Source: Meghimatium bilineatum
Lineage: Eukaryota > Mollusca > Gastropoda > Stylommatophora > Philomycidae
Assembly (NCBI GenBank): GCA_034231615.1
Contig: CM067307.1
Coordinates: 9,250,437 to 9,314,436, forward strand
Direction of reading: 5' to 3'
Length of the DNA: 64,000 nucleotides
The translations under genes were made by a program, and so were the position numbers. Below, one piece after another: positions 1 to 64,000 of this stretch. The notes below the pieces were generated by a model. That model searched no databases. It was not told the origin of the DNA and saw only the letters and a program-made list of their open reading frames with translations. Positions within the stretch are counted from its first letter, which is position 1, and every line of letters starts with the position of its first letter.

Positions 1-820
1 AATACAGAATGAGCAATAACAGAGAATGGGTTATAACAGGGAGAATGAGAGATAATTAAGAGAGCTGGATATGAACAGCAAGCGTTGTAGTACTAGACAA
101 TATGTATTATATACAGATCTTAAAGAGAGCTAAAATAAATATGAATTCAATGATTCATTGATGACTTACAAAATAAAGTTGCTTTATTACACTGGAATTG
201 TTCGTCTGTGATGAAGAATCTTATACAAAAGTGTATGAACAATGGGTGATGTAAAAAAACATACCAGACTCGTCTTGTGACAGACCCCCATCTGAGTATA
301 TGATTTCATCTTCATGCATTGCAATCAGTGATGAAGTCTTCTGGGTATGACTTCTCTAGAGAAATCATCCCATTGCATGCAGAGATGAAGTCTTCTGGGT
401 ATAAATTAAAACTCTGGAGAAATCACCCCATTGCACACAGGTAGCAGGGCTGTAGATATGATTACCTTTAAGATTACCTTTCCAACCCACTGTGACTTTT
501 TACATGCCCAAACTATATTAGTTTGCGTTCTTTTTAATGGTTTTGAAGAGTCAATCTTCTTCTATGTTTAAGTCTTTACTAATGTCTGTATAACCCTTCT
601 GAGTAGAATGTTTCTTCAACAGGCATTGCACTAAGCTGAAAGTTGAAGTCTCCTGGGTATGAAAAAGAGCAAGGAGAAAATACCCAACTGCACATAAGAA
701 GTAAGAGCAAACTGCTCGCAATTCCTGGGGATAACAAACAAACACAACTGATGTCTGTGTTGGAATATCTCTCTGTCCATGACAGGTGAGTTTATTTAAC
801 ATAAAGCAATGACAACTGAC
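1..820. other. Intron 15 (partial)
   Basis: Non-coding, AT-rich. It contains two adjacent copies (about 310-370 and 371-440) of a 65-bp unit with GATGAAGTCTTCTGGGTAT, and a third diverged copy at about 640-705. I see no channel exon here. Confidence 0.8.
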
Positions 821-893
821 CTGAAATACTGTGAGCAAAGCTATTGGGAATGTATCAAAGTGGGCAGAAGGCCGGCCTTCGGAAAAGTTCATT
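821..893 (-). CDS. Cav2: Cav2 exon 15: start of domain II pore loop
   Basis: 73 nt, phase 2 in, phase 0 out. The acceptor is TTTTATTCCAG/AATGAAC and the donor TTTCAG/GTCAGT. It encodes [18 protein letters not shown] and LLTVFQ, the pore helix leading to the domain II filter. As I recall, 73 nt equals the vertebrate exon. The next exon, expected to start ILTGEDWN, is not in 1-820. Confidence 0.95.
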
Positions 894-3091
894 CTGGAAT
901 AAAAGAGTATTGCAACAAGTTGGTATTAGCTAATATTCTGATTTTAAAGTTTAGAAATAAAATGAGTTCCCCAATTAAAAATCAAATTTTTATTTCTAAT
1001 ACGTTGCTATAATTTTCTAAAGTAATTTCTAAATGTAGTACTGCAGGATATGTAGAACATAACAGAGATAAAGAATTAATTGTTTTACCTTCTTTCTTCA
1101 ATATTTTTATACAAATATGCACTTGGCATAAATTACAGACATTTGAGAATAACTGTTTGAGAAGAATACTTAAACATTGGATGGCAGAACATGATAAAAA
1201 CATTTTAAGTAGAGGAAATGTAGGATTAAGTAGAGGAAATGTAGGATTAAGTAGAGGAAATGTAGGATTAAGTAGAGGAAATGTAGGATTAAGTAGAGGA
1301 AATGTAGGATTAAGTAGAGAATATGTAAGATTCTATCTATCTAAACGCTATGGCCCTTATTTGCCATGCAGCATCAGGGGTGGAAGAGTTCTTTAGAAAT
1401 GGCCTTCTTGTGTGCTGTTTGTAAGCTTGCTCCTGTGGCTTCTTTGAAAATGTAAGATTAAGTAGAGAAAATGAAAATGAACTGAGCACAATCAGAAAAC
1501 CAGAAAAAGATATACCAATAGCTGGAAAACTAATGGCATGAAAACCAGAGCGAGAATGGAGAAAGGAAAGACCAAGGAATACATGAAGAAGAGTGGCAAT
1601 GAAGAGCTTGACAGAGATGGGAATCATATGGAATAAGACTGAACTTATCCAAGGATTTATTTTATATTTGACAGTGGTAAAATGGCACAAACTTTTGTGG
1701 TTCGGACATGTAATAAGATATAGACTCACTTTCTATTTTTCAAGGAATAGTCAAGGGTGGAAGCAAAAGAGGTGGACAAAGAAAATTAGAGACTGACAAC
1801 ATCAAGGAAAGTTCTGGACATGATTTTTCTACACTCGTCTGAATAGTTGAGGATACAGTATGGCAGCCCCATGACCCTAACAAGTTACAGGTCTTATTAT
1901 TATTATATATTGGTTCCACAAATATCAACTTGATTTACTAAAACTCAGTCTAGATGTATCATGGTTGGTTCGTTGCTGATCCAGAGGTCCATGGGCTCAT
2001 GCCCTTTGACCTAATGCCATTAGATGGCATTATATTGCTGGGAAGTCTGTGGATTTTCGGCCCACCCCAGGACAGAGCCAGAGAATAACTATCACACCTC
2101 CAGGAAGGTAGGTTTCAACCTATGCACTGCGCCTAGCCACTGTAGCTAAGATAGGGTTCACTGTGCTCATTCCCCGCCACCAATTGACTACTGGTTATGC
2201 AGAACTTCTCTATAGCTCCAGGCATGCAACCAAATGTTAAAGTCAAAAGGATTGTCACGTATGAGTCACTGTGCCTCTATGATGGGCCTCAGCCATAGGA
2301 AAAACAGTGATGTCAGTTTCCTCCTCCTCAGTGCTGCACAGTACATCTCTGGCTCCCTCCCAACCACAGAAGGTGCATACATATATATTCAGGCAAACAT
2401 GAAAAACATTTCAACAACAAAACAAAATCATAACTGTATAGATGACATGCCATGAAGCTTCTATAAGAAGATAACCTCAATATAACGGCATGTCATCCAC
2501 TAAGGTTTTCTGTATCATGGATGGTATGTCTAGTGGGCCATTGGTGAGACCCACTGACGCAACCACATGTGTAAATGTATCATCAATCATAGTATAGTGT
2601 ATGCATCCAACAGTTTCAGGACATTCCCCTAATTCATCATCATCATCTGCCCATTTATTTATAACTGGGTTTGAAACTTAAAAATATTAAATTGCTTCAT
2701 TAAAGTTGGTAACATATCCTATTCAGGACATGGTGATTGAGGCATACTTTTTTTGACTGCTGTGATTTTTTAGTGTTACCAGACAAGATAGAAAGTTAAC
2801 TATATGTGAAATAAGATTTGAAAGAAAAGCAGTGAACAGAACAAGAAGAGATCATGTGAGGAATTAAGAGATTACGAGAACTGTCGGAATGTTTGTCGTA
2901 AAATATATTGAAAAACAGAGACTGAAATGATTTTGCCACTTAATGAGGATGAACCATTATTGGGCAGCAGAAAAAGCATTCAACATGAGAATGGAAACAG
3001 CAAGAGGCAGATGAAGACCAAGAAGAAGGTGGAATGAAGGAGTTACCAACATTCTGAGATGTTTTCAACATATCAAGTGACCAAACATGTC

Positions 3092-3148
<57 letters not shown>

Positions 3149-6100
3149 GTTAAGGTCATAGGGGTGTTACACTGGATATATCAACACAAAAAGCTCTCCA
3201 AACATTTGTAACCTCAGCCATTCTGATGAGTGTAGAAAAATCATGCTCAGACCATTCCTTGATGATTTTCTGGCCTCCTATTCTCCTTCCACCACTGACT
3301 GTTCCTTGCAAAATATATTTTGTACAGCGAGTCATGTCTCATTACATGTTGAAACTAAACAAGTTTACACCATTTCACCACTGCCAAAATGGCTTTTTGA
3401 TAACCTGCAAGTTTGTTTATTTGCTGCCTGATGAATATATATTGACTCGTGTTCTATAAACTGGTAGCATATTCTTAACAAATGCCTGTAGCATTTGTTT
3501 TCAAAAGTCTAGATCCCCCTTACTAAGTGTCCAACTTACACAATGTGTGATAGCTCGAAAACCGATCATCATTCAACCCTGCGACGCCTAACAGTAAAAA
3601 CAGAGAAAAGACAACAGATAGATAGAAACACTGTGGGATATTCAAAATCTTTGCCAGATATTCTCTGCAATCTTGGTTGTTATATATTTGTGATAGAAGG
3701 TAATATTTATATTAAGTAAGTTGCCACTACTTTCTGAATGGTCTGGATGCACAGCTGTCTGTGGAAAAACTGAACCCGATACCTGGATCATATAAAATAC
3801 ATTCTTTACTTATCCGCTACAAAGTTCGACATACGAAAATACCCCATATTTTCAAATACTCTAGATAATTATGTCTTCTAATTTAATAAAAAAAACATAC
3901 AGATAAACTTTACAAGTAACTATCATTAGCTGGTAAGAGGTAAGAGCATTGGTCACACAACCATGTACAGAGTTTGACTCAGTAAGGTGTGGGTTTTTTC
4001 TGTCAGAGGGGAAACTAACAGCATGCAACATTTATCACACACTACTTTTCTGCAATTCCCTAAGGAATACATGTAGTATTGACAGATTGTTTTTAACAGT
4101 TATTAGCAGAATGTGGGAAAAATAATTAATTCACTTACTCTCCTCCAAAGAGCTGCATGCCAAGCAGAGCGAAGACAATGATGAATAGAAAGAGTAGAAA
4201 CAGGAGACTAAGGATTGATCTCATACTGCTGAGCAATGAAATGACCAGATTTCTCAGAGAGGACCAGTACCTGCAAAAGACATGCATGCACAAAATATAA
4301 CAGTATCAACAACAAATAATCACAGTGGATTAATCAATCTATTGGATGTCATAGAGACCATTCAGTCTTCCTATTTTAACTGTTGTTGGCTTGGTGGCAG
4401 TGGTTAGTAAATACTTGTCACAAATACAAACTTCTTTGTGGGTTGAAAATCAATCTTTCATATTGTATTGGAGGTGCAATTTGATGAATTCTATCTATCT
4501 ATACACCTTTTAGCTCCCTGCGAAGCAAGTTTTTCAACAAACCTCCTCAAACTTGTCCTATCTTTAACCATTGTTTATAGCTCTTTCCATGTTCTACAAA
4601 GCTTTATGTCCCTGTATTTAATTATTTCCTTCAAGTATTTCTTGATATTCCTCATTCCCTGTGAGTTCCAGAACAATGCCTGTCTTACAATGTTTTCTAT
4701 TGGTCTTCTCAATATGTGTCCTATATCTCCAGCATATTCTTTCTCTACTGAAGCTTGTTTAGTTAAAAGGATGCATTAGTTAGTTATTCCTCTAGAGCCA
4801 AAGATGGCACATAGGGCGGATGTCATAGATTTCCATGTCTCGATTTCATTGCAATTTGTTTTAGGTCTTCATTGTTTCTGATACCAATGGTGAAGTGCTC
4901 TCGTGTAATAGTTCTATGTAAGGTTTCTCTTGGTCTTCCTTATTTTCTCGTGTCCCTTGGTGACCACATCAAAGCTTGACAGGGGAGTCTTTTGTTATTC
5001 ATTCGCAGCGCGTGTCCGATGTAATTCCAGCAACACTTTCTAATATAGGTGGATACATATTTTTGTTTTGCTTCTTGCCTGACAACTGTGTTTGATTTTA
5101 AGTCTGACCAACAGATGTTCAGTAGTCATCGAAGACATTTGTTTTCCAAAGTGTTTAGTCTTTGTTCTAAGTTTGATGTTGCTTTCCAACTTTCGCATCT
5201 ATATGTTAATGTTGGAATTATGCTGAAGTTAAAGATTTTGAGTTTTGTGTTGTTTCTTAGCGTTTTTTAATGCAAGATATTTGATAGTTTATTGACTGTG
5301 TTTGCAACCAATGCAATAGGGTTTAATATTTCTGTTGATGAATCTCCTGTTGTTGATATCTTGCTGCCAAGGTATGTGAAGTTGACTTTTTCAAGAGTGT
5401 TGTCGTTTAGTTTGATGTCCGTTGATGTGTTAGTAAAGTCAAATATTTTTATTTTGGATGTGTTGATTTCAAGCCCAAGTTGTGCAGAGAATAATTGAAG
5501 GCAATTTGTTTACAGGATCCTATACAGGATATGCTTCAAATAGTAAAAAGTATTATTATCTGTGTTACTGTAGCCCACACCTGTGTCTAATTTTGTCTAG
5601 CATTCTGGTTATTATATATGTTAATTTTGATTTATCCAAGAATAACTTATTTTATTTTACCACCAGTCTAGAAACATACATATTAAACACTGAAAAACAT
5701 GTTTTATTTTCCTGAAATTTCTTATTCTGCGTTCATTCTCAAACTTCTGCAAATTAACAGGATGCTGTCCAGAGAACTTAATGTGTTATGGTTTATACAG
5801 CTTGGCTGCGATTTATGCACCTTTCAACCTATTCATCTAACTTCAGCATGTGGACTTCTGGGTCCCTTTGACTTTCTATGAGACAAACCCCCACCCCCAA
5901 ATACAGATCTAATGATATACATCATCATCATCAACATCACTTTCCTTTAGCACTGAAGTCAGCGCATAGAGCAGAGGTCAGATCTCTCCAATTCTATCTG
6001 TTCAGTTATTTTGCGTAGTTCGTGGATAGTATGAATATTGTTTGTTTTATTTTCTCTAAGTATTATTTTTCTGAGTGTTTCATTTGGTCTACCCCTGGCA

Positions 6101-9100
6101 ATGATATACATGGAAGTTTAAAATGTCATTATTATCTACTCCTATTTTAGAACTTGCCAACAGATGGGTGATATTTATTTTCCTTAAACATTAATTGGGG
6201 TATTGTATACTAGATTTGTTAATTGAATACAAAACACAAAGATATACAGATTTTTAAATATATAGACCTATTGTTGTATACACAGACACTTTTTGAAAAA
6301 CACTTTTTGAAAAACACTTTTCTGACAAATAAAGTAATTATTTCACAAATTGGCAAATATTTTGCAAACTTTATGCACCATTTCATCCTATAATATGACA
6401 GGATTCTTGAATTGTGCAATTCTTTAAAAAAAATTAATATCACTCTCAGCTGCACCAACATCAACACAAACACACATCTTTATTCAGTTGATGTAGATAT
6501 GTGTAAATTTAAGTGATTTTTAAAGAAAATTTATATTGCAAAACAACATAACAGTGTAAAAAAAATAATGTGAATTAATTTTCTTAAAGAAATTCTATCT
6601 AATGCAGGTCTACTCTAAGACATTCACATAATCATATTTGTCATTTTATTGTCAATGTAAAAGTTCTGAATATTTCTTCTAGTCTTTGCTTACTACATTG
6701 ATAGGACAATGATATTAAAATATTTTATTTGTGTGGTGTAGTGAGGAGGAGGATTTTCTAGAGAGAATGTCCATGAGATGATGGATTTCTTCCGCTGTCA
6801 TCTACATAATGGCAGGGTTCTCGGGTCTGTCCTGTTTCAAGTGTGCAGCCTCTCCCACCAGGGCACCCTAAAAACACTTGGAGGTCTGCCTCCACGGACA
6901 GTGTCAAACTTATTTTCACCATCAACCCACATAGCTCTGCTGTCTATTATGTCCTATTTTGACCCTTTCCTCTTCTTCAGTAGGATCCCAAGATGTGTGA
7001 TGTGTTCTGTGACCACCTCCGCCCCCTCTGGTTATTTAAACATGACAAGAATCTCAGGGATATATTGACTCAGTCATCTCAAGTCTGACATTCCTAATCA
7101 TTTTGGCACCATCTGCTGCAAACATAGTAAATACTACACCCAGACCCGCTCTGTCACATTCCCTAAAGCCACTTTCACAATTGATGAGTTTCACATGTGT
7201 CCTGCAACTTATCTATGTCATCATCTGCAAACATTGCACCATGACGTACACAGATGAGACTGGAAGGAGGCTCGTAGACCGATTCTGTAAACATCTGTAC
7301 AGCATAAAAAACCAGACTGGTACTCCTGTCGCTCACCATTCAATTGCATGGAACATTGGGTAGGCCATGATATTCAGGTGACAGCCATTAAGTAATGCTT
7401 CTCAGATGACCGGCCCCATTGCATGCTTGCGAACTCTATACATGTCCATATGGCATGATTGAAACCTTTTGGTCTCAATGCCAGTCAGTCATATGGATGA
7501 TATGTTGTTAGATCATTCCTTTGTTTGTCTTGTGTCACCGATATTTGAGTGTATTTTGTCTATTTTTTTATTTGTGTTGTTTCACCTTTGACCTTCTCAT
7601 ATAAACATAGATATAAATCTTCCGGGTTAATATCTATATTTAGCTCTGCCACATGAATGTAATTAATGTCATTCATACTCTTCCTTTTTTTTATGCGAAT
7701 GTATTCTTGATAAATGCATTTTGGTCAAAACATTGATTTGTGTGTGTTTTATGTGTGATTCCAGTAATTAGCAAACCTTCATTACCCTGTTCATAGTTTT
7801 GCTATATAAAAAAAAAAAAGACAGCAAAAAGACAAATCAAGATATGATAAGAACATTACACGGTGAATAGTGTTGGCTTGTAAACAGCATTATAATATGA
7901 AAGCTGAGATTTTTGGCATTTATATATTATATATTAGATATAAAAGCACAGAAAAAATTAATAATGGAAGGCATGGTTGCTGGTAGCAGGGATACGGGAA
8001 ACCCAAGACAAAGATGGATAAGATCCATCACAGGCTGTTTAAACATGCCCTGGCTACAGGTAAATTTGACCAGAATTGTGTGGGGGTTATAGAAGATCTA
8101 TAAAGAGGACAACATTCTGGAATAAATATGTCACCTGATATATATAGCCTATAAAAATATGATGTTTTAGCACAAATAGTAAATTAGATACAAGGAGTTA
8201 CAAACCTGGTCACTTTGAATATTCTAAGTAAACGAAGAGCTCTGAGCACACTGATACCAAATGAGGAGCCTGTCTTGAACTCTGACCAGATGACCTCTAC
8301 TATGCTTCCTACAATGACCTGTAATAGACAAAAGTTAGTAATTGTAATATTTTGATCGTTATCCTGTACTATTCAAACATTTATGAGTATTTTTAGGAAT
8401 ATGTACAATTGCTACTAATGTGGATTAGAGTGCGGATCATGGCACATCAATCGATTATAGATTACATGTAGATTACTATAATAGGGAGCAGCGTAGGGCA
8501 GAGGTTAACGCACTGGCTTCGAATATAAGTGGTGCTGGGTTTATTCCCCAGTTGAGGCGGAAATATTTTTCAGATCGCAATGGCTCCAGGATCGACCCAG
8601 CCTTAAATGGTTACTGGATTAATCCAGGACATAAAGACTGAGAGGGAGAGGAGATGGCTACCGCCCTCATTTTCAGAGCCACTTAAATGTGAGATCGCTA
8701 ACATCTCACACCCCTATGGCATTAATATGTTGTTATTTGATAAGAATGTTTGTGTATTCGTTCAAAAACACAAAAATAATATGTATCAGGGGTGCCACAT
8801 GTGTGCATGGACAATAATTATGCTGTGTGTCAGCCAAGATCTAATGTTGACCGGACTGACATTATATGCGATTTCTTCACGTTTTATTAGTTTTTTGGGC
8901 CATATTATATTAGTTTGGATATGAAACAATATATATACAACAAGTATAGGTATTTAGGAGGATTTTATCAATGTTTCCACACATTTCTCAAGTATTAGGG
9001 TCGCCAAGAAGTTATATGTGCGATTTGAAAATGGTATTTTGCAATTTTTTTCCCGAATTCTCAACTTCACAACTTGCTCACAACTATCATATCATACATA

Positions 9101-12100
9101 CAACAACCAAAAAACATGACTATATTCACTATTCACTCCTTTATTTAGATATGCAAAAATATTTTGATATCTTTTAAAACAAAAAAGTTATCACGTTTTC
9201 AAAACACCCACCATCAATAATGCAAATTTTCTAAAAAAAGTATTCCAGGGGAATATTGCGTAATTTTAATTCAGGGCTCTAAAGCTTAATAAATGCTATG
9301 GGTTACTTTACTTACTTACTACGTGACTGTGGATTACTGCTTTACAGTAAAAATGTTCTGATGAAAGTGCAACACTGGGACAGTGAGAAACAAACTTTCC
9401 TTTACTGTATAAAAATAACTTTACTTGTTAACTCTTTCCAGACCAATCATCAATATATTGATAAAATAAAGAAACCTTACCAGACTGATCAACAATATAT
9501 CAGTTTTGATCTCCATTGATCAGTTACATTTTCTGATTTGCTAAAACTAGCTTTTATGTTAACACAAAATTGTATATAATACTTCAACTTCTTTTTTTTG
9601 TTAGTGTTAGTGTTCTTGTGACTCTAGGTCAAATTTTTCATATTATTTATTGCTTATGTTACCATTATGAAAACTGTACATAGCTTCAATATTTATATGC
9701 ATAAATTCATCAAATAAAGTGTTTAGTACAGACAATTTGATACTCTTGTGTGAACATTCTCGAAAAATGAATATCAATTCTTAGTCTGTGCACGATTAAA
9801 TGCTTACTATAGCAGATGCGGATTTGTCATAAAATTTGACTACCATTCTGTCTTGTGAAGAGATCTGACATATATTAAATGGCTCTAATAATCATACATT
9901 AAGGTGAGTGACTAACTTTATGATAAATTAACATTTTAATGTTTTTGTTTAATGTTTGAGGTAAATAGAAGGACAAAAGACGGTACACTCACTCTCCCCT
10001 CAACACTGAAAGGTACATGAGGACAGAAAGAAGAATGTTTTTGTTTTACTTTATTCTAGATGTCACCTGAAGCAGTTTTCAGCCATCTTCATTTTTTACT
10101 AGGTATTACCTGGTGTGACTTTCTGTCGTCTTCACTATAGGCCTATGCTAAATGGAACCCAAAGTGGCTTTCAGTCATCATTATTTACTAGATGTCACTT
10201 AAAGTGGTATTCTGCCATCTCCAATATATCTTAAATGTCACCTGAAGTGACTTTCCATGATGGCTCTAAAATCAAACAAAACCAAACAATGAAATGATGA
10301 ATTGTTACTTACCACACAGTCAAAAATGTTGAAAGACGATTGAAAATATATTCTCACTCCCAATGCATACATCTTAATGGACATCTCAAATATAAACAGG
10401 CCCAGAAAAGCATACTCTGATATGTCTGTAAAAGACAATGTAAGAAACCACTGATTTGACAACATGTGCTGGTAAATGTAGAAAATCAATCAGTTGAATG
10501 GTAAAGATAAAAATATGACTAGTAGTTAGTGAGAATCAATCTGAATCAAGAACAATCTTCATATCACAGATCGTTCTTCATAAGTATCCATTATGTGTGG
10601 TTTTTTTGTCCTGGCTGCTATAGTGTGTAGATTGTGTTTCAGTAAAACAGGGACTTTCAGTAAAAAAACATTTAATTTAGTCAGTATTTCAGTAAAACAG
10701 GGAATCTTCCATCTAAAATATTCTGTGTAGTCAGTATTTAGTCAAATATGAAACCTTCGGTCTAAAAACATTCTGTGTAGTCAGTATTTAATCAAATATG
10801 AAACCTTCAGTCTAAAAACATTCTATGTAGTCAGTATTTAATCAAATATGAAACCTTCAGTCTAAAAACATTCTATGTAGTCAGTATTTAATCAAATATG
10901 AAACCTTCAGTCTAAAAACATTCTATGTAGTCAGTATTGAGTCAAATATGAAACCTTCAGTCTAAAAACATTCTGTGTAGTCAGTATTTAATCAAATATG
11001 AAACCTTCGGTCTAAAAACATTCTATGTAGTCAGTATTTAGTCAAATATGAAACCTTCAGTCTAAAAACATTCTATGTAGTCAGTATTTAGTCAAATATG
11101 AAACCTTCAGTCTAAAAACATTCTATGTAGTCAGTATTTAGTCAAATATGAAACCTTCAGTCTAAAAACATTCTATGTAGTCAGTATTTAGTCAAATATG
11201 AAACCTTCGGTCTAAAAACATTCTGTGTAGTCAGTATTTAATCAAATATGAAACCTTCGGTCTAAAAACATTCTATGTAGTCAGTATTTAATCAAATATG
11301 AAACCTTCAGTCTAAAAACATTCTATGTAGTCAGTATTTAATCAAATATGAAACCTTCAGTCTAAAAACATTCTATGTAGTCAGTATTTAATCAAATATG
11401 AAACCTTCAGTCTAAACACATTCTATGTAGTCAGTATTTAATCAAATATGAAACCTTCAGTCTAAAAACATTCTATGTAGTCAGTATTTAATCAAATATG
11501 AAACCTTCAGTCTAAAAACATTCTATGTAGTCAGTATTTAATCAAATATGAAACCTTCAGTCTAAACACATTCTATGTAGTCAGTATTTAATCAAATATG
11601 AAACCTTCAGTCTAAACACATTCTATGTAGTCAGTATTTAATCAAATATGAAACCTTCAGTCTAAACACATTCTATGTAGTCAGTATTTAATCAAATATG
11701 AAACCTTCAGTCTAAACACATTCTATGTAGTCAGTATTTAATCAAATATGAAACCTTCAGTCTAAACACATTCTATGTAGTCAGTATTTAATCAAATATG
11801 AAACCTTCAGTCTAAACACATTCTATGTAGTCCGTATTTTAGTAATACAGGGCATTAACTCTTATCTCTATAAGAGACTATTCTATTTTGATGTGCATAT
11901 GTAAGCGTTCAAATGGAAATCAGAAGAAATGTTTTAAAAACTATTGAAGATATCTGCTAATGACTGCAGCATGGACATAGCTATTGGGAAACCATGTTCT
12001 TGACCGTCCAACCTCGCATGGCCAGATCAGTGACGATATTAAAAACTTTAAAAATAGTAGAACAATGCAAGGCAATTAGAAAGAGACAAAAATGCATGGA

Positions 12101-15100
12101 GAAAGTCAGACTGCTTTCCTTCATCACAAAACCTTCTTCATTCTTATTGACACTGGCATAGATTTTTCCCCAGCACGGATTAGACTTCTCAGCCATCTGT
12201 AGACTTACAATCATCTAATATGGACTTTTTTTCTCTATCCCATGATCATCTTTGCTTTGCAAAGATGTCTATCTATTGATTTTTCTTTGCTGTTGCTGTA
12301 ATGCATTGCAGGATTGAATGACAATCGGTTTGGTAGCTTGGTATGCAGTAATATTGTGACATCTCAGAATATCTGTAACTCCTTCAGTCCACCTTCTTCT
12401 TGGTCTTTTTCTGTATAATGCTATTTTAATTTTCATGTTGCAGGCTATGCTCTTGCCGCTGAGGATTCATTCTCATTAAGTGGCTGAACCATTTCAGTCT
12501 TTGTTTTTTCAATATATTTAACCAGATGTTATTCCAACAGTTATTATTGATCTCTTATTGTTCTGCTTGCTGCTTTTCTTAGACATCTCATTTCACACTT
12601 AGTAGCTGCCTCTCTTGGTCTTGTGTACGTGTCCATAAGAAATAATACATTATCATAATCAAGAGATTTTTCTGTCCAGCCATAACTTATTTAAAGTCAC
12701 TTCAAATAATGGAGACATTATAGGGTTACCAGAACTGGGCATGTATCCAAGTGGCAGTTTTTATGGGTTATCAAAGATAAAGAGTGAAGCCTAAAAACAT
12801 TCTATGTAGACAGTGTTTCAGAAGAACAGTGTGAGTTACCACTTTATTTTTACTTATTCCCTAATGTTAAATGCCAAGTTCTGATTTTCTAGGTGGGGGT
12901 GTTCATCTTCTTCATTCTCAAACTCCTACAGATTAGCAGGATGTAGTCCAGTGAACGAGTTGTGTTGTATCATAGTTTACAGATTTGCTGTGATATATGC
13001 GCCTTTAAACTGGACACATTTGACTTAAACATGACTTCTGGGTCGTTTTGGCCCTTTTGGGTTGGGATAGCCAGCTCTACCCCATAACCTCGTTAGTCGC
13101 CTTTTATGACATCAGTCAGTCAGTCAGTTCCTCGTTTGCCAAGTTTGTCACATAGGGCGGATGTCATATGTTTTCCATGCCTGTTGGTCAGTTGCTAGGG
13201 GTTGCAGGTCTTGTGCATTTATGCCTATTGATTTTAATTCATTATTATATAGGAGGCAAAAAGTTTTGCTATTCATTGCTCCCCTTTAAGGCCTCAGTAG
13301 CACACAGTGCGAGATACATTCTGATTTTGTGGAATATTCTTTGCATTTTTTAAGTGAACTGTTACTTAAACTTTCAGCCAGCAGAAAATGACATGACACC
13401 TATGCAGGAACCAAGAATGCATATACTCAGTGTCCACCCAATTTATTATTTTAAGTAGAATGTTTTATACATTGTTACAGCTTTAAGAATCTCAAAATAG
13501 ACAGAACGGAACATATATTATTAACAGATTCAAACTACAGTACTAAAGAAAGTCATAACATCTAGCAGAAAATAAATAAAAACATGAGATGTCAGTTCAG
13601 ACAAGAGTGTCATTCCTTGACTTTGTTAAGACACTCTCATTAAAACTGCATAAACCAAGACCGGTTTCTTGTCTACAGACTCACACCTATCAGCAGAATT
13701 GAGCAGGGGGAAGTAACCAATGAATTTAAGAACACAGAATGGCGGTTCCACATAAAGTACATCAATAAATATTAAATGTAAAAGAAACAAATGTGAAGTG
13801 TTTTCCTATATAAGGTGCTGATTTAATAAAGTTTGAGACGGAACAATTAGATAAAGAGGATGTGCAAAATTGCTGAGAAGTCAAAACGTTTCACATCAGA
13901 TCGATGGATATAGGACATATAAACTCTCAAGATAATTCCTGTTCACACTATAGTTATGAGCATGACACACACTATAGTTACACAAACAATGGAATCCCTC
14001 TACTGTAGATCTTTTTTATAACAATTTTTCATCTTCAACAACACTTTTCAAAATCCCCAATTATATGAATTCTTTCTTGTTTATATTGTATTTAGAAAAT
14101 TTATATTACATATATATTGTGTTGCTTCTGATCACGTTGTCATAATGTTATTTCACAATACGTGTACAATCTATGACAAAATGAAGAACTGTTGTTGTCA
14201 TGTTATTTCACAATATGTGTACAATCTAAGACAGAATGAAGAACTGTTGTTGTCATGTTATTTCACAATATGTGTACAATCTATGACAGAAGGAAGAACT
14301 GCTAGTAGTGAATATAGGTGAACAACTTAATGAATAATCTTAACTATGCTCAAGGACATGCAGGAGTCAGAAGTAATTAAAAAAACTAATGTATTGCCTT
14401 GAAATGTTATAGTGGAAATTGCAGTGATGAGAATAGAAAATGATTAAAATGAAAGTAATGAGGGTCAAAAGAATAAGGTGTGTATTTTAAGCCAGGTGTG
14501 TCGGGCCATTGGTGCAAATAAAGGGTGACAACACATCGCTGTTCTCTGGACTATATCCTGTAAAAAATCTCATAGACCCATTACCTTCTACAACAGAAAC
14601 CCAGCGGGTGTTTGAGAACTAAAGTTAAAAAAAAATGGTGTGTTTTATTTTGAAAAATCTGAAGAACAACTGATTAAGATTCTGAACATAGACCTATTGG
14701 ATAGTTAATGGAGTTGATGGAGAGGTGAGTTGATGGAGAGGTGAGTTGAAAGCTAATGGTAATGTCCCTATTGCAATGTTTCTGGCTCATAATCAAGAAT
14801 CAATAAATCAGTAGATGAAATAGTAATAAGAGAACTCACACAAAAACTCTGCATGCCACTCTGGCTGGTTGTAATGCTCTGAAGCAACAGATATTGTGTT
14901 GAGAAACACCAGGACAATAACTACCCAGTAAAACAGCTGACTTTTTACCAGCCGTCGTATTGAGTAGCGAAATCTGTTCTCTGCCTGCCAGAATGATGCA
15001 CATTTGCCTGTTGAGTTCCTTTTCTTCAAGTTTTTAGCAAATGAATTTCCTGAAAAGATTGTCAGTTATTTAAACAAAATATTTTTAAATAAAAACAGTT

Positions 15101-18100
15101 GCGGCTGTACAGGTCTTCAAAGTGCATAAGTACACAAAATGTCTGCAATATTCTAAAAATATTTAAAATAACATTTGAAGGATAATTTGAACACAGACCA
15201 TAAACTCAATATATTTATAGTTGATGACAACTAATACAAAACTGTAAAAAGCAGGTGAAAATTGAAAAACAGAGTAGTAGTTTTATTAACACCTTGGCTG
15301 CAAAGGTATCCTTAAGGATACGATGAAAGGTTACCACTATTTGTGGACATCTCCTTAAGGAGCAATGGATCATGTATTTGTATAATTTATCCCTGAAAGC
15401 AGCTCAAGATATTCAAATACTCTGATTGGCTAGTTCAAGCTGTTTAAAGGTCATCTTCAAATAGAGATTTTGTAATTTCTACTTTTGTGTATCGACTCAG
15501 TTCTTTGTGTAACTATTTTGCAAATATGTCTAAGAGTAGACACAATGAATTGGAAATTTATTAACTTTCATAAGAAAGTTTTTCTGATAGTTCTAGCATT
15601 AATGTATCTGATGAAGGAAGTGATTTTGAAAGTGTTAATTTGCAGTGTGATACAAGTAGCGATTCAGAGGATATCTGCAGCACATATGTTTCATAATGCC
15701 AGCACTATAATGCTAGTATGGGTCAAAGGGCATGAGCTCATAAATGGCTGAATCAGCAACCAATGAACATGTTTCATATTCATGGTCAGGCGCATTCGAT
15801 ACGGTAAGTCACCATTTCTTGTTCAGGTAATGACAGTGTAAAAATTCAAAACATTGATACTACAAATGTTATAAGAATATTTGAATCTATTATATAAATA
15901 AGCATAAGTCTTGTAAATTTATGAATTAAAGAATACAGTAATATTACACTCAAATTGTTGAACGTAAGAATGCAGTGAGAAAATCAGTTAAAAAAAGAAA
16001 ATTCAATAACTCTTAAAATGTTCTTGCTCAGCCGATTTGACCTATTCACACCAGAAACTATGAGGTTAATCATTGGAAACATACAAATCTACTTTTCAAC
16101 CAAAAGGTCTTTGTAGTATACAAAATAACACAAGACAAGTAAAGAAAGGCACAGCGCATAATCACATAACAGAGTTAACTAATGTATTAATAATAAATAA
16201 CTTTAAGTTTAGCTTAGGCTAAACAAGTGGCACCATTATTTGATGTAATAACAATGACTCTGTAGAATTATTCTATGTGATGTGCTATTCGTAGAACATT
16301 GTCTTCACTGCCACTCTCAAGCCATCTAGTACTGTGCCAGCTGTTCTGGTCCCTAAAGAGTCATGTTAAAAAATTTAAATAACCAAATGGCCAGAGGGTG
16401 TCCGACAAAGTGGATGGTGCCGCAGTAACCTAATGAACAAATAGTAATGCAAAATGATGTAAAAAGGTTACTAAACACTTACCTAGCCTATTAATAAAAA
16501 TATATTTTTAAGAAAAAAAACAAAAAACATACAATATAACTAAACAGGACAATTCTCAACGTATCGGCTCAAATTGAACCTTTTTCAAGAGACAAATAAC
16601 AGAAAACGACAAAATAAAAAAATAAATAAAATAAAATAAAAATAAAAAAATTCTTCCTTCCCCAAACCCACTCACCCCACCACCACACAACCTCATCATT
16701 ACTCATCTATCATTGTCATATGCCATTCTTGTTGGCGTAGGTGACCATGGTTCTCTGTTCACAGTATTGTTATCAGGATCGTTGTTTCCAAGCCTTGCTA
16801 GGTTGTCACATGAATATTTTCTCACGTCCCCATCTGTCTCTGTTCCCTTCAGTCGTGCCTGTTGTGACTATGTTCTTAAAACCTGCCTGTCTGATAGAGT
16901 GACAAAAGGGGTATTTTTCTTATCTTTTTCTTTTATTATTCTTGCACTCATCATTAGTGTCTCTAATTTCCCACTTTCGGTTTGTTTATAATGAATGCAC
17001 GCATTTTCACCTTGACTAGATGCGTTGCCATCCCTGCGCTATTATGGAGACGAGGGCTTGATGAAATATAGACATCTATTTATTTTTTTATTTTGTCGTT
17101 TTCTGTTGTTTGTCTCTTGAAAAAGGTTCAATTTGAGCCGATACGTTGAGAATTGTCCTGTTTAGTTTTATTGTATGTTTTTTGTTTTTTTTCTTAAAAA
17201 TATATTTTTATTAATAGGCTAGGTAAGTGTTTAGTAACCTTTTTACATCATTTTGCATTACTATTAAAAAATTTAACAATATTCTGTGATCATAGGAAAG
17301 ACCAGGATCATATTTGGTTCCTCATTCTTGCCTAGTTCACATATGGTTCCATGTATACAACCCTATTTGCAACTTACGTTCCGCTGATGATATTGATGTT
17401 ATAGCTGGGTCAGAACAAGAATTAGAATATTTAACAGCAAAGTTGGAAAAAGTTACCAGCAAGTACGGAATTGAAATGAACACAGAAAAGAGCAAGATCT
17501 TGGTTAACAGCAGAAACGCAGACCAACATCATGATGAATGGACATAAGCTTGAGGAAGTGAATACCTTCAAATACCCTGGATCCAGCATATGCAGTGATG
17601 GAAAATGCAAAGCAGAATTTAAAAAAAATAAGGCTGGAGATGACTTTAGCACCTTTGACAAGGATAACGGTGATCTTGAAAAGCAACATCAAAGTTGGAG
17701 TGAAAGTCAAACTGTAAAAGTCGCTGGTGCTTTCTGTTGTGCTGTATGGTTGTGAGAGTTGGACACTCACTGTGGACATGGAGAGATGATTACAGACATT
17801 TGAGTACAAATGCTACAGATGAATTCTACGAATTTCTTATAGGGAACATAAGATAAATGTGTACGTAAGGAATAAAATAGAGATGTGTGCAGGTGTACAA
17901 GTACCATTGCTTTCAATAGTGAAATGATGAAAACTAGCATGGTTTGGACATATATGCAGGCATGATTCCTTGTTAAAAAAAATACTGCAAGAAACCATTG
18001 AGGGGGGGGGGAGAAGCAGAGGAGGGCAAATAAAGACATTGACAGACAGCATTAAGGAATGGACAGGACAAGATTTTTTCTCACTCCTCCGCATCGCTGA

Positions 18101-21100
18101 AGATAGAAATCACTGGAGGATTCTGTGTGCTGATGAATACAATGTGGTACCACTATGACCCTAACGGGTTACGAGTTTATTAATTGATACAGCATCACCA
18201 TCCCCACAGACAACAAATTTGACTAAATGACCAAACTTCATGCAACTAGCAAGCAAGTTGTTATCCCCTGTACATGACTACTGGAGAAGACACAAGATTA
18301 TATTAAGAACATTGGCTTCGAACGTGAGAGTTGGTAAAGCATCACATTGAGTTGAGTGTGCATTAGGATGGTTAATGATAGGAGGTCAGAAATGGATCCT
18401 AAAATAATGACAAATTAGTGAAGGAGACATATTAAATGTAGAAAAAAAATCATGCTTCAGTACACAGATCAAAGTAAAAAGTACACAATCAGTAAAAGCA
18501 GGAAAAAAAAGTAGGTATAGAAATTCAGAAAACTGACCAGGTGTCATGGCTGCTAGCAAATCATCATCATTGTGTTCATTATCATTGTCAGTATCTTCTC
18601 CTTTCAACAGTTTCATTTTTCTAGCTGCTGCCTGCCTGCGAGCTGCAAAAAAATTTCAAAATATTTGGGAAAACTAAATTTTCTGTCAATATATATATAT
18701 ATATAGGAAGAATTTCATGGAAGATAAGATAACAGATTCTGAGAACACTTCTAAAATAATTACTAAAGAAAATAAACATCAAAGTATTTTTAGGCATGTT
18801 CAAAGACATCAACACCTTGTTGACCTTTTGTGTGCTTTATAAGTTTGTTTTTGCTGAATTTTCTATTTCTGTAATCCAACATTTGCAAGGTCTGCCCCTG
18901 GCTGAATGTCATCTTCTGAGAACTCTCCATGTTTCCACAAGGGTTTTAGTTCTGCACTGTTGGTTTTCTAATCATATTACTCATATAATAATAGATGTGT
19001 ATCAATGGCAGTGATGATAATAGCCATAGGGTATCAATGAACTAATCATGAAAATTATAGTGAATGTACACTTACCTTCAATGATTTTTAACTTCTCCTC
19101 ATCACTTGTCCTATCTTCACTAAGGATGACTTCCTCTGAAAGAAAAAAACATTACAATTTAGAAACCAAAATGACAGTTCTGAATTAATTAATTGTGAGC
19201 AGAACTGAAATATGAGTGTCAATCCTGTTTCATATGCCGGGTGGTAGAATTTGACTTAGGACGCTATAGATTGGTCTGTCTCCTGGCATTAATAATACTG
19301 AAGAGGTTTTTCAAATTTTTACTAGTCTCAGATGATAATGATGATGATGGTCTTCTGCAACTTTACAGATGGTCAGGAAGAAGGCCTGTGTAAAATTTGA
19401 AATGGATTATAAGGCCCTTGAAATTTCACACAGGATTGCTTGCCTGTTCAAGTTTTATGGAGAAATTTCCTAAAGCTCATCGGTATGTCCCAGATGACTG
19501 GTTGACTAAACGTGGTTGTGGTATGTAATGCCACAAGCGAAGCTGTCCTCTACTCCACAGGGAGCTTTATCTTCTTGTTTCTTTAACCAGTGTCTATCAA
19601 AGAATACTCTGTCCATTACACATTGTGATTGGCCAATAATAAACTCTCTCCATCTTGCTCAGTCAACGGCTGGATGTTGATCATGAAATAATCCTTTTAG
19701 TTGTGAGCAGGTAGACTGTGGCAGTCAAAAATTTTTCAGACAAAAGCGCAGATTCTTTTCAGTTGTATAACTGAGGTGACACCCAGAATTGTGAATTAAG
19801 CTTGTCTCAAAGGCATGGTTATGTACAGGTGGTTTATGGATGCATATTTAGTCCCTGAAGGGAGACATTCCAATGTGCCAATATCCCTGGATTACCATAT
19901 CCTCCAAGGAGCGCAGTACACACTTCACAGTTTAGTTCATGTATACTAAGAGTTAATGGTGTCTTTTTATGTCCAGAATCCCGCCGAAGACGGATGTGTC
20001 GGGCCATTGGCGCAAATAAAACGGCGACACAACGCATTTCCATTTTCTGGACTACATCCTGCTGGAAATCTAGCAGGACCATGATCCAGCTAGATCCAGT
20101 TGGAGTTTGAGAATGAACGCAGAAGAAGAAGAAATGTCCAGAATGTTAGAACCACTTTATCTTTATTTAAAATTATTTGATATTTTCATATCTGGTTTTC
20201 TCATGCTGAAAAATCTTACAGAAAAAACACAATAGCTGGTTTATTTCTATATCAAATTCAATCAAATATCAAATTACTTTTCTGGCTCTCTTTCTTCTCA
20301 CCTGAGCTATAAATTCACTCTTCATATTCAGAACTACGTGTATGATGTACCCTTGTCTGCACACATCATACCTGCGTTACAAATTCATTCTATATACCCA
20401 TTATGTTATATCTTTATCTGCAAACTTTCCTGTATTACAAATCAATTTAATCCATTAAGTTATATCTTCCTATAAACTGACCTGCTTTTCAAATCATTAA
20501 TCCATTAAGAGTTCTGTCTTTTAATATAAACTCACCTGCTTTACAAATCCATTCTAGATACCCATTAAGTTCTCTTTCGATCTGCTGCTGCCTGCGAAGC
20601 TTGAAAAAGGCTCTTCGGTTTTCTACTCTTTCTCTCTCTTTGGCAAATTCTCTACAAAAAGGCAATATATTAATACACATAAAACAGTTGAACACGAATG
20701 TACTTCTATGACCACAGAATAATAAGTGAAGCTGATATTGATAATATAGTATTAATAGTAGACTAAGTAACACAGTTTGGAGCCAAAATTGGGAGCTGCG
20801 TTAGCTCTGTGGTTAGCGCACTGGCTTTGCATATGAGTGGTCCTGGGTTAATTCCCCAGTTGAGGCGGAAATGTTTTTCAGATCACAACAGCTCCCTGGT
20901 CGACCCAGCTTTAAAATGGGTACCGGATTAATCCAGGAAGTAAAGACTGCGAGGGAGAGGAGATGGCTACCGCTCTCATTTGCAGAGCCTCTGAAATGTG
21001 AGATCGCTAACATCTCACACCCCTATGGCATTAATAAAATGCTATGGGTTACTTTACTTTTTTTTTTAAGTAACACAGTTGTAAAATATCAAAACAGAAA

Positions 21101-24100
21101 TAAGACAATTTTAAAAGTACAGATCATAAATCAATATTTGTATCAATACTCCGCAGAAGATGGATGTGTTGTGCTATTGGCGCAAATGAAACGGCGACAA
21201 CACATTTCCATTCTGTGGACTGCATTCTGCTGGAAATCTAGTAGGACCATTGTCCTACTACAATAGAGATCTAGTGGAAGTTTGAGAATGAATGCTGAAG
21301 AAGAAGACATCAGTACAATTTAGCAGGTATAGAAATGCATAAATGATTATATAAGACATAAATTGTCTAATGATCGATTTTGATTAGGGAAAGTTGCTGG
21401 ATTGGAATGTAGGCCCTATAGTTAAAATGTTAACCTTTTATTCTTCTATAGTCATCATAATTAAGTGACGTCTCCATAATGAAAGTTGGCTGCAACGGAC
21501 CTTCAACATCCTATCTCTTGTCTTGATGGTACACTCTGCTAGACTGTAACACGCCCATCTTATGATGTTACTCTCTCACTTGTATCTCTGCCTACCTCTT
21601 GCTCTCCTCCCCACGACTTTACCCTCAAGTAAGGTCTTCAACAAGGTGTCATGTCTTTTAATATGTCCAAATAATTCTTAAGAATTCTTTCTTCATACAA
21701 AGTGTTTTTAGATTCTCTGTGTTTGTTTTCTTCTCTTTCTATGAAGTTCTCCCTATTCTTCTATATATCCACATCTCAAAGGCATCAATTTTGTCTTCTA
21801 GTTGTTTGGTTATCTATAGTAGGCATGTCTGAACCAGACATATTTATTGTCCACCTCATGGCAATTGCCTCCCCTTAGAATGTGATACTGCAGTGTTTGC
21901 CATGGTAGTTCTTGAAAAACTTGGAATTTCTTATCTCCCTTGAATTGAGCTCCCAAATGGTGAATGGTATTAAAATTACTTGGATTGTGAAAGCAACGAC
22001 AGCTCGTCACTCCCATTTCAGATTTATGGACAAAGTTTAAAACTAAAAGATCACATAGTTTCATAAGTCCATGGAAACCAAAAGGCAAATCATAAATATA
22101 ATCATAATTTGTGTAATCAAAGTCAGATGTAGACACTAACTAAAGAATGAGAGAAAACTTACTATGTGTGAAATAAGATGTTTACGAAAAGCAGCAAACA
22201 GAACGAGAAGAGATCATGTGAGGAATGAAGAGATTATAACTGCTGTCTGTACAATGTATGTGGTCAAACATATTAAAAAACATACCAAAATGGTTTGGCT
22301 GCTACATGAACCCATATTAGCAGCAACAAGAGAATAAACACACATAAATGGGTAACATATTGGGTAATTCAGCACTGAGCAAACAGATATATAAATGTTG
22401 TGCCCAATTTCTGCTTATTAATACAATTTAAAAATATACACACTTTGCTTTGGCTACAATTGTCATTTATACAAAATATTTTACAAATTGTTTTTGTAAA
22501 AATGTCCTCATATAATAGAATGTGAGACTTCCAAAAGCTAAAACAAATGATGTAAATTTATCTGAAGGAAACTAAGATCAGCAATAATATAAGTGTCAAT
22601 ATCTTACTTACCCACTAAGTACACCTAAAACTAGATTCAGCATGAAGAATGAGCCCAGGATGATGAGAGGTATAAAATATAAAATGTTGTACAAATTTCC
22701 TAAGGCATCATTTGTCTGTGGAATTATGAAAATATCTTTGTTAAATTGTGTAATATTAACATATTTTATAAGCATAAATTCTTGGTATCATCTTCCATCC
22801 TCAACTGTTCCTTGCAGGATAGTTTTGGAAAAGGAATCATGTCTAATCACATGACCAAACCACACAAATAGGCAACATTTCACCACTGCCAAGAGATTCT
22901 GACCTAAAAGAGTATTCATTGTTTCTTACATATAGGCACACTTATGTGTCTGCTTTATTTTCTGTATAATGGCTGCGCAATACTTATCTGTAATATTTGT
23001 TCCATATTTTGTGGAATGTCATTTAGTATATGAGGTATTTCTTATTCCTATTTCAACAAAGTTTGGATGCTTGCTCTTCATCACAATGTTATGTAGGGCT
23101 CTCTGTACATGCTTCCTCATCAAGGCTAATTCCTTGAAGTGGAGATGGGACTTAGTCCAGCCAATAGAGGCTGGAAACTAAGATTGGCCAGGCCATTCCT
23201 GATATCGAGCAGGACAGTACAACAGTCCTGCCCAAGCAATCACAGGTGCTGAAGTTGGAGAAATCAGAGAGAGAGAGAAGCACACTAGCAACCACTGTCT
23301 CATGTAACAAGAGTAGATAACGTCTTCAGAACGAATAAAATCAGTACATGTTGAACATTTTGTTTTACTTCATTTAGTGTGTCCCACTGACTTATCTATA
23401 GAGTATGAAACATTGTCTTGAGATTGTAAAATAAGAAAACAAAATGTGTAAATCTGAAACTAGGTGCAAGGTAAAATAACTTGGTTTATGAATCAGTATT
23501 ATAGGAAATGTTCCCTCTAAGGTACATGGCAGAGCCAATCAAGCAAGTGTCACGCAGCGTGGTATAGACGATCATGTTTCTCCACAACACTCTGTCTCCT
23601 GTGTTATTAATAAATTTAGTTGGTGATATTCTCCCACACCATGACAATCCATAAAGCAACTTTTACTCTTCCTCTGTCTCTTTTTTTCCTTGATATTTCC
23701 AGTGATTACTGAATTTTCAAATTCTTGTTTTTTTCATGACATGTTCTATAATTCTAAACTGCCTGTTTTTTATGTTAGCTAGAATATATCTCTTTACCAG
23801 AGCAAGCCATCTTAATGTGTCACACTCCAGTTTCAAAATGTTGCACATAAATATTGGTACCTAGCACATAAATTTGACCTAAGTTCACTTAGATTACCGG
23901 TAGGTGAATTATTGATCTGATTACTTCTAATTCTGTTGAGAATTCACACTCATAAAATAAAGAGAAGTTCTCAAACTTTGAAACTGTTTTCATTAGAAAG
24001 GTATGTTTAAATCATTAATGACTGCTCAAACAACAATATATTTCATGCACACAGACAAAATTTTAGAGGGACCATTGACTATAGCAGACAGCGTTATACA

Positions 24101-27100
24101 TAGGTACTCATCTGTCTAACCAGTGGTTGACTATAAACTGCCTAACTTCCCAGATCATAAACCCATTTTCTAGTGACTGAATTGATTGTTATTTGGTTGC
24201 TGATCCAGCGTCCCATGCCCTTTGACCCAACATTATGTTGCTGGGAAATGAGTGAACTGATCATTTGAGTTTTTATGAGTGATGAGAGAACTCAAACCCA
24301 GGTCATCTAGTTCAGTGGTTCTTAACGCTGGAATATGGCTATCCTACATGTAAATGTGTTGTCACACAGGTCATTATAAAATGTTTACATGTTATTTGGC
24401 ACTCTGTATACAAAGTCTAGAACTGTAAACCTAAAGATGGTCTTCAAGTAGCTCCTGAAAAGTGATTTACGCATGGTTGCCAAACCAGTTTGATACGTAG
24501 ATGTAGGCAAAATATTGGAGAGCTTAGACTGTCACTGTAAGTATTTAAAATGGGTACTGGATAGTGTAAGAAAAATACAAAAAAATCAATAGAAACTGTT
24601 CATAGAATAACAATCAAAGAGGGAATGCCTACAAGTCTAAACAATATACATGAATTACACAGAGTACTAACATCACACAAATAGGAGAGTGATGTGTTCC
24701 ACCCTATGCAATGTAATCAGAGTTGATGGAAAATAGTTACCCTTAGCACTAATTTTAGTCATTTAATTCCTAATGTTTCAATTTTTCTCTGAAGAAAGTA
24801 GTAACAAATCACATTTAATTAAACACACTTACATAGTACAGTACATTGGTCCAGCCCTCCATTGTGATACACTGAAACACTGTCAGCATGGCAAAGCCAA
24901 TGTTGTCAAAGCTAGTTATTCCATGGTTGGGACCTACCCAGCCAGCACTACACTTGGAGATGTTGGCCTGACACTTGAATGTTCCATAATCTGAGATGAC
25001 ATTACAAGGACGTACGTCCACTTCGTCCCCAAGGTCAATGTCATCTAAGATAAGCATAAAATATTTGATTAAAAGGTATTTCAATTAAAATAAGTAAATA
25101 TGTGTTACTACTATTATGTTATCAAAACCTAATGTTATATTATCAAAACCTACTGTTATGTTATCTAAACCCACTGTTATATTATCAAAACCTACTGTTA
25201 TGTTATCTAAACCCACTGTTATGTTATAAAAACCCACTGTTATCAAAACCTACTGTTATATTATCAAAATCTACTGTTATGTTATCAAAATTCACTGTTA
25301 TGTTATCAAAACACAATTACATCATCAAAACCCACTGCTATGTTATCAAAACCTACTGTTATCTTATCAAAACCTCTTCAAGCTATGTTATCAAAAAATG
25401 GTAGAAAAACGACCTAATTTAAAAAAAATTATAATTGTTTTTATACTGTTTTATTATTAGCTGTAGGTGTTTATAACACATAGGCCTATTTTCTTATTCA
25501 ATATATTTACCTTCATATTTTTATTACTACAGCCCATACCTGATCCTCAGAAAACCTCTGGCTTTTTTGGTAATTATATATTTAGGAAAAGTTATGTTTT
25601 ACTATTACATTCTTGCTAACACACAGGTTCATGTGGGTTTACAGTAAAATAAAGTACTTGTGTATACCTATATGCCTTTTATATAAAGCCAATTCATCCT
25701 TTAGGGTTAGGGTTAGGGATGCCAACTATTTGAAGTGGAGATGGGTCTTAGTTCAGCCAACAGAGGCTGTAAACTGAGGCTCGTTGGGCCATCCCTGACA
25801 TCGAGCAGTACTAAAGTTCTGCCCAAGCAAGCACTGGTGTTTGAAGTTGGAGATACCATGCCAAGAGGCACATCATCAACAACCATGGTATCACGCATCT
25901 CGACTATATAATATATTTTCACAACAAAGTAAGCCTAACTGCAAAAGAGAAGAAGACATAGGCCCTATATTCCTTTGCATTACTGTGCAGAAAATGGGAG
26001 CAAAGAAAAGTAATATTACCATCTGCATGCATCTCATAACAGGTGACTAAGGAGGTTGGCCATGAGGTTTTATAATCCATACCATGATCTCCAATGTGAT
26101 GAAGCTTGCTGTAGATCCATGCCTGGACTGCTGGGAATCAATCCTTTTATGTGCAGAATATTCCCTCTAAAGAACATGGCAGAGCCAATTAAGCAAGTGT
26201 CATGCAATGTGGCATATCGAGGCCAACTCCTTGAAGTGGAGATGGGACTTGGTCCAGTGTTGATACTAAGATTGGTCGGTGCAACCTCTAAATTGAGCAG
26301 GTCCACAGTCCCGCCCAAGCAAGTACAGGTGCTGAATTCGGTGATACTGGGCCAATAGGCACACCCCCAACCACAGTATCATGCGAAATGCAACATGTAT
26401 ACACCACCATCTGCAACAAGCTCTGAGATTGCAGAAAAAGTAACAGCAAAGTCTCTTCTAGGTTGTCCAGCTTGCAGCATTGCCCCCTACAACCTTTTTG
26501 AGTCAAGCAGTCATCTGGAACTGAGCAAAAGCTCTGGAGAACTTTCCCACCAAACATATTGTCATATAGATACCAATTTAGAGCTGAAAGTAGTGCTCCA
26601 CAGTCTGACAGAAGAAACAAATGTGACAAATTTTTACTTCCTCAGAGTTCTATCCTCCTCATCATTATCATCATTTTTTACAGATGTTGACAGATCTTTT
26701 GGGTGTTGTGTGGCTTCATAACAAAATTGTGTAAGCAGTTTTCTGTATATTTATTTTAGTTTCCACAACTCACAGTATACTGAGGTTGTGAGGAGCTCTC
26801 TGTTGATCTTTGCTTTTGCAAGGATGGGATATATTGGCTTTATTGTATTAACAGTTGTGTTCTGTGGTCATTTTATTTTAGGAGTTTCAGAGAGGAGTTT
26901 GACACCACCATATTAAACCAAATAGTGAAATAACGGCTACACTAATGAAAATTTCAGCTCTGATGCATGTACTCTGTCACACCGGCGAAGATCTTGATGA
27001 GTGGACCCCCAGTCAAAATAGCTAACACCACATCCTAGACGAAATAATGAAATAATCCATCTTTCAAGTGATGTTGACTGTGTTACACAAAAACACAAGT

Positions 27101-30100
27101 TGCTATGTACACCATTTTGACCGGAAGTCAAAAGTATAAGTGACAATGACTCTTGTTCCATGACTAGAGTAAAGGAATTTGGTTTGAAATGTGGTGTTGC
27201 TAGAAAGGAGTGGTTTCGTGGGCAAGAAAGCATGATGGTCAATCAACTGCGCACTGGGACCATCAGTCAACGTGTAATGGCGGCTACACTCAAGGAGAGA
27301 TCTGAACACCTATGGACTTGTCTGGAGTGCAGTGACGATGCTACAACGACTAACTAACTATATTAAAGCAAGCCATTGAACTGTAATTTTGAGAAATTAA
27401 GTTGATTAAGTATGTGTTTTAAGTTAATTAATGAAAATTATGTTGTAGGAATTCATGGTATGGTGGAAGAAGACGACGTGGGAAGAGGAAGACATGGCTG
27501 AATAATACCAAGGACTGGACAAGGTGTGAAGTTTCCAAACTCATCAGAATGGTAGAGGATAGAGATGTATGGAAATCTTTCTGCACCAATTGTCTCAATG
27601 TGACACTGATGGGTTATTGGTTTTATTATTATTATATATGGACTTTTCATAAATTGTATTTGCAAAATATAAGTAACTTTACCTTGAGAAAATTGAATTG
27701 TGTCCTTTTTGAAACAGGCACTGTGAAATGCCCCAACATAAAAATCAAGGCCAATAATTGCAAAGATGACGATGGCAAAGAGGACGAGGAGACAGACCTG
27801 GAGCAGTGGTGCCATCGCTCTGATGATAGATTTGAGCACCACTTGGAGGCCTGAAATTAGATTGGAAGGAATCAGTATAAAAGTTATAACTTTCAGTGAC
27901 AAAAATAAAGATATGCATCAATAAATATATTAGTTAAATCCCATTATAACAATGTGGTCTGGACTGATGAAATATTTTAATATTTATGTAATAACAGAAA
28001 TCCACTATATACAGTACAAACAATAAAGAATTGATATAAATGGGAATTCTGAAAAGTGTTATTAAATATGGAACTTTGTTATAAAAGAATGTGCTAATGA
28101 GAGATTTCACTATATTGATGTTAATATTCCAGAATTAATAACAAATTGAAACCAGTCTGAAGTAAGTCAAAAATTTCAAATATTTGGGTACCTTAGTAAC
28201 ATCAAATAGACGATTTATTAAACAAGTCAAATGTAGAATTTCTCAAGCAAAGGCAACATTTCACAAAATAAAGAATATCTTGCGTAATATATCTGTGTCC
28301 ATTGAGATGTGAAGGAGAGTTCTTACAAGTTATAGTGAACCAATTCTCATTAATGGAAGTGAATCTTGGACAATTAGAAGTATAGAGAAAAACTATAAAA
28401 ACTATAAAGAGGCAGTAGAGATGTGGTTTTAGAGAAGAATGTTAAGAATACTATGGACAGATAAAAAGAATTACCAAGATATCTTGGCAGAAGTTAAATA
28501 AAAATAGGACTTCTCCCCTAAATAACAAAAGAGACAATCTACAATTTTAGGACACATCATCAGAAAAGGAAAGATGGAGCACATGGTGACAACAGGCAAG
28601 TTGAAGAGCAAGGGAGGTAGAGGATGAGAGAAGATGCTAGACAGCCTGGCATTCTTTAATAGAACATTAAATAAGAAATAATTGTCAGCACATGTAAAAG
28701 AAAGTTTTGGAAAGACATGATAACCAATGCCACAAGGCATGGACTATTACAAAAATGATTGACAGAACAAGAAACAGAAGGCAGTGGAAAGACATAATAA
28801 CTAATTACACATGATATGGACTAAACGAAGAAGTGATTGACAGCACATGAAACAGAGGGTTTTGAAAAGACATGCTAACCAATTATGTATGGCTATGTTA
28901 TTGATATTCAAATGCTGATGAGTAATGCAGTTCTTGTCAGCACAATGCCATTCTTTAAAAAGTGCAGGCCTTTTGAAGTTGACTTAGTGATCCATGTAGT
29001 AAGTTAGTTACTGTTAAGGGAGCCTGTAGCTTTTTTTTTTGGAGTTGAAAGGTAAGAGCAGTCAATAAGGAGGTATTCCACTGTTTCATTGGGATAAGAG
29101 CAGTGTCTACAAGTGGGCAGTTGCTGGGGTTTGATACGGTTTAAATGGCTATTGGTCCTTGCATTCCTGTTCAAAACTGAAAGATAAGGTATTGGTTTCT
29201 CCTGTAGAGTGTTAATGTTGTTATTGTCCTTTAGCCGTATCATTTTAATAAATACAATTCAACCAGTCAGCCCATTTCTTCAGCCAGATTTCCCTAGTAT
29301 TGTTTCTGAGAATCTGTTTGAATGTTCCCATACTACAAGGTCTTTGCTTCTGTTGTTTTGAGGTGCCTCTTTTGAGACGCCATTACCCCCAGTTTGAACT
29401 AGCTAGTCTCTTAATGAGGTTCAGGCATTTACTTGCTTTTCCTCTGAGATTTTTATATAGTCTTTTAGTGTTAGTTGTCCGTCTAGTTTTATTCCAAGGT
29501 ATACAGGTGTTTCTTCCTTTGTTAACATTTTCCCACTCAATTTGTAGTTGACAGATCTTTTGGGTGTTGTGTGGCTTCATAACAAAATAGTGTAAGTAGT
29601 TTCCTGTATATTTATTTTAGTTTTCACAATTCACAGTATACTGAGAATGTGAGGAGAGTTCTGCTGATCTTTGCTTTTGCAAGGATGGGATATTTGTCAG
29701 TAGTCCAGATGGCAAGGTCATCAGCAAACAATGCTTTTGGCACATTGAGATGTTTCGCTAGATCACCAATGAAAATAAGGAAGAGTGTGCAGCTTAGACA
29801 GGAGCCTTGAAGCAGTCCCTCCTCAGTGTTTTTTTCTGGGACAGTGTACCACCATAGTCGGTGGCTATGGTTCTGTTTGTCAGGAAGACCTGTATCCTTT
29901 CAAACATTTTCCCACCTATTCCCATTCCGTTCATCTTCAGCAAGAGTCTCTCCAGACTTTGTCAAAGGCTTGCTCAAGGTCACTGAACAATGCTAATGTG
30001 CTTTTTTTTCCTTCTTTTAAACCATCCATCTCATTTTGTGTGAATCTGAAGAGGTCATCTGTGAGACATTTACACCTGAAGCCTGCCTGGTTATTATCTA

Positions 30101-33100
30101 GACACTCATGGCCTTTCAGCCACCAGTACAATCTGTTGTTAACCATTCTCTCAACCAGCTTGTCTATGCATGAGATGAGGCATGAACTGTAAGAAATGTT
30201 GACAGCACATGAAACAGAATGCAAGACACGATAACCAATGATACACGGCATAAGCTATAAGAAGAAATGATTGACAGCACATGAAACTGAAGGCTGTGGA
30301 AAGACATGATAACCAACGACACATGGCATGGACTATAAGAATAGCACAATAAAGAGAAAAAGACTATCCTGCAATTATTTTTTCAAAAATGTTGCTTGGG
30401 ATCAGCGTACAATACCATGAGACATTGTTCTTAAGTATTACATTATAACATACTACATTGGAATTTCATTATAGCGCATAAGTTTATAAATGTTCCATTT
30501 TAACACTTTTCAAAATTCCTTATTTATATTGTTTATTGTAGGGCTTATCTATTGTATATAGTGAATTTCTGCTATTACACAATATTTGTTGGTCTGGACC
30601 AAGTTGCTACAATATAATTCCATTGGAAGCTTATATTTTATTTTTAATATAGAAAGATAGTTACTATTTATCAATGTTGAATCATAGTATTTTGTAACAG
30701 AATAACAAAAAATGTATTGATAATGCAGCTACATTATTTCAGTAACGGATCCCAGCTGTGCTAAATTCTAATTGGGTATTCCCAATTACTTTTACTCTGC
30801 CCTGATTTCTTCTCGTCCTACAAAAATAAGACAGCTTTTAGGGTAATGTTTTCTTATTGACACCAGAAAGTCTATTCTGCATAGATGGAATGGTTGATGC
30901 GTTACTGGATCTCGGTGATTTCAGAGCGAAACAATTTTTGTCAATGAGGAAATATATTTTTTTTAAAAACAGGTTAGCTCATCCATAGCAGATTGAGGAA
31001 CAAGTAAAATTATTTGTAGCAGCTGAATGATACCTTATTTTTATAGACCATATTATTTACTCCAAAGCTCAGTATTATGGACATATAGTCTCTCTATGTG
31101 AAGTGTTCTTTAGAAAATGTTGTCCTCATTGCCATACCATGCTGTAACCTCTCGGTTATGTGCGAGCTGCTTAGGCTCTTCCAGTGTCATGTTCAGAAGC
31201 TCTTTCATATCCTGTGTTCATCATAGTCTTGGTTTGCCTCTTATTCCTTTTTCTAGAACTTTTAAGTGTCTTTTTATATATTCAAAATGTGTTAGCTTTT
31301 TTTTTTTTGGGGATAGTTTTGAGGAGCCAGTAATGTCAATATTTTATTTTCTATTGCAGATGTCATTGCCCACATCTCACAACCATGTGTTGCCACTGGA
31401 AACATATAGCTTCTTAATAGTTGTAACTTTGTTTTTTAGTTTGCTACTTGCCAAAGATTTTTCATCTGTGATGTTTTTTACAGGGCAATTGCCAATCTCT
31501 ATTAGATCTCTGCTGAGTAATCTCCTGTGGTGTTGATAGCTGACCCGAGATATTCAAAGTTGTTGACATGTTCTAGTTGTTCTTTGTCAATGAGGTATGA
31601 ATTCATCTCTGGTTATATGCATTAATTTATCAGCTTGAAGATTTAAGTAAGGTGGCAGTGAGGCGGATTTTGATACCATTTACATTAAATTTCTTATAAT
31701 CGACCACACAGTCATTCAGCATTTTTTTTCCTCAGGACTGACCTGTTTCTTATACATGAAAATCTCAGCAGCAGTGTACAAAACAGTTGCACCTATAAGA
31801 TTCCATGATGTAATTAATTCTTTTGCTGATATAATTTTATTTGTACAAGTTTGTAAATTGGAACTAGTACATTTTTTAATATAATCAGGACATTTCACCA
31901 CTGAAAGAAAATAACTGCACTTACCAGGGCTACAAATAACATGATCAACATTGAAGAAATAGTATTTTAACAGGTTGATCACTTGGTTCCTATGTTGTTT
32001 AGAATATGAAAAGAAACTATAGGCCTGCTTTAACATTTTAACAATGCTGTGATTACAGTAAGAACTATACATTCTGAATAGATATAGGGCCTACATATAT
32101 AACTTAGCTGATTAGCACAGGAATGTTTTATGCTAAGGGTATAAACCACTACAGAAAATCCCCACTGTCTAGCGGGTTAGCATGCGAGTACTTCAGGCCA
32201 ATGGATTAAATCCCCACAAAACATTCTGATGGGAAACTCAAATATAGTCGACTGTTTTAAACCATCTTCTGACATCTCTTGCACTTCAGCTCATTTCCAA
32301 GCATAATGGTGGTTCGTTTCTCTTTGAACTAATCGACAAAGCAGAGAGGAGCTTAATGAAAATGTGCAAGACACTTTCTCCATCAAACCTCCTCAGGCAT
32401 ACAATCACGTGTGAAACATAGGGATTATTGGTGGCTGCAATTCAAACAATGTGTGGCTCTCATAGTCCACTTGAAATTTGACACTGGCTGCTTCCTGACC
32501 ATCAGTAAAGACACAAAAGGTCATCTAGGCCTATATATATGAATATATATACCAGGGTATATATATAAAATAGTTAAGAACTACATTTGTTGGCACTTAC
32601 AATAATATTAGCATATTTACTCATCTTGTGTTTATTAAATACAATGCTGTGATTACTGTAAGTACTATGTATTCTGAATATATATATATATAAATATAAA
32701 TATATATAAGAGTGTGTATATATATATATATAAAATAGTTAAGAACTACATTTGTTGGTACATGATGAAATATTATTACCATATTTGCTCATCTAATAAT
32801 TATTACGGTAAAACTGAAAATATATCATGACAGTCTAGGATGTAAGACATACTGGGTATTCCAGATACCAGCTTGAGAGGTCGAAGCACCCGTACTGCCC
32901 GTAATGTGCGCAGATTGATTGTACCTGATGCTCCAGCGGCAAACAAGGTAAAAAACCTGCAGGACGGATAAGAATATTAAGCCAACCAATAAGGTAAGAA
33001 GGGGCTACCAGGTTGAAGCAGAATAAGGAAAATTTGTAGCTAAAAACTTAATAAAAAGCAAGTAAAATAAAGTACATTCATAAGGAGAAATGGCATGAAC

Positions 33101-36100
33101 CGTATCAAATATTTTTCCAAATTTAATATTGTATCATATATTAATATATGGATATCTGTCTTATTGTCATGATCTCCTGGTCAAGATGGGCTTGATCATT
33201 CCAAGGGGTGATGGGTATCGATATAATCGCTGAAAGGGAGTTTACCCCTTGAAAGGAAAGAAGGTTTAGTGTCAAAGTGTTTAGTGTTAACTCCATTTTA
33301 GAGTTTAATGCCCGTCACCCCTAGTAATGGTCAAGTCCATGTGGACCAGGAGATTGTGTGGATAGTACCTACCGGTACATATCAAATTGTACTATTTTAA
33401 TAAATACATCTGATAAAAAATCAAAGAGAAATTCAAAAGATCGGCTTCAAAGAAATTTTGGGATTAAATATGTCATTTTTGTGTGATCAATTAGGGAAAG
33501 TGATGTAGAATTCAGAACAGTGAACTTTTAGAAGGATCTGTATTTTCGTACACAAATGGGCTAACCCATAATATTTTATTTTGATATAAATTCTTCCCAA
33601 ATTATTTTTTAGAGTAATTTACTAAAGATGAAAAAATTCAATTTGGGTATAAGTGATTCAATGAAATATTAGTACATCCCTATACAAAAAACTCAAATTC
33701 TGTACATATTTACAGGTATGATAGAATTTGATAATGTTCATACCAAAAGGTTACTTGTTGCAGAATGTTAATGTAGATTTTGTCAGCTAAGCTATGAGGA
33801 ACTGCATATGAAACTTTTATTCTCTTATACAATTAGCCAATAAAGTAGCATGACTGAACTTTCATAATATGTGAAATGCAACAGTAAAACTGATTGACAT
33901 TCAAAAAATAAAATTGTCTTATTAAAGACAATTGTCATTATTTTAAAGCCAACTAAAATGACAAGTGATAGCAATCTCCAAATCGCAAAGTGGATACATT
34001 AAAAAAAAAAGCAATATTAAATCTCATCTTATCATACATGTCAACTTTCAGAAGGGCAATTTATTGTCTTTCAGTTCAAAATACATCTAAAAAGAAGTAT
34101 TTTAATCCTCCAATTCTTAATAAGGAGTCTTCACTAATGGTAAGTACTAGAGGTTTATACAGACATATTCAATGAAATCTAAATATGCTGGAAATCCGTA
34201 GTAGTTGACAGATATAAATAATAATTCAGTCATCATCATCAGGTGCCACTTCTCAACAGACCTCCAGCATCTTTTGTTTATTGCCTTGGTGGTGAACTCT
34301 GCTAGACTGCAGCTGTCAATGATGTTTCTCTCCCACTTGTATCTCTGCCTACCTCCTGATCTCCACCCGTCAATTCTTCTCTCAAGTAATATCCTCAGCA
34401 AGGTTTAGACTTGTGTTGCTGCTTCTCTTTGGCATGTGTGGTCATCTATCGCAGCAATGATGTTAACAGTTTCAGACCTGCGTAGTTACATCTCTTTCTG
34501 GTTTTTTCAGAGAAGAATGAAAAGTCCAAAACTGGCATGGAATCCTTTGTCACAACTGGGACATGTATGATCAGGATTGGGCATCTGTGTGCTTAGTGTT
34601 CTGTCTTTCCAGGCAGCATGTTTTCTCTGTGTCTCTGAGATTTAATACACCTTAGCGATACAAGCACCTTTACTAGTGTGGCTGTTCCACACTGTGATTC
34701 TGAGTGACAGACTCTCAGGATGTGGCATTGATGTGGAAGATCTTTAGAGAAACTTTGAGAGAGTCCTAGAAGTATTTCTTCTGTCCACCGGAAAGTGTTC
34801 TCCCTTAAGGAGCTCACCATACTTCGGCCGTTTTGTGATGCATTTGTTACTTCAGCTGTTTTGTGATGCATTTGTTACTTCAGCTGTTTTGTGATGCATT
34901 TGTTACTTCAGCTGTTTTGTGATGCATTTGTTACTTCAGCTGTTTTGTGATGCATTTGTTACTTCAGCTGTTTTGTGATGCATTTGTTACTTCAGCTGTT
35001 TTGTGATGCATTTGTTACTTCAGCTGTTTTGTGATGCATTTGCTACTTCAGCTGTTTTGTGATGCATTTGTTACTTCAGCTGTTTTATGATGCATTTGTC
35101 AGACAATTACACATGTCCAGTACATATTGGTTCTGCCTTCATTAGCATTATATGAATGTTGAGATATTGTATCTGGTGTCTGATCTGTAGCCTGCACTGT
35201 ATGTGGATTAAAGTGAGGAAAAGTGGATATTGTATTTGGTGTCTGATCTGTAGCCTGCACTGTATGTGGATTAAAGTGAGGAAAAGTGGATATTGTATTT
35301 TGTGTCTGATCTGTAGTCTGCACTGTATTTGGATTAAAGTGAGGAAAAGTGGATATTGTATTTGATGTCTGATCTGTAGCCTGCACTGTATTTGGATTAA
35401 AGTGAGGAAAAGTGGATATTGTATTTGGTGTCTGATCTGTAGCCTGCACTGTATTTGGATTAAAGTGAGGAAAAGTGGATATTGTATCTGGTGTCTGATC
35501 TGTAGCCTGCACTGTATTTGGATTAAAGTGAGGGAAAGTGCTAGTCATCAACCATCTCACTCTCTCGTACTGGCCGATTTGACACCAGTGGCAAGATAAA
35601 GTTGAGACAGCTGGAAAATAGTTCAGAATGTAATGGTGATCATTGTTTAAGTTAATGATGCTAAGAAAATATTGTAAACCCTTCAACACAATGAACTGCT
35701 GCTGTGAATATATATAGCCTTACAATAATCATTAAACAAAAAATGGGAAAACCACATAAGCCTAGATATTAAACAGACACCTTCCAAATCATAAATAAAA
35801 ATCAACAATAATAGACAATCAAAATTCCACCTTAAAAACCACAAAAAAATATTGCCACAACTTAATAAAAATAATTTTACTCTCAGCTTTGACTGCTAAA
35901 AATAAAATAAAATAAAAATGACTAAAACTCATGATGCAGATTCCGTGTGGCATGTGGTATTCTACACACCCACCAACCAAATTGTAGTGCTTTCACTCAC
36001 TCTCCACACCAGTGACCAATTTTAGAGGACGAAGAACTCGAAGTGCTCTGACTGCTGGCTGACTGACTGAGTCAATCATAAAATCTACAAGCCTGTTGTA

Positions 36101-39100
36101 AAATTTGAAAAACAGCAACTTACATCTAAGTGATATGGATAGGAGAAATTCTATAAATTCCATGAAGCCTAATAAAATCCTTTTTCATCTTCAATAACTT
36201 TCTTAACTCTTGCTCTCCAGCAAGTCATTAAAAAATCACCTCTTATAAGATACAAGAGGTGAGTTTTAAATTGTCTTTTAATTTATTTGTTTAATCCAAT
36301 ATAACCTCGATGTCAATTTTGTAGTTTATTAATGTTCATTCTCAAACTCCCGCTGGACATCTCTGGAAACAGGAGAATGATACTATCGGATTTCAAAGAA
36401 TACATAGACTAACAAAAGATCAAATGGTTCGTCCACCTAATCAGAATGGAACCAGATCGCATTCCATCGATAGCCATCAACAGAAGATCATTTGAAATGA
36501 GAAACAGGGGAAGACCCAGATGAAGATGGATAGATAACATCAGACAAATCAATCAATCAATAAACCCATAACCCTTCAGGGTCATAGGGGTACCACATTG
36601 GATGCCTCAGCACACAGAGTCCTCCATCAAATTCTATCCTCAGTGATGCGGATGAGTGTGGAAATATCTTGCCCGGTCCATTTCTTGATGTCTGTCCATG
36701 TCTTTATTTGTCTTCCTCTGCTTCTTCCCCCCCTCGACAGTTCCCTGCAGTATTGTTTTTGACAAGGAATCGTGCCATCATACATGTCCGAATCATGCTA
36801 GTTTTAACATCACATCAGACAAATACTAGAACACCAAGGCGGCCCAATGGTAGCAGCATTACACTTAACTAAAGAAAGAAGACTACGGCTTCCCATAACA
36901 CCTAGTGGGACACATGGATAGGACAACAAGACAAGACTCCAATTATCTTCTCCTTTATGTTGTCAAATTATAAATACTGTTCGTGGATTTTCAGTGAAGA
37001 AACTAGAATGTATGTTGTCTGAGCCCAAAAGGAAAGCAAAAAAAAGAAAAAAATGCTGTGATTTGCCATGACATAAGAAGTAAATAAGATGGTTTTTGAG
37101 GTAGAAATTGATTGTTCTTCTCATTAATGGGACAAATTGGCTCAGCAGCCATGCTTAGTTGGATGTGTCATGTCAAAAGATACATACATTGAAGCTAAGC
37201 TGTAAATGATGATACAATACATTCCGTTAATCTGCAGGAGTTTAAGAATGAATGCAGAAGAAGAAAAATGAAGAAACTCTTTCTAAGGTTCCATGTCACC
37301 TGAGGTATTACGGTAAAGGTAAATTGAGTAACTGAGTGACAGTAAACAGGGAGGCATGGTGAAATGTTTTTTGTTCATGTTTCGAGAGAGGCACCCCTAC
37401 AACCCTGATGGGTTAGACCTATGGGTTTGATGCTAATAATGAAGCTTGAGTTATAAATCATTATTATAGTATGAAGTTTCTACTGTTATGTTCTAAATTG
37501 CATGGCTAGCAATAGACCTAAATTGCCAAGTTAGTGTCACCTCCAGTTTGGACTGTGTAGTGATACTGGCTTTATTTCATCCTCCCTGAGTATAATTCAT
37601 AGTACCAACATCCTGGTGCTGGATTTCATCATTGTAGTTTTGGTACAATACAAGATAAAGCATCTACCTTTTTTTTGTGAAAGGCAAAATGAAATTTAGG
37701 CAATTTGTTGCCGTTAATTATTTCCCTTATCTTTAATTACCAATCAGTGGTTGGGGAAGGAGGTTGGTTGGTTGCTGATCCAGCGGTCTATGGGCTCATG
37801 CCCTTTGACCCAATGCCATTAAATGGCATTATATTGCTGGAAAGTCTGTGGATTTTCGACCCACCCCGGGACAGAACCAGAGAATAACTATCATACCTCC
37901 AGGAAGGTAGGTTTCAACCTATGCACTGCTCCTAGCCACTGTAGCAAAGATAGGGTTCACTGTGCTCATTCCCCACCACCAACTGACTACTGGTTATGCC
38001 GAACTTCTCTATTGCTCCAGGCATGCAACCAAATGTTCAAGTCAAAAGGATTGTGACGTCCTGAGTCACTGTGCCTCTATGATGGGTTTCAGCCATAGGA
38101 AAAAAACAGTGCTGTCAGTTTTCTCCTCCCCAGTGCTGCACAGTACATCTCTGGCTCTCTCCCAACCACAGAGAATACATATATATATACATATATATTC
38201 AGGTAAACATGAAACACATTTCAACAACAAAATAAAAGCATAATTGTATAGATGACGTGCCATGAAGCTTATCTAAGAAGATAACCTCAATATAACGGCA
38301 TGTCATCCACTAAATTTTTCTGTTGCATGGGTGGTATGTCTAGTGGGCCAAAGGTGACACCCACAGACGCAACCACATGTGTATTGGGGGTGGAGAGATA
38401 TTTTATTTAAGAGGGTGGTAGGTGTGGGCCTTTCAGTGGATGGCATGCACAGGAGGGGGGGGGGGGGCTCTCAGTGGGTAGCGCACAAATCGTGAAATCC
38501 AGCGCATCAGTCCTCGAGACTGTAACCGACTTTCTACATCTCTCTCTAACAAACTTATGTTTTATATTAGTCATTTTGTATCCCGGAATAACGGCAGTAA
38601 GTGATGTCACAAAATTGCACATACGTCGGATCAGCACACATTTTATAAAAAATGTAAAAGTAGACCCTTTATCTTGTATGGTACCGGAATTTTCTTGCAA
38701 ACTACGATTGATGAGTTAACGTGAACTGGGGCGTCATCTGGCTGGAAGATGACTGATTTAGCAACTATACTAGCATGATTGTGTTTGTGGAATATTGATT
38801 TAGGACCACATTTTATCTGGTACAAATGGTATAAAGAATAGTGAATGGATGTTGGGATCAATGTCCTGCTGGTCTCCTCAACTTTCTCACTTTTATTTTG
38901 GTGGTACAAAGAATAGGGAATGGATGTTGGGCTCAGTGTCCCTCTGGTCTCCTTTTCTTTGTCAGTTTTATTCTCCTATAAATTTATTGAGGCTAGGTAC
39001 ATTTGTACTTACATAGAACTATTACAAGAGAGTGCTTCACCATCGGCATCAGAAAGAATGAAGACCTAAAACAAATTGCAATGAAACGCGAGACATGGAA

Positions 39101-42100
39101 ATCTATGACATCTGCTCTATGTGCGTCTTTGGCCCTAGAGGAATAACTAACAATTGTGCAAGAGAAAATTTGTTTTAACTTGAAATACTACTTTGGACCA
39201 TAAAGCTATGAGACCTGTAAACTAATGATTGTGCTACAATAGCTGTCTTTATTCTGCAAATATGCATCTATGCTGAAATAAATTAACTATGTTATTGCAT
39301 TAATCACTGTGATGAAACTAATCTACTACTCGCCAGTGTGTTGCCAGATCTGAAAGGGGAGCAAAGAACAGCAACACTGTTACCTACCGGGCTTGTAGTA
39401 AGAGATGACTAAGGAGCTTTGAGGGATGGAGTTGGCTGTCCCATCCCAGAGGGTCAAAATAACCCAAAAGTCATGCTGAAGTTGGATGTGTCAGGCTAAA
39501 AAGCGCATAGCTTATATTGTAGTTAAGCTGTAAATCATGACTATGAATTCCATTCTCTAGACTACATTCTGCTAATCTGCAGAAGCTTGAGAATGAACAC
39601 AGAATATAAGTATGCTACTTAAACTTAATTTGCTGAATAAAGCTATGTGGGTCAGTTTAAAACAGTTATATGGACAATCTAGTTAGTTAGCAGATCTGCT
39701 TCACTGCACAGTGAACCACCATTCTATAAGTGCTTGGATCTCCTCAAGATATTCAAGCATGTAGCGACTGACCACACAATTCTGTGTTGGTTGACCAGTC
39801 TCCTTTGATTGCCGGGTTTCTGTGATGCTGGTTCCTAATCAAGATAATTGTATTTCTTTGTCAAATACTTTTATGGGTTAATTGTATTCCTTTGTCAGAT
39901 ACTTCCATGGGTTAATTTTATTTCTTTGTCAGATACTGCTATGGGTTTACAAACAATCATCTATCATTTTTTTTACCTTTTTGTCATGACACTCCAACTC
40001 TGTTCCAAATCTCATGTTCTAAATACTCATGTTTGGTCATACTCTCATGAAATTATGTTGTTGTATTCTGCTTATGGTTGCAGATTCACAATTATTAATT
40101 AGATTGGTGACTCACCATAACTCCCTAAATGTAAAGTACACCAGCTCCTTACATTTTACTTGTTCTATTATTCCCATGGTCATCGTACAGCACCAGCAAA
40201 CATGTCCAACCATTTATTTCCTCAGACACCAATATACCTTACACAAAAATACTTAGAATTGGTGGGGAAACCCCTTATCTGCACTGTGATTTAGGACCCA
40301 TAGGATCATTTAGTTTGACCAAATGAATGCAACTGAGGCTGGACTAAAAAATCCATATATCTTGGATCTTGTTCCATAACACCAAAATTTATATTAAGTC
40401 AATCGTAATAATAACCTACAGCTGAAAATGGATGTGTCTGGTTATTGGCACACACAAAAAAACGACAACATATTTCTATTATCTGGAATACATCCTGCTG
40501 GAAATCTAGACCATTGTCCTGTTACAGGAGAGATCCAGTGGGAGTTTGAAAATGAACACTGAAGATGAAAAATAACATACATAATGACCGTTTTACTGTG
40601 GTTTGATAGGTGCAGTATATAGAGTTCATGGTTAACACGATATTGAAATGAAATACAGACAGCAAATGTCCTTGCCCTTGCCACAAAATATGTGTAGGTG
40701 AAGAATTGTAAGAGACAATTGTTAGGTTTTGACAGAAGACAAAGCTTAACATCAAAAGGTATCTACTGCACATTACACTGACTGACACACATCTGAAATG
40801 CTGCTGTGAGTAGTAACATCATCCATACTCATAGATGTCAACTAAACGTTTCATAAATTTGTAATTTTAACAATTTATTTCCGTATTTGAATAAAAACGT
40901 GCGTCTTTAGAAAAAAAACATGAAAAATCTATGGCAAAGGACAAACATAAAAACAATGTTACAATTAAGAAGCTATATTTTACCAGTGACAGGTGTATGG
41001 TTTTTTAGAAGTGGGCAATGTCAAAGAAAATATATGCATTCAAAATAATGTTATTGAAAGGTAATGACATCATGAACAGAAGGATGAACCAATGCAGGCA
41101 CTCGCAAAGACCTACACATAGAAGACTGGCTCCTAAACCCTGCTTAAAAAAGCAAGTTAACATATTTTGGACATATAAAATGACACTGGTTTAGAAAGAG
41201 TAATGATGGAGGAAGATGTTCAAGGAAAGAACATCGAGGCGGACCGAGGCTATGATGGACAGAAGATATCGCAGACTTACTAAACATGACACTGGAGGTT
41301 GGGCAGCTTTCACAGAACTGAGATGCATAGAGAGTTGTAATGAGGAAATACGTTCTGTAAAAGTTAAAAGGACATATCTCATAGAATTTTTTTAATTGAT
41401 AACTTTGTATGGCCCACGACTGATGTTAGAATTTTAAAAATGATGCTTTGCATAGAAATGGTTTCCCGCCGCAGTTCAAAGCAAACAAGAATCAGCTTTA
41501 TCTGGTAATTACAACGTTGATTATTACTTTTTCCCAATTATAGTAGGGCCTAAAATTAGTAAAATACTTTCAACTGGGGAATAAAAACTGAAAATATGGT
41601 AATCCGATTACCACTTTTATAAAAAGGATTTAAACTCCAATATTTTGTTTGTTGGTGGTAATACGATTAGAGCATACCATTTAAAAAAAAGAGGATTTAA
41701 ACTCTAATAATGTTTTGTTTGCTTGACACAGTGACAGGGCTGTCTCAGTGAGTGTGACGTTTCTCACGCCGTGACTCGTGAGTCGCGGTGTCTGTGCAGT
41801 AGGGCTATCCTAGTTATTACTATGTATAGAAAATAGTTAAGTATTATTTTAAAAAAGCTACCTCATGAACAGTCCTAAGCCTATAGAAAAACTCAGATAT
41901 AGTCAATCACCAGAAGTGCCATATGTTCGCCCATAAGAAAGGCGCTTCCTCATTGAGAGTTTTCTATATAGATAACAAAATATTTCGTACAATATAGCAC
42001 AACGACTATCAGAGACAAGACGTCTGCTTGAAATGTATGTTTTTGATAAATGATAGTTTTTCTCAACTCTTCTTCAACAGAGAGTTACATTCCAGATCCT

Positions 42101-45100
42101 GCACAACCCAACTGGCCGAGTCGATAATGTACGTTCATAATCTCCATGTTTACCCTCAGTATTCAATCAATGACGTGTCATTTCGAGGGGCGTAGGCGAC
42201 CATGATTCTTGACAACGCCTTGTCTCTTCTTCTTTCTTTTTGCTTTATACTCCTATATGCCTTGCAGCTTCAGGGGTAGAAGAGTTCTCTTGAGATTGCT
42301 TTTTTGTGTGTGCATCATATATGTTTGTTTTCGTTAAACTATTTTATTTCTGTAATTCATAGTTTGCAAGGTCTACCCCTGGCTTTGTACCCATCGTATC
42401 TATAGAGTAATACTTTTTGAGGGGCACTGTGTGATGGCAGTCTGGAAGCACAACATGTGAAAACCACTTAATATGTTGTCCTCTAATGTAATCAAGGACT
42501 GGCATTGTGTTTATTAAGTCTTCTGACGTTTTCATTCCTTATTCTGTTTCTTATTATTACTCCAAGGATTCTATATAGACAAGTCATTTCGATTGTAACA
42601 AGTTTTCTTTTGGATTCTGTTGCTAGTGTTCACGTTTGACATTGGTAGCATAGTGATGGTATTATGATAATTTTATATAGTGCAGTTTTGGTGTTCATGA
42701 TCACATATTTGTTTTTGAAAATAGGAGACATCTGCCCCATGATCCGGTATGCCACGTGGCATCTATGTTGGATTTCTTTGGTGGTTTCCCCATTCGATGA
42801 TATGATCTTTCCAAGATAAGTGAATTCTTTCACATGTTTAAGTTGTTGATCATCGATTAGAATAGTGATATTTATTTTTATTTTTGCGAGTGACATTACC
42901 TCAGTTTTTTTCTGTATTTATCTTCATGTTAAAGTTCCTACATGTTGTGCGGAATCTATTTATATGTTGTTGTAGTTTTTCTTTCGTTTTTGCTATTATT
43001 TATTGATCGTCTGCAAATATAATTTCGTTCAGGAGGTTGTTTAGGTTGTCTTCTTCATTAATGTTGGCAATTTTACATATGCAAATGTGATGCATAACAA
43101 GGAAGATAGAACACATCCTTGTCGCACTCCAGAGTGTATGTAGAATTTATCTGAAAGCTCAACACTCGTTCTTACTGCACATTGACTGCCTGTGTAACTA
43201 CTTCTACACTAGTTGATTAGATGTTGTGAAACCTCATATTCTAATAACATTTTCCAAAGTTGTTGTCTGTCTACTCTGTCGAAAGATTTTCCTTGGTCAA
43301 CAAACACGATATACAATTCTTTGTTGTTTACAGTTGTTTTATTCTGCTAGTTGTCTGAGCGTAAAAATGGCATCTGTGCAGCTTTTGTTCTTACGGAATC
43401 CCATTTGAGTGTTTGCTACGCATTGGTTTTATGAATGATCGTAATATTATTTCTAGAATTCTGTTGCAATTCTTTCAAGCGTGGCTTAGAAGTGAAATTA
43501 TGTACTTTGTACAATCTCTTTTTCTGTCTTTTTTCTTCCATATAGATATTATTACATAGTTTTCCAGTCTTCTGGTATTTATTGTATGTTCGATATTACA
43601 TTAAACATCCATTGTAACTATTTTATCCCTATATCTGCGGCTGCTTTGATTAATTCGACTTGTATGCTATCGTGTCTCGGGGCTTTGTTTGATGGAGCTG
43701 ATTGTATGGCATTTGCTATTTCTGCTACAAATATGTTTGATTATAATTTTTCCGGTATATTGTCGTCCCCTCCATCTTTTAGATTTAGCAATGCCTTATC
43801 TCTTGAGTTGTAAATAATAAAATAAAAATGTAGTTTGTCTTCAGATTTTGCGGATTCTGTTCCAATATAACGACTCATGCAGTAGCTTTTCTCTGTGTCT
43901 ATTATCATTATCAAGTGTTGGGAGCAACGAATTTTCAACATTCATTGTCTCTTACTATGGTGATGCACTCTGATAAAATGTATCCCATTCATCACATGAT
44001 TTTCCCCCACCCCTCTTAGGCCTATATTTCTGGCTACCTCTTGCTCACTGTTTCTCAACTTAGCCTTCTAATAAGGTTTTCTAAAAGGTGTCATATATTT
44101 TCACGTGTCCAAAATATGTAACAAAAAATACGTTTTCTTTAATATTTATTATCTCAGATAATACACATTTTTTTCAACCCAGTGTTGCCAGAGCCGCTTT
44201 TCTGTCCCCATATCTATCTGAGAAGTTAGCCATATTCTTCAATGATGTGACATAATTTTTGTCTCATTCGTTACCCTGGAACATGTCTGTAGGTTTACCT
44301 CTAAAGTAAACTGGACTGTATATTATATCTCATGCTGCAGATCCGTTGAGTTCTGCTTCCAGTGTTGCTTCTCTGAACTAGCTTGTTTATATCATCATTT
44401 CATGTTCGGGGCATTCTTGAAGTATGTGCTATGCAGGATGAAGTGCCTATAAAAATGTTTGTCTTGCAAATCTTTATTTCACGGAAATATGCAAATTAAA
44501 GTGTTACCAATAATGAAAACGACATAATAAGAAATAAACAAAGGGTCAGGGAACCATGTGTCGATTAAAACGCTTTTATCATGACTAAAAACACAATGAA
44601 ACAATTGATAAACAACAATCTAACAACATGCGAATATATTGTCTTAGATGTGATCTGATAATCATCTCCTGAGAATGATCGATATTCATCGACACTGTCG
44701 TCTGTGATCGGATAAATACTGATCGATATTCATCGACACTGTCGTCTGTGATCGGATAAATAATGTTAAACCGGAACTAAAAAACTGAGAACTGAGCTAG
44801 GAAGTCAAAGCAAAGTAGCAATACTTGTAGCAACTTGTATACAAATAATGTTTCACATTATCAACACACGAAAAAGAAGTAATTCAGGTACTGGTCAGAA
44901 TGCTTCTTATGTAACTTATTGCTTCTCTTACGATGTCAGTCTGTGCCAGAGTCAGGTGAGAACATCTCAGCAAAAAAAAGAACCCTTCGCAGGATAGAAA
45001 TTTGCAGGATACGGGATTGAGACCCAACGATTCCTAGTGAACACCCCCGGCAGTACTATGAAACTACAAAGGCAGGCAATAGCGAACCAGTAGAAAGTAA

Positions 45101-45297
45101 AGTTCAACAAAGAAATTCCGGACAGCCAGAAGTTGGAGAGAGAAGCATGGAAGAAGGAAGTTGCGCGCCGAGCTGGATCACGAAGGGAACGGCCAGAGAT
45201 CAGTTAAATCCAACAGAAATTAGAACCAGGTAGAAAAAAAAAACGATTGTGTACTTCCGAAAATCGATAGTAGGATAGTAGAATAGTAAACAAGATT

Positions 45298-45332
<35 letters not shown>

Positions 45333-48300
45333 CAAATGACAGAATATTCCGAAATTCAATGAGATTCCAATTTATTCATGTTCCTTGTTGTAAGTTAAAT
45401 GTGTATTACAAGAACCAAATAAACAGTTCTACGTGTTGACACCCGGAGTGTCCGCAAATAAACAGTTCTACATGTTGACACCCGGAGTGTCCGCAAATAA
45501 ACAGTTCTACGTGTTGACACCCGGATTGTCAGCAAATAAACAGTTCTACGTGTTGACACCCGGATTGTCAGCAAATAAACAGTTCTACGTGTTGACACCC
45601 GGATTGTCAGCAAATAAACAGTTCTACGTGTTGACCCCCGGATTGTCAGCAAATAAACAGTTCTACGTGTTGACCCCCGGATTGTCAGCAAATAAACAGT
45701 TCTACGTGTTGACACCCGGATTGTCCGCAAATAAACAGTTCTACGTGTTGACACCCGGATTGTCAGCAAATAAACAGTTCTACGTGTTGACACTCGGAGT
45801 GTCCGCAAATAAACAGTTCTACGTGTTGACCCCCGGATTGTCAGCAAATAAACAGTTCTACGTGTTGACACCCGGATTGTCAGCAAATAAACAGTTCTAC
45901 GTGTTGACACCCGGAATGTCAGCAAATAAACAGTTCTACGTGTTGACCCCCGGAGTGTTCGTGGTGAGTATCCAATACTGTGAAGTAGTTACATTTAAAG
46001 TTCACTCATTCAGTTGGTATTCTCCAACTACAACTACAACTACAACTACAACTACAACTACAACTACAACTACAACTACAACTACAACGTACAACTACAA
46101 CTACAACTACAACTACAACTACAACTACAACTACAACTATAACTACAACTACAACTACAACGTACAACTACAACTACAACTACAACTACAACTACAACTA
46201 CAACTACAACTATAACTACAACTACAACTACAACTACAACTACAACTACAACTACAACTACAACGTACAACTACAACTACAACTACAACGTACAACTACA
46301 ACTACAACTACAACTACAACGTACAACTACAACTACAACGTACAACTACAACTACAACTACTACAACTACAACTACAACTACAACTACAACTACAACTAC
46401 AACGTACAACTACAACTACAACTACAACTACAACTACAACTACTACAACTACAACTACAACTACAACTACAACGTACAACTACAACTACAACTACAACTA
46501 CAACTACAACGTACAGGTATACAGTTGAATATTATTGAAAGTGCTTACAATGAACTAAGTTGTCTTGTTGTCTTTTTGAAAATGGGATCACTGAACTATA
46601 TTATGGTGGAGTCGTGTTGACAGTCAGAATGCAGATAGAGATATATTACTATAACTATAATGTACAAGAACATTCCAGAAAGAGGTTATTAAACAAGAAT
46701 ATATATATATAACGATACACCGTGAGGGATATCCTCTCATATACCACTTGTTAGAGACTGCAGATAAATGAAGTATAGAGACATAGAGCATCTTTTTATT
46801 ATAGAAGACTAGAAGAACGATTCGGAAGGAGTACCACCACACACCCCTGCGGTCACGGTTGAATTGTCAGAATATCTACATGGAGTTCGGACTATACATC
46901 CTCCCTCTGACTGTCACACATATTTGGTAACAACATCAATTAACAGCAATACCTAGAAATACAACAAGAAAAAACATCCAGCAGCAACACCCCCCCCCCC
47001 CTTTTTCCAGACACAAGTCTTCCTTTGCGATTTTCTTGTGGAAATTCTCCTGTTAAAATGTATAATTCCTTTATTTAGAGGGGAGTAGGGGGTTATTTCT
47101 TTCTTAATCAATCACTGCTAAAAACTGGTCGACTTCTGACTTTTAAGGGATTTTTGCAGTGTTCTATAATATTCGAAAAATAATTTACCTCTACGTAACT
47201 GCACTTTTTTTTTTGGAATAAGAAATGTGTTTACTTTTTTGGCCACAGTGTGAATTCTCTTAATTGCAACGTTTTATTTTGCACATATAGGCAGGATACA
47301 ACCGTTTTGACCGCCGGAATGGGCTTCCTCATTATACGGAAAAGCTGTCATTACTTCCATCTCATCTACACAGAGAAACTGGATTATTTGAAGCCAGCAT
47401 ATTATACGATATAAAATAAATTCACAGCGTAAAGGCATTTCGATGTTGTTGTTTTTTACACCCACTCACAATGAAATAATTATTACTAGTGAAATCAATG
47501 TATACTTTATCTTCTTCTTCTTCTGGGTTCGTTCTCAAACTCCTGAAGATTATCAGGATGTAGTCCGGAGAACGGAATGAGTTGTGTCATGGTTTACAGC
47601 ATTGCTGCGATATCTGCGCCTTTCGTCCTGACACATCCGACTTCAGCATGTCTTTGGGTCACTGACCCTATATGAGATGGAACAGCCAACTCCATCCCAT
47701 AACCTCCTTAGTCGCCTTTAACGACATGCGTGGAAGGTAAACAGTGTTGCTATTCTTCGCTCCCCTTTCGGGCCCCGGCAACACACGGGTGGTATACTTT
47801 ATAAAAATGTAAGTAGAATTCATAATCTGACACAGAGAGCATTTGTAATACATAATCTAATACAGAGAGCATTTGTAATACATAATCTGACACAGAGAGT
47901 ATTTGTAATACATAATCTGACACAGAGAGTATTTGTAATACATAATCTGACACAGAGAGTATTTGTAATACATAATCTGACACAGAGAACATTTGTAATA
48001 CATAATCTGACACAGAGAACATTTGTAATACATAATCTGACACAGAGAACATTTGTAATACATAATCTGACACAGAGAGTATTTGTAATACATATATGCA
48101 TGTTTGTTAGTTTGACGACGGACATTAAGTTCCACAGGTCTCTACTTGGTTCATATGGGCCGGGGGGGGGGCACGGAGACTTGAATAAGGGTATTGGGGC
48201 ACTATAAAAATTGGGCTGGTGTCACATAAGGGGAACTATATGAAGGTAGCCACTTAAACGAGACACCCCATCGAAGACGGATATGTCGAGCTACTGGCGC

Positions 48301-51300
48301 AAATAAGAGCAACACAGCGTATTTTCATTCACTGGACTGCGTCCTTCTGGAAATTTAGTAGAAACATTGTCCTGCTACAAGATAGGACGAGCGGGAGTTT
48401 GAGAACATTGTCCTGCTACAAGATAGAACGAGCGGGAGTTTGAGAACATTGTCCTGCTACAAGAAATAACGAGCAGGAGTTTGAGAACATTGTCCTGCTA
48501 CTAGAGATAACTAGAGGGTGTCTGAGAACATTGTCCTGCTACAAGAGATAACGAGAGGGAGTCTGAGAACATTGTCCTGCTACAAGAGATAACGAGAGGG
48601 AGTCTGAGAACATTGTCCTGCTACAAGAGATAACGAGAGGGAGTCTGAGAACATTGTCCTGCTACAAGAGATAACGAGAGGGAGTCTGAGAACATTGTCC
48701 TGCTACAAGAGATAACGAGAGGGAGTCTGAGAACATTGTCCTGCTACAAGAGATAACGAGAGGGAGTCTGAGAACATTGTCCTGCTACAAGAAATAACGA
48801 ACAGGAGTTTGTGAATGAACGCAGAAGAAGAAGAAATACGATAATGAAGAGTTGTAACAGAAAAGCTTCAGAAGCCCTTGGTGACCTACCATCATCGAGT
48901 ACTGTCTCCGCAACGAAGGTTGGCTGCAACGTACAGCCTACAGCATGTCTCTTCCTTTGGTGGTGCACTCTGCTAGGTTGCAATATGTAAATCACATGAC
49001 ATTTCCCTTCCACGTGTATCTCTGTCTACCCCTTACACGCCTCCCCTTAACTCTATCATCCAGTAAGGTCTTAAACAAAGAGTCGTGTTTTTTAATGTCC
49101 AAATACTAATAAAGATAGCCATTGACACTTCTTTAGCACCAGGTGATGGTGGGGAGGGAGGGTTGAAAAAGGTACAGAAAAAGGTTGAGAACCCCTGATC
49201 TAGCTTTATAAGGTCATGCTTCATAAAACCTTGAACCAATTTTTTTTTCGAGTATGGCTGAAAAATATACATTCCTCATGTATACCAATCCCTTATCTAG
49301 AATAGTCATGCGTGCTGATCTCATAAAGTTCTACTTTGTTTATCTAGCTTTTCCAATGCTTTTCATGAGCAGGCAACACAGAGGCAAATCGACAAATTTC
49401 TTCTTCTTCTTTCGTTCGCTAATAATGTCTATATCTGCAGTGTTGTTTCTTGTATAAATTGGACAGCGTTTTCCATTTCTTGTTTTGTACAATAAAGAAA
49501 CCGACAAATAATTAATTACATGAGACAAAATTAGACGTTGACCAACACGCAAGGCTGTTCTGCAGAAGTGCTTATAATTTAAGGTAAGGAATACCCCGCC
49601 ATTTTTTTCAATAAAAACGACTCTTTTTGCGACGTCATAACATAATCTTATAATATATCTAGATGATCGCGAATTAATACATCGTTTCTTAACCGGTTTA
49701 CTGCCCCAAACTTTTGTGAAAGTTGGAATATTTCGTTATTATTGATGGGGACACAATTTGTCTCTTGGGTGTTTAACCTGTAGTTTGTGTATACCATAAC
49801 AGTAGAATGAAAGACTGAGAGTCTACAAAGTAACTGCGTGTACTCATGTACAGTAGTTGTGGCACTAATTCAAATCAGCAAATATTTAGTGCGGATCTGT
49901 ATGACGTCACAGAACATCGACGTCATAGATATCCTATAAATATTCTTTTAAAAAAAAGTGGTATATAAACTATTTTTTTATAACTTATTTTGTAATTCCA
50001 GAAATTCATGTAAATTTGATGATAATTATTTTATAGTTCTAGGTTATTGTGCATAAGTGGAGTACATTCGTTGTGGTTTTTGTTTGGTTTAAAAGAGAGT
50101 TTTGGTTGTGTAAAAGATTCTGGCTTAACCATTGCTGAAAAATACTGGTTTAACCAAACACGATCAAATTATACCTATCTCAGATTCATACTAAGCTGTC
50201 AGACGTTATATTACATTCTCAAACGTCGCATTACATTCTCGGACCTTATACTTCAGTCTCAGATGTCATACTAAACTCCCAGACGTCACGTTGTACCATC
50301 AGAAACAATGGTACAGTCTCAGATGTCATACTAAACTCCCAGACGTCACGTTGTACCATCAGAAACAATGGTACAGTCTCAGATGTCATACTAAACTCCC
50401 AGACGTCACGTTATACCAGCAGAAATAATGCTAGTCTCAGATGTCATACTACTCTCTCCAACAACATACTACACTTTCTGACGATAGCACGTACTTTCAG
50501 ACTCCACTTTACCCTCTGAAACGTCAAGCTACATTTTCTGACGTCATAACACATCCTCATGTGTCAAAACTACACTCTCAGACGTTGAAGTTAAAAAATA
50601 CTCTCCGACACCATAGCAATCTGAGGAATTATGTTGCCCTTTCACTCGTCACACTACAGTAGCAGTCGTAATACTAGTCTCAGACGCAATCCCACACTCT
50701 CATACGTTAACAAGTAGTCAAAGGCGTCAAAATACACCCTCAGACATGATCTTAACCCTGAATATTTTATACATTTCCAGTCTAACATACTCAAAAACAT
50801 CATTGGTTAGCAGACTGTTTTTACAATTGTTACAACAGAAACCATAAAATCATCGTAAATAACTGTTACATTTACAGATTATAATTACGAAATAAAAAGA
50901 AATACTTACCCAGTGACTACTACTATAAAATCCATGATATTCCACACGTTACGTAAATAGGATCCTTTATGCAACACAAAACCTAAAGCTACAATTTTGA
51001 GAGATGCTTCAACGCAAAAAATCCCTAAAAAGTACACTTCTGTATCGTCCTGAAAATACATATACAATGTCATTAATACGTTATAAGGAAAAATATAATA
51101 TGAAAACATAGTAAACTTATGCATATACAATATGGTTACGGAGGTAAAGTAATTTTGTAGGAAAACTAATGCGTGTAGATGATGTAGAATATGGTTATTT
51201 AGGAAAAAGTAATGTATGTAGAATATGGTTACTTATAAGGTAATATATGTAGCATATGGTTACTTATAAGGTAATATATGTAGAATATGGTTATTTAGGA

Positions 51301-53272: not shown

Positions 53273-53293
53273 GTGGACAACAGTCAAGGAATG
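53273..53293 (-). promoter_or_regulatory. U12-type AC acceptor with branch point of intron 1
   Basis: Read on the minus strand, TTCCTTGACT is followed by GTTGTCC and a terminal AC, directly before the exon 2 base G. The putative branch A lies 11 bases before the splice point. Minor (U12) introns have the branch consensus TTCCTTRAC 10-15 bases from the acceptor and often AC ends. Minor introns are known to recur in voltage-gated sodium and calcium channel genes. The partner donor (expected ATATCCTT) was not found between here and 64000, so it probably lies outside the window. Confidence 0.82.
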
Positions 53294-53546
53294 CAACAAT
53301 TTATTTGAATGGAATAAATCAATATATGGTCTATCTATTACATGCACTAAAATATAGCAAATCAAGTTATCAATCATACACTCAACGTGTAAACAAATAT
53401 ATTTATCTAATACGACACAAATATGGAGGAATACTAATTTTTTATATACACCCACACACACATATAATCACACAAAAACGGACACATAGACAATTTATAT
53501 CTCATACAAACGAGCGATCAATGGAATGATTAATTCCACACACGTC

Positions 53547-54415
53547 TGTAGACTAAACATCTCACAATACACATCTGTATCAGAAACAACTCACAATACA
53601 CATCTGTATCAGAAACAACTCACAATACACATCTGTATCAGAAACAACTCACAATACACATCTGTATCAGAAACAACTCACAATACACATCTGTATCAGA
53701 AACAACTCACAATACACATCTGTATCAGAAACAACTCACAATACACATCTGTATCAGAAATAGTTCACTATACATATCTACATCATAAACAGCTCACTGT
53801 ACACATCTGCAACATAAACAGCTCACTGTACACATCTGCAGCATAAACAGCTCACTGTACACATCTACAAGATAAACAGCTCAAAATACACATCTGCAGC
53901 ATAAACAGCTCACCATACACATCTGCAGCATAAACAGCTCACCATACACATCTGCAGCATAAACAGCTCACTGTACACATCTGCAGCATAAACAGCTCAC
54001 TGTACACATCTACAAGATAAACAGCTCACCATACACATCTGCAACATAAACAGCTCACTGTACACATCTGCAGCATAAACAGCTCACCATACACATCTGC
54101 AACATAAACAGCTCACTGTACACATCTGCAGCATAAACAGCTCACTGTACACATCTACAAGATAAACAGCTCACCATACACATCTGCAACATAAACAGCT
54201 CACTGTACACATCTACAAGATAAACAGCTCACCATACACATCTGCAGCATAAACAGCTCACCATACACATCTGCAACATAAACAGCTCACTGTACACATC
54301 TGCAGCATAAACAGCTCACTGTACACATCTACAAGATAAACAGCTCACCATACACATCTGCAGCATAAACAGCTCACTGTACACATCTGCAGCATAAACA
54401 GCTCACCAACACATC
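53547..54415. repeat. 29-bp minisatellite, about 30 copies in two blocks
   Basis: Left block (53547-53765): AACTCACAATACACATCTGT, ATCAGAAAC, nearly uniform. Right block (53780-54415): CATAAACAGCTCACTGTACA, CATCTGCAG with three alternating variants (CTGTACA or CCATACA; TGCAGC, TGCAAC or TACAAGA). Starts 275 bases upstream (gene sense) of exon 2. Confidence 0.97.
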
Positions 54416-54489
54416 TGTCATATATGGTCTGTCCATTTATTACGTCACCAATTGGGGTGAGGAAGAGATCTGAAATAGTTTGACAGTTG

Positions 54490-54523
54490 TTGAAGAAGGG
54501 GGTGGGGTGGAGGGGGGGTGGTG
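54490..54523 (+). other. G-rich tract, quadruplex-capable
   Basis: GGGGGTGGGGTGGAGGGGGG fits the G3-N1-7 pattern on the plus strand (C-rich in the transcript). Other G runs at 54738-54748 and 38456-38468. Confidence 0.6.
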
Positions 54524-54685
54524 ACAAAAGTTGACGTCATAATGATTGTATATACCAATTAAATTGTATGAACTTGAACTATTTTTTAAAAAGATTGTGA
54601 GAATATGAACTATTTTTCTGAAAAATTGAATATGAACTATTTTTTAGAAAAATCAGAAAATGAATTGTATTGTTAACACATTTTT

Positions 54686-54691
54686 AGATAG

Positions 54692-54734
<43 letters not shown>

Positions 54735-54735
54735 C
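54686..54735. repeat. GATA and GA microsatellite
   Basis: About 6 GATA units followed by about 11 GA units, then CAGTGGGGGGGGGGG. Confidence 0.95.
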
Positions 54736-55119
54736 AGTGGGGGGGGGGGCGATATATTCTTTTGACAAAGTTAAGCAGGTGAAAGTTCCTCTGAATTCTT
54801 GACAGTCGGTTGACAAAAAGTGTGGATGGGGGAGGGGTGGTAAAAAATGGCAAAACGCTGTTGATGTAATCTATGGACAGCCATATAGCCCATGAAATGT
54901 GCAAGAACACATCTAACGGTCAGACGGAAGTCACGTCACAAATCAATGACTGTATATGTGCTTGTGACATACGTCACTATATACATAGTGGTACGTCTAG
55001 ATATATCTGTTATCATTCTGTTATCATATATCACATATGTACAGGTCACGACGGAACGAATCAATCGATCACATTGATGTACGCAGTCTGCTACATTTAC
55101 ATATACATTTAAACAATAC

Positions 55120-55745
55120 AAGACCCGGTAACACATCACTGGATGGATATGATCCCCACACAAGAGCCAACTAACACATGACTGGATGGATATGATCCCC
55201 ACACAAGAGCCAAGTAACACATGACTGGATGGATATGATCCCCACACAAGAACCAAGCTACAAATTACGATGTGTTTCCCACACAAGAGCCTAGCAACAA
55301 ATTATGATGTGTTTCCCACACAAGAGCCTAGCAACAAATTATGATGTGTTTCCCACACAAGTGCCAAGCAACAAATTATGATTTGTTTCCCACACAAGTT
55401 TCTAGCAACAAATTATGATGTGTTTCCCACACAAGTGCCAAGCAACAAATTATGATGTGTTCCCCACACAAGTGCCAAGCAACAAATTATGATTTGTTTC
55501 CCACACAAGAGCCAAGTAACAAATTATAATTTGTTTCCCACACAAGTGCCAAGTAGCAAATTATGATGTGTTCCCACACAAGTGCCAAGCAACAAATTAT
55601 GATTTGTTTCCCACACAAGTTTCTAGCAACAAATTATGATGTGTTCCCCACACAAGTGCCAAGCAACAAATTATGATGTGTTCCCCACACAAGTGCCAAG
55701 CAACAAATTATGATTTGTTTCCCACACAAGTGCCAAGCCACAAAT
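55120..55745. repeat. Minisatellite switching from 43-bp to 37-bp units
   Basis: Three units of AACACATGACTGGATGGATA, TGATCCCCACACAAGAGCCA, AGT (55130-55250) are followed by about 13 units of AACAAATTATGATGTGTTTC, CCACACAAGTGCCAAGC (55258-55745). Both share CCCCACACAAG.GCCAAG. Confidence 0.95.
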
Positions 55746-56749
55746 TATTAAATCGAACTAATCATTAACTGCAAGAGGCATGCAACAAATCAGTCAATCA
55801 ATCTTGCCAGCACATACACGTGCTAGGAAATAAGTTAATCATCCCATACAACCATTATGACTGCATACAAGAGTTGCGCCCTAAATCAAGCGATCATACT
55901 AGAGCAGCATTTTAATAAATCAATATTTTTTAATAATCAAGCACGAGGCAACACGAAATCAATAGATTGAACTATTCATTCAGCATACACGCACACACCA
56001 AATTAATCGATGCATCAATCGAAAAAAATACACAACATATAATTACATCAATAGATTGAACTATTTATTATTCATCAATCATACACCAAATTAATCGATA
56101 GATACATCAATCGAACAAAAACACACAACATACAAATACATAAATCTATCTATAATACACGAGTCACTGAACTAATCGATCTATCGATCATGTACGCACT
56201 ATTAATAAATATTGTATTGATGTTTCATAAATTGCTATTATAGCCCCACTTCGTACTATCCAAATAATTTTCTAACATGAGTGATGTATTTATGTTAACT
56301 ATTACTGTAGATCTTAGATATATCAACATATTTTTTACTGTCTTTGTAGCTTTGCTTTGCAACAATTGCATTGCTGTATTTATTTGTAACCTACATTTGA
56401 TCAAAAAAACGACTGACATGCTTGGCAACTACGCTCTCCTATTGATAGTGATGCCACAGCTGGACTTTGGTTTAAATGAAATCTAGTTTTTTTCTCTCTA
56501 GATGTGGGTGATTCCTAAAACGTCAGTGGTAACTGTAATTATGTGTTTTGCTACCGGTATTAAAAATATCAAATAGTGTTACTGTCTCAGACTTTCGATC
56601 ACGTGCCGTCTAGTTATTGTGATTTATTATTCGTTTCTGAAAATTAAATAATCTATAGACTTTTTATTTTCGGAACCGAATTAACTTTTTTCTGTGACTG
56701 ATCGACGCTGAGTCTTATTTACGACGATATTAATAATATTCATTATTGC

Positions 56750-56965
56750 AACCGTATTACTAATATTCAACCGTATTACTAATATTCAACCGTATTACTA
56801 ATATTCAACCGTATTACTAATATTCAACCGTATTACTAATATTCAACCGTATTACTAATATTCAACCGTATTACTAATATTCAACCTTATTACTAATATT
56901 CAACCGTATTACTAATATTCAACCGTATTACTAATATTCAACCGTATTACTAATATTCAACGGTA
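56750..56965. repeat. 19-bp minisatellite, about 11 copies
   Basis: Unit CCGTATTACTAATATTCAA, one C-to-T style variant (CCTTATT). Confidence 0.97.
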
Positions 56966-57324
56966 TTATTATACATTATTTAGCCGTATTCAATAGGAAT
57001 ACCAAGAAGCATATTTACTGAAACAAACAAACTTTCATTACTGCGTGTTTGCCTATTGTGGAGTGCAGGGAGGCTTGTTGGCTGTGGAAATAAAGGCTGC
57101 TTCTTCATAGTTCTTGTTCCGACGTGTACATGAAGATTTTTAAATTACATATTTATAAATAACACTATTCTGAACTTATTCACTGAACTCCTAGAATACG
57201 ACTTTCCCGATCTTGCAATCATTATATAACTAGCAAATTATAAATTCAATCTTCATACCAACATTGTATTTTAAATGTGTGACATGGACATTAACAAAAG
57301 AACAAGAGAGAATTCTTACTACTT

Positions 57325-57930
<606 letters not shown>

Positions 57931-58219
57931 AAAAAGATATAGTTGCTATATTAAATAGTAGTCTGTTTATGGAAGTAGTAGTCTGTCTGTTCAGTAGTCT
58001 ATCCAAGAACTGCACAGAATATCTTTGAACAGACATAATTGGAGAGATCTGACCTCTGCCCTATGCACTAACCAGCGCAAAAGGAAAATGAATGAATGAA
58101 TGTTCATGGAAGGAGAAGAAAACAAACAAAGAGGTTCTGGCACATACTGCTCATGAAAACAGCTATTGAAAGAAATGAAAATCAAACAAATAAATATTTC
58201 AGACATTTAAAAATAAATT

Positions 58220-58420
58220 GCACATTGTTGTAGAGCTTACTTAAAGAGTTAACGAGCAACTAGCAAGAGGTAGGCAGATATGGAAATAGAAAGGAAACAT
58301 CACGAAATGGGCATGACACAGTCCATACGAATGTACCTCCAAAACAAGAGATATATTATGTTAGAGGTCCGGTACAGCCAACTTTAGATTAAAAAGGAAA
58401 CAGCTGCTGATGATAGTTGA
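58220..58420 (+). mobile_element. LINE family E fragment (plus)
   Basis: AGCAAGAGGTAGGCAGATAT, GGAAACATCACGAAATGGGC and GTACAGCCAACTTTAGATTA correspond to the reverse complement of blocks at 21490-21610. Confidence 0.55.
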
Positions 58421-58539
58421 GTTAGGGTACAATTTGACACAACGAGTTCTACGAAGCTTGAGGACATTCTGCAGCGTGTAGCTGGAACAAGCTGCTCTCA
58501 CTGCACGTCTCTACCGGTGTGACCAGGATCGATAGGGGA

Positions 58540-58765
58540 CCAAAGAATAATAACACTGTTTACCTTCTATGCATGTAGTAAGAAACGACTATGGAGGTTA
58601 TGGGTTGAATTTGGCTGTCCCACTCCATATTAGAATATCACAGAAGCCATGTAGAAGTCGGATGTGTCAGGCACAGATATCAAAGAAACTGTAAATCTTG
58701 ACATGACTACATCCTGCTAATCTGCAGAAGTTAAGAACAGACGACGAAGAAGAAGAAGAAGAGAC
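58540..58765 (-). repeat. Repeat R2
   Basis: Reverse orientation: ACACTGTTTACCTTCTATGC, GGAGGTTATGGGTTGAATTT, GTCGGATGTGTCAGGC, CTACATCCTGCTAATCTGC, ending in a GAAGAAGAAGAAG tail. Confidence 0.85.
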
Positions 58766-58929
58766 ATCATCTAAGAGAAAAAGAAACATGAATGGTTGGG
58801 GAAGTAGAAGCAGTTCACAATAAATTATGATTGCAGTAGCGGGAAGCCGTGTTGCTAAAGTGCTGATATTCCTGCATGTTACAGCATCCAATCCAAGGAA
58901 CGCAATGCTTTGTTCGATGGTTTACACTT

Positions 58930-59112
58930 CATCTTGGAAAGCGTCATTCGGATTCACAGACACAACTTCAGCATGACATTATTTGTTAATTTTACCTACG
59001 AAATAGGACAGCCAACTCGATATCTAAGAATCTTCTTAGTCGCCTCTCACGACATGAATATAATGGGCAATTTGACGATTCCTTGCTCCCCTTTCGGACC
59101 CCTGTATCACAA
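58930..59112 (+). repeat. Repeat R2 fragment
   Basis: GACACAACTTCAGCATGACA, GACAGCCAACTCGATATC, CTTCTTAGTCGCCTCTCACG, CTTGCTCCCCTTTCGGACCC. Lies 165 bases from the inverted copy at 58540. Confidence 0.75.
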
Positions 59113-59216
59113 GAGTGAATAGTTTTTTAAATATTATTAATATTACTGTATTTTTGTTATTATTAATATTAATGATATTAATATATTAAATGTCACGTGA
59201 AATATTCTTTCTAAAA

Positions 59217-59442
59217 CATTGTCTTCACCGTGGATTCTCTGAACGCCTCTATGTCCCAGACAAGCAGGTCTGCATTGTCTTCACCGTGGATTCTCTGAAC
59301 GCCTCTATGTCCCAGACAAGCAGGTCTGCATTGTCTTCACCGTGGATTCTCTGAACGCCTCTATGTCCCAGACAAGCAGGTCTGCATTGTCTTCACCGTG
59401 GATTCTCTGAACGCCTCTATGTCCCAGACAAGCAGGTCTGCA
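59217..59442. repeat. 56-bp tandem repeat, 4 perfect copies
   Basis: Unit CATTGTCTTCACCGTGGATT, CTCTGAACGCCTCTATGTCC, CAGACAAGCAGGTCTG. No differences between copies that I can see, so recent. Confidence 0.97.
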
Positions 59443-60190
59443 TTGGCTAGAGACATGTGCATACATTCTTCAATGTCGCTGTTTCATCGCCTATTTGGTT
59501 TTCCTCTTCTTCTCTCGCCTGGCTCTCTGCCCTCTAAAATCAGCCTTTCGATATCATCACATCGCTTTAAGTGTCCAAAATACGGTAGCTTCCTTCTTAT
59601 GATGGTCTTTAGCAGCCACCCTTAAGTTAGTTTCAGTAATTTCAAAATTTCAATGTTATTTCTTTTGTCTGCCCATGATATTTGTAGGATCTTTATGTAA
59701 CACTTCATTTCAAATGAATTTATTCTTTTGGATATTATTTTGTTTAAAGTTCAAGTCTCGCATCTATTTGTTGCCACTGGTAAAACACATTATCTTGCAA
59801 GGTTTACTTTAGAAATGTCATTACTTCTTTGCCATATCCTTCTCATTTGTGTTAATTTGAGTGTTGCAATTGCGAGTGTTCTCCTAATCTCGACTGAACT
59901 GTTCGACACGACTTGACTGACTGAACTAATCTCCAGAACATGTTTATATTTTCTCCCACATATTTGAATTTATTTACACATTCTAGTTTTATATTGTCTA
60001 TGTTGATTATCGGTTAGCTCTTTACTTTGTCTATTGTCATAATTTTTTGTTTTCTGTGCGTTTAGAAATAGATTTTGGATGTATTTCTTTGTCGCTGTGA
60101 TTAGATGTTTCAGTCCCTCAGGATGTGTCGTAAGGAAGATTGTGTCGTCTGCATATCTTATTCCTAGAAACTTGTACCGACAATTATTTA
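59443..60190 (-). mobile_element. LINE reverse-transcriptase relic with YADD box
   Basis: Minus-strand pieces from 60190: FLGIRYADDTIFLTTHPEGL and KHLITATKKYIQNLFLNA (active-site YADD and following helix), then fragments of thumb and tail down to 59443 (GPKRRxxDDIE-like). The tail is the seed of the adjacent 56-bp repeat. Inactive. Confidence 0.82.
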
Positions 60191-60609
60191 ATGGATAAAA
60201 ATGATTTGTCTCTAATTCTTCTCTTAAATTTATTATTATTATTTATGTTATAATCATTATTATTACTATCACTACGACTATTATTATTTTATTATTACTA
60301 CAAGTATTACATTCGAAGCAAGACGTCAACGCCTCCATAATCATCAGACACAGCTTACACATATAAGTCCCAACATATAAAAAGGTTGCAAGGGTACAAC
60401 AGTTATTTCGTATATGTTGATGCTTCTGGCTCAATTGCATGGTCATGGCTCGGTGCCAGCCGCGGCAATATGTATACCAAGCCGCGAGAACATCTCCTTG
60501 AATTTTAATGTTATTTATGAGTATGTCGAATTTGGACCTGAACCTGATTTTCTAAAATACTTTTTTTATGGTCTATGTCAATCACTAGTTGACTGCTCAA
60601 TATCAGGAA

Positions 60610-60850
60610 AGTATATGTCTGTGCGCTTGGATTGTTCATTATGTGTGTAAGTAGCGAGTGCTATAACGAGACCATATGTGTGTGCTGCTGGATTGTTGAT
60701 TGTGTGTAAGCAGCGAGTGCTGTAACGAGACCATATGAGTGTGCTGCTGGATTGTTGATTGTGTGTAAGCAGCGAGTGCTGTAACGAGACCATATGTGTG
60801 CTCGTTTGGATTCGTGGTTATTTATGTAAGCAGCGAGTGCTATAACTACA
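60610..60850. repeat. 59-60 bp tandem repeat, about 4 copies
   Basis: Unit TTGTTGATTGTGTGTAAGCA, GCGAGTGCTGTAACGAGACC, ATATGTGTGTGCTGCTGGA. Confidence 0.93.
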
Positions 60851-61084
60851 AATGTCGATCAATGAGGTATTCTTTTAAGTATTTTATGCAGATGATGTTG
60901 GCTCTCACTGTGTACTTTTCTGTTTCGCTTTTCAGTGGCCAGCTTATGCGAAAACAAAATGTGATGGACCACAGCTCCACTGGGAAACCAGCAGCACAAC
61001 GTATTAAAACAGAAGTAGCCAGCTGACTTCTCTTCCAATCAACAACTCGCAATCCTTGAGAATTATTTGTCACTATGAAAATGT

Positions 61085-61680
61085 TTCTTTTTCTTTTCGC
61101 TTTATACCCCTTTATGAATTGCAGCGTCAGGGGTAGAAGCGTTCTCTGGAGATGGGTATTTAGTGTGCTTCATAATGTTTGTTTCCGTTGACTCTTTTAT
61201 TTCTGTAATATATCATTTGCAAGTTCTGTCCCTGGCTTTGCATCCATGGTGTCTGTATATTAATGTATTTTGAGAAACACTGTCTGATGGTAGTCTGGAA
61301 GCATGTGAAAACCACTTAATCTGTTGTCTTCTGATGCAATCCAGGATTGACATTGTATTTGTTAGTCTTCTGATGTTTTTTTTTTAGATTCTGTCTTGTA
61401 TTATTACTCAGAGAAATCTACGTAGACAAGTCTTTTCTGTTCTAACAATATTTCTTTTGGATTTTGATGTTAGTGTCCATGTTTGATATTGGTATCATAG
61501 TGATAGTATGATGATCGTGTTATATAGTGTAATTTTGTTGTTTATGTTCACATTTTATTTTTTGAAAATAGGAAAATAGGAGATATCTGCCCTAAGATAT
61601 GGTATGCTGTTTTTTCTATGTTGAATTTCCACGATAAGTCGTTATATATCTAATAACATCTACGCATGTAAACGTTTCTT
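61085..61680 (-). mobile_element. LINE 3' end, family C, second copy
   Basis: Collinear with 42236-42790 (GCAGCGTCAGGGGTAGAAGC, TTTCTGTAATATATCATTTG, GATGGTAGTCTGGAAGCA, GTGAAAACCACTTAATCTG). Confidence 0.85.
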
Positions 61681-62244
61681 ACTTGTTGATTATAATGTCC
61701 ATACGTACGTCTCTGGCGCAGAATAAAGAGACACCATCTTTCTACCACTAATGATGAATTGTCCGTATAGAATAACTATAGCAATCCTCACTTCCTTCAA
61801 TCGTCGGATATGTCCTAGTCATGTAAGATGGCGCTGGTTTAGAAAAAGGTAGTGCCCGTTGAATAATCTAATTGTGTGACAAAATCTTGGCAACTGACAT
61901 TTAGGATGTTTCTCACATCCCGTCAATATGAAAGCACTTCAGCGCGCCTTCTTGCCCCATATAGGTGTTCAATCTTGTCGTCATTCAGTTAGAAGATAAC
62001 GCAGACGTGATGTTCCATGATCCCAGTTTAAGGAACTAATCAACATGAAGCAAAGTCGTTTGGCAAAAATGCAACATGATCTAAACGAGTGCGCACCGAA
62101 AACATCGTGCTTGCATATTGTGTAGCAGATGACTGCGCAGGCTAAGAATGGAATAAGTCGCGTTTCTGAATAATCTTATTGTCCAGAGAATTACATGCAT
62201 GACAGGAATAAATAAAGAGGGCACAACTAACATCTCACCTCCTG

Positions 62245-62885
62245 TTCTGACTTCCTTTCTAGTGCTAATGTCAGGTTCTGACTACCTTTCTAGTACTAAA
62301 TGTCATATTCTGATTTCCTTTCTAGTACTAAATGTCATATTCTGATTTCCTTTCTAGTACTAAATGTTAGGTTCTGATTTTCCTTCTAGTACAAGGAAGT
62401 CAGAGCATGATAGAAATGAAGTCAGAACATAACATTTCAGTACTAGAAAGGAAATTAGAACATATCATTTAGTACTAGAAGGCAATTCAGAACATGACAT
62501 ATAGCACTAGAAAGGAAGTCAGAACCTAACATTAGCACTAGAAAGGAAGTCAGAACCTAACATTAGCACTAGAAAGGAAGTCAGAACCTAACATTAGCAC
62601 TAGAAAGGAAGTCAGAACCTAACATTAGCACTAGAAAGGAAGTCAGAACCTAACATTAGCACTAGAAAGGAAGTCAGAACCTAACATTAGCACTAGAAAG
62701 GAAGTCAGAACCTAACATTAGCACTAGAAAGGAAGTCAGAACCTAACATTAGCACTAGAAAGGAAGTCAGAACCTAACATTAGCACTAGAAAGGAAGTCA
62801 GAACCTAACATTAGCGCTAGAAAAGAAGTCAGAACCTAACATTAGCACTAGAAAGGAAGTCAGAGCATGACATTTAGTTCTAGAA
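62245..62885. repeat. 31-bp minisatellite with an inverted left block
   Basis: Right of about 62396: about 15 direct units of AGCACTAGAAAGGAAGTCAG, AACCTAACATT. Left of it: about 4-5 units in opposite orientation (TCTGATTTCCTTTCTAGTAC, TAAATGTCATA). Units become uniform to the right and diverged toward the centre. Confidence 0.95.
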
Positions 62886-63589
62886 GCGAAGCTAAAACAG
62901 CGGGTAAACAATCCCCTCCACTTTAATAATTAACACAAAAGGTCACCGAAAATCACACAAACTGAAAAAAAGACATTTTAGGTAAATCCCTCCAATGAGA
63001 TATACTGCTGTCATCATACAAAGGTCAGAAGGTCAGAGAAAACTAAAGAGCAGACACATTTTCTGGAAGATCTGTGGTTGGTGGACAATACTAAGAAGAG
63101 TTCGTTTGGTCATAATAAGGGCAGTTATAGATTCACAAAATCTGGCTAGATATTGTGCAAGAACTTAGCTTGGAAACATAATTATAGAGCAGAAAATAAT
63201 GGACCAGAATTAGTGATATTGTTTGTCCTCTCTGAAAGATCCAAAGATCATATAATCACCATCTGACTAGGTTTATTGAGTCTGCATACTATTTGATGGC
63301 TGCTGGAACGGAGAATTTAGCACTTGTGGAAATGTCCCGTGTTCTCTAACACTGGTTACTAATGAAGAATCAAGGGACCTCATTATCAAACTGCAGATTA
63401 TTGGCTAGACACCCAGATCTCTAGATACAATGATATGCTACACAATTTTCCACGTCACAGTAGAAGGTGGTTATGAACACAGACACAGTTGGGAGTTCGG
63501 GTATAACGTTTAAGTTATCTAACTATACTGAGGACAATTAAGCATCAGAAAACAAAAACAAAAACAACACAATCATGGATTACATCAGC

Positions 63590-64000
63590 AAGGAACAGAT
63601 TAAATGGTCTTCACATATTTTCGGACTACCATCAAATAGTGTCCATCAAAAAGAATTGCTATGCAGGCACGATGGATACACAGCCAGGGGCAGACCATGA
63701 AAAAGATTTATTACAGAAATAAAAACGTCAAAGAAACCAAAGAAAACAAACATATATGAAGCACACAAAAAGACCGTCTCCAGAGAGCTGTCCTATCACT
63801 GACGCTGCAAGGCATAAAGTGGTATACCTCGAAAAGAAAGACTGAGAACAATTATCTGTTTGGCGTTATGACCAGAATAATTAACAGGTTTTCAACATGG
63901 ATAATAACAATCACGGTAATCAACAGGATCAGAGAGGAACAAACGCTAAATATAAAAATACACGGACAGACACTACAAGAATTAGATCATTACCTGTATC
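63590..64000 (+). mobile_element. LINE family C relic (plus)
   Basis: QIKWSSHIFGLPSNSVHQ, then ARGRPxKRFITEIKTSKKP and a tail ending CACTGACGCTGCAAGGCATA; from 63880 a further piece NIKIHGQTLQELDHYLYL, a thumb-region motif, runs off the window edge. Confidence 0.7.

What the first reader, a model, noticed from the sequence alone, without database searches (positions are those of the whole stretch)
32853..36092. Mutually exclusive exons for the domain I voltage sensor of a Cav2 channel
Seen: two exons, 4a (36001-36092) and 4b (32853-32956), both with good splice sites, both phase 2 in and phase 1 out, both encoding IS3-IS4. Their lengths (92 and 104) are 2 mod 3, so including both or neither breaks the frame; exactly one must be used. 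Known: Drosophila cacophony (the insect Cav2) has mutually exclusive IS4 exons; vertebrate Cav2 genes, as I recall, have a single exon here. Inference: this animal tunes Cav2 voltage dependence by choosing its IS4 exon. Either this is an ancient protostome feature or it arose twice.
Basis: partly seen in the sequence, partly recalled or inferred. Interest (0 to 1): 0.88.

Follow-up and report, generated by a model that had tools for sequence, protein, structure and literature searches.

The report
Snail calcium-channel gene's swappable voltage sensors
A snail's nerve-type calcium channel gene carries two interchangeable exons for its first voltage sensor, and the second version, which lacks the outermost gating charge, also occurs in other molluscs, flatworms and echinoderms, so this switch may be older than the split between those animals and us.

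Summary
The minus strand carries the domain I to II part of a Cav2 alpha-1 gene. Exons 4a (92 nt) and 4b (104 nt) lie between exons 3 and 5 with matching phases and GT-AG splice sites. Either one alone gives an open frame; both or neither shifts the frame into a stop.
4b is the standard IS4. 4a belongs to a distinct type in which the outermost gating arginine (R1) is proline (once alanine). That type is found in 22 of the 306 Cav proteins fetched: 3 molluscs, 16 flatworm records, an orthonectid and 2 echinoderms. Ten 4a exons form one clade (96/94). The arthropod alternative (IS4A) differs: it keeps R1 and gains a charge. So this is probably not the cacophony pair. Best reading: an old bilaterian alternative exon, lost in some lines, with arthropods evolving their own; the exon-4 trees use few columns and do not settle this. 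In this genome's second Cav2 gene only 4b was found.
No transcript of this animal could be tested; mutual exclusion and the voltage effect are inferred. New variant of a known kind.

The parts
36001..36092 (-). Exon 4a: alternative IS3-IS4 exon, 92 nt, encodes [30 protein letters not shown](S); outermost S4 arginine replaced by proline
32853..32956 (-). Exon 4b: standard IS3-IS4 exon, 104 nt, encodes [34 protein letters not shown](S)
32957..36000 (-). Intron between 4a and 4b, 3044 nt; too long for exclusion by steric crowding (inference); contains two tandem repeat arrays
50910..51049 (-). Exon 3 (IS2-IS3), 140 nt, shared upstream partner of 4a and 4b
27683..27850 (-). Exon 5 (S4-S5 linker, IS5), 168 nt, shared downstream partner
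53167..53272 (-). Exon 2 (IS1), 106 nt, with a U12-like AC acceptor
24833..25044 (-). Exon 6 (domain I pore loop), 212 nt
22612..22715 (-). Exon 7 (IS6), 104 nt
20536..20651 (-). Exon 8 (I-II linker, beta-subunit binding helix [15 protein letters not shown]), 116 nt
8202..8318 (-). Domain II IIS3-IIS4 exon; further domain II matches at 14820-15050, 10310-10432, 4138-4272 and 776-907 (tblastn limits, not exact exon ends)

Best explanation
Exons 4a and 4b are a real pair of alternative exons of a Cav2 alpha-1 gene, used one at a time, that swap the S3-S4 loop and S4 helix of voltage sensor I. 4b is the standard sensor with five positive charges. 4a is a second, old sensor type with four, the outermost (R1) being proline. 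Wrong splice products (both exons or neither) are frameshifted and should be removed by nonsense-mediated decay. The choice should shift activation voltage by roughly 10 mV and may alter inactivation and G-protein inhibition; the direction is open. The 4a type was already present in the ancestor of echinoderms, molluscs and flatworms and has since been lost in some lines, vertebrates among them, and in this snail's second Cav2 gene. The arthropod IS4A exon is probably a separate duplication. Shown here: exon structure, frame logic, protein-level constraint, presence of the 4a type in other animals, the two gene copies. Inferred: splicing in this animal, decay of mis-spliced forms, voltage effect, age and losses.
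For: Frames and splice sites. 4a against 4b over 17 S4 codons: 12 identical residues, pS 0.77, pN 0.22 (over all 30 codons of 4a 12 identical, pS 0.67, pN 0.38). A profile without the window finds 4a at 58.4 bits. 4a-type IS4 in 22 of 306 fetched proteins (segments also). Ten 4a rows are one clade, 96/94, and 92/94 on S4 alone. In a tree without exon 4 the 4a carriers do not group with each other beyond their kinship; for example the Pomacea 4a protein is sister to the Babylonia 4b protein, 99/98. Numbered isoforms in Pomacea, Antedon and Lytechinus carry the type. Second Cav2 gene on C24 with 4b and no detectable 4a. R1 of IS4 is the residue changed in R192Q Cav2.1, listed with a leftward activation shift (passages of PMC9864995, PMC6096772).
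Against: No RNA from this animal could be examined. Aplysia Cav2 is reported with eight alternative sites, none described at IS4 in what I read (PMC10657410 passages and section 5; PMC5818475 passages; supplements not available). Only this genome showed both exon types in one gene; elsewhere I saw one form per record. Joining 4a with arthropod IS4A is not rejected on the whole exon (AU p 0.21), and a 4a clade without the echinoderms is not rejected (p 0.336). R1 can also be lost in an otherwise standard exon: four stickleback records have threonine there, so loss of R1 alone proves no kinship. Direction of the shift: R192Q is leftward in HEK cells but without effect in oocytes (PMC9864995); Cav1.2 K1Q moves activation about +11 mV (PMC5629230); and in Drosophila the form with fewer charges, IS4B, has the higher activation voltage (PMC11828482). 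The last two point the other way from R192Q.
Confidence: 0.78

Rival explanations
1. The pair is the same as the Drosophila cacophony IS4A/IS4B pair, inherited from the protostome ancestor, with heavy divergence.
For: Same exon and same order (alternative first, standard second); the joint clade is not rejected on the whole exon, AU p 0.21.
Against: Arthropod IS4A keeps R1 and adds K or R after the helix (6 charges); the 4a type lacks R1 (4 charges). IS4A groups with standard exons of arthropods and Seison (86/90), apart from 4a; on S4 alone the union has p 0.0275, though the likelihood gap is only 0.74. Echinoderms carry the 4a type.
Confidence: 0.15
2. 4a is a dead or dying exon: a leftover of an old duplication that is no longer spliced in.
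For: No transcript evidence; no 4a was found in the second Cav2 gene of this genome; Aplysia is reported without an IS4 pair.
Against: Open frame, both splice sites intact, phases kept, and a profile from other species matches all 31 columns; numbered isoforms of Pomacea and two echinoderms carry the type.
Confidence: 0.08
3. The likeness of echinoderm and spiralian 4a exons is convergence: independent duplications of 4b that each lost R1.
For: Short sequence; the 4a clade without echinoderms is not rejected, p 0.336; R1 was lost on its own in stickleback records.
Against: Same length (31 residues in all ten rows) and shared loop letters (PS[LF]DQPAIR in Lytechinus and Pinctada; GFES in Antedon, flatworms and Intoshia); one clade at 96/94.
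Confidence: 0.25
4. 4a and 4b belong to two overlapping or mis-assembled genes rather than one.
For: The genome does hold a second Cav2 gene.
Against: That gene is on contig C24; 4a, 4b and exons 2-8 lie in order on one strand of C10.
Confidence: 0.02

Closest known systems
Drosophila cacophony IS4A/IS4B mutually exclusive exons
   Same: Cav2 gene, voltage sensor I, one of two neighbouring exons chosen; shown to change activation voltage and active-zone localisation (PMC11828482, passages read)
   Different: The arthropod alternative gains a positive charge and keeps R1; 4a lacks R1. Drosophila exons are reported as 99 bp each (PMC11828482; PMC12370356 gives 35 residues), here 92 and 104. Separate groups. 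The Drosophila sequence itself was not seen; the arthropod type is read from an ant, a centipede, a sea spider and a mite.
Tandem duplicated exon substitution events of Cav channels (PMC9741552; sections 12 and 16 and passages read)
   Same: Tandem homologous exons, channel fine tuning, loss of one exon in gene copies
   Different: It counts ten events in human and fly Cav genes, all in different exons; the 4a type is not mentioned in what I read. It calls the Ca-alpha1T event conserved across protostomes; the 4a type also reaches echinoderms.
Aplysia Cav2 exons 33a/33b (domain IV) (PMC10657410, passages and section 5)
   Same: Mutually exclusive exon pair in a mollusc Cav2
   Different: Different domain; no IS4 pair described in what I read
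FHM1 mutation R192Q of human Cav2.1 (PMC9864995, PMC6096772, passages)
   Same: Removes the same outermost IS4 charge
   Different: A disease mutation to glutamine, not a natural exon with proline and a changed loop

Membership tests
Cav2 alpha-1 subunit | Domain I sequence closest to Cav2 rather than Cav1 or Cav3 | tested here: met
   Best solved-structure matches are Cav2.2, Cav2.1, Cav2.3 for both splice forms
Cav2 alpha-1 subunit | Beta-subunit binding helix with QQIER in the I-II linker | tested here: met
   [15 protein letters not shown] in exon 8
Mutually exclusive tandem exons | Two homologous neighbouring exons with the same phases | tested here: met
Mutually exclusive tandem exons | Both or neither breaks the frame | tested here: met
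Mutually exclusive tandem exons | Transcripts hold exactly one of the two | not testable with these tools
   No RNA data held for this genome
Cacophony IS4A/IS4B pair | Alternative exon keeps R1 and carries an extra positive charge | tested here: not met
   4a has 4 charges against 5 in 4b and 6 in four arthropod IS4A exons
Cacophony IS4A/IS4B pair | Alternative exon groups with arthropod IS4A | tested here: inconclusive
   Separate groups; AU p 0.21 whole exon, 0.0275 S4 only with a likelihood gap of 0.74
4a-type IS4 exon (proposed here) | R1 absent, (Q)PA-like motif before R2, 31 residues, one clade | tested here: met
   10 of 10 tree rows lack R1 and have 31 residues; clade 96/94. R1 absence alone is not enough: 4 stickleback records of standard type have threonine
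4a-type IS4 exon (proposed here) | Lies beside a standard 4b exon in the same gene in other species | not testable with these tools
   Only proteins, not genomes, of other animals could be searched

The most novel reading that the evidence does not exclude
The common ancestor of protostomes and deuterostomes already had a Cav2 gene with two exchangeable voltage-sensor-I exons, one lacking the R1 gating charge. Vertebrates lost it (and later evolved three Cav2 genes), arthropods replaced it with an exon of opposite charge, and snails and perhaps flatworms parcel the two sensors out among gene copies.
Probability: 0.5. Interest if true: 0.78.

Novelty: new variant of a known kind. Interest (0 to 1): 0.66.

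Why it matters
Cav2 channels drive transmitter release, and most animals have a single Cav2 gene (PMC7939481, passages), so splicing of its voltage sensor is a way to set release thresholds cell by cell. A conserved natural sensor without R1 is a long-running experiment on the residue altered in R192Q migraine, testable by expressing 4a and 4b channels. The arthropod and 4a-type exons change charge in opposite directions at the same place, a clean comparison of how one sensor tunes a channel. The absence of 4a from one of two sister Cav2 genes of the same snail gives a within-animal case of exon loss after gene duplication.

Tried and rejected
Considered and set aside: a cephalopod origin of the window (cephalopod 4b sequences differ, and the trees place the gene with gastropods). 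Incompatible U2/U12 splice sites as the cause of exclusion: the sites around 4a and 4b are GT-AG and look like the ordinary type. Steric crowding: the intron between them is 3044 nt. A separate gene family for 4a: not supported by the tree without exon 4. P0001 as ortholog of the window gene or of the C24 gene: not supported, though not rejected (AU p 0.074 and 0.066). A firm claim that arthropod and 4a exons arose apart: not possible with 22 to 35 columns.

Limits and dropped rows. The protein collection is clustered at 90% identity and each search lists 120 rows, so most isoforms are hidden; I saw no flatworm or echinoderm record of the 4b type in the three lists, which is no evidence that there is none. 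The candidate step missed P0001 and P0013, which would have ranked 7th and 8th among the 229 proteins then held. P0230 and P0232 read RPIKL and escaped my first pattern; one search recounts them as 4a type, which is why the count is 22 and not 20. Echinococcus (P0232) dropped out of the tree because my cut failed. B. pfeifferi, Pomacea, Intoshia and Tyrophagus rows are long-branched. Three of the four arthropod IS4A records run on into non-channel letters after the exon. The genome search with 4a returned one candidate and did not return even 4b, so it does not exclude diverged copies. In one search, R1 is R in 268 of 306 records, K in 12, P in 19, A in 1, T in 4 (stickleback), and two lacked the pattern (P0230, P0232). 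I first leaned 60:40 to a negative activation shift for 4a; on checking, the Drosophila and Cav1.2 precedents point the other way, so I now leave the direction even. Structure prediction was not run.
Full report
What is there. The window is part of contig C10 of a 1.61 Gb, 32-contig genome (G000:C10:9250437-9314436). Its minus strand carries a Cav2 alpha-1 gene from exon 2 (IS1) to the domain II pore. Both splice forms match human Cav2.2, Cav2.1 and Cav2.3 best among solved structures. Exon 3 (50910-51049, 140 nt), 4a (36001-36092, 92 nt), 4b (32853-32956, 104 nt), 5 (27683-27850, 168 nt), 6 (24833-25044), 7 (22612-22715) and 8 (20536-20651) join into one open frame with either 4a or 4b. With neither, the frame stops inside exon 5; with both, inside exon 6.

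More than chance. Searching the window with the 4b peptide gives 4a at 29.3 bits; the best score in 100 dinucleotide-preserving shuffles of the window was 21.2. Over 17 aligned S4 codons 4a and 4b share 12 residues, while 77% of synonymous and 22% of non-synonymous sites differ; over all 30 codons of 4a the figures are 67% and 38%. That is the pattern of an old duplicate kept for its protein, most clearly in S4. A profile made from nine 4a-type exons of other animals, with the window left out, matches 4a over all 31 columns at 58.4 bits, E 1.8e-17 among 996 reading frames, and 4b over 18 columns at 35.8 bits. No third IS4-like exon was found between exons 3 and 5. On a simple matrix recalled from memory the sites of 4a and 4b are usable; 4b's donor is the weakest of five.

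What kind of sensor. The standard S4 reads [22 protein letters not shown] in both vertebrate rows, the rotifer, horsehair worm and nematode rows and four of six mollusc rows; 4b of the window and Haliotis differ by N for D, the leech by V for I. In 4a the outermost arginine R1 is proline, leaving four charges instead of five. R1 of IS4 is the residue changed in R192Q Cav2.1 (passages of PMC9864995).

Who else has it. Three protein searches, each listing its best 120, brought 306 Cav proteins. A recount over all 306 gives 22 of the 4a type: three molluscs (P0001 Biomphalaria pfeifferi, P0002 Pomacea isoform X8, P0013 Pinctada), sixteen flatworm records (P0007, P0009, P0012, P0015, P0018, P0121-P0127, P0147, P0230-P0232), the orthonectid Intoshia (P0133), and two echinoderms, the crinoid Antedon isoform X5 (P0233) and the sea urchin Lytechinus isoform X7 (P0234). 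Of these 21 have proline at R1 and Intoshia alanine. Elsewhere R1 is R in 268 records and K in 12; four stickleback records have threonine in an otherwise standard exon, so loss of R1 by itself is not proof of the 4a type. Four arthropod records show the other alternative, D[LF][16 protein letters not shown] followed by K or R: Camponotus (P0060, which reads through both of its IS4 exons), Strigamia (P0129), Nymphon (P0130) and Tyrophagus (P0172). This fits the statement that Drosophila IS4A has one extra positive charge (PMC11828482). The Drosophila sequence itself was not seen.

Trees. On the exon-4 peptide (31 rows, 35 columns) the ten 4a rows used are one clade, 96/94; the four arthropod IS4A rows are one clade, 99/96, inside a group with standard exons of four arthropods and of Seison, 86/90. 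Forcing 4a and IS4A together costs 5.3 log units, AU p 0.21; forcing the 4a rows together without echinoderms, p 0.336. On S4 alone (32 rows, 22 columns) 4a is again one clade, 92/94; the union with IS4A has p 0.0275, but with a likelihood gap of only 0.74. With so few columns I treat this as moderate evidence. On the rest of domain I, with exon 4 left out, the two echinoderms group together, the flukes group together, and the mollusc 4a carriers fall among mollusc 4b carriers. So the 4a type looks like an exon kept or lost in one gene, not a gene family.

A second Cav2 gene. Exon 3 has a 91% identical copy on C24. That gene holds exons 2, 3, 4b, 5, 6, 7 and 8 and further exons matching P0008 up to residue 1510. 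Its 19,945 nt between exons 3 and 5, free of N, contain 4b but no 4a that tblastn or the profile could detect. The genome search with the 4a peptide gave one candidate, the window's own; as it did not return even 4b, it does not exclude diverged copies. In a 565-column tree the two genes are sisters (94/89, short of the starred level) next to Lymnaea, Biomphalaria and Bulinus (95/94). The animal is therefore a gastropod near the pulmonates; a land snail with an ancient genome doubling is my inference from memory. The B. pfeifferi 4a protein is a further case, a diverged Cav2 copy at 61% to B. glabrata Cav2. A published survey describes one tandem exon kept per gene copy for human Cav1 genes (PMC9741552, section 12).

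How it works. Inferred: the splicing machinery joins exon 3 to 4a or 4b; 3 kb between them argues against crowding, and all sites are ordinary GT-AG, so exclusion should rest on regulated choice plus removal of frameshifted products. Precedents for the effect: in Drosophila only the IS4B form, with fewer charges and the higher activation voltage, reaches active zones and supports evoked release (PMC11828482, passages). Loss of R1 in Cav2.1 (R192Q) is listed with a leftward activation shift (PMC6096772, table passage), seen in HEK cells but not in oocytes (PMC9864995, passage). In Cav1.2 the R1 equivalent K1Q moved half-activation from 1.8 to 13.2 mV (PMC5629230, passages). So an effect of about 10 mV is plausible; its sign is not settled, and I give no lean.

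Literature. Nine paper searches were run; in their listings, and in the passages and sections opened, I saw no description of a second IS4 exon in a mollusc, flatworm or echinoderm Cav2. The listings show only the best 2 to 20 papers each and the library holds open-licence papers only. Two Aplysia papers list alternative sites and mention none at IS4 in what I read; their supplements could not be opened. Public protein records already contain the 4a type, so the sequence is not new even if its description may be.

Verdict. Observation confirmed; interpretation partly supported and extended. New variant of a known kind.

Noticed in passing
53273-53302: Exon 2 is preceded by TTCCTTGAC and its intron ends in AC, the look of a U12 AT-AC intron (recalled signature); no matching [AG]TATCCTT donor was found upstream in the window, so exon 1 probably lies outside.
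   Followed up: partly
G000:C24:20641952-20788872 (L020-L034): Second Cav2 gene of the same genome, sister to the window gene, with exon 4b and no detectable 4a.
   Followed up: yes
P0001 (Biomphalaria pfeifferi isoform A): A diverged extra Cav2 copy in Biomphalaria whose IS4 is of the 4a type, while B. glabrata Cav2 (P0008) has 4b: possible division of the two sensors between gene copies.
   Followed up: partly
16 flatworm records, e.g. P0015: All 16 flatworm Cav2 records among the 306 fetched are 4a-type; the search favoured that type. Flatworms may have made the R1-less sensor a standard one.
   Followed up: partly
P0294, P0296, P0297, P0304 (stickleback): Four stickleback Cav2.2-type records have threonine in place of R1 in an otherwise standard IS4: a separate loss of the same gating charge.
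   Followed up: no
G000:C20:59866841-59866975 and 59916196-59916330: Two exon-3-like matches with equal scores about 50 kb apart, perhaps in a Cav1-type gene: a duplicated exon or an assembly repeat. Several channel genes look paired on two contigs (C6/C20, C16/C25, C1/C2).
   Followed up: no
34820-35099 and 35163-35540: Two tandem repeat arrays in the intron between 4a and 4b: 28 nt x 10 and 63 nt x 6.
   Followed up: partly
20373-20441: Weak likeness (43% over 23 residues, two stops, 21.6 bits) to the exon 8 beta-binding helix just downstream of exon 8; near chance level, but Drosophila has an alternative exon here.
   Followed up: no
29937-30254: Reverse-transcriptase-like reading frame, read by eye, in the intron between 4b and 5.
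   Followed up: no
P0060 (Camponotus): Database protein that reads through both insect IS4 exons, evidently an annotation error, which shows the two exon sequences side by side.
   Followed up: yes
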